DNA of 64,000 nt from Odiellus spinosus (Eukaryota > Arthropoda > Arachnida > Opiliones > Phalangiidae), in the NCBI GenBank assembly GCA_963920705.1, contig OY987233.1, forward strand, positions 6,872,001-6,936,000, written 5' to 3'. Under the pieces are notes generated by a model that worked only from the letters and a program-made list of their open reading frames with translations, did no database searches and was not told the DNA's origin. A program made the translations under genes and the position numbers. Position 1 is the first letter of the stretch; each line of letters begins with the position of its first letter. Shown here in pieces: positions 1 through 64,000 of the stretch.

Positions 1-465
1 CCCAAGTACGAAACTGCTCCCATTTCTTAATAGCTAGGGGTGTAAATAGATTACTTATGCAGTTAGATATTTATAAGTTAGCATAAATTAAATTCATTAT
101 CATACATTTAAGTTTCTCAAATTGTCCCTTACACAATCCAAATTAATAGTGGCTCCAAAAGTGCTGAAACACTTTTGCCAAGTGGTACACTAAAATCAAA
201 CTATTGACACCAGTGTTGCACAAGATGTTTTCACACTGTAAACTATTGACCCCAAAGTTTTTGAAATGTTGCTCCCTAGTGTTACACTGGGGAATTATCA
301 CTGTCAGAAACACCATTAACTAGAATAAAAAAATAATTAAAACTTTTGGTCAACAGTAATTACACTCGTGGAACGATAAGAACTGATTAAAAACTTATCA
401 AAATATAAATCTCTTAATACAGGGTGTTTCGAAAATGGTGGTAGGACCAAGCAACAGTGGGTTCG
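1..465. other. Upstream flank, no gene seen
   Basis: AT-rich sequence with no coding exon that I can support. Short phrases such as acactaaaatcaaactattg (near 187) recur in changed form near 831, on the other side of the palindromic element at 466-721. This suggests old, diverged repeat sequence on both sides rather than a promoter. A 5' untranslated exon or promoter of the corin-like gene could lie here, but nothing identifies it. Confidence 0.4.
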
Positions 466-721
466 ATGACGTTCTGTCGTACGGGGCGCCGTTTAAGAGT
501 TACGAAATGAATCTTGTACGGAAGACCCCTTAACGTACATTAATAAACGTATACTCAATGCTAAAATGAATTTTTACCAAGCGCGTGCTTTTAAAAAACC
601 AGCTAAATAATTAAGCGTATTTTATCATTGAGTATACGTTTATTAATGTACGTTAAGGGGTCATGCGTACTTGATTCATTTCGTAACTCTTAAACGGCGC
701 CCAGTACGACTAAACGTCATA
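466..721. mobile_element. Palindromic foldback element (family K)
   Basis: Two arms of about 105 bp are near-perfect reverse complements around a short loop at about 580-617. The left arm carries gggcgccgtttaagagttac-like sequence and acgtacattaataaacgtat, and the right arm carries the reverse complement of both. There is no coding capacity. No target-site duplication could be fixed, because the sequence outside the arms (tttcgaaaatg / cattttcg) may itself be part of the terminal repeat. It is interpreted as a non-autonomous foldback or MITE-type DNA element. Confidence 0.75.
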
Positions 722-1019
722 GAACATTTTCGTTGAACAATAAATTCAATTTATTACTTCTATATGGGTATATGATAGTGTAGGTCAAAGGTTTACAATT
801 TGAACTCTGTGGAGAAGAAAGTGAACATTACACCAAAATCAAACCATTGGATTTCGTGGAAAGTCAATCACTGTGCAGCACTAGTATAATTTGTCTACAC
901 TAACTCTGTAGGATAGCCCGAGTGTAGACAATGGTTTCCCACTGTTATTATCATCAGATCTTGGTACTATCTCTCTTTGATTATCAATCGTTTGGTAATT
1001 TTAGGATGACGATAATGAA

Positions 1020-1143
1020 ATGCCGAGGAAGAAAAAAATATGCAATTGGAAATGTCGTTGGAAAATCTTTCTTATTTGCATTAATCTTCTTATTCTCTCC
1101 GGGCTTTTAATATCATTTCTTACTTGGTATTTTTATTTTCAAA
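1020..1143 (+). CDS. Corin: Corin-like exon 1: cytoplasmic tail and signal anchor
   Basis: Begins ATGCCGAGGAAG and encodes [10 protein letters not shown], a basic N-terminus, followed by about 24 hydrophobic residues rich in Leu, Ile and Phe. This is the expected N-in type II signal anchor. The donor is gtaagt at 1144 and the exon ends in phase 1. An in-frame TAG at 1002-1004 sits just upstream. It is also the end of a possible acceptor (ggtaattttag), so an earlier coding exon that reads through GATGACGATAATGAA is a real alternative to starting here. Confidence 0.72.
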
Positions 1144-1250
1144 GTAAGTTTATTACGCAACTATTCTATTGTTAAAGGGAGAAAGTAACCTAACAACAAG
1201 TGGTTTTTTATCGATTCCTTAATATTGTTTAAATAGGCCTAATCCACCAA

Positions 1251-1281
<31 letters not shown>

Positions 1282-4200
1282 AAACTAGAAATCAATTTAA
1301 AACTTACCCGGAAAATAGGCTTAGCGGGATTCATGGAGATCCTGAACTTATTGAAGTCGGCGGCCAATCAGCAAAGACACGTCGTTTAAGATAAGATCTC
1401 CATGAAACCATCAATAAGATTCGATTGGTCACTGACCCTTCAATGTGAAGAATTTCAGGTTCTTCATGAATCCAGCTAAGCCTATTTTCCGGGTAAGTTT
1501 TAGATCGATTTCAAGTTCTTAAATTTGTTTGTAAATTTTTAATCGGTGGATTAGGCCTATTTAAACGAAAAGGAATCGATAAAAAATCACTTGTTAATAT
1601 GTTGCTCATAAAAAATTATCCCTATCGTTGATAAAAATTTTCCCAATTTTCGCAAACTTTTCTATCATTCTATGATATTATCCACAATCACAATTAAGGT
1701 TATATTGCAGGCGATCCAGTTGCAATAGAATCATCAAACATATTTGAAGAACCTGGTAAGATAATTGTTTAATTATATAGAGAAATGAAACAAAAAAGTT
1801 AAGCTAACCCCTAAATATAGCGAATGCCTGTGATAAGTGCTCGTAATCATATAATCATTATTCATTTTTTTAGATCTTTAATTTTGGATTAATTGTTAAT
1901 AGTTAAGTGTATGTTGGGTTAGCTTTATCTATTAACAAGTTACTCGAGTATTAGAACGTATAACATCGGATAAGAAAATTCACATTAATTATATTTCTTT
2001 TATTTTTGGCAAATTCTAATTCAAATTCACAATTAAAATTCAAAAAAAAAAAAAAATCAAGCTTTTAGATTTATTTTAAATTTTCTTATACGAATTGTAT
2101 AACTTGGATAATTTTCTATGATAAGTTGTCATTTTATCTTCGGGTAAGTTAACTGGAATTAGAAATAGTATATTTTTAAGCAAACTGATAATATCTGAAT
2201 ATCATTTAGTTGATAAATTCAGTTAATTAAAGCACAAATAAATCATCCTTCAAGTTTATAAGACGACATACTGCGGTTGACCATGAATTGAGTCCGATTT
2301 TCTCAGTCCGTGGTTTCACCCTAAGAATTCCGAATTTTGTACAGAAAGGCGGCCAGGCCCGGTATATCCATTCTAGAGTAAATCTGACTCGAAATCGCGA
2401 CGACCGGGCGAGACGCGCTCCTTCGTTTCGAGAGAGAAAAGGGGAGAATCATTTTCCGTCGATACATTTTCACCCCCGAAAACGTCTAGAAAGTTCGGGG
2501 CGATATTAGCACCGCCTACTTAGTTCCAATCTCAACCGCTAGAGAGGGCAATTTCGAATTCCGTGTCTCAACCGTTTAGACAATACTTTAAGAACCACTT
2601 ACCAATCATAATATGCCTGGTTGTAAACTTGAAGTATGGTATACCTGTGATAAATGTTATACAAACTCCGAGCAGTAGTTGCGTGTGCTATAATTGCGTA
2701 ATTAACTTGTATATACTGTATTAGTTAATTTAAAACTACATTCTAATCCAATTTGAATATTTAACTGTTTGTTTATTTGTTTGTATTTGTCGAGTGTAGT
2801 TGCGGAATGCATCCCTCTTCGGGTTCCCATGTGCCACAAACACAAAGTGAGCTATACTCACACAACGCCGACAAACATCTTGGGTCATCATTCGCAGAAC
2901 GAAGCGAGCGAGGCGATCGGTCGCTACGAACCATTAGTCAGTGTCAAATGCTACACCCTTCTGCCGCTCTTTCTCTGTTCGCTCTTCGCTCCCAAGTGTA
3001 TTCAGAGTGGCAAATCCGTTCCGCCTTGCCGAAGTTTATGCCAAGGTAATTTGTCTTACTCAATAATATATCGCGCGCTTCACCGACCATCTTCCCATTA
3101 CCCGCCCATCTCGTACCGCACAATCTCCTGTTGACTCTCTTTTCGGTATCGCCTTAAGCCCTCTATCTTGTTTCCAAAGAGTTAGTGTCACTCCCAGTGT
3201 TTTTTAAACTTAACTTTCGATGGTTTTAAGTCGTTGTTTTACCTACGGCAAAATGTATTTGAGTTTTTGACGTATTTTGATATTAAAACCCACAAAGGAC
3301 TAAAATTCTTCTTCAGAAAGTTTGCGCAAAAAGAATGACTCTTGACGTTTTTCACATATTTGGTATATCAAAAGTCTATCACTTTATTCCATAAAAGTAA
3401 ACAATACCCCACGGTAGCTTAATACTACCAGCAGAGGTCTAGATAAATATTACGGCAGATTCTGATTATAGACAATCCAACGTCCGCATTTGGTATTAAT
3501 AGTGAAATTGGAAGTGACACTCTTTGGATAAATTCCGTCCGGAGTTGGGGTGGGGAAGATATTATAGCCAAGGACGACCCGCCTAAATTCCGTCCCTCTT
3601 CCCTGAGGAAGAGTCCAATTTACTGGAGCCAGAGAGTGGTGATGAGTTTTTCGGCTATTTTTAAGTTATGGGTTATGACGTAAAACTGGACCTTTGCTGA
3701 TAGTGTTAATCTACGGGGCGCTGTTTACTTTTATGGAATACAGTGATATACTTTTGATATAAGTTAAAGAAGATATCTTGGCTTTTTTCTATCGTGGATT
3801 GATTTCTTAACGCACGCTAGTTTTTTAAGACTTATTCTATTGTAAACAACAGACTCTACTCTCTAAGATAGCATCACATGAGTTTCGCCATAGTCCTTGT
3901 ATCAAAAATAAGTCTAGTTCTAGACGGGCCTTACTGCCACTGCGCGTAGAAAACATCTTAAAGACACGTGATAAAGCCCATCAATAAAAATCCATTTAGA
4001 TTAGGTAATCTTTACCTTGGAATATCTTGAGTCTGTAGGCTCGGTGAGTAAAACTTATCTCTCTTCTATCCGCGCCCACAGACACGAAATATTTTGTAGC
4101 GGATAAATTTTATTTCGAGAAACAATGTAGGTTGTAAAAACATCCTACGATTTTTAATTTTTTTATTTTTTTAGTTCTTGATCGATTTGAAACGGTAAAA

Positions 4201-7200
4201 TCAAACCAATATTCAAATTGCCAGGAATCTTGTTCACGCATTATCGTTACAAATCGATTTATTGTAGCTTCATCTATCGGTTGTTGAAACCGAATCGGTA
4301 CGAAACTGGTTTCCGAAGAAGTTTCGAGAAATCGAATCAAAACGATTCGAGAAAAGATGTTTTCCCGTTCACACGACTTTAGCGAAACGTTTTGAAACGG
4401 TTTAAATCAATTCCAAGGCCTAGTATGAAAGCAGCTTCTCAGTTAAATCTGATTAAACTGGCTAATTACGCTTCATCTGAAGATGGTATAACCCGCTCTT
4501 ATGATAACTCTGTTTTGTCTTAACGCTATTATACCTACATACCCTTTGGGTTTCTAGACGATAGTGAGAAGCAGCCTTATAAATAGACTTGACTTCATTA
4601 TTTCCGGTAATATTCTTAAAACAATTTGATAAGTATAGTTTGTCACAACCTCTTTAAAATTTGAACGGGAGATGCTCCTTCTTGAAAGATTAGGAGGGGA
4701 TTCCGAGACACTTTCGGTAGTGGCAACGGCGACCCAGTCAGCTAGCCGCTCTACACTTTGAGCCACTAATAATTCACACAATGAAAAGGGTAATTTAGTT
4801 TTCTAGCTAGATTTATTCTCTTATAGTCAGTCCAGAATGGCGGAACTGGAAATTGAGATGTAGGAGGAAGGCCGATTTTAAGCACAGGGTATTAAACATT
4901 TCAAAGTGACAGTTAATTGGCTCATTTAATTTGCATACCAATTATACGGCGAGATCTTGACACCTGACAGGGATTATCTATAATCTCGCTTCATTTTAAG
5001 GGGAGTTAATCGTAAAACTCCAGTTGAAATTGAATTTGCAAGTTGTAAAAAACATAATGAACTGTTCAGTTATTGGACACATTTTGATATTTCAATTTTC
5101 TGTGAATATTTTCAGAAATTATAAGATATAGGCTGCAGCCTGTCTTTAGATATATTAAAGGGATAATTTAACTTATTAACACGTGAAATAGCGTACCTAA
5201 TCCATGAGTAAAAATAGTTTTACGAATTAATATTAAACTAGAAATCAATTTCTAACTTACCCAGAAAAATAGGCTTAGCTGGATTCATGGAGATCCTGAA
5301 TTTCTTCGCATTGATGGGTCGGCGACCAATAGATTGTTATTGGAAGTCTCATGGAGATCTCGCCTTAACAACAAGTCGTTGCCCATTGGTCAATGATCCT
5401 TCAATGCGACGAAATTCAGGATCTCCATGAATCCAGCTAAAGCTAAGCCTATTTTTCAGGTAAGTTTTAAATTTATTTCTAATTTAATATTTTTTTTTTC
5501 TTTTGTTACTGGTGGATTAGGTCTATTAAAACGATAAGGAATCGATATAAAATCACTTGTTATTAGGTTGCGTTATCCCTTTAATGACTTATAAAAAACA
5601 AAAAAAGGAGAAATGACTTTTCGTTCTAGGACTTGATTGAATTTCTTTAATAAAAAAAAATTAATTTCTCTAGAGACGAAAAGAAAATGCAATTTCTTCC
5701 TGGGAGTATTTTCTCTTAATTGGCCAATTGAGCTGGACTGTTCAAAATTTCCTGAAAGCCCTGATCCAGATGTTTGCTCGGGCAATCAAGAGAGAAATTA
5801 CCTGACCGGCAAAGCCAAAGGTAAACCAAAAGCAACCCCTCTTTTAATTAGTCTAATTACTAGATGTTCTAGTGTTGTTCCCAAAAATTATTAATGAAAG
5901 CTTAAGGTTTAATTTCAACGGTTGAACAAGATGTGCCGGGAGAGAGGGGGGTGATAGCTAGACAGCGTTGTTTTAACTCGTACTCTCAAAATGACGAAGA
6001 TTAATTAGAGATTTGGAGAACTTGCTCATTAATTGTCTAGACATACCAAAATATTTTTCTGTCATTACTTTTTCGTTACTTGAATTAAGTGCCAACGGGG
6101 TTCCTTCATAAATTATGTCAGTATTATTTTTCGAGATATTTCAATCCCCTGTACAAGTTGAAGTAGACCCTCTATTCCTGACTCGATTCGGGGCTTTGTC
6201 AAAATGATTTCGCCACAAGTTCGCAAATTTAATCACAATAAATTTAAAAACTCTTTGAGGCTGTTTAACATAGTTTAGTTCTACTTTTGGTTTCAATATG
6301 CTCCCATTAATTAACGAAAGAAATAGGCTTATCCAATGTAGAAAAATCAATTTTGGTCAAAAATTGTCCAAATAGTCCTGGTCGATTTGCCGGAAATGGG
6401 CCCTTGTCTCATAGCCGCTCCGCCATCTTTTTGTAGTAACAGGTTGCCAGACTATTTCTAATTTTATTTCCAACAAACCAAATTCAAGTTGTTAGTCCAA
6501 CGCTTCCTATATGATAAAGTATAGGAGGCGTTGGTTAGTCTGTAGCTATTTTCACACTACAAAAAGATGGCGGACGATCACGTGACAAAAAGTTTTCCTT
6601 GCCAAAATTTCCGCGAGGTTCTCTAGACTTCCGGTTTTGGAAATCGACCAGGACTATTGTAAAATTCCAACTGAATCCGACCTTAAAATAGATTCATAAA
6701 AACAAACTAATTCAACCAAAGTGGGCCAAAGGCATTTTAAGTTTTGGTCCACTTCAGGTTGAATTCTGATCATTTTGTTTGGTCTATATTGTCGAATTAT
6801 GTTGTAATTTTAAAATTTGTACTAATCTTGACCAAATTAGTTTTTCCCCATTGGGCTAAGCAATTTATTTATTTATTTAATTATTCATGAAATGAAAAGT
6901 GAAACCGACGTCACGCAATTTTTTGAATTTGTGATTAAATTCATGAACTTGGCGCGAGATCAATTTGACAAGACCTCGAATCGAGTCAGGTTACGTGTTT
7001 ACTTAAGTACTTAAACGCTTGCGTCTACGGGCTTAATCGGGATAAGCATTGAATCCACCTGGTGAAAAATAGTGAAACTAAAACTGGCAGTTGTCACGTG
7101 ATCATATCACTTAGACTTTAACCCATTTCTATATTTCCCTCTGGGTTAATGAAGACGCGTAAAATGTTATTTTAATTAATATACTCTTTAATGAATAAAT

Positions 7201-10200
7201 AATTTTGCGTCTTGTAGCTTGCGAGAATGGTTTCCGATGCGATAAAACCCGCTGTATTCCCAAGAATTGGTTATGCGATGGTTTCTCCGATTGTAAGGAT
7301 AGATCGGATGAATTAAATTGCAGTACGTATAATTTTCATTAAAATTTCATTAGCCTTGTTTTCGACACTATGCCCTAATGAGAAACACCCGTAATTGAAC
7401 TCACTCCTTTACATAGGTCGGTGTTCTACGGATCAGTTTCCTTGTAGAGCCGATCTTTGCGTACGGAAATCGGACGTCTGTAACGGAATTAGAGATTGCC
7501 CGGAGGGAAAAGATGAAAGACATTGTCGTAAGGTTTCCAAATTACAAATTTATACTTCAATTTTAAATAAATTATTCAAATAATTCTATGATAATTAGTA
7601 TGTTAAAATAACCTAACCGTGATTTTTCAGACAATAAAGCTATACGTTCGCATTAGCGTATCGCAATTGATTTTAATCGGAATAGACGAATTCGAAATTA
7701 AAGATGAACTTGCAGGGGCAGCGCGACATTGGGGTACACCCTTTACTCGCCGATCTGTTAAGAGACGTTGCTATCGTAGTTCCCATTCTGATCTTACTCT
7801 GATTGGCTAAGCTATGACGAGAGAGACAAACTAGGCGGTAGCCCCTCCCCTCGCGCTTCGAGACTCGACGCGTTTCCCATAGCAACGGGTAGAATACGTG
7901 GATAGGTACGAGAGCGAGAAATAAGTGAGGCGCAGGCGCGCCATGTATTGTGATAATTAATCATATATGTACTCCAATAGTGTCGCTCCATAGCATTGAC
8001 CATGGCGGCCATTTTGCGGCAACTTTTTTCTTATAGGAAATAGCGTGGGTGACGTCGCGTCACGTCACACCGATTTTACTCTATGGCCGTAGCCCCTGGA
8101 AGTTGATTTATATTAGCATGGAAATTTCGAATTCGTCAGTATCAAACCGATATTAAATTAGCTCAGAGATAACTTTTGCGTTTAATTTAATAGATTATTT
8201 GTTCTGTATTCGCAGTTCGATTAAATCGAAACATGAAGGAAGTTGGCAATGGTCGATTGGAGGCGTATGATGCCACGTTAAATACTTGGCAACCAGTTTG
8301 TGGCGAAGATTGGGATAGTTTACAAATCAGCGGAAAAGCTTGCAGAGAGTTGGGATACAGGTATCTTGACTATATTTAATTTATTACTAAACCAGATAGC
8401 GCGGGGAAATAGAAGTTTGGCTGTAGTATCCCTTTGATATCATACTTTCCACCCCCTACTACTACAACAAGAGTAAATGAGAACCCATAATACCAAAAGG
8501 TAATAATAATAAGTTTTATTAACGGGTAGAGAAAGTGCAATACACTTATGTGCCCCGAGACGGTAGGGAAAGAAAAAAAAATAATAATAACGGTAGTTTA
8601 ACAGGGGATGTACGTGCGCATAAGCAGACATAGAACAATAAAAACAAACAAAAAAAAATAATAACAAAAAAGAGCATATACAGAAGTAATGGAGCCAATT
8701 GGGTCTCCCAAACAAGCGATGGTAGACAAGAATACCTAATTATAATTTCAACCAAATCGGTCTCGGTGACATTTTCGGCTACACGGAAAAAACTGGTAGA
8801 CAGTTATAGGGAAAATATTTTGAACTTTTTTGCGCTAGCATCAGCGCCACCTTCGGTGAAAACGGAAAACAGAGGTAGTAACTAGAGCTTGATATGGACC
8901 TGGCGACCCCATATGTCTTACTCTCTCTCTTTCTTAGAGGGAGACAGAAAATTCTAATTTATGCTCTAACGGTTTCATCAAGAAAGCTAAAATATGAAAC
9001 GGGAATTTATTGCTAGCATAAAATAATTCAAATTGAGACTCTTCTTTGTTCAGGTTTAGTACAGTCAAAGTCACAGCCTGTACCAGTACAGTCAAAGTTA
9101 CAGCCTGTACTAAAGTGATTACGTGTAATCCGTAATCGGTCTACAGAGAAACCGAGAGTGATTAGCCCCGCGCTTTAAACGAACGGAAGCTTATTTAACG
9201 ACAAACGTCAAATAGTAGATTCTGCTCCTTAAGCTCTTACCTACAAACAGAAGCCGATGAAACCCTCCTTTGAAGTCTATTACTCCCTGGTCTTGTCTAC
9301 CCCTCTCTGTATGGGTCGTACGCCTCCTAACGGTAGATATTTTCGGAGCGGGAGTTCGTCGAGCGAATATCTCTAGCAGCCTTGGAGTTCGTCAAAAAAA
9401 AACGTCGTCGTTTGTGGAGAGAGAGAATTTCCAATTTTCCGTAGACAGGGGGTATGAAGTTGGACCCCTCCGATCTCGTAAAATTGTGAATTTTACCCAT
9501 ACAGAGAGGAGCGCTATATGGAACATTAGAGTAGTAGACTTCAAAGGAGGGTTTCATCGGCTTCTGATCCCATTTATAATTTGAAGTAGATGGACTGTTG
9601 GGCCAAAAATATTAAATTTTCAGAATTTTCGAAGGTGGTGCTTAAAGGGAGCCCAAAGGGGGTGCAAAAGACCAATATGGGGGGGGAAGACATTTTTAAA
9701 AAACGTCACTATCACGTGATAGGGAACTATTTTTCGTGAAGAGCCCTGGCGTAAATAGGCATCATCCGGATCCGGGGTGGAGCCACGAGGCCCACGTTGG
9801 AGTAGGGAGTGGGAGGACTCGGGGAAACGCGGAATACTACATATCGGGGAACGCGCCCAAACACCTAGCGCCAGGATAGTTCTAGCGGCTATTTTGAACC
9901 CCACAATTGGTTCCCATGATGACGTATTTTAAAAATGTCGACCCCTCTATTTGCACCCCCTTTGGGCTCCCTTTAAGTCTCAAATTCGGTCCCTATGAGA
10001 CCCCACCCCCCCTTCCCAAATTTACTTATCTGTCTTAGTATTTCTTAACCAGGGTTTTAGGCTTCAAATTAGGGTTGAGCCCCTTTTCTATGCCTTAATT
10101 ACTAATTTAGAGTAGATTGCCCAAAAACAGTACCAGTTCAAAACAAAAATGTTTGAATGACGTGAAATCTCGTAAAATTGGGAATTTACCCATACAGAGA

Positions 10201-13200
10201 GGAGCGCTATATGGAACATTAGAGTAGTAGACTTCAAAGGAGGGTTTCATCGGCTTCTGCTACAAATAAATTTAATTTAGTTTAAATGTTTAAATATAGC
10301 GATTTAATATTTAATATCCTCAGATCAGCTGCTGAAACCCGATTGCAAGTAGTTAGTGGTGTCTCGACAGCGCATAATCGTGTGGCCATTAATGCCAATC
10401 CAGAGTTTAAGCAACCAATGAAAAGCCTATTCTCAGAGTAAGTAAAGTTTTTCATATTCGTTGGTATTTCAGACGTACGCGACTTTTTCTATGGCGCGAA
10501 TAAATCGAAAAGTATAAAACGGTGGCCACAAATACCGATTTTTTTTTATTCAATTCTTGAAAAGGAAATTCACCTGTACAGCCCAAGTACACTTTGACGG
10601 GGCCCGAAATTAGTTCAAAGCTATGCAGGCATTATAAAACAAAATACAATCATCTATTTCACGTAATTTGGTTAGTAGAATAAAAAAAAAAAAAAAAAAA
10701 CTGGACCAACGGCGACGAAAATTGTGAGGCTCATTCTATCGGTGAAATATATTTATTCAATAGCTTCTCTAATTACTTGTCATTGTTTAATGTCTTTGAG
10801 GAGAACCGTAACAAACAAAAACGTGAAAACTTGATTGCATCTCGTATCGAGGTACTCTTTCTTTGTTTTTTTACAAACAAATCCTTTGGACACCAATTAA
10901 AAAGTTCCTTCCTTGTAAGAGTATCGTTATTGGCGAGGAGAAAAATCGAAACAATGACCTTTTAGCGTTATATCGGTTGACCTTTTTTTTTTAGGTTTTG
11001 GGTTAGGAGGAGTGTGGGGTCTTGTTTCTTTATAGGCAAAATCACTGGGTCGTGGCATTACACGGACAGAGTGGGGGGTTTAGATCTTAGGTCTTATATA
11101 TCGTTTTTTATCCAATTTCCTTGACTCTTTTTCTTCTCCGCGATGTCGTTTCTTCTTTATACTATTGAATGCTGCAATAGAAAAGAGTGCAAGGACGACC
11201 ACGTAGCAGTCTACCTCACTTGTATCGATTATCGTAAGTATTATATGTATCGCCTGCGTGGTATGGTGTTGGCTTGTTCGCTGGCTGGGCTTATACCCGA
11301 CTTTTATTTCTATAATGGAAGAGAATACCGTTTAATCCCCTGGCCGCGGTACCTATATATACATTATATACACTCCCGTATCGAACTTAGTGTCACGAGT
11401 AAGACCATCGCCGCTAAAGAGATGCCAATTCGAGATAAAATGGCCTTTCACTGGCCATGACCGCTCCGGACCTCGCGAAATTCCCTTTTTAAAGTCCCAG
11501 TGCTACGGTATATCGAGTGTTTGTAGATTTTAAACAAGTGCAGAGCGAAAATGAAAATCTTTTATGGGTTTTACGACTAAAATAAGATCTCTTTGGGTAA
11601 TGAAACATTCAAAGTTTCATAAAGTTGCCCCATGGACTAGGGTAAATCAGTGTAATTTCGTACAAGGCTAAGTTTGGACAATTTATGAAAACATTCTGTT
11701 AAAAAGGTGCGAAATTCACCTAATAAGGAGTGATTTAAATAGGGTTGAACTTTAGCCTTTCAGATAACTTCTTTTAGCCAACAATATTAGTTTTTTCATA
11801 AAGCGTTCAAACTTACACTGATTTACCCTAGTAGCATTGGACACCTGCCGTTCTTAAGCGTCCTTTAACAGCAAACAGGTCAGGAAAACGTAGTAATTGA
11901 CAAAAACGTGCACAAGGTTTCAAGTAGCTAAGCCTTGCCTACTTTCTAAGACCAATCAGACGTGTTGTTAGTTACTTATTTAGCCTGCACTGTTTGCCGT
12001 TAGACGAATCTTATAAGAACGTCAGTTGTAAGTTCGTTTTCTGGAATAAGTACTTTTACGAAAAAGATCGCGCGAAAGTCAGAGCGCGGCGAGAATTAAC
12101 TGTATACTCCATACGATAGCGGAATCACGCGACCATGTTGATGACATAAGTATTGCGGGGAATTTTTATTTTAAAAATTTCAAAAATGGCGATTATAAAA
12201 TAAGTATTTTTACAGTCGCGGTAATTTCTTTCTATGACATATTTATTTATATTTTGAATCATTTTTTTAACAATCTTTCCGAAAATGATACTCTATTTCC
12301 ATTTGGAGCTCATAAAAATATGTGGCAGCCTCACTTTAATTTACTATCATCCTAAATATTTTAATATTAATCTATTTTGTCTTTCACGTGAACTTTAATC
12401 GTAGAAATAATTCAACATTGAAAATAAATAAACAGAGGGCAATCGAACCTTTCTCTACTATTGAAAACAACGCTAAGCCGAACGTAACGAGGTTATCCAT
12501 ACTCTCTTACTACGGGAAATTCTAGTTCTTTCAATGGATTGACGGTTCCACTCGAAAGGTTTCGGGAAACTTCGATTATAGGAAGTTGTCGTGTTAGAAA
12601 GAATCAATCTCCGTATTCAATATTCGGAGTTTTCGAATAAGTGTTTCGTTTTCCAAGACTGAAAACGGATATTTCGACTAAAAGCTCTTTTACTGTTAGA
12701 GTCCCGTGAAGTTAACAGCGTGCCTAGCTACCCTGAAACAGTTAGATGTTAGTGTTATATATATAGGAGTTTGCACGAACTTCTTTCTTTTCTATGAGAG
12801 ATATCATTTTGTATCAATCCGCCTTAGCTTTTCCCCATTATGTCACTTAGATATTCATTTCATAAATTTTCGATTCTTTAATTTTAAATCGACCAGAGGA
12901 GTAATTGTCTTGTTTCTTAAACAGGGCTTTGACTGTACTACTGAATACGTATTTAGCATTACCAAAAAGACTGGAATCCCATTCGAAGTTGTTTATCATT
13001 CGTATTTCTTAGCTTATGGTCCTTAGCTTAAAGTTAGATTGTTGCCGTTTTTGTCCAAAACCTTTGGTAATAAAAACCAGGAACGTATCAACAGGGGTTT
13101 CCTCCCAGTGCAGCATTGAATAGGCATCCATCCCTGCCATGGTAAAAATCGTTTTACCAAATACTCTAGCCACCCTCCTGCCAACTACGAAAGGTAGTTG

Positions 13201-16200
13201 TCTTTCTTGATTAAGTACTTTTATGATAAACACCGCGCGAAAGCGACCTTATCACTGGTGCCAGAACTCTTGAGAATCAAGGATAGGCACTATACGGTAG
13301 CGAAATCAAGCGAATTTAGTGATGACGTAGTATTGCGAAACAACGGGACTTGCGTATCATTGGCTTAATGATCACCACGCATTCTGTCAAAATAGTAATC
13401 TGACGATGAGGAAGTTTTCAATGGTCAAAACATACGTAATGGCTTGAAATGAGTGCTTTTAAAGTGAGACTGTCACCGATATATGATTTTGAAATGGAAT
13501 TTGAGTGTCATTTTCGAAAACCCCGTTTTGAACACCCGTGGTCAGTATTACTGGTATTGATTTGCATATCTTTCGGACTTAAAAATAACCTATCATAATG
13601 AAATGATAACAACGTTACTTTAAAGTGAGACTGTCACTGATTTTTCATGATATTCAAACGGAAATTGAGCAGAATTTTCGGGAAGATCGTTAAAAACGAT
13701 TCAATATGTTTTAGCAAAACACCGCGACAGTAAAAATACATACTCAGTTGATTCTCACGCGTTCTGGCATAAGTGATAATGTAGCTTTCGCGTCGCTCTT
13801 TTTAGTAAAGGTACTTAATCCAGAAAATTATCGTTAATTACATTCCAGAAATAAACTACGTCATATATCGGAATTAACATGATCTCTATAATTTGTCGTT
13901 TTCATTTTGAAGTTTCTTAAGAACACCTCAACCCAGAGGTATAAAATTTTGAATATGATCTTTTAATAGTATATTAGAACTAAGTATATAATTCATAAGC
14001 ATTTGAAAGAAAAATGGTGATAGCCTCACTTTAATTATCGGGTTTAATTACTTACGGTATGAGCTTAATACTCCCTTTAACGAGGTAACTGTGTTTTTCA
14101 TCCATTATCCTAATTGAATTTAATGGACCACCTGAGGGAGTATACTTATACTCTATATAGCGTGTATTTTAATTACCTTTCACTAGCGGCGTTCCTAATG
14201 ATGTCTTTGGAGACTCTCGCTTTTGGTTTTGCTCGAATACCTTTGACTAAAACAAGCCTTCTAGAGCCACGGAGGAAGGATATAGTAAGGGAGGGGCGTA
14301 CAGTTGCAAAAATTCTTAAAGTCAGTTCCCCTAATTTTGACTATCCTTCCTGCTTCTCTCTACGCACGCGCAGTTTCAGACGACGTAATATTTTTGTCGG
14401 GTTTTTGTCACAATAGCTACGTTTATACTAAGCCTTGTGAATTCGACTTGAGGAAAAAGGGCCTAATTTTAAATTTCAACCATTATTTTTCTACGGATAT
14501 ATAAGGGTAAAAAACTTATATTTACCAAGTTTTAGATTCCAAAAAAAAAAATATTTCTCAAGTTATAATTTTTTAAATTTTTTTTGCATAAAATTGGATT
14601 TTAAATTTTCAAATTGGGTTTTCTCTAAATCTTTTAATAGCCTTAAATTAATACACATTCATATTATAGACAAAAAAGAGGTGCTGAATACGAATTTGAT
14701 GACGAAAACACTGGGGAAAAATTAATGAACGAGATCATTTCAATTTTTGGGGGTCTCATATAGGCCAAATTTAATATTTTTGGCCCAACAGGTTATCTAC
14801 GGGATTATAAACGGGATCAATGAGAAACCATTTTAAAGTGATTTTTATTTTTTTTTTTTTTTTTATTTTTCAAAATTGTAGGATTTTATTTATTTTGAAT
14901 TTCACGTCATTCAAACATTTTTGTTTTGAACTGGTACTGCTTCCCATTTTGTTTTTGGGCAATCTACTCTAAATTAGTAATTAAGGCATAGAAAAGGGGC
15001 TCAACCCTAATTTGAAGCCTAAAACCCTGGTTAAGAAATACTAAGACAGATAAGTAAATTTGGGAAGGGGGGTGGGGTCTCATAGGGACCGAATTTGAGA
15101 CTTAAGCACCACCTTCGAAAATTCTGAAAATTTAATATTTTTGGCCCAACAGTCCATCTACTTCAAATTATAAATGGGATCAGAAGCCGATGAAACCCTC
15201 CTTTGAAGTCTACTACTCTAATGTTCCATATAGCGCTCCTCTCTGTATGGGTAAAATTCACAATTTTACGAGATCGGAGGGGTCCAACTTCATACCCCCC
15301 CCCTGTCTACGGAAAATTGGAAATTCTCTCTCTCCACAAACGACGACGTTTTTTTGACGAACTCCAAGGCTGCTAGAGATATTCGCTCGACGAACTTCCG
15401 CTCCGAAAATATCTACCGTTAGGAGGCGTACGAATCGCGCTTTTTGAAACTAACCCATACAGAGAGGGGTAGACAAGACCCGGTAGTAATAGATTTCAAA
15501 GGAGGGTTTCATCGGCTTCTGATGGGATCAATGAGACTGGATTTCCAAAAAATAGTTTTTACTATGATGTAGTTGAGGATGTAATATAACCAGGGTTTTA
15601 GGCTTCAAATTAGGATTGAGCCCATTTTCTATACCTTAATTACTAATTTAGAGTAGATTGCCCAAAAAAATCAAATGGGAAGCAGTACCAGTTCAGAAAA
15701 AATGTTTGAATGACGTGAAATTGTTTTTTTTTCAAGAAATTCAAAATAAATAAAATCCTACAATTTTGGAATATAATAAAAAAAAGCGAAAAAAACTGCA
15801 CTTTAAAATTTTTTCTCATTGATCCCGTTTATAATTCAAAGTAGATAGCCTGTTGGGCTAAAAATATTAAATTTTCGGAATTTTTGAAGGTCTCAAATTT
15901 GGCCCCTATGAGACCCCCAAAAATTGAAATTATCTTGTACTGTAATTTTTTCTCAGTGTTTTCGTCATCAAATTCGTATTAAGCACCTCTTTTTCGTCTA
16001 TCTTATGAATTTTTATTAAACTTACGCTATTAATTCTAAAGATATTAGAGTAAACCCAATTTGAAAATTTAAAATCCAAATTTATGCAAAAAAATTAAAC
16101 TTGAGAAAAAAATTTTTTGGGGGTCTGGAACTTGGTAAATATCACTTTCTTACCCTTATATATCCATAGAGAAATAATGGTTGAAATTTAAAATTAGACC

Positions 16201-19200
16201 CTTTTTCCTCAAGTCGAATTCGCAAGTTGGAATCGATTTAATCCATTTCAAAACGTTTCGCTAGAGTCGTGTGAACAGCAAACCGTCTTTTCTGGAATCG
16301 ATTTGATTCGATTTCTAGAATCTGCTTCGGGAACCAGTTTCATACCGTTCAGGTTTCAACAACCGATAGATGAAGCTACAATAAATCGATTTAGAAAGAT
16401 CAACGCTATGGTCACACTAGCATTTATTAATCGATTTGAAACCGTAAAGTCAAACCGATATTCGAATCGCCAAGAATCGTTGTGTTTGCCCATAATCTTT
16501 ATAAATCGATTTATTGTATCTTCATCTATCGGTTATTGAAACCGAATCGGTACGAAACTGGTCCCCGAAGCAATTTCGAGAAATCGATTCGAGAAAAGAC
16601 GGTTTCCCGTTCATACGACTCCAGCGAATCGTTTTGAAACGGTTTAAATCGATTCCAATGCGTAGTATGATTCTGTATGAACGCAGCTAATGTGTGAACA
16701 CATGCCGCTTGAAACTATTCCTGGCGATTTGAATATCGGTTTGATTTTTACCGTTTTAAATCGATTAAGAAATGCTAGCTTATGAGTCTTAATTTGATCC
16801 GGTGTCTTGGAGGGAGTCTTGCTGTTGTCCTGAACGGGTCGGTCAATCCCATTTCCACCCGTTACGGGGGTCCCTATCTATACTCCTCTGATGTGTCGCG
16901 AACGCTTCTGATTAATTGCGTCCGCTCAAGGACCCATGCACTAGATGGAACCGCAGTAGGGCAACAAGCAACAGCTTTCATCTTATTGAATTCTTGTTGT
17001 TCCCAAGTTTTAACCATTCTAGAGGGGCCAAAGACGGTTTCTTATTTACTGGTGGATACTATTCGCTCGTAAGCATTCCCAGTGACTTTGTCTCACTTTT
17101 TATTCCTCCTCCGTGCTAGAGCTTTTCCCATCGTGCGCTATTCATTGGCTGAAAGCTTACTGTGACCGGTAATCTTGAACAATTTTCTCTTAATTTCCCT
17201 TTTCGCCCTTTCCTTTTCTACCTCCTAACATCGTTTCATTCTTTCCTTATACGTGAACGAATCGTTATCTAGTAACGTGCGCTGTTATAGATACGTGCGC
17301 TGAAGGGTATATATATGAAGTACCAACGACTACTTTCATTTTCTTACGAAGTTTAAACATTGTGTATCAACGCGCCACCACTTTGGTCATTTTGTCAACT
17401 CTTACTGAACAGAAACATATCAAGTTAGAGTTCATTAAAGCCAGTATTCCGTAATAGCCAGGGTAATAGCGTGCAGGGCTACTAGTCGTTGAAAAAAGTT
17501 AATTAGGCTTAGTATTAGAAATTCTCTAGAATTCAATTTTTAAAATTCTGCCTCCTTTTAATAGCATTTTCATAGTTAAAAATAATAAATTTGCTTGATT
17601 TTATATAATAATAAATGCCAAGATATCTGAACCCTTTTCACTACCAGCCAACGTAGAATCTTTATTTTTGAATTAAGAAATTTATTTTGGCTTTTCGTCA
17701 AATTACTTGTTGTCTCTGGTTCTTTGTTTTTGAATCCAATCGGTTCATTTTTACTTTTCGCAAAAGCCTTCGGCTTGCGAAAAGTATTGCGCTGATGGTC
17801 CGAACTTCATATCATTAATATTTATATTCATAATAATATTTTTAAACGAGAATTCATATAAACCAACTTATTTAAAGGGATAGTATCACTATCTAGTCAA
17901 AAATTTTATTGGTACAAGTAAACTTTATTGTAAGGGACACTTTTAGGAGTACCCTAAAATATTTGATTTTTTTTCTCTATTGAATCAATCATAATCTTGA
18001 AATTTACGAGAATGATTTGACGTCACTATAGCTTCAGTTTTAACTGACAAGCGAGTTGACCGCTTGTCAGATAAAACTGATGTTTTCCATACTTTGAAAA
18101 CAAGCGCTGGATGACGAATAGAATATTAAACGAAAAGCTCCAAGATCTGAGTTTTGACGATACTAAGACGTCATCAAAAGGGTAAAATTTGGTATGATTA
18201 GAAGCTGATGGAAACAAAAAGAAGTGTAGGACATAAAGCCCAGTTTTCAATCTACGTTTTTCAGCTTTTCCTTTTCCCAGAGAACCTTCTGTCAAATTCA
18301 TTTTGATATTTGCATCCTTATTACTCGAAGTCTGTTAAAGTGGGTTAAACGAAAAGCTTGATTTAAGCTTCAACTTTGCTTTGACGCAAAAGCTTGGTTC
18401 TTGGAACGCTAGCATTCAAAATTAGTTCTGCAACTTCTATTGGCATTTGTAGTTCACCCAACTCATCTCTGATGTAACGTGCCCAAAATTATATGGTGCA
18501 ATACTTTTTAAGTTAGAATGATACTGGCTTGGAGGCACGTAAATGTTATAAATTGCATTTATTATTCAATAAAGTTTTATTTAATTGTTGTTATAATGTT
18601 GAATTTAACTTTTAGAATGCGGAACTGCTCCTAAACCACCAAAATCGTGGAGGATCGTAGGAGGATACGAATCGGTTCCGGGTAGTTGGCCATGGTTGGT
18701 AGCTTTGCATGGTGGCCCAGATGAAGTATTTTTCTGCGGAGGGGTACTTATCTCTTCATCTTGGGTGTTGACCGCTGCCCATTGTGTTGGAAAGTAAGAT
18801 CCCATTTCGGAAAAAAAAGTCCCTTAGGGTCTAAAACATTTTCTGAACTCTAGTACATTTGTTTTTATCTGAAATTCAAGAAATTAATTTTCTAGATTTG
18901 AACACAATCGATAGATTAAAATAAGCGTAATTAGCCCAGTTTGATCATAATTAACTTATAAGGATCAGTAAATCTCTGATAAATCTGATTGAACTGGCTA
19001 ATTACACCTCGTCTGAAGAGGGTATTAGGATAGCTATGTCACCTTCACTAGAATAGTTTTGCTGTTGAGCGTGTAAACCATTTATTTTTTACTTGACTTT
19101 TATCTTATTGGTCGGGATGTAATGGCGGGTTTTGGCGTAAAAAAATAAATAAAATGGTTTAGACCCGTGAATAGGCGTGATCACAAACCAATTATATTTA

Positions 19201-20587
19201 ATTTCAGTCAAACTGACCCATCTGGCTGGAAGTTGACATTAGGCATGACTAGGCGAACAACATCATGGGCTTATACGGAAAAACGTGAATTGAAATCCAT
19301 AATTAAGCATCCTGGATTCAATTCTGCCAGTCTGTACAGTAACGATCTGGCACTACTTTTATTGGATTCGCCAGTCAACTTCAGCGAGTATTTGCAACCC
19401 GTATGTCTTCCACCGCCAGATATTCCATTAGATCCAGGAACCAATTGCACAGTTATTGGTTGGGGAAAACCAAAACACGACGAAGGTTAGATCTTAAACT
19501 AGCAACACTTGGTGCCTCTTAACCTTTTCTCGTGAATGACACTGCGAAATTTATTTTTACAGAGTCGGACTATCAGTCGGTTATTCACGAAGTTGAAGTT
19601 CCTTTAGTCGAGTTTGATCTATGTTCGTCGTGGTACGCGAAACAGGACGTTATTATATCAACTTCCATGCTTTGCGCTGGATATCCAGAAGGAAGAAAGG
19701 ACGCTTGCCAGGTACAAGCCAATGCTCTAAAGCTTTTTAATGTAATATCAGTTCTGTTGTTCAGTGTAGCGACAAACCTTCGGCCCCACAAGGCGTAGTC
19801 AAGGCCTCCATATAGCGGAGTATGAGCAAAAAACCCTTAGCCAGATTTAAGTTATTTTAGTTGCCTCATTAGGACAGTCTTTAAGTTGCCCAAGACAGAT
19901 GTCTCTATTGCTACATTTGCTTAGGTTAGATCAGAAGCCGATGAAACCCTCCTTTGAAGTCTATTACTCCCGGGTCTTGTCTACCCCTCTCTGTATGGGT
20001 TATTCTCAAAAGGCGGGATTCGTACGCCTCCTAACGGTAGATGTTTTCGGAGCGGGAGTTCGTCGAGCGAATATCTCTAGCAGCCTTGGAGTTCGTCCAA
20101 AAACGTCGTCGTTTGTGGAGAGAGAGAATTTCCAATTTTCCGTAGACAGTGGGGATGAAGTAGGACCCCTTCTAACTAAAATTGGGAATTTTACCCATAC
20201 AGAGAGGAGCGCTATATCGAACATTGGAGTAGTAGACTTCAAAGGAGGGTTTCATCGGCTTCTGGTTAGATATAGATGAACTATTTGAAAGATACCAAAC
20301 CCGAAGTTAAAAGACCCGGGTGTTGTGTTGACCCATCGTTACGCCTCTGTTGAGTGCTGGTTAAATTTTATTTGCAGGGTGATAGCGGTGGACCTCTTCT
20401 ATGCAAATTAAATTCAACTAACAGTTGGGCCGTGGTCGGTGTGGTTTCTTGGGGTATAAAATGTGCGCAAGAATTTTTGCCAGGAATCTACACTAATGTA
20501 CCCATGTTTCTCGATTGGATTGAAGAGACTACTTCGACGTACGGACATCCAGTACAAGTCATTCACGAGTCTGAAGAGCAGACGTAA
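1020..20587 (+). CDS. Corin: Corin-like type II transmembrane serine protease (whole gene, 13 coding exons)
   Basis: The joined exons give 634 aa. Order: a short basic cytoplasmic tail and signal anchor (about residues 1-41), a Frizzled cysteine-rich domain with ten cysteines (about 60-175), two LDL-receptor class A modules (about 189-259), an SRCR domain (about 262-363), then a trypsin-like domain cut at R376-IVGG. The catalytic triad is His419 (TAAHC), Asp469 (NDLALL) and Ser568 (GDSGGP); Asp562 at the base of the S1 pocket predicts cleavage after Arg/Lys. Cys365 just before the activation site probably tethers the protease domain to the stem. The Frizzled-LDLa-SRCR-trypsin order is diagnostic of corin, which in vertebrates activates pro-natriuretic peptides; the invertebrate substrate is unknown. 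All intron phases agree across the 13 exons and all introns are GT-AG. An additional upstream coding exon cannot be excluded. Confidence 0.9.
1172..1626. mobile_element. TTAA-flanked palindromic MITE (family M, copy 1)
   Basis: A palindromic element in corin intron 1. It starts TTAA-AGGGAGAAAG. The inner arms include cttacccggaaaataggctt and its reverse complement near 1,480-1,500. Outer arm words such as taggcctaatccacc (about 1,236) and ggtggattaggccta (about 1,543) also pair. A poly(A) run of about 30 lies near 1,250. The right end is worn (tatccctatcg). There is no coding capacity. Related copies are at 5,155-5,584 and 56,803-57,226, with a weaker one near 63,200. Confidence 0.75.
1711..1755 (+). 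CDS. Corin: Corin-like exon 2: stem linker
   Basis: A 45-nt exon after acceptor tatattgcag, with donor gtaaga at 1756, phase 1 in and phase 1 out. It encodes [15 protein letters not shown], an acidic linker between the membrane anchor and the Frizzled domain. It is supported by its splice signals and by keeping the phase between exons 1 and 3. Because it is short and symmetric it could be skipped without breaking the frame. Confidence 0.6.
2800..3045 (+). CDS. Corin: Corin-like exon 3: Frizzled CRD, first part
   Basis: Acceptor cgagtgtag and donor gtaatt at 3046, phase 1-1, 82 codons. The peptide contains Frizzled landmarks in order: C-IPLRVPMC, a YTHTTPTN segment, [32 protein letters not shown] and PPCRSLC. 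These supply cysteines 1-7 of the ten expected in a Frizzled cysteine-rich domain. The other three are in exon 4. Confidence 0.93.
3046..4109. other. Corin intron 3 sequence, nothing recognised
   Basis: Part of the intron between the two Frizzled exons. No reading frame with protein-like features, no tandem repeat and no clear inverted repeat was found here. Confidence 0.5.
4110..4440. mobile_element. Fragment of palindromic element family D
   Basis: Shares long stretches with 16,227-16,780, including ccgaatcggtacgaaactgg, ttcatctatcggttgttgaa-like sequence and aaacgttttgaaacggttta. It ends in aggcctagtatgaaagcagc, which matches the outer arm of the larger D/B element at 14,414-16,690. The left arm is missing, so this is a truncated copy. 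The reading frame across it is not a gene. Confidence 0.65.
4689..4770 (-). other. tRNA-like sequence (degenerate tRNA or SINE head)
   Basis: On the minus strand, outer ATTAG and CTAAT can pair as part of an acceptor stem. GCTC AAAGTGTA GAGC forms a D-arm with an 8-nt loop, and ctcggaatccc resembles a pol III B box. The frame read across it begins [10 protein letters not shown], the phrase typically produced by translating tRNA D-arms. The anticodon and T stems do not pair well, so this is probably a tRNA pseudogene or the tRNA-derived head of a SINE inside corin intron 3. Confidence 0.3.
5155..5584. mobile_element. TTAA-flanked palindromic MITE (family M, copy 2)
   Basis: The best preserved M copy. 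It has TTAA at both ends (5155-5158 and 5581-5584), then AGGGATAA at the left and TTATCCCT at the right. The long inner arms hold ataggcttagctggattcat and its reverse complement. TTAA at both ends fits the piggyBac or Kolobok type of target site. The element ends only 89 bp before corin exon 4, so it supplies the sequence upstream of that acceptor. Confidence 0.8.
5674..5820 (+). CDS. Corin: Corin-like exon 4: Frizzled CRD, second part
   Basis: Acceptor ttaatttctctag and donor gtaaac at 5821, phase 1-1, 49 codons. It encodes [13 protein letters not shown], then [22 protein letters not shown], the usual end of a Frizzled domain (a WP-x-x-L-x-C-x-x-FP pattern). It supplies cysteines 8-10. A second AG two bases downstream would shift the phase, so the first is chosen. 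Confidence 0.9.
6160..7003. mobile_element. Palindromic element family F, copy 1, with an element nested inside
   Basis: The left end reads tgaagtagaccctctattcc and the right end ggttacgtgtttacttaa, matching the family termini (AAGTAGACACGCAACCTG). Interior phrases such as caatttgacaag and gaccaaattag are shared with copies at 24,059-24,722 and 62,630-63,138. The copy is interrupted at 6,372-6,658 by an unrelated palindromic element. There is no coding capacity. Confidence 0.65.
6372..6658. mobile_element. Palindromic element E nested in family F copy
   Basis: Begins aatagtcctggtcgatttgc and ends with its near reverse complement aatcgaccaggactatt. Inside, gccatctttttgtagt pairs with actacaaaaagatggcgg, and a short central pair (ccaacgcttcctata / tataggaggcgttgg) forms the tip. 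It lies within the F copy at 6,160-7,003 and is therefore the younger insertion. The target duplication is not clear. Confidence 0.7.
7218..7322 (+). CDS. Corin: Corin-like exon 5: LDLa module 1
   Basis: Acceptor cgtcttgtag, donor gtacgt at 7323, phase 1-1, 35 codons. The peptide has six cysteines in LDL-receptor class A spacing: [30 protein letters not shown]. The calcium-binding acidic cluster (WLCDG...DCKDRSDE) is intact, so the module should fold normally. Confidence 0.95.
7417..7527 (+). CDS. Corin: Corin-like exon 6: LDLa module 2
   Basis: Acceptor ctttacatag, donor gtaagg at 7528, phase 1-1, 37 codons. It encodes [18 protein letters not shown], then [19 protein letters not shown], again six cysteines in LDLa spacing with the acidic calcium-site residues kept. 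The intron before it is only 94 bp. Confidence 0.94.
8216..8360 (+). CDS. Corin: Corin-like exon 7: SRCR domain, first part
   Basis: Acceptor gttctgtattcgcag, donor gtatct at 8361, phase 1 in and phase 2 out, 48 codons. The peptide [19 protein letters not shown], then [12 protein letters not shown] and GKACRELGY, matches the start of a scavenger receptor cysteine-rich domain (GRLE-Y, W-x-x-V-C-x-x-x-W, A-C-R-x-L-G-Y). Confidence 0.93.
8361..9247. other. Corin intron 7, unclassified sequence
   Basis: No exon is recognised. A short direct repeat, tacagtcaaagt(c/t)acagcctgtac, occurs twice near 9,059-9,112. The rest is AT-rich and simple (aataataataa, aaacaaacaaaaaa near 8,570-8,660). Confidence 0.4.
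9248..10259. mobile_element. Nested MITE composite A / B / C in corin intron 7
   Basis: A full family A copy (9,248-9,566) is joined to half of foldback element B (9,567-10,166), itself interrupted by element C (9,642-9,976), and followed by a right-end fragment of A (about 10,167-10,259). The outer flanks are a 7-bp duplication, CTACAAA, at 9,241-9,247 and 10,260-10,266. The bases after the inner A copy are ATCCCAT, the reverse complement of the ATGGGAT duplication flanking A inside the other B copy at 15,181-15,521. See the findings for the order of events this implies. Confidence 0.8.
9642..9976. mobile_element. MITE C with TTAA target duplication
   Basis: Perfect 27-bp terminal inverted repeats begin AGGGAGCCCAAAGGGGGTGC just inside TTAA at both ends. 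The uninterrupted B sequence near 15,100 has a single TTAA at the same place (reverse complement of gagacttaagcaccacc). This gives a within-window empty site and shows that TTAA was duplicated on insertion. TTAA targets are used by the piggyBac and Kolobok superfamilies; which one cannot be told without the transposase. Confidence 0.88.
10324..10437 (+). CDS. Corin: Corin-like exon 8: SRCR domain, middle part
   Basis: Acceptor ttaatatcctcag, donor gtaagt at 10438, phase 2-2, 38 codons, encoding [28 protein letters not shown] and [10 protein letters not shown]. It continues the SRCR fold but carries no cysteine itself. It lies only 64 bp after the nested MITE composite. Confidence 0.82.
11181..11233 (+). 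CDS. Corin: Corin-like exon 9: SRCR domain, last part (53-nt exon)
   Basis: A small exon between acceptor gctgcaatag and donor gtaagt at 11234, phase 2 in and phase 1 out. It encodes [18 protein letters not shown], which matches the conserved SRCR ending (C-x-x-x-x-V-x-L-x-C). It was found because exons 8 and 10 do not fit in phase when joined directly; this exon repairs both the phase and the two missing cysteines. Confidence 0.85.
11637..11831. mobile_element. 195-bp MITE with 19-bp perfect terminal repeats (family H)
   Basis: Ends are CTAGGGTAAATCAGTGTAA and its exact reverse complement. The interior is AT-rich and noncoding. No target duplication beyond possible TA-type bases could be seen. 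Confidence 0.8.
12038..12350. repeat. Partial copy of foldback family N
   Basis: The segment from aagtacttttacgaaaaaga through the gcgcgaaag motif to atgacataagtattgcg resembles 13,213-13,350 in the same orientation, with many differences. Further on, ggcagcctcactttaa resembles interior sequence of the second copy. It appears to be an old, damaged relative of the element at 13,210-13,823. Confidence 0.45.
13210..13823. mobile_element. Foldback element family N
   Basis: The left arm (ttgattaagtacttttatga, then cgcgcgaaagcgaccttatc, then gccagaactcttgagaatca) pairs with the right arm near 13,740-13,823 (attctcacgcgttctggc, gtagctttcgcgtcgctc, gtaaaggtacttaatccag). The arms are about 80 bp with mismatches. 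The interior holds two copies of aaagtgagactgtcac. No coding capacity. Confidence 0.6.
14434..16226. mobile_element. Large (~1.8 kb) foldback element B
   Basis: The left arm (14,434-15,180) and right arm (15,530-16,226) are imperfect reverse complements of about 700 bp, from cttgtgaattcgacttgagg at the left edge to cctcaagtcgaattcgcaag at the right. Shared interior words include tttggcccaacag and taaaaccctggttaagaaat. MITE A sits at 15,181-15,521, at the axis between the arms. Just outside, agctacgtttatactaagcc at the left and the gtatgaacgcagct at 16,676 on the right are again complementary, so B may lie inside a still larger element of family D. Confidence 0.78.
15181..15521. mobile_element. 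MITE family A, copy inside B
   Basis: Terminal repeats are CAGAAGCCGATGAAACCCTC and the reverse complement, extending imperfectly for about 70 bp. A 7-bp duplication, ATGGGAT, flanks it exactly (15,174-15,180 and 15,522-15,528). It is about 341 bp and noncoding, inserted at the axis of foldback element B. Confidence 0.9.
16227..16780. mobile_element. Palindromic element family D
   Basis: Opens ttggaatcgatttaatccat, and the complementary ggtttaaatcgattccaa ends at 16,658. A further stretch to about 16,780 repeats interior words (ggcgatttgaatatcggttt). The family is marked by many copies of aatcgattt and by caaccgatagatgaagctac. A truncated relative lies at 4,110-4,440. Confidence 0.65.
16781..18615. 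other. Corin intron 9, distal part, no exon recognised
   Basis: No coding exon is needed here: exon 9 ends in phase 1 and exon 10 begins in phase 1. A small stem (ctgacaagcg / cgcttgtcag) lies near 18,045-18,070. A TATA-like run, gggtatatatatgaag, near 17,307 could be chance in AT-rich sequence. Confidence 0.4.
18616..18793 (+). CDS. Corin: Corin-like exon 10: activation site and catalytic histidine
   Basis: Acceptor aacttttag, donor gtaaga at 18794, phase 1 in and phase 2 out, 59 codons. It encodes [18 protein letters not shown], the zymogen activation site (cleavage after Arg376), then [17 protein letters not shown] and WVLTAAHC, with catalytic His419. The lone cysteine before the cleavage site is the one that normally keeps the cut protease domain attached to the stem. 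Confidence 0.97.
19208..19485 (+). CDS. Corin: Corin-like exon 11: catalytic aspartate region
   Basis: Acceptor tttaatttcag, donor gttaga at 19486, phase 2 in and phase 1 out, 93 codons. It contains [13 protein letters not shown] with catalytic Asp469, then LQPVCLPPP, whose cysteine is the usual partner of the stem cysteine, and the conserved CTVIGWGK. The donor gttaga is weaker than the others but keeps the phase. Confidence 0.95.
19563..19711 (+). CDS. Corin: Corin-like exon 12: S1 pocket region
   Basis: Acceptor tttttacag, donor gtacaa at 19712, phase 1 in and phase 0 out, 50 codons. It encodes [11 protein letters not shown], then [15 protein letters not shown]. The Asp in DACQ is the trypsin-type S1 residue. 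The intron before it is only 77 bp; the intron after it was enlarged by a MITE. Confidence 0.95.
19932..20264. mobile_element. MITE family A in corin intron 12
   Basis: Intact element with terminal repeats CAGAAGCCGATGAAACCCTC and the reverse complement. It is flanked by a perfect 7-bp duplication, GTTAGAT, at 19,925-19,931 and 20,265-20,271. It is about 333 bp, accounts for half of the intron between exons 12 and 13, and stops 113 bp before the final acceptor. Confidence 0.92.
20378..20587 (+). CDS. Corin: Corin-like exon 13: catalytic serine and C-terminus
   Basis: Acceptor attttatttgcag, phase 0. It starts GDSGGPLLC with catalytic Ser568, then [29 protein letters not shown] and a short hydrophilic tail ending in SEEQT and TAA at 20,585-20,587. 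All residues expected of an active S1 protease are present. Confidence 0.97.
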
Positions 20588-20786
20588 CTTTCACACAAAT
20601 TAATTCATCCACATAAATCGTACTTGTATAAAGACTTCTTAAAACCAACTAACTACTGTACTTTGATCGATATAACCAAATTCATAAACATAATTCCCTC
20701 TTTCTTCCTGTTTATGTATGTGTTTTATTCACATATTTACCATGTTGCTTCTATAAATAATCACTAGCGTGAATTTATTATTGGAT

Positions 20787-20792
20787 AATAAA
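20787..20792 (+). terminator. Probable poly(A) signal of the corin-like gene
   Basis: AATAAA, 200 nt after the stop codon in AT-rich sequence. It is the first canonical hexamer downstream and so the likely 3' end signal. No transcript supports it here. Confidence 0.5.
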
Positions 20793-21369
20793 TGAAACTA
20801 GTAACATTGATGAACCCATAGAATCACGCAAGAACATTAAACGATGATATCAAAACGTGTTAAATCAAATGTCCGTACGTACGTCATTAACTTTTCTTCT
20901 CTCCCCACCCTCCCCTGCAAAGCTCTAGAAAGGTCTGGCAGGTTCCGGAAAGGTCCGGTGATTTTTCACGGGTTTATGCTAGTTGGTTATTATTTCTGAC
21001 TTCATATAAAAATGGGGGTGAGTGCTAGAAACCCTAATTGCTAACTTTCAATAACTTGCAGGAAAAAAAGTACCTTGTACAGTGGCATTGTAATACTGTA
21101 CTTTTTGTGAGGATAATGCGTCCCTAAATTATGCCTATAACGCCATAGCTAGTTTAGTAATTTACTTTGGCACCGCTTATATGGGTTCTTGATAACAAGA
21201 AGAGTATCGCCTCAGTTGATAACGCCTCTTCTTCCGGGGTCTCTACCTCTTGGAACAACTGAGTGGAAAATAATTTTTTTAATCTGGATAGGTAAGTGAG
21301 TAATGTTTTGGTCAGTTACGTGTGTAATGCGACAATTGGAGTTAACGTTCTTCCATGAAAAAACTGTGA

Positions 21370-21374
<5 letters not shown>

Positions 21375-21403
<29 letters not shown>
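21375..21403. repeat. (TA)n microsatellite
   Basis: About 14 uninterrupted TA dinucleotides following gtgtg, in the corin-Max intergenic region. Confidence 0.95.
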
Positions 21404-21405
<2 letters not shown>

Positions 21406-21599
21406 TGTTAATTTTCAATAAGGAAGTTTACGCACAACAGGGGACATCATCCTCTGGTGTGTGAAATTTGAACAGTGGAAGTCATATCTCAGAATCTTAT
21501 ACATCACATGTCGGCGACATAAAAGGATCTAATTAAGTACGTTCATATCTATGTTAGTGATCGCTTATATTTTTAAACTAATGATGGGGGTTTCTGAAA

Positions 21600-21970
21600 C
21601 AGGCTTGGAAATAAGACACTAGTCACGGCATTTGACTGCTAAAATAAATGCCCTGACTACTAAAATTAATAAAAATCAGGGGGGGGGGGTAACTAGTCAG
21701 TTTGACTAGTGAAACATTTACCTCAATTCTAATATTCATCAAACCCAAAAATTGAAAAAACGAAATTATACACAAGTGAGAAAAGCTTATTTTCAGTCCT
21801 CGCGAATACGACTTACGAGATGGGTAAAGCATTATATTAATACGGTCTTTCCTTCTTGTTTCATACCCCTATTTTTACCCCCAGTAGTCAGTGACTACTA
21901 AAATAAATAAAGAGCGCGGGCTCACTAGTCAGTCTGACTACTAAATAAAATATCCTTATTTCCAAGCCTG
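21600..21970. mobile_element. hAT-like MITE 1
   Basis: 16-bp perfect terminal repeats, CAGGCTTGGAAATAAG and reverse complement. It is flanked by an 8-bp duplication, TTCTGAAA, at 21,592-21,599 and 21,971-21,978. An 8-bp duplication with CAGG ends is characteristic of hAT elements. 371 bp and noncoding. The interior repeats tgactactaaaat-type words on both arms. Confidence 0.88.
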
Positions 21971-22058
21971 TTCTGAAACAATCCGAATGTAAGCATTTTC
22001 GCCGCCAGGAGTGTAAGCAGACGACTTCTGATTGTTCGAGAAAATCAAGTGTTGTGGT

Positions 22059-22340
22059 CAGGCTGGGAAATGAGGATTATTTTTGAACTGAACTTGTGGC
22101 CAGTAGAGCCCAAGCAGTTTAATTAAAAAACTGGACATGGGCCAGTTACAATTTTCATGAGCTTGACGAACTGTCACTATGACATAGGACTATGACGTAG
22201 GCTTAGAAACAAAACAAAATTTTGGAATTAATTAACTGACCTTGTGGCCAGTAGACCCCCAAGCATTTAATTTTTAAACTGGCCCAGCTAATTTTTAAAC
22301 TGGACTTTTGTCCAGTGAAACCGCCTTATTTCCCAGCCTG
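22059..22340. mobile_element. hAT-like MITE 2
   Basis: Ends CAGGCTGGGAAAT and ATTTCCCAGCCTG, flanked by an exact 8-bp duplication, GTTGTGGT, at 22,051-22,058 and 22,341-22,348. 282 bp. The termini resemble those of the neighbour at 21,600-21,970, but the interior (ggccagtaga, aactgg) is different, so the two are related families or diverged subfamilies mobilised by the same type of transposase. Confidence 0.88.
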
Positions 22341-22878
22341 GTTGTGGTCCTACCGTCCTACGGCCAAATTCTAACTACGTTTTCCTACTGTTCACGAGCC
22401 ACTCTGAAAGTCGTTGAACTAATGTGTTTTTCAGTAACTGGGAGCACCCAAATGGAAAATGATATTGCCACACTGGAAGTTCAGTGACATGCACACGTAC
22501 GTGTTGCTGCATTAGAAAAAATAGCCCTGAACGTTGCAGCCTTTTACAGCAAAAATAGTTTCCTGAGAAAAAGCTGTGTTTTCAAAGAACATCTGTTTTA
22601 AATTTTAAAACAAATTTACAGACCTAATGCGAATATAATTTATGATCACTGGATAACAAATTAATGCTGAAACAGATATAGAATTTTTGTTTTTTAACTT
22701 GTTATTTTTGCTTATTAATTTTTAATCATCATGGGTATGGACTCTGGAGTCTGGAGACTATGGACTCCAAGATTAATAACATTAGGTCGTAGCCATTTTG
22801 ATCAACGTCAGAAGCGTGTAGCACATGGTGTAACCTCTATTACTTTTGTGGGCTCTCTTGTTGTTTGTGATTTGATGT

Positions 22879-22902
22879 CACGTGTATCCCGTTTTGCACG
22901 TG
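22879..22902. promoter_or_regulatory. Two CACGTG E-boxes upstream of Max
   Basis: CACGTG at 22,879-22,884 and again at 22,897-22,902, 18 bp apart and about 190-210 bp before the Max start codon. CACGTG is the preferred site of Max homodimers and of Myc-Max and Mxd-Max heterodimers. The placement suggests feedback on the gene by its own product. The function is inferred; the sites themselves are certain. Confidence 0.6.
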
Positions 22903-22932
22903 GTTTGTATGACCGCGTGGCGAATGACAGAC

Positions 22933-22940
22933 GCCATCTT
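22933..22940. promoter_or_regulatory. GCCATCTT (YY1-like) motif followed by CTTCCG
   Basis: gacgccatcttccg combines a YY1-type core with an ETS-type CTTCCG. These pairs are common near start sites of housekeeping genes. It lies about 150 bp before the Max ATG and close to the E-boxes, so the Max core promoter is probably here. Confidence 0.35.
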
Positions 22941-23090
22941 CCGATAAAGGCCTAGCCGTCGTAGCCGAGTTTAACGAATCAATTTCATCAAAGTGAAGGT
23001 AAGCGGAACCCTTGGTGGGAAACATTCTGGGATATTTTGGGTTGCGTTTGGTGAACGCCAGCATTCTAAACGAAAAACTGGAGGAAGAAA

Positions 23091-23129
23091 ATGAGCGATG
23101 AAGACAAAGATGTAGATATCGAAAGTGAC
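23091..23129 (+). CDS. Max: Max exon 1
   Basis: ATG in the context gaagaaaATGAGC, 13 codons ([13 protein letters not shown]), donor gtaagt at 23,130, phase 0. The N-terminal SDxDxDIE-SD is typical of Max. A possible 5' UTR donor (ggtaagcgg) near 22,998 could mark an untranslated intron. Confidence 0.9.
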
Positions 23130-26100
23130 GTAAGTTTATTTTTTAATATTTCACAAAAAAAATCTAGATTCACATATATCAAAAAACAATTGTTGATATT
23201 CCTTAGGCCTTGGTGTAAAACAACCCTGGTGACCCTGGTCTTGTACTCTGAGTTTTTTCTTTTTCTGATAGGAAGCTAGGCTGCTAGGGTCGTAGTAATG
23301 ACATTGAAACCGCTGTTACTTATTTTTGATAGGTTTAGAACTCACGCTTCTTAAATATAATCACGGATTGGATTTACAATAAAATAACATATAACAGGTA
23401 TTACTTTTAAGTTTGCGATATTGTGGATAGTTTTCTACATCAATATGTAACAAAAGATACAAATACAAAACCCCGTTTAATTTTCATTTTGAGCCGATGT
23501 AAGTGGGGTTAGGTCGTTACATATTTATCCCTCAAAATTACTCCTCAATAAATTTGTTTCAATTGATATTTGATGAAGTCTATAATACGGGTGATTTCTT
23601 GCGTTCCAATTAAAATGGGGTTAAATTTTGGCCCAAATTATTCAATATATCGTATGACTGTGCCGAAATTAGAATAAGTCAAGGGGATTATTTCTCCATA
23701 AATTTTGTAAAGAGTACCAAACCAAAGGGTTACAATACATTGTTGTGAATTTTTGCGCTTTGGAATATTCACTGTAGGAAGACGACTATGGTTTACCCTC
23801 ACCTTCGGGTAGCGGATCTGGATTTGGTAAAAATAACACCGGCCAGTTTCAAAGTCAGGTTGGTTTGAAATAAATACCACCAAAACCTGTAGTGAAATTA
23901 TTTATAGTGCGGAAAAAAACCTCTTCACAATTTTTAGACCAGGGATTTGTTTTGGAAGTTTATTATTTTATAAAGTTTTTTACATTTTGGGGATGATTCC
24001 TTTAACCAACCCCTGATAGTTTTGGTTCGGTTTGGCCATATTTTATCAGGGTTGGTTAAAGTAGATAAGGAACCTGATGGGACGTGAGTCTTGTCAAATT
24101 GATCTCGCATAGAGTTCTCAAATTTAATCATTAGAGATTGAAAAAACAGCCTGTTTATACATATGCCGCTGCGTGATGTCGTTTTACTTATTTGTGTACA
24201 TGTACATGGGGAAAAAAGATATTCCACCCCACCCTTACGTACTTGATATTGAATTATGAAAATTTTGATCAAAATTAGTACAGTGAAAGCCGAAACTACT
24301 GTACTCAAATTCAATACCCTAGCTTTAGAAATTAGCCCAGGACAAAAATGAAACCCCTGAGTGTGCTCTATTACTTTTTAGAGGTGTGAGCGAGGGAATA
24401 GCAGAACTTTAGCAGGAAAGTACGTGTATGGTACCTGCGGCTAATGCTGTATAACCAGGTTCTAATGTACATGATTGACTTCTTGATCAAATAAAGTAAC
24501 CAGAATTTAACCAAAGCAGACCAAAATTTGGACCATGTTTAACCAAATTAGATCATTTTTCCCGATTGGGTTAGCCATTATTCTTTGAGAGCACATTGAA
24601 ATGTCTAGCGAATATAAAAATAGCCTTGCAAATTATTTCAATTTTCAAAGATTAAACTCGCAGGCTTGGGGTGAGATCAATTTGACAATGCTTGAATTGA
24701 GTCCAGTTGCGTGTCTACTTAAATGGAATTTATGCTCCAATTTTATCCTAAGTATTGTTTTAAATAAGTTACTTTATTAATGTAAGCTTACATCATTTTT
24801 TAATTTAATAGGCTGATAAAAGAGCCCATCATAATGCTTTGGAACGAAAAAGGCGGGACCATATCAAGGACAGCTTCAGCAGTTTACGCGATGCCGTTCC
24901 TTCCCTTCAAGGAGAGAAAGTAAGCATCTACAATGTATTTACTATTAGTTGGGAAAACGTTTTTGACGAACGTTGGTCATTTTTTATCGTTAAAAATCGT
25001 TTTTAGTAGCATGTGTGTAATCTGTACCTCTGTGCCGTTTTCTCTTCTCGGTAAATTTGGCCCAAGCCAGCCGAGCACAGATTCTTAAAAAGGCGGCTGA
25101 CTATATCCAGTTTATGAGGAGGAAAAATACTTCCCACCAACAAGATATTGATGATCTCAAACGACAAAATAAAGTTCTTGAAGAACAAAGTAAGGACCTA
25201 AATTAATCCGTCAATTTCCCGGGGCATTTTTAGCCTCAAAAACGGGGCAATTTCAATATTTTCTACAAAAGTCTGGGAGTTTAAAATCTTCAAGAAAGGT
25301 CAGAGAAAGTTAGGAAGATCAGGGAGTCTCAATAATTTTCCAGAAGGATCAGGGGGGTTTCAATAATTTTCCAGAAGGATCAGGGGTGTTTCAATAATTT
25401 TCCAGAAGGATCAAGGGGGTTTCAATAATTTTCCAGAAGGATCAGGGGGTTTCAATAATTTTCCAGAAGGATCAGGGGGGTTTCAATAATTTTCCAGAAG
25501 GATCAGGGGGGTTTCAATAATTTTCCAGAAGGATCAGGGGGGTTTCAATAATTTTCCAGAAGGATCAGGGGGGGTTTCAATAATTTTCCAGAAGGATCAG
25601 GGGGGGTTTCAATAATTTTCCAGAAGGTACAGGGGGGTTTCAATAATTTTCCAGAAGGATCAGGGGGGGTTTCAATAATTTTCCAGAAGGATCAGGGGGG
25701 GTTTCAATAATTTTCCAGAAGGATCAGGGGGGTTTCAATAATTTTCCAGAAGGATCAGGGGGGTTTCAATAATTTTCCAGAAGGATCAGGGGGGTTTCAA
25801 TAATTTTCCAGAAGGATCAGGGGGGTTTCAATAATTTTCCAGAAGGATCAGGGGGGTTTCAATAATTTTCCAGAAGGATCAGGGGAGTTTCAATAATTTT
25901 CCAGAAGGATCAGGGGGGTTTCAATAATTTTCCAGAAGGATTGGGGGGTTTAAAAACTGCCAGAAAGAGCGGGGAGTTTCAATAATCTGCCAGAAGGATC
26001 GGGGGTTTCAATAATCTGCCAGAAGGATCGGGGGCTTCAATAATCTGCCAGAAGGATCGGGGGCTTCAATAATCTGCCAGAAGGATCGGGGGCTTCAATA

Positions 26101-29100
26101 ATCTGCCAGAAGGATCGGGGGCTTCAATAATCTGCCAGAAGGATCGGGGGCTTCAATAATCTGCCAGAAGGATCGGGGGCTTCAATAATCTGCCAGAAGG
26201 ATCGGGGGCTTCAATAATCTGCCAGAAGGATCGGGGGCTTCAATAATCTGCCAGAAGGATCAGGGGGTTTCAATAATCTGCCAGATGGATCAGGGGGTTT
26301 CAATAATCTGTCAGAAGGATCGGGGGTTTCAATAATCTGCCAGAAGGATCAGGGGGTTTCAATAATCTGCCAGAAGGATCAGGGGGTTTCAATAATCTGC
26401 CAGAAGGATCAGGGGGTTTCAATAATCTGCCAGAAGGATCAGGGGGTTTCAATAATCTGCCAGAAGGATCAGGGGGTTTCAATAATCTGCCAGAAGGATC
26501 AGGGGGTTTCAATAATCTGCCAGAAGGATCAAGGGGTTTCAATAATCTGCCAGAAGGATCAGGGGGTTTCAATAATCTGCCAGAAGGATCAGGGGGTTTC
26601 AATATTCTGCCAGAAGGATCGGAGATTTCAATAATCTGCCAGAAACATCGAGGTTTCAATAATCTGCCAGAAACATCGGCAGGGCTCCTATAATTACCTA
26701 TAATTCTGAAGTGATCCTATGAAAACCTATAATTTCACTTTTTAACCTATAATACCTCTTTTTTGGATAATTTGTTCAATTTCGCTTGAAAAAGTGCAAA
26801 TGTTCGCAAAAACCAAAGCTGTGGCAGAAAGGTTTCCTCTCCTAGGTCACTGGTAATTATTACTCTATTTTATTAGAGGTTAGGTAGACTTTCGGGAGGG
26901 GGCGTGAGTAGCTAATAGTGCCAAAGAAAGACAGAGGGACAGGTCTAGAGGCTATAGACCCTATATTTCATTACATGTCAGCCAAACCCATATTTTTTGA
27001 CACTAAAAAACTATAAAAAGTCCTAAATTGATGTTTTTGGACCTACAAATAACAGATTTCGGCTTTTAAAACCTATAGTACCATTTTTTTGGGTTATGCA
27101 CTGGGAGCCCTGAAACATAGTTCTGGATAGACGGATTTATGGATAACTTTTAACACGCGTACTGTAAATAGTGAGGAATGACGTCATATGATTAGTTTTA
27201 ACCAGTAGTTACATCAAAAATTAGGAATCTTCAATTATTAGGATATTTCTCATTGAAACCCATGTAACGAAGATTCGATGCATGTAATTACAATTTTGGA
27301 AAAAACATAGTTCTGGATAGACTGATTTATGGATATCTTTTAATACGCGCGTACTGTAAATAGTGAGGAATGACGTCATATGATTAGTTTTAACCAGAAG
27401 TAGTTACATCAAAAATTAGGAATCTTCAATTATTAGGATATTTCTCATTGAAACCCATGTTACGAAGATTCGATGGATGCAATTACAATTTTGGACAAAA
27501 CATAGTTCTGGATAGACTGATTTATGGATAACTTTTAACACGCCTACTGTAAATAGTGGGGAATGACGTCATATGATTAGTTTTAACCAGAAGTAGTTAC
27601 ATCAAAAATAATGAATCTTCAATTATTAGGATATTTCTCGTTGAAACCCATGTAAAGAAGATTCGATGCATGCAATTACAATTTTGGACAAAACATAGTT
27701 ATGGAGAGACTGATTTATGGATAACTTTTAACACGTCCCTACTGTAAATAGTGAGGAGTGACGTCATATGATTACTTTTAACCAGTAGTTACATCAAAAA
27801 TTAGGAATCTTCAATTATTAGGATATTTCTCATTGAAACCCATGTAACGAAGATTCGATGCATGCAATTACAATTTTGGACAAAACATAGTTCTGGAGAG
27901 ACTGATTGATGGACAACTTTTAACACGTGCCTACTGTAAATAGTGAGGAGTGACGTCATGTGATTAGTTTTAACCAGAAGTAGTTACATCAAAAATTAGG
28001 AATCTTCAATTATTAGGATATTTCTCATTGAAACCCATGTAAAGAAGATTCGATGCATGCAATTACAATTTTGGACAAAACGTAGTTCTGGAGGGACTGA
28101 TTTATGGATAACTTTTATCACGCGCCTACTGTAAATAGTGAGGAGTGACGTCATATGATTAGTTTTAACCAGAAGTAATTACATCAAAAATTAGGAATCT
28201 TCAATTATTTGGTTATTTCTCATTGAAACTCATGTAACGAAGATTCAATGCATGCCTTCACAATTTTGAACAGAACATAGTTCTGGATACACTGATTTAT
28301 GGATAACTTTTAACACGTATACTGTAAATAGTAAGGAATGACGTATATGATTAGTTTTAACCAGAAGTAGTTACATCAAAAATTAGGAATCTTCAATTTA
28401 TAGGATATTTCTTATTGAAACCCATGTAAAAAAGATTCGATGCATGCCTACACAATTTTGGACAGAACATAATTCTGGATATACTGATTTATGGATAACT
28501 TTTAACACGTCCCTACTGTAAATAGTGAGGAATGACGTCATATGATTAGTTTTAACCAGTAGTTACATCAAAAATTAGGAATCTTCAATTATTAGGATAT
28601 TTCTCATTGAAACCCATGTAACGAAGATTCGATGCATGTAATTACAATTTTGGAAAAAACATAGTTCTGGATAGACTGATTTATGGATATCTTTTAATAC
28701 GCGCGTACTGTAAATAGTGAGGAATGACGTCAGATGATTAGTTTTAACCAGAAGTAGTTACATCAAAAATTAGGAATCTTCAATTATTAGGATATTTCTC
28801 ATTGAAACCCATGTTACGAAGATTCGATGCATGCAATTACAATTTTGGACAAAACATAGTTCTGGATATACTGATTTATGGATAACTTTTAACACGCGTA
28901 CTGTAAATAGTGAGGAATGACGTCATATGATTAGTTTTAACCAGAAGAAGTTACATCAAAAATTAGGATATTTCTCATTGAAACCCATGTAAAGAAGATT
29001 CGATGCGTGCAATTACAATTTTGGACAAAACATAGTTCTGAAGAGACTGATTTATGGATAAGTTTTAACACGCGCCTACTGTAAATAGTGAGGAGTGACG

Positions 29101-31445
29101 TCATATGATTAGTTTTAACCAGAAGTAGTTACATCAAAAATTAGGAATCTTCAATTATTTGGATATTTCTCATTGAAACCCATGTAACGAAGATTCAATG
29201 CATGCCTTCACAATTTTGGAAAGAACATAGTTCTGGATAGACGGATTTATGGATAACTTTTAACACACGTACTGTAAATAGTGAGGAATGACGTCATATG
29301 ATTAGTTTTAACCAGAAGTGGTTACATCAAAAATTAGGAATCTTCAATTATTAGGATATTTCTCATTGAAACCCATGTAAAGAAGATTCGATGCATGCAA
29401 TTACAATTTTGGACAAAACATAGTTATGGAGAGACTGATTTATGGATAACTTTTAACACGTCCCTACTGTAAATAGTGAGGAGTGACGTCATATGATTAG
29501 TTTTAACCAGTAGTTACATCAAAAATTAGGAATCTTCAATTATTAGGATATTTCTCATTGAAACCCATGTAACGAAGATTCGATGCATGCAATTGCAATT
29601 TTGGACAAAACATAGTTCTGGAGAGACTGATTTATGGATAACTTTTAACACGTGCCTACTGTAAATAGTGAGGAGTGACGTCATATGATTAGTTTTAACC
29701 AGTAGTTACATCAAAAATTAGGAATCTTCAATTATTAGGATATTTCTCATTGAAACCCATGTAACGAAGATTCGATGCATGCAATTGCAATTTTGGACAA
29801 AACATAGTTCTGGAGAGACTGATTTATGGATAACTTTTAACACGTGCCTACTGTAAATAGTGAGGAGTGACGTCATATGATTAGTTTTAACCAGTAGTTA
29901 CATCAAAAATTAGGAATCTTCAATTATTAGGATATTTCTCATTGAAACCCATGTAACGAAGATTCGATGCATGTAATTACAATTTTGAACAAAACATAGT
30001 TCTGGATAGACTAATTTATGGATAACTTTTAACACGTGCCTACTGTAAATAGTGAGGAGTGACGTCATATGATTAGTTTTAACCAGTAGTTACATCAAAA
30101 ATTAGGAATCTTCAATTTATAGGATATTTCTTATTGAAACCAAAGTAAGAAGATTCGATGCATGCCTTCACAATTTTGGGCAGTCAGGGCTCCCAAACCA
30201 CCTATAATACCTATAATTACCTATAATTCTGAAGTGATCCTATAAAAACCTATAATACATATTTTTTGGGTAATTTGTTCAATTTCGCTGATAAAATCAA
30301 AATGAATGATCCATGTAACTATAAAAATTATACTTTTGCTTGAAAAAGTGCATATGTTCGCAAAAACCAAAGCTGTGGCAGAAACGTTTCCTCTCCTAGG
30401 TCACTGGAAATTATTATTCTATATTATTAGAGGTTAGGTAGACTTTCGAGAGGGGGCGCGAGTTGCTAGTAGTGCCAAAGAAAGGCAGAGGGACAGGATA
30501 TATATATAATACCCTGCATCGGGGGTTTCAATAATCTGCCAGAAACAGCGGGGGTTTCAGTAATCTGCCAGAAGCATCGGGGGTTTCAATAATTTGCCAG
30601 AAACATCGGGGCTTTCAGATATTTTACAGAAGGATTTGAGAGTTTGAAGGATCTCCCTTAAAGGTCAGGGAAAGTTGGGAAATTTCAAAAAGCAGCCAGT
30701 AAAAGTTAGAATTCATTTCTATTTGCTAAAAAGCAGATAAACATTGTCAAAACTGAAAAAAGTGTACAATAATTGTTTGAAACTTCTAGGATATATTTTG
30801 TCTTGATGGTTTGGAAAATAAAATCTCCCTTTAATGTAGGATATCTAAACCGCATAATATTTAAATGTGTTTGTGTTGAAACACTAACTGCAGGTACAAA
30901 AATGTTCAAATTTGGTGTTGAATTATGTTGTGTATACAAATTACTGAGATTTCAAAATAATAGAAAAAAAAATGAAACACGTGAATTCCCATCTCAGCAG
31001 TGCTGTTTTTTATAAAAAGAAAAATTCCCTATTACTCAAGCTGCAAGACTGAAATGAAAGACAAAACCTATGTCAAAAATCTTTGGAATTTTTTTTTTCA
31101 ATTGATGAAAAGAAATTCACGCTTTTGACTCGTTGAATTGTCAAGTTGCGTGTCTACTTTAAGCTTTTTTAAACTTATGAAATCAACTTACTTTATGTTG
31201 AAGTTCGATCGCTGGAGCGAGCGAGGACATCGGGAAGCTTCGCCAACTCTAGCGTTCTCGAGGCTTCTAATCATATAAACAATAAACGAGATATGTCATC
31301 ATACGATGCTGCATCAGCGTCGGACACTTCGGATATGGACGACGACGAAGATGAAGACGAGGATGATGATGATGATGAAATTGACGAGAACCAGCGACGA
31401 AAGAAGCTCAAGACGAGCCCCGACGTCACCCCAGTCAGAATATAA
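23091..31445 (+). CDS. Max: Max, bHLH-leucine zipper dimerisation partner (whole gene, 4 coding exons)
   Basis: The joined exons give 170 aa (human Max is 151 or 160). The start [13 protein letters not shown] is followed directly by [17 protein letters not shown], the basic region with the His-Glu-Arg (H20, E24, R28) pattern that reads CACGTG. Helix 1, loop (SLQGEK), helix 2 ([21 protein letters not shown]) and the zipper ([25 protein letters not shown]) follow. The C-terminus is acidic (a [14 protein letters not shown] run) and then basic (QRRKKLK), like the nuclear localisation tail of vertebrate Max. The nuclear protein pairs with Myc, Mxd and Mnt proteins. Exon boundaries match those of vertebrate MAX. 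The vertebrate 9-residue alternative insert after exon 1 was not found. The exon 2-3 junction is anomalous (see exon 3). Confidence 0.95.
23130..24058. other. Max intron 1, proximal part
   Basis: No alternative coding exon is recognised. The sequence is AT-rich and unclassified as far as 24,059, where an F-family element begins. Confidence 0.4.
24059..24722. mobile_element. Palindromic element family F, copy 2
   Basis: The left end aagtagataaggaacctg and the right end gttgcgtgtctactt are complementary with mismatches. Inner arms share ttgtcaaattgatctcgc and gagatcaatttgacaa. It ends 90 bp before Max exon 2. Single ends of the same family also occur at about 31,137-31,165 (just upstream of Max exon 4) and about 62,155-62,175. 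Confidence 0.65.
24812..24919 (+). CDS. Max: Max exon 2: basic region, helix 1 and loop
   Basis: Acceptor tttaatttaatag, donor gtaagc at 24,920, phase 0-0, 36 codons from [17 protein letters not shown] to VPSLQGEK. All DNA-contacting residues of the Max basic region are present. This matches the vertebrate exon exactly in length and boundaries. Confidence 0.97.
25066..25189 (+). CDS. Max: Max exon 3: helix 2 and zipper; non-AG acceptor
   Basis: Encodes [20 protein letters not shown], then [21 protein letters not shown], donor gtaagg at 25,190, phase 0 in and phase 1 out. Conservation puts the start at GCC (25,066), but the two preceding bases are AA, giving a GT...AA intron of 146 bp. Using the AG one base later (exon from 25,067) would shift the frame and stop within about 20 codons. 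So either the acceptor is non-canonical or base 25,065 is wrong or mutated. Confidence 0.9.
25310..26679. repeat. Minisatellite of 28-32 bp units in Max intron 3
   Basis: Roughly 45 tandem units. The first part (to about 25,950) repeats ttttccagaaggatcagggg plus gtttcaataa, with a variable G run. The second part repeats ctgccagaaggatcgggg plus a variable cttcaataat or tttcaataat ending. The copies grade from one variant to the other, so they arose by local amplification. A few more units reappear at 30,516-30,620, on the far side of the 192-bp satellite block. Confidence 0.95.
26680..27112. mobile_element. hAT-like element L, copy 1
   Basis: Begins CAGGGCTCCTATAATTACC and ends GGGAGCCCTG, a short inverted terminus typical of hAT elements. 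It includes gaagtgatcctatgaaaacc and tggcagaaaggtttcctctc, shared with 30,185-30,508. The flanks (AAACATCGG / AAACATAG) are similar but not an exact duplication. Confidence 0.6.
27113..30184. repeat. ~192-bp satellite, about 16 units, in Max intron 3
   Basis: Units begin near 27,116, 27,306, 27,499, 27,694, 27,886, 28,079, 28,277, 28,466, 28,657, 28,856, 29,027, 29,226, 29,418, 29,610, 29,805 and 29,996. Each contains catagttctggatagactg, actgtaaatagtgaggaatg, tgacgtcatatgattagt and ttaggaatcttcaattatta. Fifteen of 16 units keep the perfect palindrome TGACGTCA; the unit near 28,340 has lost it. Alternation of variants (such as gagtgacg and gaatgacg) suggests copying in blocks. Confidence 0.95.
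30185..30508. mobile_element. hAT-like element L, copy 2 (right end missing)
   Basis: Begins CAGGGCTCCCAAACCACC and matches copy 1 through tggcagaaacgtttcctctc and gtgccaaagaaaggcagagg. It ends at a ta-rich stretch instead of the inverted end. The two L copies flank the 192-bp satellite in the same orientation. Confidence 0.6.
31204..31445 (+). CDS. Max: Max exon 4: end of zipper and acidic/basic tail
   Basis: Acceptor ctttatgttgaag, phase 1. A|TT gives Ile where most Max proteins have Val, then [11 protein letters not shown]. The tail contains [16 protein letters not shown], a long Asp/Glu run, [13 protein letters not shown] and stops at TAA 31,443-31,445. The intron before it is about 6 kb because of the satellites it carries. 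Confidence 0.94.
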
Positions 31446-31981
31446 ATCTAGTACGCTCCCCTCTTTCATCTGACATTTTTCAAGTACTCAAAATTATATC
31501 GAAAAGAAAAATTTAGGCAATACCTTCGTTTAAAGAAAGTGACAGTTACGTTGCGACTAATTACTTTAAAAGTATGGAATATTCTGAAGATAAGAATGTA
31601 AATTTTAACCCGTCGCGTTTCTAAGCTCGATATTCTTTGTTAAGAGGACATTATTCGGTAAGAATGGAGTCAAACGCAAATATTTTTTTTCGAATGTGAC
31701 AGAATTTAAAGTATTTTTTACTTTGTGAAAACTAATTTTAATTTTTAGTTGTAATATTTAAGTTCTTTCAAAACAAATTGAAAGTACAATTTTGAGGCAT
31801 TAAAACTCACTCGATCACCATTTCCTGGTGTATTTATTTCTTTAATATTAACAGGAACAAACAACCATCAGGTCACATTTTCAGCGCTATTCCAAGCTGT
31901 GAGAGTAAGATCCAGTCTTTTCCAATATTTTCCAAGAATCAATTGAATATTTTGAAATGTCAATCAAATATATTTGTAAAA

Positions 31982-31987
31982 AATAAA
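31982..31987 (+). terminator. Candidate poly(A) signal of Max
   Basis: AATAAA about 540 nt after the Max stop, directly before the first S1 repeats. It is the most plausible 3' end signal, but AT-rich satellite sequence follows and would supply many chance hexamers. Confidence 0.3.
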
Positions 31988-31989
31988 TA

Positions 31990-32486
31990 AATAGACCCCA
32001 TGTAAAATAAATAATCAAAAATTTTTACAAGGGGTACCCCTTGTAAAAAATAATACACCCCCTGTAAAATAAATGATCTAAAATTTTACAAGGAGTACCC
32101 CTTGTAAAAAATAATACACCCCCTGTAAAATAGATGATCTAAAATTTTACAAGGGGTACCCCTTGTAAAAATATAATACACCCCCTGTAAAATAAATAAT
32201 CTAAAATTTTACAAGGAGTACCCCTTGTAAAAAATAATACACCCCCTGTAAAATAAATGATCTAAAATTTTACAAGGGGTACCCCTTGTAAAAAAAAATA
32301 ATTAGAAATTTTACAAGGTACCCCTTGTAAAAAAAAATAAATACACCCCCTGTAAAATAAATAATCAAAAATTTTACAAGGGGTACCCCTTGTAAAAAAA
32401 ATAATACACCCCTATAAAATCAATTATCAAAAATTTTACAAGGGGTACCCCTTGTAAAAAAATAATACACCCCCTGTAAAATAAAT
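31990..32486. repeat. Satellite family S1 (palindrome-bearing repeat), left block
   Basis: Units of about 60-65 bp alternate acaccccctgtaaaataaat and aaaattttacaaggggtacc. The second carries the perfect 20-bp palindrome TACAAGGGGTACCCCTTGTA (for example 32,437-32,456). This is the left end of the mirror-image block. Confidence 0.9.
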
Positions 32487-34724
32487 AATCTCAATTATCC
32501 AAATCTCAAAAATCTCAATTTTCCATATCTCAATTATCTCAATTTTCCAAATCTCAAAAATCTCAATTATCTCAATTTTCCAAATCTCAATTATCTCAAT
32601 TTTCCAAATCTCAAAAATCTCAATTATCTCAATTTTCCAAATCTCAAAAATCTCAATTTTCCAAATCTCAAAAATCTCAATTTTCCAAATCTCAATTATC
32701 CAAATCTCAAAAATCTCAATTTTCCAAATCTCAAAAATCTCAATTATCTCAATTTTCAAATCTCAAAAATCTCAATTTTCCAAATCTCAAAAATCTCAAT
32801 TTTCAAACCTCAAAAATCTCAATTTTCCAAATCTCAATTTTTCAAATCTCAACTATCCAAATCTCAAAAATCTCAATTATCCAAATCTCAAAAATCTCAC
32901 TTATCCAAATCTCAAAAATCTCAATTTTCCAAATCTCAAAAATCTCAATTTTCCAAATCTCAAAAATTTAAATTTTCCAAATCTCAATTATCCAAATCTC
33001 AAAAATCTCAATTTTCCAAATCTCAAAAATCTCAATTTTCAAATCTCAAAAATCTCAATTTTCAAAATCTCAAAAATCTCAATTATCTCAATTTTCCAAA
33101 TCTCAAAAATCTCAATTTTCCAAATCTCAATTATCTCAATTTTCCAAATCTCAATTATCTCAATTTTCCAAATCTCAATTTTCCAAATCTAAAAATATCA
33201 ATTTTCCAAATCTAAAAATATCAATTTTCCAAATATCAATTATTCAAATCTCAATTATCCAAATCTCAAAAATCTCAATTATCCAAATCTCAAAAATCTC
33301 AATTATCCAAATCTCAAAAATCTCAATTATCCAAATCTCAAAAATCTGAATTATCCGAATCTCAAAAATCTCAATTTTCCAAATCTGAAAAATCTCAATT
33401 ATCCAAATCACAAAAATCTCAATTTTCCAAATCTCAATTATCCAAATCTCAAAAATCTCAATTTTCCAAATCTCAAAAATCTCAATTTTCAAATCTCAAA
33501 AATCGCAATTTTCCAAATCTCAAAAATCTCAATTATCTCAATTTTCAAACCTCAAAAATCTCAATTTTCCAAATCTCAAAAATCTCAATTTTCCAAATCT
33601 CAACTATCCAAGTCTCAAAAATCTCAATTATCCAAATCTCAAAAATCTCAATTATCCAAATCTCAAATATCTCAATTATCCAAATCTCAAAAATCTCAAT
33701 TTTCCAAATCTCAAAAATCTCAATTTTTCCAAATCTCAAAAATCTCAATTTTCCAAATCTCAAAAATCTCAATTTTCCAAATCTCAAAAATCTCAATTTT
33801 CCAAATCTCAATTATTCAAATCTCAATTATCCAAATCTCAAAAATCTCAATTATCCAAATCTCAAAAATCTCAATTTTCCAAATCTCAACTATTCAAGTC
33901 TCAAAAATCTCAATTATCCAAATCTCAAAAATCTCAATTATCCAAATCTCAAAAATCTCAATAATCCAAATCTCAAAAATCTCAATTATCCAAATCTCAA
34001 AAATCTCAATTATCCAAATCTCAAAAATCTCAATTTTCCAAATCTCAACTATTCAAGTCTCAAAAATCTCAACTATCCAAATCTCAAAAATCTCAATCAT
34101 CCAAATCTCAAAAATCTCAATTATCCAAATCTCAAAAATCTCAATTATCTCAATTTTCAAATCTCAAAAATCTCAATTATCTCAATTTTCCAAATCTCAA
34201 TTATTCAAATCTCAATTATCAAAATTTCAATTATCCAAATCTCAATTATCCAAATCTCAAAAATCTCATTTTTCCAAATCTCAAAAATCTCAATTTTTAA
34301 AATCTCAAAAATCTCAATTTTCCAAATCTCAAAAATCTCAATTTTCCAAATCTCAAAAATCTCAATTTTCCAAATCTCAAAAATCTCAATTTTCCAAATC
34401 TCAAAAATCTCAATTTTCCAAATCTCAAAAATCTCAATTTTCCAAATCTCAAAAATCTCAATTTTCCAAATCTCAAAAATCTCAATTTTCCAAATCTCAA
34501 AAATCTCAATTTTCCAAATCTCAAAAATCTCAATTTTCCAAATCTCAAAAATCTCAATTTTCCAAATCTCAAAAATCTCAATTTTAAAAATCTCAAAAAT
34601 CTCAATTTTCCAAATCTCAAAAATCTCAATTTTCCAAATCTCAAAAATCTCAAATTTCCAAATCTCAAAAATCTCAATTTTCCAAATCTCAAAAATCTCA
34701 ATTTTCCAAATCTCAAAAATCTCA
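32487..34724. repeat. Satellite family S2 (24-bp unit), left block
   Basis: About 90 tandem copies of atctcaattttccaaatctc-type units, with atctcaattatcc and other variants. The unit length of 24 is a multiple of three and lacks stops on the minus strand, so long meaningless reading frames appear. The same family lies in reverse orientation at 42,674, 46,362 and 49,786. Confidence 0.95.
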
Positions 34725-36320
34725 GGGGGTGTATTTATTATTATTATTTTTTTACAGGGGTGTATTTATTATTTATTTTTTTTTACATGGGGTGTATTTA
34801 TTATTTATTTTTTTACAGGGGGTGTATTTATTATTTTTTTTTCAGGTGGTGTATTTATTATTTATTTTTTTACAGGGGGTGTATTTATTATTTATTTTTT
34901 TTACAGGGGGTGTATTTATTATTTTTTTTTCAGGGGGTGTATTTATTTTTTACAGGGGTTATATTTATTATTATTTTACATGGGGTGTATTTATTAAAAA
35001 TCAATTATTATTTTTTTACAAGGGGTACCCCTTGTAAAAAAAAACCAATTATTATTTTTTACAAGGGGTAAAAAAATAATAATTGATTTTATTTTGTAAA
35101 AAAAAAAAAAAATCAATTTTTTTTTTTTTTTTTACAAGGGGTACCCCTTGTAAAAAAAAAATAATTGATTTTATTTTACAAGGGGTGCCCCTTGTAAAAA
35201 AAATCAATTATTATTTTTTTACGTAGGGGAACCCCTTGTAAAAAAAAAAAAAATTAACAGGGGGTGTATTTATTATTTTTTTTACAGGGGGTGTATGTAT
35301 TATTATTTTTTTTCAGGGGGTGTATTTATTATTCATTTTTTTACAGGGGGTGTATTTATTATATTTTTTTAAAGGGGGTGTATTTATTATTTATTTATTT
35401 TACAGCGGGTGTATTAATTATTTATTTTTTTACAGGGGGTGTATTTATTATTTATTTTTTTACAGGGGACGTATTTAATATTTTTTTTTTTACAGGGTTT
35501 GTATTTATTATTTATTTTTTTTACAGGGGTTGTATTTATTATTTTTTTATAGGGGGTGTATTTATTATTTTTTTACAGGGGGTGTATTTATTATTTATTT
35601 ATTTTACAGCGGGTGTATTAATTATTTATTTTTTTTACAGGGGGTGTATTTATTATTTATTTTTTTTTACAGCGGGTGTATTTATTATTTATTTTTTTAC
35701 ATGGGGTGTATTTATTATTTATTTTTTTTACAGGGGGTGTATTTATTATTTTTTTTTACAGGGGACGTATTTAATATTTTTTTTACATGGGTGTGTATTT
35801 ATTATTTATTTTTTTACAGGGGGTGTATTTATTATTTATATTTTTACAGGGGGTGTATTTATTATTTTTTTTATAGGGGGTGTATTTATTATTTATTTTT
35901 TACAGGGGGTGTATTTATTATTTATTTTTTACAGGGGGTGTATTTATTATTATTTTTTTACAGGGTTTGTATTTATTATTTTTTTTTTCAGGGGGTGTAT
36001 TTATTATTCATTTTTTTACTAGGGGTGTTTTTATTATTTATTTTTTTTTACAGGGGGTGAATTTATTGTTATTTTTTTTGCAGGGGGTGTATTTATTATT
36101 TAATTTTTTTACAGGGGGTGTATTTATTATTTATTTTTTTACAGGGGGTGTATTTATTATTTATTTTTTACAGGGGGTGTATTTATTATATATTTTTACA
36201 GGAGGTGTATTTATTATTTTTTTACAGGGGTGTATTTATTATTTTTTTTTTTTACAGGGGGTGTATTTACTATTATTTTTTTTACAGGGGGTGTATTTAT
36301 AAAAAACAAGTTATTATTTT
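34725..36320. repeat. Satellite family S3 (~30-bp unit), left block, plus orientation
   Basis: Tandem gggggtgtatttattattta followed by a T run and ca. It is interrupted at about 35,000-35,265 by S1-type palindromes. All reading frames across it are repeat translations rich in Phe, Ile, Tyr and Gly and are not genes. Confidence 0.95.
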
Positions 36321-36410
36321 TTTACAAGGGGTAACCCTTGTAAAAAAAATCAATTATTATTTTTTTACAATAATTATTATTGTAACAATTATTATTATTA
36401 TTATTGTAAA
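36321..36410. other. Axis of the mirror-image satellite block
   Basis: S3 changes orientation across this 90-bp segment. It contains tacaaggggtaacccttgta and ttacaataattattattgta, both near-palindromes. To the left S3 reads gggggtgtattta; to the right it reads taaatacaccccc. Confidence 0.8.
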
Positions 36411-39400
36411 AAAAATACACCCCCTGTAAAAAAAAATAAATAATAAATACACCCCCTGTAAAAAAAATAAATAATAAATACACCCCTGTAAAAATAAATA
36501 ATAAATACACCCCCTGTAAAAAAATAATAATAAATACACCCCCTGTAAAAAAATGCATAATAAATACACCCCCTGTATTTTTTTTTTTTTTTTTTTTACA
36601 AGGGGTACCCCCTGTGAAAAAAATAAATATTAAATACCACCCCCTGTAAAAAAAATAAATAATAAATACACCCCCTGTAAAAAAAAAAAAAAAATAAATA
36701 CACCCCCCCTGTAAAAAAAATATTAAATACACCCCCTGTAAAAAAATAAATGATAAATACACCCCCTGTAAAAAAAATAAATATTAAATACACCCCATGT
36801 AAAAAAACAAATAATAAATACACCCACTGTAAAAACAAAATAATAAATACACCCCCTGTAATTTTTTTTACAAGGGGTACCCCCTGTAAAAAAAAAATAA
36901 ATATTAAATACACCCCCTGTAAAAAAAATAAATAATAAATACACCCCCTGTAAAAAAAAAAAAAAAAAAAAAAACACCCCCTGTAAAAAAAATATTAAAT
37001 ACACCCCATGTAAAAAAATAAATAATAAATACACCCACTGTAAAAAAAAATAATAAATACACCCACTGTAAAAAAAAATAATAAATACACCCCCTGTAAA
37101 AAAAATAAATATGAAATACACCCCCTGTAAAAAAAAAAATAATAAATACACCCACTGTATAAAAGTAAATATTAAATACACCCCCTGTAAAAAAAATATT
37201 AAATACACCCCCTGTAAAAAAAAATAAATGATAAATACACCCCCTGTAAAAAAAATAAATATTAAATACACCCCATGTAAAAAAATAAATAATAAATACA
37301 CCCACTGTAAAAAAAAATAATAAATACACCCCCTGTAAAAAAAAAAAAATATGAAATACACCCCCTGTAAAAAAATAAATATTAAATACACCCCCTGTAA
37401 AAAAGTAAATATTAAATACACCCCCTGTAAAAAAATAAATAATAAATACACCCCCTGTAAAAAAAAATAATAAATACACCCCCTGTAATTTTTTTTTTTT
37501 TTTTACAAGGGGTACCCCCTGTGAAAAAAATAAATATTAAATACCACCCCCTGTAAAAAAAATAAATAATAAATACACCCCCTGTAAAAAAAAAAAAAAA
37601 AAAATACACCCCCCTGTAAAAAAAATAATAAATACACCCCCTGTAAAAAAAATAAATATTAAATACACCCCATGTAAAAAAACAAATAATAAATACACCC
37701 ACTGTAAAAAATAAATATTAAATACACCCCCTGTAAAAAAAATAAATAATAAATACACCCCCTGTAAAAAAAAAAAAAAAAATAAATACACCCCCCTGTA
37801 AAAAAATATTAAATACACCCCCTGTAAAAAAAAATAAATGATAAATACACCCCCTGTAAAAAAAATAAATGATAAATACACCCCCTGTAAAAAAAAAAAA
37901 TATTAAATACACCCCATGTAAAAAAATAAATAATAAATACACCCACTGTAAAAAAAATAATAAATACACCCCCTGTAAAAAAAAAAAAATATGAAATACA
38001 CCCCCTGTAAAAAAATAAATATTAAATACACCCCTGTAAAAAAGTAAATATTAAATACACCCCCTGTAAAAAAAATAAATAATAAATACACCCCTGTAAA
38101 AGAAAATAATAAATTCACCCCCTGTAATTTTTTTTTTTTTTTACAAGGGGTACCCCTGTAAAAAAAATAAATATTAAATACACCCCCTGTAAAAAAATAA
38201 ATAATAAATACACCCCCTGTAAAAAAAAATAAATACACAGCCCGTAAAAAAAATATATTAAATACACCCCCTGTAAAAAAAAAAAATGATAAATACACCC
38301 CATGTAAAAAAATAAATAATAAATACACCCACTGTAAAAAAATAATAAATACACCCCCTGTAAAAAAAATAAATGATAAATACACCCCCTGTAAAAAAAA
38401 TAAATATTAAATACACCCCATGTAAAAAAATAAATAATAAATACACCCACTGTAAAAAAAATAATAAATACACCCCCTGTAAAAAAAAAAAAATATATAT
38501 GAAATACACCCCCTGTAAAAAAATAAATATTAAATACACCCCCTGTAAAAAAGTTAATATTAAATACACCCCCTGTAAAAAAATAAATAATAAATACACC
38601 CCTGTAAAAGAAAATAATAAATTCACCCCCTGTAATTTTTTTTTTTACAAGGGGTACCCCTGTAAAAAAAAAATAAATATTAAATACACCCCCTGTAAAA
38701 AAAATAAATAATAAATACACCCCCTGTAAAAAAAAAAATAAATACACAGCCCGTAAAAAAATATATTAAATACACCACCTGTAAAAAAAATAAATGATAA
38801 ATACACCCCCTGTAAAAAAAATAAATATTAAATACACCCCATGTAAAAAAATAAATAATAAATACACCCACTGTAAAAAAATAATAAATACACCCCCTGT
38901 AAAAAAAATAAATATGAAATACACCCCCTGTAAAAAAATAAATATTAAATACACCCCTGTAAAAAGTAAATATTAAATACACCCCCTGTAAAAAATAAAT
39001 GATAAATACACCCACTGTAAAAAAAAATAATAAATACACCCCTGTAAAAATAAATAATAAATACACCCCCTGTAAAAAAATAATAATAAATACACCCCCT
39101 GTAAAAAAATGCATAATAAATACACCCCCTGTAATTTTTTTTTTTTTTTTTTACAATGGGTACCCCCTGTGAAAAAAATAAATATTAATTACCACCCCCT
39201 GTAAAAAAAATAAATAATAAATACACCCCCTGTAAAAAAAAAAAAAAAAAAAATAAATACACCCCCTGTAAAAAAAATATTAAATACACTCCCTGTAAAA
39301 AATAAATGATAAATACACCCCCTGTAAAAAAAATAAATATTAAATACACCCCATGTAAAAAAACAAATAATAAATACACCCACTGTAAAAACAAAATAAT

Positions 39401-39652
39401 AAATACACCCCCTGTAAAAAAAATAAATATGAAATACACCCCCTGTACAAAAATAAATATTAAATACACCCCCTGTAAAAAAGTAAATATTAAATACACC
39501 CCCTGTAAAAAAATAAATAATAAATACAACCCCTGTAAAAAAAAATAATAAATACACCCCCTGTAATTTTTTTTACAAGGGGTACCCCCTGTAAAAAAAA
39601 ATAAATATTAAATACACCCCCTGTAAAAAAAATAAATAATAAATACACCCCC

Positions 39653-39690
<38 letters not shown>

Positions 39691-42618
39691 CCCCCTGTAA
39701 AAAAAATATTAAATAAACCCCCTGTAAAAAAATATTAAATACACCCCCTGTAAAAAAATAAATGATAAATACACCCCCTGTAAAAAAAAAAATATTAAAT
39801 ACACCCCATGTAAAAAAATAAATAATAAATACACCCACTGTAAAAAAAATAATAAATACACCCCCTGTAAAAAAAAAAAATATGAAATACACCCCCTGTA
39901 AAAAATAAATAATAAATACACCCACTGTAAAAAAGTAAATATTAAATACACCCCCTGTAAAAAAATAAATATTAAATACACCCCCTGTAAAAAAGTAAAT
40001 ATTAAATACACCCCCTGTAAAAAAATAAATAATAAATACACCCCCTGTAAAAAAAAATAATAAATACACCCCCTGTAATTTTTTTTTTTTTTACAAGGGG
40101 TACCCCCTGTAAAAAAAAATAAATATTAAATACACCCCCTGTAAAAAAAATAAATAATAAATACACCCCCTGTAAAAAAAAATAAATAAATACACCCCCT
40201 GTAAAAAAAATATTAAATACACCCCCTGTAAAAAAATAAATGATAAATACACCCCCTGTAAAATAAATAAATATTAAATACACCCCATGTAAAAAAACGA
40301 ATAATAAATACACCCACTGTAAAAACAAAATAATAAATACACCCCCTGTAAAAAAAAAAAAATATGAAATACACCCCCTGTAAAAAAATAAATATTAAAT
40401 ACACCCCCTGTAAAAAAGTAAATATTAAATACACCCCCTGTAAAAAAATAAATAATAAATACACCCCCTGTAAAATAAAATAATAAATACACCCCCTGTA
40501 ATTTTTTTTACAAGGGGTACCCCTGTAAAAAAAATAAATATTAAATACACCCCCTGTAAAAAAAATAAATAATAAATACACCTCCTGTAAAAAAAAAATA
40601 AATACACAGCCCGTAAAAAAAATATATTAAATACACCCCCTGTAAAAAAAATAAATGATAAATACACCCCCTGTAAAAAAATTAAATATTAAATACACCC
40701 CATGTAAAAAAATAAATAATAAATACACCCACTGTAAAAAAATAATAAATACACCCCCTGTAAAAAAAAATAAATATGAAATACACCCCCTGTAAAAAAA
40801 TAAATATTAAATACACCCCCTGTAAAAAAAATAATAAATACACCCCAGTTAAAAAATAATAATAAATACTCCCCCTGTAAAAAATATTTTAAATACACCC
40901 CTTGTAAAAAAAAAAAAAATAAATACACCCCCTGTAAAAAAATAAATATTAAATACACCCCCTGTAAAAAAATAAATAATAAATACACCCCCTGTAAAAA
41001 AATAAATAATAAATACACCCCCCTGTAAAAAAATTAATAAAAAATAAACCCCCTGTAAAAAAAATTAATAATAAATACACTCCCTGTAAAAAAATAAATA
41101 ATAAATGCACCCACTGTAAAAAAATAATAAATACACCCCCTGTAAATTTTTTTTACAAGGGGTACCCCCTGTAAAAAAAAAAAAAATTTAAATACACCCC
41201 CTGTAAAAAAAATAAATAAATACACCCCCCTGTAAAAAAAAATATTAAATACACCCCCTGTAAAAAAAATAAATGATAAATACACCCCCTGTAAAAAAAA
41301 TAAATATTAAATACACCCCATGTAAAAAAATAAATAATAAATACACCCACTGTAAAAAAAATAATAAATACACCCCCTGTAAAAAAAAAAATATGAAATA
41401 CACCCCCTGTAAAAAAATAAATATTAAATACACCCCCTGTAAAAAAGTAAATATTAAATACACCCCCTGTAAAAAAATAAATAATAAACACACCCCCTGT
41501 AAAAGAAAATAATAAATACACCCGCTGTAATTTTTTTTTTTTTTTACAAGGGGTACCCCTGTAAAAAAAATAAATATTAAATACACCCCCTGTTAAAAAA
41601 ATAAATAATAAATACACCTCCTGTAAAAAAAAAAATAAATACACAGCCCGTAAAAAAAATATATTAAATACACCCCCTGTAAAAAAAATAATAAATACAC
41701 CCCCAGTTAAAAAATAATAATAAATACTCCCCCTGTAAAAAATATTTTAAATACACCCCCTGTAAAAAAAATAATAAATACACCCCCAGTTAAAAAATAA
41801 TAATACACCCCCTGTAAAAAATATTTTAAATACACCCCCTGTAAAAAAAATAATAAATACACCCCCTGTAAAAAAATAAATATTAAATACACCCCCTGTA
41901 AAAAAATAAATAATAAATACACCCCCTGTAAAAAAAATAAATAATAAATACACCCCTTGTAAAAAAAATAAATAATAAATACACCCCTTGTAAAAAAAAA
42001 TAATAAATACACTCTCTGTAATTTTTTTTTTTTACAAGGGGTACCCCCTGTAAAAAAAATAAATAATAAATACACCCCCCTGTAAAAAAATTAATAAAAA
42101 ATAAACCCCCTGTAAAAAAAATTAATAATAAATACACCCCCCTGTAAAAAAATTAATAAAAAATACACTCCCTGTAAAAAAATAAATAATAAATGCACCC
42201 ACTGTAAAAAAATAATAAATACACCCCCTGTAAAAAAAAAATAAATAATAAATACACCCCCTGTAAAAAAATAAATATTAAATACACCCCCTGTAAAAAA
42301 ATAAATAATAAATACACCCCCTGTAAAAAAAAATAAATAAATACACCCCTTGTAAAAAAAAATAATAAATACACTCTCTGTAATTTTTTTTTTACAAGGG
42401 GTACCCCCTGTAAAAAAAATAAATAATAAATACACCCCCCTGTAAAAAAATTAATAAAAAATAAACCCCCTGTAAAAAAAATTAATAATAAATACACCCC
42501 CCTGTAAAAAAATTAATAAAAAATACACTCCCTGTAAAAAAATAAATAATAAATGCACCCACTGTAAAAAAATAATAAATACACCCCCTGTAAAAAAATA
42601 AATATGAAATACACCCCC

Positions 42619-42664
<46 letters not shown>
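36411..42664. repeat. Satellite family S3, right block, reverse orientation
   Basis: About 200 units of aaatacaccccctgtaaaaa plus an A-rich remainder. They are organised as a higher-order repeat: every 270-640 bp a T run and acaaggggtacc(c)cctgta appear (near 36,595, 36,868, 37,497, 38,132, 38,640, 39,143, 39,566, 40,081, 40,502, 41,147, 41,531, 42,023 and 42,383). The order of variant units (catgta, cactgta, cacagcccgta) is repeated between these marks. It ends in a poly(A) run of about 45. Confidence 0.95.
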
Positions 42665-42668
<4 letters not shown>

Positions 42669-42673
42669 CCCCC

Positions 42674-43850
42674 TGAGATTTTTGAGATTTGGAAAATTGA
42701 GATTTTTAAGATTTGGAAAATTGACATTTTTGAGATTTGGAAAATTGAGATTTTTGAGGTTTGGATAATTGAGATTTTTGAGATTTGGATAATGGAGATT
42801 TTTGAGATTTGGATAATGGAGATTTTTGAGATTTGGAAAATTGAGATTTTTGAGATTTGGAAAAATTGAGATTTTTGAGATTTGGAAAATTGAGATTTTT
42901 GAGATTTGGAAAATTGAGATTTTTAAGATTTGGAAAATTGAGATTTTGGAGATTTGGAAAATTGAGATTTTTGAGATTTGGAAAATTGAGATTTTTGAGA
43001 TTTGGAAAATTGAGATTTTTGAGATTTGGAAAATTGAGATTTTTGAGATTTGGAAAATTGAGATTTTTGAGATTTGGAAAATTGAGATTTTTGAGATTTG
43101 GAAAATTGAGATTTTTGAGATTTGGAAAAATTGAGATTTTTGAGATTTGGAAAATTGAGATTTTTAAGATTTGGAAAATTGAGATTTTTGAGATTTGGAA
43201 AATTGAGATTTTTGACATTTTTGAGATTTTTGAGATTTGGAAAATTGAGATTTTTGAGATATGGAAAATAGAGTATTTTGAGATTTGGAAAATTGTGATT
43301 TTTGAGATTTGGAAAATATAGATTTTTGAGATTTGGATAATTGAGATTTTTGAGATTTGGAAAATTGAGATTTTTGAGATTTGGAAAATTGAGATTTTTG
43401 AGATTTGGAAAATTGAGATTTTTGAGATTTGGAAAATTGAGATTTTTGAGATTTGGAAAATTGAGATTTTTGAGATTTGGAAAATTGAGATTTTTGAGAT
43501 TTGGAAAATTGAGATTTTTGAGATTTGGAAAATTGAGATTTTTGAGATTTGGAAAATTGAGATTTTTGAGATTTGGAAAATTGAGATTTTTGAGATTTGG
43601 AAAATTGAAATTTTTGAGATTTGGAAAATTGAGATTTTTGAGATTTGGAAAATTGAGATTTTTGAGGTTTGGAAAATTGAGATTTTTGAGATTTGGAAAA
43701 TTGAGATTTTTGAGATTTGGAAAATTGAGATTTTTGAGATTTGGAAGATTGAGATTTTTGAGATTTGGAAAATTGAGATTTTTGAGATTTGGAAAATTGA
43801 GATTTTTGAGATTTTTAAAATTGAGATTTTTGAGATTTTTAAAATTGAGA
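42674..43850. repeat. Satellite family S2, right block, copy 1
   Basis: 24-bp units gagatttttgagatttgg plus aaaatt, opposite in orientation to 32,487-34,724. It starts the first of three S2-S1-S4 segments that are nearly identical to one another. Confidence 0.95.
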
Positions 43851-44545
43851 TTATTTTTTTTACAGGGGGTGTATTATTTTTTTTACAAATGGTACTTATT
43901 TTTTTACAAGGGGTACCCCTTGTAAAATTTTTGATTATTGATTTTACAGGGGGTGTATTATTTTTTTACAAGGGGTACCCATTGTAAAAGTTTTGATTAT
44001 TTATTTTACAGGGGGTGTATTATTTTTTTACAAGGGGTACCCCTTACTTATTGAAAAGGGGGTGTATTTATTTTTTTACAAGGGACGTATTTATTATTTT
44101 TTTTTTACAAAGGGTATCCCTAGTAAAATTTTTGATTATTAATTTTACAGAGGGCGTATTTATTTATTTTTTACAACGGGTACACCTTGTAAAATTTTTG
44201 ATTATTTATTTTACAGGGGGTGTATTTATTTTTCTTTTTTTACAAGGGGTACCCCTTGTAAAGTTTTCTATTATTTATTTTACAGGGGGTACCCTTTGTA
44301 AAAATTTTGATTATTTATTGTACAGGGGGTGTATTTACAGGGGATTTATTTATTTTTTTTACAAGGGGTATCCCTTTTAAAATTTTTGATTATTTATTTT
44401 ACAGGGGGTGTATTTATTTATTTTTTAAAAGGGGTACCCCTTGTAAAATTTTTGATTATTTATTTTACAGGGTGTGTATTTATTTATTTTTTGCAAGGGG
44501 TACCCCTGGTAAAATTTTTGATTATTTATTTTACAGGGGTACCCC
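43851..44545. repeat. Satellite family S1, right block, copy 1
   Basis: Irregular repeats of aaatttttgattatttatttt, acagggggtgtatt and tacaaggggtaccccttgta, with many single-base variants. It is the reverse complement of the S1 type seen at 31,990-32,486. Confidence 0.9.
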
Positions 44546-46004
44546 TTGTAAAAAAACACTTTGAAAATAAATAAAACACCCTTTTGAAAATAAATAAAAC
44601 ACCCTTTTGAAAATAAATAAAACACCCTTTTGAAAATAAATAAAACACCCTTTTGAAAATAAATAAAACACCCTTTTGAAAATAAATAAAACACCCTTTT
44701 GAAAATAAATAAAACACCCTTTTGAAAATAAATAAAACACCCTTTTGAAAATAAATAAAACACCCTTTTGAAAATAAATAAAACACCCTTTTGAAAATAA
44801 ATAAAACACCCTTTTGAAAATAAATAAAACACCCTTTTGAAAATAAATAAAACACCCTTTTGAAAATAAATAAAACACCCTTTTGAAAATAAATAAAACA
44901 CCCTTTTGAAAATAAATAAAACACCCTTTTGAAAATAAATAAAACACCCTTTTGAAAATAAAACATCCCTTTAAAAATTAATAAAAGAAACCTTTTAAAA
45001 TAAATAAAACACCTCTTTGAAAATAAATAAAACACTCCTTTGAAAATAAATAAAACACCCCATTAAAATAAATAAACACCCCTTGGAAAATGAATAAACA
45101 CCCCTTGGAAAATGAATAAACACCCCTTGGAAAATGAATAAACACCTCTTGGAAAATGAATAAACACCCCTTGGAAAATGAATAAACACCCCTTGGAAAA
45201 TGAATAAACACCCCTTGGAAAATGAATAAACACCCCTTGGAAAATGAATAAACACCCCTTTGAAAATTAAACAGCCTTTAAAAAATACCCTTTTGAAAAT
45301 AAAACAGCCTTAAAAAAACGCCTTTGTAAAATAAATAAAACACCCCTTTGAAAATAAATAACACACCCCTTTGAAAATAAATAACACACCCCTTTGAAAA
45401 TAAATAACACACCCCTTTGAAAATAAATAACACACCCCTTTGAAAATAAATAACACACCCCTTTGAAAATAAATAACACACCCCTTTGAAAATAAATAAC
45501 ACACCCCTTTGAAAATAAATGACACACCCCTTTGAAAATAAATAACACACCCCTTTTAAAATAAATAACACACCCCTTTCAAAATAAATAACACACCCCT
45601 TTGAAAATAAATAACACACCCCTTGGAAAATAAATAACACACCCCTTGGAAAATAAATAACACACCCCTTGGAAAATAAATAACACACCCCTTGGAAAAT
45701 AAATAACACACTTCTTGGAAAATAAATAACACACCCCTTTGAAAATAAATAAAACAACCCTTTCGAAATATATAAAACACCCCTTTGAAAATAAATAAAA
45801 CACCCCTTTGAAAATAAATAAAACACCCCTTTGAAAATAAATAAAACACCCCTTTGAAAATAAATAAAACACCCCTTTGAAAATAAAAACACACCCTTTT
45901 GAAAATAAATAACACACCCCTTTGAAAATAAATAACACACCCCTTTGAAAATAAATAACACACCCCTTTGAAAATAAATAACACACCCCTTTGAAAATAA
46001 ATAA
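44546..46004. repeat. Satellite family S4 (22-23-bp units), copy 1
   Basis: Three sub-blocks: aaacacccttttgaaaataa (44,546-44,960), acaccccttggaaaatgaat (about 45,070-45,250) and acacccctttgaaaataaat (about 45,310-46,004). The core acacccc-tt-g-aaaa-taaat resembles S3 units (acaccccctgtaaaa-taaat), so S4 may be a shortened descendant of S3. Confidence 0.95.
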
Positions 46005-46317
46005 TAAATACACCCCTTGTAAAAAAAATAAATAATAAATACACCCCTTGTAAAAAAAAATAATAAATACACTCTCTGTAATTTTTTTTTTTACAAGGGG
46101 TACCCCCTGTAAAAAAAATAAATAATAAATACACCCCCCTGTAAAAAAATTAATAAAAAATAAACCCCCTGTAAAAAAAATTAATAATAAATACACCCCC
46201 CTGTAAAAAAATTAATAAAAAATACACTCCCTGTAAAAAAATAAATAATAAATGCACCCACTGTAAAAAAATAATAAATACACCCCCTGTAAAAAAATAA
46301 ATATGAAATACACCCCC

Positions 46318-46356
<39 letters not shown>

Positions 46357-49071
46357 CCCCCTGAGATTTTTGAGATTTGGAAAATTGAGATTTTTAAGAT
46401 TTGGAAAATTGACATTTTTGAGATTTGGAAAATTGAGATTTTTGAGGTTTGGATAATTGAGATTTTTGAGATTTGGATAATGGAGATTTTTGAGATTTGG
46501 ATAATGGAGATTTTTGAGATTTGGAAAATTGAGATTTTTGAGATTTGGAAAAATTGAGATTTTTGAGATTTGGAAAATTGAGATTTTTGAGATTTGGAAA
46601 ATTGAGATTTTTAAGATTTGGAAAATTGAGATTTTGGAGATTTGGAAAATTGAGATTTTTGAGATTTGGAAAATTGAGATTTTTGAGATTTGGAAAATTG
46701 AGATTTTTGAGATTTGGAAAATTGAGATTTTTGAGATTTGGAAAATTGAGATTTTTGAGATTTGGAAAATTGAGATTTTTGAGATTTGGAAAATTGAGAT
46801 TTTTGAGATTTGGAAAAATTGAGATTTTTGAGATTTGGAAAATTGAGATTTTTAAGATTTGGAAAATTGAGATTTTTGAGATTTGGAAAATTGAGATTTT
46901 TGACATTTTTGAGATTTTTGAGATTTGGAAAATTGAGATTTTTGAGATATGGAAAATAGAGTATTTTGAGATTTGGAAAATTGTGATTTTTGAGATTTGG
47001 AAAATATAGATTTTTGAGATTTGGATAATTGAGATTTTTGAGATTTGGAAAATTGAGATTTTTGAGATTTGGAAAATTGAGATTTTTGAGATTTGGAAAA
47101 TTGAGATTTTTGAGATTTGGAAAATTGAGATTTTTGAGATTTGGAAAATTGAGATTTTTGAGATTTGGAAAATTGAGATTTTTGAGATTTGGAAAATTGA
47201 GATTTTTGAGATTTGGAAAATTGAGATTTTTGAGATTTGGAAAATTGAGATTTTTGAGATTTGGAAAATTGAGATTTTTGAGATTTGGAAAATTGAAATT
47301 TTTGAGATTTGGAAAATTGAGATTTTTGAGATTTGGAAAATTGAGATTTTTGAGGTTTGGAAAATTGAGATTTTTGAGATTTGGAAAATTGAGATTTTTG
47401 AGATTTGGAAAATTGAGATTTTTGAGATTTGGAAGATTGAGATTTTTGAGATTTGGAAAATTGAGATTTTTGAGATTTGGAAAATTGAGATTTTTGAGAT
47501 TTTTAAAATTGAGATTTTTGAGATTTTTAAAATTGAGATTATTTTTTTTACAGGGGGTGTATTATTTTTTTTACAAATGGTACTTATTTTTTTACAAGGG
47601 GTACCCCTTGTAAAATTTTTGATTATTGATTTTACAGGGGGTGTATTATTTTTTTACAAGGGGTACCCATTGTAAAAGTTTTGATTATTTATTTTACAGG
47701 GGGTGTATTATTTTTTTACAAGGGGTACCCCTTACTTATTGAAAAGGGGGTGTATTTATTTTTTTACAAGGGACGTATTTATTATTTTTTTTTTACAAAG
47801 GGTATCCCTAGTAAAATTTTTGATTATTAATTTTACAGAGGGCGTATTTATTTATTTTTTACAACGGGTACACCTTGTAAAATTTTTGATTATTTATTTT
47901 ACAGGGGGTGTATTTATTTTTCTTTTTTTACAAGGGGTACCCCTTGTAAAGTTTTCTATTATTTATTTTACAGGGGGTACCCTTTGTAAAAATTTTGATT
48001 ATTTATTGTACAGGGGGTGTATTTACAGGGGATTTATTTATTTTTTTTACAAGGGGTATCCCTTTTAAAATTTTTGATTATTTATTTTACAGGGGGTGTA
48101 TTTATTTATTTTTTAAAAGGGGTACCCCTTGTAAAATTTTTGATTATTTATTTTACAGGGTGTGTATTTATTTATTTTTTGCAAGGGGTACCCCTGGTAA
48201 AATTTTTGATTATTTATTTTACAGGGGTACCCCTTGTAAAAAAACACTTTGAAAATAAATAAAACACCCTTTTGAAAATAAATAAAACACCCTTTTGAAA
48301 ATAAATAAAACACCCTTTTGAAAATAAATAAAACACCCTTTTGAAAATAAATAAAACACCCTTTTGAAAATAAATAAAACACCCTTTTGAAAATAAATAA
48401 AACACCCTTTTGAAAATAAATAAAACACCCTTTTGAAAATAAATAAAACACCCTTTTGAAAATAAATAAAACACCCTTTTGAAAATAAATAAAACACCCT
48501 TTTGAAAATAAATAAAACACCCTTTTGAAAATAAAACATCCCTTTAAAAATTAATAAAAGAAACCTTTTAAAATAAATAAAACACCTCTTTGAAAATAAA
48601 TAAAACACTCCTTTGAAAATAAATAAAACACCCCATTAAAATAAATAAACACCCCTTGGAAAATGAATAAACACCCCTTGGAAAATGAATAAACACCCCT
48701 TGGAAAATGAATAAACACCTCTTGGAAAATGAATAAACACCCCTTGGAAAATGAATAAACACCCCTTGGAAAATGAATAAACACCCCTTGGAAAATGAAT
48801 AAACACCCCTTGGAAAATGAATAAACACCCCTTTGAAAATTAAACAGCCTTTAAAAAATACCCTTTTGAAAATAAAACAGCCTTAAAAAAACGCCTTTGT
48901 AAAATAAATAAAACACCCCTTTTAAAATAAATAAAACACCCCTTTGAAAATAAATAACACACCCCTTTGAAAATAAATAACACACCCCTTTGAAAATAAA
49001 TAACACACCCCTTTGAAAATAAATAACACACCCCTTTGAAAATAAATAACACACCCCTTTGAAAATAAATA
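46005..49071. repeat. Higher-order satellite unit, copy 2 (S3-S2-S1-S4)
   Basis: Repeats the segment that begins near 41,945. S3 lies at 46,005-46,353, S2 at 46,362-47,538, S1 at 47,539-48,234 and S4 at 48,235-49,071. The S2 and S1 parts line up base for base with copy 1 at an offset of 3,688 bp over more than 1.8 kb. The offset then drops to 3,573 within S4, a loss of 115 bp or five 23-bp units. Confidence 0.93.
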
Positions 49072-49745
49072 ATAAATACACCCCTTGTAAAAAAAATAAA
49101 TAATAAATACACCCCTTGTAAAAAAAAATAATAAATACACTCTCTGTAATTTTTTTTTTTACAAGGGGTACCCCCTGTAAAAAAAATAAATAATAAATAC
49201 ACCCCCCTGTAAAAAAATTAATAAAAAATAAACCCCCTGTAAAAAAAATTAATAATAAATACACCCCCCTGTAAAAAAATTAATAAAAAATACACTCCCT
49301 GTAAAAAAATAAATAATAAATGCACCCACTGTAAAAAAATAATAAATACACCCCCTGTAAAAAAAAATAAATAATAAATACACCCCCTGTAAAAAAATAA
49401 ATATTAAATACACACTCTGTAAAAAAATAAATAATAAATACACCCCCTGTAAAAAAAAAAAAAATAAATACACCCCTTGTAAAAAAAAATAATAAATACA
49501 CTCTCTGTAATTTTTTTTTTACAAGGGGTACCCCCTGTAAAAAAAATAAATAATAAATACACCCCCCTGTAAAAAAATTAATAAAAAATAAACCCCCTGT
49601 AAAAAAAATTAATAATAAATACACCCCCCTGTAAAAAAATTAATAAAAAATACACTCCCTGTAAAAAAATAAATAATAAATGCACCCACTGTAAAAAAAT
49701 AATAAATACACCCCCTGTAAAAAAATAAATATGAAATACACCCCC

Positions 49746-49780
<35 letters not shown>

Positions 49781-52700
49781 CCCCCTGAGATTTTTGAGAT
49801 TTGGAAAATTGAGATTTTTAAGATTTGGAAAATTGACATTTTTGAGATTTGGAAAATTGAGATTTTTGAGGTTTGGATAATTGAGATTTTTGAGATTTGG
49901 ATAATGGAGATTTTTGAGATTTGGATAATGGAGATTTTTGAGATTTGGAAAATTGAGATTTTTGAGATTTGGAAAAATTGAGATTTTTGAGATTTGGAAA
50001 ATTGAGATTTTTGAGATTTGGAAAATTGAGATTTTTAAGATTTGGAAAATTGAGATTTTGGAGATTTGGAAAACTGAGATTTTTGAGATTTGGAAAATTG
50101 AGATTTTTGAGATTTGGAAAATTGAGATTTTTGAGATTTGGAAAATTGAGATTTTTGAGATTTGGAAAATTGAGATTTTTGAGATTTGGAAAATTGAGAT
50201 TTTTAAGATTTGGAAAATTGAGATTTTTGAGATTTGGAAAATTGAGATTTTTGACATTTTTGAGATTTTTGAGATTTGGAAAATTGAGATTTTTGAGATA
50301 TGGAAAATAGAGTATTTTGAGATTTGGAAAATTGTGATTTTTGAGATTTGGAAAATATAGATTTTTGAGATTTGGATAATTGAGATTTTTGAGATTTGGA
50401 AAATTGAGATTTTTGAGATTTGGAAAATTGAGATTTTTGAGATTTGGAAAATTGAGATTTTTGAGATTTGGAAAATTGAGATTTTTGAGATTTGGAAAAT
50501 TGAGATTTTTGAGATTTGGAAAATTGAGATTTTTGAGATTTGGAAAATTGAGATTTTTGAGATTTGGAAAATTGAGATTTTTGAGATTTGGAAAATTGAG
50601 ATTTTTGAGATTTGGAAAATTGAGATTTTTGAGATTTGGAAAATTGAAATTTTTGAGATTTGGAAAATTGAGATTTTTGAGATTTGGAAAATTGAGATTT
50701 TTGAGATTTGGAAAATTGAGATTTTTGAGGTTTGGAAAATTGAGATTTTTGAGATTTGGAAAATTGAGATTTTTGAGATTTGGAAAATTGAGATTTTTGA
50801 GATTTGGAAAATTGAGATTTTTGAGATTTGGAAAATTGAGATTTTTGAGATTTGGAAAATTGAGATTTTTGAGATTTGGAAGATTGAGATTTTTGAGATT
50901 TGGAAAATTGAGATTTTTGAGATATGGAAAATTGAGATTTTTGAGATTTTTAAAATTGAGATTTTTGAGATTTTTAAAATTGAGATTATTTTTTTTACAG
51001 GGGGTGTATTATTTTTTTTACAAATGGTACTTATTTTTTTACAAGGGGTACCCCTTGTAAAATTTTTGATTATTGATTTTACAGGGGGTGTATTATTTTT
51101 TTACAAGGGGTACCCATTGTAAAAGTTTTGATTATTTATTTTACAGGGGGTGTATTATTTTTTTACAAGGGGTACCCCTTACTTATTGAACAGGGGGTGT
51201 ATTTATTTTTTTACAAGGGACGTATTTATTATTTTTTTTTTACAAAGGGTATCCCTAGTAAAATTTTTGATTATTAATTTTACAGAGGGCGTATTTATTT
51301 ATTTTTTACAACGGGTACACCTTGTAAAATTTTTGATTATTTATTTTACAGGGGGTGTATTTATTTTTCTTTTTTTACAAGGGGTACCCCTTGTAAAGTT
51401 TTCTATTATTTATTTTACAGGGGGTACCCTTTGTAAAAATTTTGATTATTTATTGTACAGGGGGTGTATTTACAGGGGATTTATTTATTTTTTTTACAAG
51501 GGGTATCCCTTTTAAAATTTTTGATTATTTATTTTACAGGGGGTGTATTTATTTATTTTTTAAAAGGGGTACCCCTTGTAAAATTTTTGATTATTTATTT
51601 TACAGGGTGTGTATTTATTTATTTTTTGCAAGGGGTACCCCTGGTAAAATTTTTGATTATTTATTTTACAGGGGTACCCCTTGTAAAAAAACACTTTGAA
51701 AATAAATAAAACACCCTTTTGAAAATAAATAAAACACCCTTTTGAAAATAAATAAAACACCCTTTTGAAAATAAATAAAACACCCTTTTGAAAATAAATA
51801 AAACACCCTTTTGAAAATAAATAAAACACCCTTTTGAAAATAAATAAAACACCCTTTTGAAAATAAATAAAACACCCTTTTGAAAATAAATAAAACACCC
51901 TTTTGAAAATAAATAAAACACCCTTTTGAAAATAAATAAAACACCCTTTTGAAAATAAAACATCCCTTTAAAAATTAATAAAAGAAACCTTTTAAAATAA
52001 ATAAAACACCTCTTTGAAAATAAATAAAACACTCCTTTGAAAATAAATAAAACACCCCATTAAAATAAATAAACACCCCTTGGAAAATGAATAAACACCC
52101 CTTGGAAAATGAATAAACACCCCTTGGAAAATGAATAAACACCTCTTGGAAAATGAATAAACACCCCTTGGAAAATGAATAAACACCCCTTGGAAAATGA
52201 ATAAACACCCCTTGGAAAATGAATAAACACCCCTTGGAAAATGAATAAACACCCCTTTGAAAATTAAACAGCCTTTAAAAAATACCCTTTTGAAAATAAA
52301 ACAGCCTTAAAAAAACGCCTTTGTAAAATAAATAAAACACCCCTTTGAAAATAAATAACACACCCCTTTGAAAATAAATAACACACCCCTTTGAAAATAA
52401 ATAACACACCCCTTTGAAAATAAATAACACACCCCTTTGAAAATAAATAACACACCCCTTTGAAAATAAATAACACACCCCTTTGAAAATAAATAACACA
52501 CCCCTTTGAAAATAAATAACACACCCCTTTGAAAATAAATAACACACCCCTTTTAAAATAAATAACACACCCCTTTCAAAATAAATAACACACCCCTTTG
52601 AAAATAAATAACACACCCCTTGGAAAATAAATAACACACCCCTTGGAAAATAAATAACACACCCCTTGGAAAATAAATAACACACCCCTTGGAAAATAAA

Positions 52701-53030
52701 TAACACACTTCTTGGAAAATAAATAACACACCCCTTTGAAAATAAATAAAACAACCCTTTCGAAATATATAAAACACCCCTTTGAAAATAAATAAAACAC
52801 CCCTTTGAAAATAAATAAAACACCCCTTTGAAAATAAATAAAACACCCCTTTGAAAATAAATAAAACACCCCTTTGAAAATAAAAACACACCCTTTTGAA
52901 AATAAATAACACACCCCTTTGAAAATAAATAACACACCCCTTTGAAAATAAATAACACACCCCTTTGAAAATAAATAACACACCCCTTTGAAAATAAATA
53001 ACACACCCCTTTGAAAATAAATAACACACC
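49072..53030. repeat. Higher-order satellite unit, copy 3 (S3-S2-S1-S4)
   Basis: S3 at 49,072-49,775, S2 at 49,786-50,988, S1 at 50,989-51,686, S4 from 51,687. Offsets from copy 2 are 3,424 bp, then 3,351, 3,447 and 3,424. Each step corresponds to whole repeat units (73 = 24+24+25, 96 = 4 x 24, 23 = one S4 unit). The S4 part resembles copy 1 (45,278-46,004) more than copy 2, whose S4 is shortened. Confidence 0.93.
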
Positions 53031-54995
53031 GCTTTGAAAATAAATAACACACCCCTTTGAAAATAAATAAGAATCCCCTTAGAAAATAAATAAGTCACCC
53101 CTTTGAAAATGACACCCCTTTGAAAATAAATAAAACACCCCTTTGAAAATAAAAAACACCCCTTTGAAAATAAAAACACCCCTTTGAAAATAAATAACAC
53201 ATCCATTGGAAAATAAATAACACATCCCTTGGAAAATAAATAACACATCCCTTGGAAAATAAATAACACATCCCTTGGAAAATAAATAACACACCCCTTT
53301 GAAAATAAATAACACACCCCTTGGAAAATAAATAACACACCCCTTGGAAAATAAATAACACACTCCTTGGAAAATAAATAACACACCCCTTTGAAAATAA
53401 ATAACACACCCCTTGGAAAATAAATAACACACCCCTTTGAAAATAAATAACACACCCCTTGGAAAATAAATAACACACCCCTTGGAAAATAAATAACACA
53501 CTCCTTGGAAAATAAATAAAACAACCCTTTCAAAATATATAAAACACCCCTTTGAAAATAAATAAAACACCCCTTTGAAAATAAATAAAACACCCCTTTG
53601 AAAATAAATAAAACACCCCTTTGAAAATAAAAACACACCCTTTTGAAAATAAATAACACACCCCTTTGAAAATAAATAACACACCCCTTTGAAAATAAAT
53701 AACAAACCCCTTTGAAAATAAATAAGAATCCCCTTTGAAAATAAATAAGTCACCCCTTTGAAAATGACACCCCTTTGAAAATAAATAAAACACCCCTTTG
53801 AAAATAAAAACACCCATTTGAAAATAAATAACACATCCATTGGAAAATAAATAACACATCCCTTGGAAAATAAATAACACATCCCTTGGAAAATAAATAA
53901 CACATCCCTTGGAAAATAAATAACACATCCCTTGGAAAATAAATAACACATCCCTTGGAAAATAAATAACACATCCCTTGGAAAATAAATAACACATCCC
54001 TTGGAAAATAAATAACACATCCCTTGGAAAATAAATAACACATCCCTTGGAAAATAAATAACACATCTCTTGGAAAATAAATAACACATCTCTTGGAAAA
54101 TAAATAACACATCCCTTGGAAAATAAATAACACATCCCTTGGAAAATAAATAACACATCCCTTGGAAAATAAATAACACATCCCTTGGAAAATAAATAAC
54201 ACATCCCTTGGAAAATAAATAACACATCCCTTGGAAAATAAATAACACATCCCTTGGAAAATAAATAACACATCCCTTGGAAAATAAATAACACATCCCT
54301 TGGAAAATAAATAACACATCCCTTGGAAAATAAATAACACATCCCTTGGAAAATAAATAACACATCCCTTGGAAAATAAATAACACATCCCTTGGAAAAT
54401 AAATAACACATCCCTTGGAAAATAAATAACACATCCCTTGGAAAATAAATAACACATCCCTTGGAAAATAAATAACACATCCCTTGGAAAATAAATAACA
54501 CATCCCTTGGAAAATAAATAACACATCCCTTGGAAAATAAATAACACATCCCTTGGAAAATAAATAACACATCCCTTGGAAAATAAATAACACATCCCTT
54601 GGAAAATAAATAACACATCCCTTGGAAAATAAATAACACATCCCTTGAAAAATAAATAACACATCCCTTGGAAAATAAATAACACATCCCTTGGAAAATA
54701 AATAACACATCCCTTGGAAAATAAATAACACATCCCTTGGAAAATAAATAACACATCCCTTGGAAAATAAATAACACATCCCTTTGAAAATTAATAAAAC
54801 ACCCCTTTGAAAATTAATAAAACACCCCTTTGAAAATTAATAAAACACCCCTTGAAAATAACATACCCCTTTGAAAATAAACAAAAAATCCCTTTGAAAA
54901 TAAATAAAACACCTATTTAAAATAAATAGTACACCCCTTTGAAAATTAATAAAACACCTATTTGAAAATAAAATACCCTTGGAAATTGTTTTCCA
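53031..54995. repeat. Satellite family S4, terminal array
   Basis: A continuation of S4, dominated from about 53,850 to 54,780 by about 40 nearly identical 23-bp units of acacatcccttggaaaataa plus ata. Because 23 is not a multiple of three and the unit has no stop on the minus strand, all three minus-strand frames stay open for over 1 kb. They do not look like proteins. Confidence 0.95.
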
Positions 54996-55279
54996 AGGGG
55001 TATTAAACGAAAATCTTTATATATTATAATAATTTGAAATTATTATATTATTATAGAATGTAATTATTATATTATACTAGTATGTAATTATTATATTATA
55101 ATAGAATTTAATATTATATTATAATAGAATGTAATTATTATATTATAATAGAATGTAATTATTATATTATGATAGTATATAATTATAATATTATAATAGA
55201 ATGTAATTATATTATAATAGTGTTTGATTATTATTAGAGATCGGGGTTTGGACAAAATAATCCACAACTATCAGTTAAT

Positions 55280-55321
<42 letters not shown>

Positions 55322-56335
55322 GGAAAATTATTCGCGATTACATTGTATTTATCATAGACTTTCCTCGAAAAATTTAAAGTTATGAATAAAGATAAAATAA
55401 TCAGAAATTTTCTTGTCCAAACCCCGATCTCTAATTATTATATTATAATATAATAATAGTATGTTATTATTATATTATAATAGTATTCAATTATTATAAT
55501 AGTATTCAATTATTATATTGTAATAATATTCAATTATTATATTGTAATAGTATTCAATTATTATATTGTAATAGTATTCAATTATTATATTATAATAGTA
55601 TTCAATTATTATAATAGTATTCAATTATTATATTGTAATAATATTCAATTATTATATTGTAATAGTATTCAATTATTATATTGTAATAGTATTCAATTAT
55701 TATATTATAATAGTATTCAATTATTATATTATAAGAGTATTCAATTATTATATTATAAGAGTATTCAATTATTATATGATAAGAGTATTCAATTATTATA
55801 TGATAAGAGTATTCAATTATTATATTATAAGAGTATTCAATTATTATATTATAAGAGTATTCAATTATTATATTATAAGAGTATTCAATTATTATATTAT
55901 AAGAGTATTCAATTATAATATTATAAGAGTATTCAATTATTATATTATAAGAGTATTCAATTATTATATTATAAGAGTATTCAATTATTATATTATAATA
56001 GTATTCAATTATTATATTATAATAGTATTCAATTATTATATTATAATAGTATTCAATTATTATATTATAATAGTATTCAATTATTATATTATAATAGTAT
56101 TCAATTATTATATTATAATAGTATTCAATTATTATATTATAATAGTATTCAATTATTATATTATAATAGTATTCAATTATTATATAATAGTATTAAATTA
56201 TTATATTATAGTATTCAATTATTATATTATAATAGTATTCAATTATTATATTATAATAGTATTCAATTATTATATTATAATAGTATTCAATTATTATATT
56301 ATAATAGTATTCAATTATAATATTATAATAATAAA
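54996..56335. repeat. 24-bp AT satellite
   Basis: Tandem attcaattattatattata plus atagt units (24 bp) from about 55,440, with a more irregular taatagaatgtaattattat start at 55,030-55,230. A MITE splits it at 55,234-55,434. An apparent reading frame at 55,776-56,348 is only the repeat translated. Confidence 0.93.
55234..55434. mobile_element. 201-bp MITE inside the AT satellite
   Basis: Perfect 22-bp terminal repeats beginning TTAGAGATCGGGGTTTGGAC. TTATTA lies on both sides and could be a target duplication, although such words are common in the host satellite. It contains a poly(A) run of about 35. Confidence 0.85.
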
Positions 56336-56802
56336 GCGCAGATTATAATTCGTCCTACCTTATTCCTCCAAGGTTTCACAGTCCAGTCGTCATAGTCTTC
56401 TGCCATGACCTTTTTACCGGGTTAAATAGATTCAGGCCTGAGTTGTGGTTCTTGATTCACCCTTGCGAAAGTCTCTTCCGGCTGAAAACAAAAAAAGCTT
56501 GCCAAAGGTCAGAATGAATGTGAGCAAAGAAGCTCATCCCACCTGCCTTTGGTATTTCTGTGTAGCGGATTTAAATACAGTCCAAAACGGGATAAAAACT
56601 TAACTTTGATTTATTCATAGACAAGAGACTCTTTCAAAGAGCCAAAGAACAATAAGGCACTTCAGGGTCATTACGTTCTAATTTGATATGACAACACTGA
56701 TATTTTATATTTAAATTATACACGCAATTCAATTTGTTCCTTAACTATATTCATAAACTTTCTGCAATAAAAAAAAAAAAAAAAAAAAAAAAAAAGCTTA
56801 TT
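56336..56802. other. Intergenic sequence, no gene recognised
   Basis: Unique-looking sequence after the satellite with higher GC content (tcctccaaggtttcacagtc). It ends in a poly(A) run at about 56,767-56,795 next to an M element. No reading frame here resembles a known family. Confidence 0.4.
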
Positions 56803-57226
56803 AGTATAGGGAGAATGCAGTCTGACAAAAAGCGATTTTCTAATGATTCTTTATCATTTAAATAGGCCTGCTCCAAACGTACACCAAATTTAAAAATCAT
56901 TATTAAGCTGGAATACCTGGAAAGTAGGCTTAACAGCATTCAATTAGTGATATCTCGTTAACTGGGGAATCAGGAAAATGTTTCAGAGTCAAGTGCTTTT
57001 GTTAATTTGTCATATAGAAAAGGTATAAAAATAAGACTTTGTGAAAATTTTAGTGGTTTTTAAAAATTTGAATTTGCCGCTCGGCAACCGCCAACTTTCG
57101 TTAAAAAATTTTTTTGGATTTATATTTTGCTTAAAATTTTTTTTCCTAGTGGATAAGGCCTACTTAAACGATAGGGAATCGATGGAAAAATCTCCTGTAT
57201 TTACGTTGCATTCTCTCTTTAAGATG
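56803..57226. mobile_element. Palindromic MITE family M, copy 3 (diverged)
   Basis: tatagggagaatgcag at the left pairs with ttgcattctctctttaa at the right. Inner words aaataggcctgctcc and gtggataaggcctactt also match the family. Internal similarity to copies 1 and 2 is reduced. Confidence 0.55.
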
Positions 57227-58042
57227 ACAATAATACAAGAGTTCATTCATTGAGTAAAAATTAAGATTTCAAGGTACAACTAAGATTTTAAAGGGAGCCT
57301 GAAGCAAAAATTGAAAGCCTTATAATAAAACAGTAAGAAGAGTCCCTTCCTCCAGTCAAATATTTTTTACTCCGCATAATTAAGGTTTAAAGCCAATGTC
57401 CGTTCGTTCCCCCCGACTTATTGAAATCGTCCACATATTGTTCCATGCAGAAAAGGACATATCAACCAATCAAAATTTTACTTTGGAAAAATATTATTAC
57501 GTGTTTGTTAGATGGTGCCACAGTCTCCAAAGGGGTTCCAAAAAACATACTTTCGCTTGATTCATGGATTAATTAAGTGCCTAAGGATAGACAGCAGGCG
57601 GATAAAGTTCAAAATTGTTCAGCCCTAACCTAACGGCCGCAATTGGTAAAACGGATTTAGGGCCTATCTTTGCTGGATCAATTTGTATGTAGAAGGACCA
57701 CAATCCGTGATCGAAGACTAGCTTCGTCGTAAATTCCTAGGACATACTTTTCTTCAAGCGGAAAACATTGTTTATCAAAGCGCCACAGTTTTTCTCATTT
57801 CGCAAACTTCTCTCGAACGAAGGGAAGGCCAGCTGCACAACTACGGTTTATTTACTTATAAAAATAAATTCAATTTTTAGGGAGACAGCCGTTTTTCTCT
57901 CTCGCTTGAAACCGTCCGTTGTGGAAGTTTGATCCTCTAAAAAGGGGAGTACTAAGGGAGCTGACACCTAAACCTCCGGGCTGACTGGTTTAGCTTCCTT
58001 TATGAATAAGTGTTCCTCTGCTGTCTCTCCTTAGGGAACCTA
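57227..58042. other. Intergenic sequence, nothing firm
   Basis: A single TTAAAGGGAGCC near 57,286 resembles the left end of the TTAA family elements without a partner. Otherwise no repeat or gene is recognised between the M and G elements. Confidence 0.4.
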
Positions 58043-58527
58043 TTAAAGGGAGAATGAAAGGCCAGAACAACCTATTTTTAATCGATTAAGAATGGTAAAA
58101 TAATGAGAAAAACAATAATATAACTCACCAAAAATATTTCGTTATTTTATAATCAATTTCTAAAGTTCCGAAACTTGCAGATGCTAAGCCTTGGCTGCCT
58201 AGCTCGGCGAACTAGGCGAGCACGAGCCGTATTTTTTTTAATATTCCCGTCTGACCTAGTCGCCAATCACGAGCGGGTACACGTATTTATAAAATACGCG
58301 TACTCGCTCGCGATTGGCGACAAGAACAGCCGCGAATATTAAAAAAAATACAGATCGGGCTAGCCTAGTTCACCGAGCTAGGCAGCCTAGGCTTAGCATC
58401 GGAACTTTGGAAACTGATTATAAAATAACGAAATATTTTTGGTGAGCTTTATTATTGTTTTTCTCATTATTTAAGCATTCTTAATCGATTAAAAATAGGT
58501 TGTTTTGGACTTTCATTCCCCCTTTAA
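58043..58527. mobile_element. TTAA-flanked palindromic element G
   Basis: TTAA at 58,043-58,046 and 58,524-58,527. It starts AGGGAGAATGAAAG and ends CTTTCATTCCCCCT. Arms of about 230 bp include cctatttttaatcgattaag, aacgaaatatttttggtgag, ctaggcagcctaggcttagc and cgattggcgac, each with its complement. The GC-rich centre (aaatacgcgtactcgctcgc) gives a very strong hairpin. It lies downstream of the FoxN2/3 3' end. Confidence 0.85.
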
Positions 58528-58821
58528 TTTATCCAAGCTTGAATTGATATAGATTTTTATAGGAAATGTGGCGCCATCTTTTTGGGGGCTTTCCACATGT
58601 ATATATAAAATTGCGTGTCTTCTTTAAAATCTCAAATAAATTACTGATTTCCTAAACTATGGTGATTTTAGAACTATAGACCGGATTGTGCAAGGTAATG
58701 TCCCTTTACAAATTTTTACGAGTGTAGAGCAAATATGGAAAAAAATAAACCCAGGGAAACAAGAAAAATAATTAAAATAGCTCACTTTTGAAAATCTGCC
58801 GAGATGATAAACAGCTATTAA

Positions 58822-59293
58822 TCAATCTCCTTGAAACAAATTATTATGCATCCTTGCCATATTGGCTAGGCTCAAAAGCGCGTGAGCTCCTTCCTCCAAA
58901 GAGCGTTCCTCCTCTTCTTTTTTAACGTACATTCTTAATTTGCTTCCGTCAACAATAACTGACTGCGAGCATTTATTTTTGGCAACTACTCGTTCGTCAT
59001 TGGATTCCTCTAAGGGAACGGGACTTCGCGAAGATTCTTCCTCCTTCATTTTTCTGTCAAAATTATTCACTATGATTTTGGCATCCTTATTAATATTGTT
59101 GTTATTTATGATATGCAATCTAGGACGCTCGGTATCAGGCCGAGGACTCAATTCGGGATGAAGATCTTGCACGTTCTCGAGTTGTGGCATCTGGGTCGAG
59201 GCACTGTAGGTATGATCGACGTAAGGAGTCGCGTTATTGCTAGGAATTTCTGTCTTTCTCGTCTTCGCACTTTGAACAAATTCAGCATTGGAT
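58822..59293 (-). CDS. FoxN2/3: FoxN2/3 terminal exon
   Basis: Acceptor (minus strand) actactcag, phase 2 in, 157 codons including TGA at 58,822-58,824. It begins SNAEFVQSAKTRKTEI, continues with polar, Asn-rich and Glu/Lys-rich stretches, and ends SLEEGAHALLSLANMARMHN-NLFQGD. The Ala/Leu helix near the end is the FOXN3-type C-terminal motif. An ATG in the middle (MPQLENV) is internal, not the start. Confidence 0.88.
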
Positions 59294-62200
59294 CTGAGTA
59301 GTTTAAAAATAACTGTGTGAGCTTGGGTTAATTTTGGATATTTTTAGGAAAAATGGTCTTCCAGCATTTAATAAATGTGACGGAAGAACGAAAACTCTAG
59401 GAAACCTTACTTGGACATTCTTTTATTCAAAACATTTTTCTGACATAACTCTACACGCTTAAATGTGGATAAAATCGTGAGATTGGATGGGGGAATGTCT
59501 TACTATGGACACTGTAGGCTAAGTTTGGACACCATAAACTAACTTTGAATAACATAGGGTTATCTTTGGACACTTTATATCTAACTTTGGACACCTTATT
59601 GGCATAGCTGCGCGGGCTCACCTCAATTCGTTGAGCCCGAGCTCGATTTGAGCGAGGTACGACCAAAAAAACGCTAAAACTGCGAGCTTGAGCTGAGACC
59701 AGTAAAATTTTGAAAAAAAAACTGAGCTTGAGCCCGAGCTAAAATATTTTTTATGGCAAAATGAGCTAGAGGTGAGGGGTATAAACGGACGAATAAATGT
59801 GTGAGCTCCAGCTTATATATTTTTATTTCTCGAGATCGAGGTGAGCCCATTTTCCAAATTATGTGAAGGAGCCCTGGCTCACGGGACCGTAGATAAAATA
59901 ACTAACGTATATAGATTGGAATCTCAATGCTATAGAAGTGACTCTGCGGGGGAAAAATTTGCAGGGGCAAGAAAAATTTGCAGGGGCAAGAAAAATTTGC
60001 AAATGCAAAAAAAATTTGCAAGGGCAAGAAAAATTTGCAAGGGCAAGAAAAATTTGCAAGGGCAAGAAAAATTTGCAAGGGCAAGAAAAATTTGCAAGGG
60101 CAAGAAAAATTTGCAAGGGCAAGAAAAATTTGCAAGGGCAAGAAAAATTTGCAAGGGCAAGAAAAATTTGCAAGGGCAAGAAAAATTTGCAAGGGCAAGA
60201 AAAATTTGCAAGGGCAAGAAAAATTTGCAAGGGCAAGAAAAATTTGCAAGGGCAAGAAAAATTTGCAGGGGCAAGAATTCCCATTTGCCCCTGCAAATTT
60301 TTGCCCCCATTATATAATTATTATATTGGAAATATTTTTCAATAAACTAAACATTTAGGATCTTTAATGCTTCAAATTAACATAGTTTAGAAGCTCGAAA
60401 ATGAAGGGCGTGACATGGTGTATGGGATATCTTTGTAGAATATTCGACAGACTGGAAATAAAACTAATGTTACTTAGCGACGTACGTCACCCGCGGGACC
60501 CTCCTCTTTCAAGCGTCGTTAGAACTTGACTATGCCTAGTTATTTTAATACGAATTTTTTAGTATTAATTATGTCTATTATTACTCTTCTTTTATCATAA
60601 TATCATATTTAAATTTAATTATATTTTGTAAATAAATACGCTGTAAACGTTCTACCTTGAGCCCAAGTCTGAGGTGAGATGAAGTAAAAAATTGATTTTT
60701 TGGAACCCGAGCTGAGCCCTGTTAATGTAAATTGAACCTGAGCTGAGACCTATCGTGAGATTTGCGTGAGCCCGAGCCCGAGGTGAGCTGTAGTAAAATG
60801 ATAGATTTTTTGGAGTGCGAGCTTGAGCTATCAATTAATAAAGCAATCACCCTGAGACTGAGGTGAGACTGCGCGTATAAAATTGGAAGTGGCGAGCCCG
60901 AGGTGAGGTCCAAGTAAATCGTGGTAAACTTTTGAGCCCGAGGTGAGGTCCAAGTAAAACGTGGTAATCTTTTGAGCCCGAGGTGAGCTCGATACCAATG
61001 TACATAGTGTAAGACGAGGTGAGCTGAGCCTGACCCTAGGCGCACAGCTATGCTTATTGATAATTTAGGGCTAAATACATTATCAACAATTCGAAATTAG
61101 GCTCAATTGCTGATCAGCCAATGAAAGTTCTCTCTTTGAAATAGCCCATGAACCGAAAGAGAAGCTTATGTTAGAGTTAAATCTGATATTTCATTGGCAT
61201 CATCAAGAATTTTAATAGTCTAAAATTCTTTCGAAATGGATTTTAGGCTTAACGAGTTCAGTTCGCAACTTTGATAATTAACTGTAAAATTACCACGAAA
61301 CTTTTCATTCGAGTATTTTAACAGTACAAAAAGATGAAAAATAAATTGTACCGAGGATCCCTTTAAGATTTAAATTTCTACAATACAACTTTTAGCCGTT
61401 ACTTGGGGCGCTATAGCGGCATAGGGCGAACTTTCACTTGGTGAAACTGGCAGGGAAAAAAACCTGCATGGGGTAATACGCGGGGTACTACGCGCGCCTC
61501 ACCAAGTGAACGTTTTTTTTTTTTTTCGCCACTAGTAAGCGTTTTGAGCGAGGGCATGCGCACAGTGGAAGAGCAAAGTGGTGTATTGGAAAAAAAACAA
61601 AACAGACTTTGGTTTTGAATGAATCTACAAGAAAGGGACAAATTTCAAAAACTACTATAAAATATATAACTGATAGAATATCAGACATAAATCTATATTA
61701 CAGATAAGTTTGCAGGTTAAATAAGAATCTGGTCACACTGAACAGAAAAGAAGATAACTGATTGGTAATGATATGTAAAAATAATTTTCGTTACTTACCC
61801 CAAATTCAAATATCGCTTTTTCTTTATTTCTTTATGTTTTGAACTATCAGTAACTATAAGGAAATTAATCTTAGAACATAATCCATAATCAGAGATCTTA
61901 CAACGTTGCACTATAGACATATGCCTCTTCGGGGAAAAGTGTTTGAGAGATCAGTGGCGCCATCTGCGAGTTGGAGATAATCGGTGGAAAGATCCAGAAT
62001 TCCATATCAAGGATGCTATCACAAGGACTTCAATTATTCATGAAGCTGGCACCATGTACCAAATTGAATAATCAAGGCTAAAGACATTTCAAACTCTCAT
62101 CTTTTATAATTTCATATTTCAGCAAATTAAATCAATTTGCATATTTTTAGATACTAAATAAACACGCAACCTTCAGTCTCAAGGTGGGGTGGAAAGGGGA

Positions 62201-63790
62201 CAGTGCTACATATTATCCCCGACTCAGAGACGCCGCTACAATCACCCGGACATGTTGGGTTTTTCAACAACATGGAGGGTATGGGAAAAGGATTATCTCT
62301 ATAGCTCAGCGCTGTAAGACCCTAACACTGTAATTTGTAATACATATTAACATACAATTTCTTTGAGGCATTGCATTTTTTAAGTTAAGCATAGTGGAAG
62401 CCACATCAACCTCTTTATCTAAAAAAATATTCTTAATAATTCTTAAGAAAGCTAACTTTCATTCCCAAAAACAAAATTCCTTGATCTTACCAATGTCTGT
62501 TGCATCGTAAAGCCTCTTAGAGAGAAAAGGAAACAGATCTAAATCGTAAAAGGATAAAATAAATCAAATATTAGATAGAATCCCGCTTTTTATTTATTTT
62601 TTATTCTAAATTAACTTCTGTGACTTAATCGTTGAAGTAGACACGCAACCTGGCTTGATTCGTATCTTGTCAAATTGATCTTGTGTCAATTAAAAAAAAA
62701 AAGATTTTACTTTTCATTTCTGCGTGCTACCATAGAGTGACCAAAGAAATCGGCTTTCCCTATAAGAAAAAAACTTCTAATGTGGTCAAAATGATTCCAA
62801 ATTCGAAAATTCCAACAGAATTCGAACAAATAGACCGAAATGAAATGACTGAACTCAACAAAAGTGGACCAAGGCATTTTCAATTTGGTAAGCTATTGTG
62901 GAATTCGGGTTACTTCATTTCATTTGGTTTATTTGGTGGAATTCTGTTGGACCATTTCTGACCAAATTAGAAAATTATCCTGATAGGGAAAGCCAATTTC
63001 TTTCGTTATTCTAAGGGAGCACAATGAAATGTAAAACAGCCTTGTTAATTTTTTCAATTTCTTAACATTAAATTCGCGATATTGGTGTGAGGTAAATTTG
63101 GCAAGGCTCAAATTGAGTCAGGTTTGCATGTTTACTTCAATGCTAAACGTCGACAGGACAATGCAGCCAGTGATTTAAGTGGTTTTTTTTTTTATATATT
63201 GATCTAAATAGGTATAATACCCCAGGAAAAATTTTACAAAGGAATATTGATCTAAAAATAAACTTTTAATATAATTGGAGAACAGGTTTAACAGGGAGCC
63301 ATGGAAAGTTTGAAATTTTTCACCATTAACGAGTCTCCGGCCAATATGCAAAAGCTTGTATCTTAAGCCAAATTTGAAATGTTTTACACTCAGAATGGAG
63401 CTCATACTTTTAACGTTAACAATGCGATTTCAAACTCTTCGTGGATCCCTGTTAAGCCTACTTTCCTAGAAATATTGGCATTTTCTCCAACATCTAGTCT
63501 TACTTCTAATTTTAGCTCTAAAAAATAAGTTTATACTTACCAGTGCGAGTTTTGACTGGTTGATTAGATGACTGTGATAAACTATCACTAATATAGGGTA
63601 AACAAAATGGTCTTACATAACAGAACAGGTTAAAGTTTATACAAACTAACCATTCGCCACCAGAAACTATATCCGCCAATTCCTTGTCATTGCATTCGGA
63701 AAAGGGGCATAGTGGGGCCCTCCTTAGAGCTTGCAGTAAATTAGGACGGAAATCTGCATCTACGCACCACAATGATCCTTTACCCATGTT
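58822..63790 (-). CDS. FoxN2/3: FoxN2/3 (CHES-1-like) forkhead factor, 3' part of gene, 4 exons
   Basis: The last 236 codons of a gene that begins beyond the right edge. The first visible exon holds the end of the forkhead domain (GKGSLWCVDADFRPNLLQALRR), a signature of the FoxN2/N3 group, and the last exon ends with LEEGAHALLSLANMARMHNN, resembling the conserved C-terminal EAAGSLLHLA motif of FOXN3. Between them is a low-complexity, charged region with a KKKR cluster that may be a nuclear signal. FOXN3 is a transcriptional repressor linked to checkpoint control; that role is inferred by homology. All three introns seen are GT-AG with matching phases. The protein is shorter after the forkhead than vertebrate FOXN3. 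Confidence 0.88.
59294..59601. other. FoxN2/3 intron, 3' part
   Basis: Three copies of taactttggacacctta-like words (about 59,500-59,600) form a small degenerate repeat. The last contributes TTATTG, duplicated by the J element that follows. Confidence 0.45.
59602..61053. mobile_element. 1.45-kb element J with 6-bp target duplication
   Basis: Ends GCATAGCTGCGCGGGCTCACC and, at the right, tgagcctgaccctaggcgca followed by cagctatgc, an imperfect inverted repeat. TTATTG flanks it at 59,596-59,601 and 61,054-61,059. The arms repeat gagcccgaggtgag words (three near-direct copies around 60,890-60,990) in opposite orientations. A 19-bp minisatellite occupies the interior. There is no transposase. 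Confidence 0.7.
59952..60290. repeat. 19-bp minisatellite inside element J
   Basis: About 17 units of caagggcaagaaaaatttg, bounded by variants with caggggcaag on both sides. At the right end, tgcccctgcaaatttttgcc is the inverse of the unit. The repeat is open in all frames of both strands, which explains several apparent proteins. Confidence 0.95.
61054..61798. other. FoxN2/3 intron sequence, no exon seen
   Basis: A short inverted pair (cacttggtgaaac / tcaccaagtg, near 61,437 and 61,499) and a T run precede unclassified sequence. Nothing here is required by the reading phase. Confidence 0.4.
61799..61853 (-). CDS. FoxN2/3: FoxN2/3 55-nt exon
   Basis: Minus-strand acceptor atttccttatag and donor gtaagt, phase 1 in and phase 2 out. 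It encodes VTDSSKHKEIKKKRYLNLG. It was found because the exons on either side do not join in phase; this one fits both. The KKKR run may act as a nuclear localisation signal. A competing candidate near 62,497 (donor gtaaga) would create a stop at the next junction. Confidence 0.72.
61854..62629. other. FoxN2/3 intron sequence
   Basis: Contains a single F-family end (aaacacgcaaccttcag) near 62,160 and a possible but unused donor near 62,492. No exon is supported. Confidence 0.4.
62630..63138. mobile_element. Palindromic element family F, copy 3
   Basis: The most complete F copy. Left end ttgaagtagacacgcaacct, right end aggtttgcatgtttacttcaa. Inner arms pair cttgtcaaattgatctt with aaatttggcaagg, and gaaatcggctttccctat with atagggaaagccaattt. 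It is noncoding and lies in a FoxN2/3 intron. Confidence 0.75.
63200..63520. mobile_element. Diverged M-type palindromic element, copy 4
   Basis: acaggtttaacagggagcca pairs loosely with tggatccctgttaagcctac, and the centre has the gtctccggccaata phrase seen in other M copies. The ends are not resolved. It stops just before the minus-strand donor of the exon at 63,541-63,587. Confidence 0.45.
63541..63587 (-). CDS. FoxN2/3: FoxN2/3 47-nt exon after the forkhead
   Basis: Minus-strand acceptor taccctatattag and donor gtaagt, phase 2 in and phase 1 out. It encodes CDSLSQSSNQPVKTRT, a Ser-rich linker. It is separated from the forkhead exon by only 63 bp. Reading straight through that intron is also open, so intron retention would add 21 residues rather than truncate. 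Confidence 0.72.
63651..63790 (-). CDS. FoxN2/3: FoxN2/3 exon with end of forkhead domain
   Basis: Minus-strand acceptor cacttaatttag and donor gttagt, 46 codons, phase 0 in and phase 2 out. It encodes NMGKGSLWCVDADFRPNLLQ, then ALRRAPLCPF. GKGSLWCVDPEYRPNL is the hallmark of the FoxN2/N3 wing 2 region. The DNA-recognition helix lies in an upstream exon outside the window. Confidence 0.9.
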
Positions 63791-64000
63791 CTAAATTAAG
63801 TGGAAAACAAAAGTGTAATTCGCATAACTTGTGTTGTAAAGTTATCAAAGTTTATCAAAGGGGGTAAATGATATTCCTCAGTGTTGCCATCCACTAACTC
63901 TTATCGAAAAAAGTTAGTCTGATCTGAAGAGGTCCTCAAATCTTGGGAAAATCTTCAAGACTTCCCCAAGACTTCTTGACATAATGAGAGACCTCTTAAG
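63791..64000. other. FoxN2/3 intron at right edge
   Basis: Intron sequence upstream (on the minus strand) of the forkhead exon. It has a local repeat of cttgggaaaatcttcaagac and acttccccaagacttcttga phrases near the edge. No exon is visible. Confidence 0.5.

Follow-up and report, generated by a model that had tools for sequence, protein, structure and literature searches.

A block of tandem repeats in Odiellus spinosus reads as a mirror image of itself, which raises the question of whether such a structure records a single accident at one site or a kind of repeat that arises again and again in this genome. The block spans positions 31974–56330 (24.4 kb) of a 64-kb window, by which we mean the whole stretch of DNA that was analysed. 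It is bounded by a Max-like gene on one side, starting about 0.5 kb 3' of the final coding exon, and by non-repetitive flank on the right. The exon of this gene at 24815–24922 matches the Pfam HLH domain at 9e-12; the exon ending near 31445, for which Pfam gave no match, is taken to be the Max-like last exon from features typical of Max. Scans of the window with Rfam (gathering scores) and for tRNAs gave no match. The assembly comprises 443 Mb in 286 contigs, and all genome counts reported here are lower bounds. The same mirror-image type of block is met at numerous further sites of the assembly, suggesting a recurrent class of foldback-like repeats and not an isolated accident.

Organization of the mirror-image block

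Three tandem-repeat modules follow each other in the order S1-S2-S3 toward an axis and S3-S2-S1 away from it, in opposite orientations, as the preliminary description had reported, with limits slightly wider than those given there. In the left arm, S1 (31974–32486, + strand) is composed of ~61-bp units, each consisting of a palindrome, P, and one S3-like core, as delineated from TRF, the sequence and its palindromes. It is followed by S2 (32487–34724), made of 24-bp units with the unit TGAGATTTTTGAGATTTGGAAAAT lying here on the − strand, and by S3 (34724–36300), in which the core TACACCCCCTGTAAAA of the ~30-bp units is likewise on the − strand and P units occupy 35011–35199. The axis (36300–36414, without strand; for the region between the arms we took 36300–36412) contains one P at 36317–36348 and an AT hairpin at 36360–36414, centred on 36387. 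Folding of the axis hairpin as DNA gave a z of −5.2, matched or bettered by 0 of 200 shuffles; the sequence that was folded also includes the P hairpin at 36317–36348. The right arm continues with S3 (36413–42673, + strand; 30-bp units with an internal higher-order repeat), S2 (42674–43852, + strand) and S1 (43853–44558, − strand).

When the two arms are aligned in inverted orientation, the left arm is covered at 100%, with a best match of 2,879 bits (82% over 2,927 columns), versus a best of only 243 bits on the direct strand; among the controls, the reversed-only comparison gave 0 matches and the complement-only comparison at best 81 bits. The longest inverted exact match, 270 bp, falls within S2. 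Furthermore, the phases of the S3>S2 (TACACCCCCTGAGATTTTTGAGATTTGG) and S2>S1 junctions are identical in the left arm and in three copies on the right. The reading of the block as a nested inverted duplication is supported. The S3 arrays differ in length as first noted (1.6 versus 6.3 kb), the left one measuring 1,577 bp and the right one 6,261 bp. The accompanying proposal, that one arm was expanded afterwards, is supported for the right S3, but not for the arms as a whole: the inequality is not one-sided, with S2 measuring 2,238 bp on the left and 1,179 bp on the right. Across ungapped columns the arms are only 88% identical in S1 and 95% identical in S2, and the window contains 0 N, so a fold-back read artefact is unlikely to account for the dyad.

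Modules and the palindrome P

The modules had been regarded as three different satellite families. This is incorrect, as a relationship between S1 and S3 is evident from the core that they have in common, ACACCCCCTGTAAAA (0 of 300 shuffles reach the score). By sequence similarity, the core of S4, a further module, is probably also shared with S3: for its two forms, 2 and 1 of 300 shuffles reach the score. No relation to S3 was seen for S2 (219 of 300 shuffles were as good).

The palindrome P is 26 bp long and perfect in the best S1 units (TTTTACAAGGGGTACCCCTTGTAAAA). Written as TTACAAGGGG|TACCCCTTGTAA, it has the polarity of the large axes, G-rich on the left and C-rich on the right, and inside both S1 and S3 the orientation of the core switches at P. 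There are 57 P-like sites (at most 3 changes) in the block, and exact P occurs at 3,950 places in the genome (0 for the reversed control). Searches of viral contigs with the exact P and S2 patterns, and of prokaryote contigs with the S3 pattern, gave 0 matches.

Direct copies and divergence of the arms

A direct higher-order repeat, A-B-C, extends to 54972, and the right arm constitutes its copy A; the length of the block reflects this arm being the first of three direct S3-S2-S1-S4 copies. Copy A closes with S4 (44559–45993, + strand; 23-bp units CTTTGAAAATAAATAAAACACCC), and copies B (45994–49070, + strand) and C (49071–54972, + strand) repeat the series, the S2 starts of the three being separated by 3.69 and 3.42 kb. 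A stretch of 2,215 bp is identical in copies A and B (42633–44847 = 46321–48535), and copy C is 99.9% identical to A in S1 and 97.8% in S2. The right end of the block is formed by S5 (55020–56330, + strand), an AT-rich 24-bp array that may be part of the element and is broken by a TIR insert at 55233–55435. Given that the S1 arrays of A and C are 99.9% identical whereas those of the left arm and A are 88% identical, either the direct copies arose after the mirror or exchange has acted among them and not between the mirror arms.

Within the right S3, an internal repeat of 0.27–0.65 kb is punctuated by P, with 13 P-like inverted half units in copy A, one per ~0.48 kb. For 11 of 12 right S3 segments, the best match on the right side (88–99%) beats the best match on the left (86–89%), the exception being segment 39573, and a spacer variant is present in 53 of 134 right but 0 of 34 left S3 units when the two commonest forms are counted (Fisher 5e-7). 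S2 monomers cluster by arm (0/1000), whereas clustering by arm in S3 and S1 was not significant (110/1000 in one test, p 0.20 in another). Collinearity of the S3 arms was not significant with non-overlapping fragments (p 0.056–0.16); a rho of 0.85 obtained from overlapping fragments vanished with this change and was dropped. No preserved register was found between the arms in S2 or S1 (rho −0.22 each). The two arms of the window have thus ceased to be a close match.

Recurrence of the axis and its polarity

A 33-base stretch of S2 occurs at 1,526 and 1,509 places on the two strands, 3,035 in total genome-wide, and a one-off local inversion was abandoned as an explanation after this finding. 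About the first 100 of these places, those listed, all on one contig (C1), were grouped into four S2-bearing loci, all of which were inspected: K1 (24980356–25002269, its right end running into N), K2 (27634172–27665790), K3 (30902839–30925672) and K4 (34062108 to about 34087960). An axis at which S3 on the − strand meets S3 on the + strand (S3−|S3+) was found at all four, each reading S3− and then S3+, and thus, with the window, at 5 of 5 S2-bearing loci. The outer modules are less regular at the K loci and incompletely mirrored at K2–K4. At K1, S2 and S3 alternate, about 13 times in the left arm and 8 in the right, and S1 was not seen; S1 occurs only to the left of K3 and K4, on the right side of which S2 is merely S2-like. 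S4 lies between S2 and S3 on the left of K2, on the right of K3 and on both sides of K4.

Genome-wide, a tight S3−|S3+ axis pattern was found at at least 55 places and the opposite polarity at 2, a contrast that is indicative rather than a calibrated ratio because the two patterns differ in flanking letters; the reversed patterns gave 0 in both searches. The figure of 55 is a lower bound, since the window, K3 and K4, whose spacers or units are too different, are absent from the listed places. Fifty of the 55 are listed, on 12 contigs, and correspond to 42 loci after manual merging within 20 kb.

A further and less selected sample, ascertained through P, comprised six pieces representing five loci, L053 and L054 being counted as one with the middle (462001–477000) unread. 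L052 and L053/L054 are S3 dyads with P at the axis, although S1 of L052 is not mirrored; L057 contains a small S3−|S3+ switch amid a mixture of flips; L055, whose array runs past the left edge of the piece, has no axis within the stretch read; and L056, flanked on both sides by non-repeat sequence, is a complete S1-S2 block with a single arm. P marks the axis of L052, L053 and the window, whereas K1, K3 and K4 lack it there, and the axis sequences vary between loci. L052 and L053 have a common linker beside P; an axis linker was considered as a definition of the family and rejected as too rare (6 and 3 places). Overall, the loci are dispersed along C1 and on other contigs.

Agreement of arms within loci

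S3 units vary in length among the loci (30, 31, 32, 32 and 17–18 bp), with both arms of one locus agreeing. In 14-mer profiles, 8 of 10 arms lie closest to their own partner, with K2 and K3 liable to be confused, and only 2 of 120 pairings reach the observed sum, namely the true pairing and that with K2 and K3 swapped; for K1 and K4 this agreement partly reflects the mix of modules, because the compared stretches include S2 and S4 besides S3.

Several junctions are private to one locus. That between S2 and S3 in the window occurs at 4 places genome-wide, all in the window (3 on the + and 1 on the − strand), and its counterpart in K1 occurs 7 times on the + and 4 times on the − strand in the whole genome, always inside K1. 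Among the five loci compared, the S4|S3 junction of K4 is likewise private and present in both arms (2 on each strand). Under either of the two main readings weighed below, a private junction that is mirrored at a single locus requires copying from one arm to the other. Other junctions are shared: the S1|S2 junction of the window is also present at three places on contig C7, with the letter of the window's left arm and not that of the right copies, and one of these (11474492) lies at most 17 kb from two listed axes. Similarly, K3 and K4 have a common S1|S2 junction, and the left of K2 and the right of K3 a common S4|S3 junction. At K2 and K3 the inner junctions differ between the locus's own two arms.

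Ends and flanks

Nine flanks showed no mutual similarity at 1e-5. We found no target-site duplication, the longest shared flank words averaging 5.5 letters for own and 5.25 for mixed pairs across 8 loci, a test that is weak because the ends are fuzzy. The ends are also non-uniform, without a sharp common terminus: those at the left of K3, the left of K4 and the right of L054 are half-P ends of the type (G)TACCCCTTG, and other ends differ. As no target-site duplication was seen, we do not claim membership among the foldback transposons.

Discussion

Judging from the arrangement of the repeats, we propose, with a probability of roughly 0.45, that the block next to Max represents one member of a family of palindromic repeat blocks, foldback-like, non-coding and dispersed, whose arms would be copied from or matched to each other within the locus. 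Outward from the axis, such a block would carry the tandem-repeat modules S3, (S4), S2 and S1, not every block or arm having all of them. The modules would have spread jointly to unrelated sites, via transposition or another copying process, and within a locus one arm would serve as template for the other or correct it. Hairpins of P or S3 could provide the route, through template switching on fold-back or through gene conversion of the palindrome, and new junctions would thereby become mirrored. Each arm would also expand by unequal exchange, which in the window may have produced both the A-B-C direct repeat and the great length of the right S3. Counting against this proposal are the failure to find a target-site duplication, the fuzzy and non-uniform ends, the one-armed block L056, the incomplete mirroring at several loci and the loose match of the arms in the window. 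The block is most likely without host function.

The strongest competitor, a real though less probable possibility, is that a one-armed satellite series spread first and that each locus later became palindromic on its own, a hairpin of S3 or P giving rise to an inverted duplication by fold-back, in which case the fixed polarity would reflect the site of easiest folding. The one-armed block L056, the mirrored junctions that the window, K1 and K4 each have to themselves, and the difference of axis sequences among loci are as this alternative would have it, and P hairpins are plentiful, with 20 palindromes with arms of at least 10 in the block versus 1 in the remaining window. Nevertheless, a similar order and a common polarity at the five S2-bearing loci, along with the 55 to 2 axes, are more simply explained by descent from a palindrome. 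L052 and L053 also share a linker, although it is rare (6 exact places). It is because order and polarity repeat that we prefer a spreading palindromic element over recurrent inversion.

How the mirror arises could also be linked to P itself. Given that the polarity of P is that of the large axes, the macro-dyads could be P with its half-cores amplified outwards in step, so that a very small palindrome would seed satellite arrays that enlarge in mirror-image fashion. We consider this idea speculative and rather unlikely; if true, it would amount to a bidirectional, arm-copying mode of satellite amplification operating genome-wide, locus by locus, with each arm templating the other.

It is improbable that the block is a selected structural element, in which hairpins of kilobase-long arms organise chromatin, as proposed for the Tribolium macro-dyads, or end Max transcription. 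Strong local hairpins are predicted, and AATAAA is biased to the + strand (568 versus 116 on the − strand in the block), its first occurrence 3' of the Max stop codon, at 31982, lying within the first satellite unit, although ATTAAA is present earlier, at 31799. However, the strand excess is what the unit sequences alone would give, and arm and unit lengths vary widely among loci. An assembly or fold-back read artefact is more doubtful still: the identity of copies A and B over 2,215 bp could betray a duplicated or misplaced piece, but the divergence between the arms is 12% for S1 and 5% for S2, no N interrupts the window, and axes of differing sequence lie on 12 contigs. Least probable of all is the earlier reading of a single inverted duplication, breakage-fusion or fold-back event, or segmental inversion at this site, unrelated to other loci, since, although the S2|S3 junction of the window is found nowhere else in the genome, the axis polarity and a similar module order recur genome-wide and the S1|S2 junction is also on C7.

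Comparison with known systems

The foldback transposons FB4, Galileo, Tetris and Tm1 are described, in passages of the reports devoted to them, as having long inverted arms in which tandem repeats make up several modules; in FB-type elements the arms are unequal and variable in length, the elements occupy many sites with many copies devoid of coding sequence, and Tetris repeats have seeded satellite arrays. FB4 elements measure 0.6–2.3 kb, Tetris TIRs reach 1.7 kb, and the target-site duplications of Tetris and Tm1 are 8–10 bp (PMC4079207, PMC3573991, PMC3169594, PMC2955051). The Odiellus blocks resemble these elements, as described there, in their unequal inverted arms of tandem-repeat modules (the window and K1–K4) and in the presence of copies at unrelated sites. 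They differ in size, being ~22–32 kb at the four C1 loci, with the foldback plan about one-tenth of this or less, and in that neither a target-site duplication nor a sharp common terminus was seen.

Orientation switches inside tandem arrays are also reported, in parts of the work on primate alpha-satellite, as inversions within a single satellite family, one of them 3.2 Mb long (PMC11062924); those passages present no mirrored series of differing modules with a single polarity. Templated fold-back inversions at breaks in yeast, the experimental products of which are given as 2 to ~150 bp in sections of PMC11724301, are a candidate step for small inverted units like P, the kilobase arms lying outside the range covered there. 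The portions of PMC13427858 and PMC13192020 concerned hold nothing further on mirrored arrays, and none of the open-access titles and abstract openings listed in our searches describes dispersed short-unit satellite palindromes of such size.

The nearest satellite case is that of the macro-dyads of Tribolium, stated in 2026, in the relevant passages of the report, to be documented in that genus only (PMC13081366). There, satellite arrays with units of ~110–704 bp form kilobase-long inverted subarrays, their sizes ranging from a few up to several tens of kb, inside regions that span multiple megabases and are putatively (peri)centromeric, with two satellites intermingled, transition zones conserved and dyad symmetry at several scales (PMC13081366). 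The kilobase-long inverted subarrays are common to both systems. Unlike those of Tribolium as reported in these passages, the Odiellus units are 17–66 bp, and the blocks are dispersed, that of the window lying ~0.5 kb past the last Max exon and not in multi-megabase (peri)centromeric satellite. With regard to conserved inversion sites, by which the Tribolium type is judged, the Odiellus axes point both ways: the polarity is skewed 55 to 2, but the axis sequences vary. Palindromes formed by short-unit arrays at dispersed sites, in one case next to a gene, contrast with the putatively (peri)centromeric cases of Tribolium, and, with axes being numerous, polarity strong and some mirrored junctions private to a locus, the growth of palindromic satellites by copying of arm from arm becomes testable, as does the question of whether foldback-like elements seed satellites.

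Copy A (42633-44847) and copy B (46321-48535) of the higher-order repeat, in which the S3-S2-S1-S4 series recurs in direct orientation to the right of the mirror axis, are identical over 2,215 bases. Such identity would point either to a very recent duplication or to one assembly piece having been placed twice. In K3, the similar S3-axis block elsewhere in the same genome, the right arm contains a G-rich GAGGGG run (C1:30922881-30923812).

At the 3' end of the Max-like gene, left of the block, the first AATAAA downstream of the stop codon (in the stretch 31446-32068) lies at 31982, inside the first satellite unit, and is preceded by an ATTAAA at 31799, also past the stop codon. Between two exons of this gene are a 31-bp minisatellite (25317-26672), a 192-bp satellite of 16 copies (27113-30179) and, beyond the latter, a short stretch of the same minisatellite, here with a period of 29-31 bp (30516-30632). 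A further array, with a 19-bp unit, comprises 17 copies that are 97% alike (59952-60277).

Trypsin-like exons occupy 19149-20587 (Pfam Trypsin matches of 1.6e-15, 1.6e-5, and 7.7e-14), and two of them are separated by repeat sequence. Related inverted repeats with arms of up to 198 bp, 100% complementary, are clustered at 9248-10280, 14434-16658, and 19911-20264, in part between these exons; they are probably copies of a short terminal inverted repeat (TIR) or foldback element. Finally, the S5 array, an AT-rich 24-bp array at the right end of the block (55020-56330), carries an insert of approximately 200 bp (55233-55435), which is MITE-like and is bounded by 23-bp perfect terminal inverted repeats (ATTAGAGATCGGGGTTTGGACAA).
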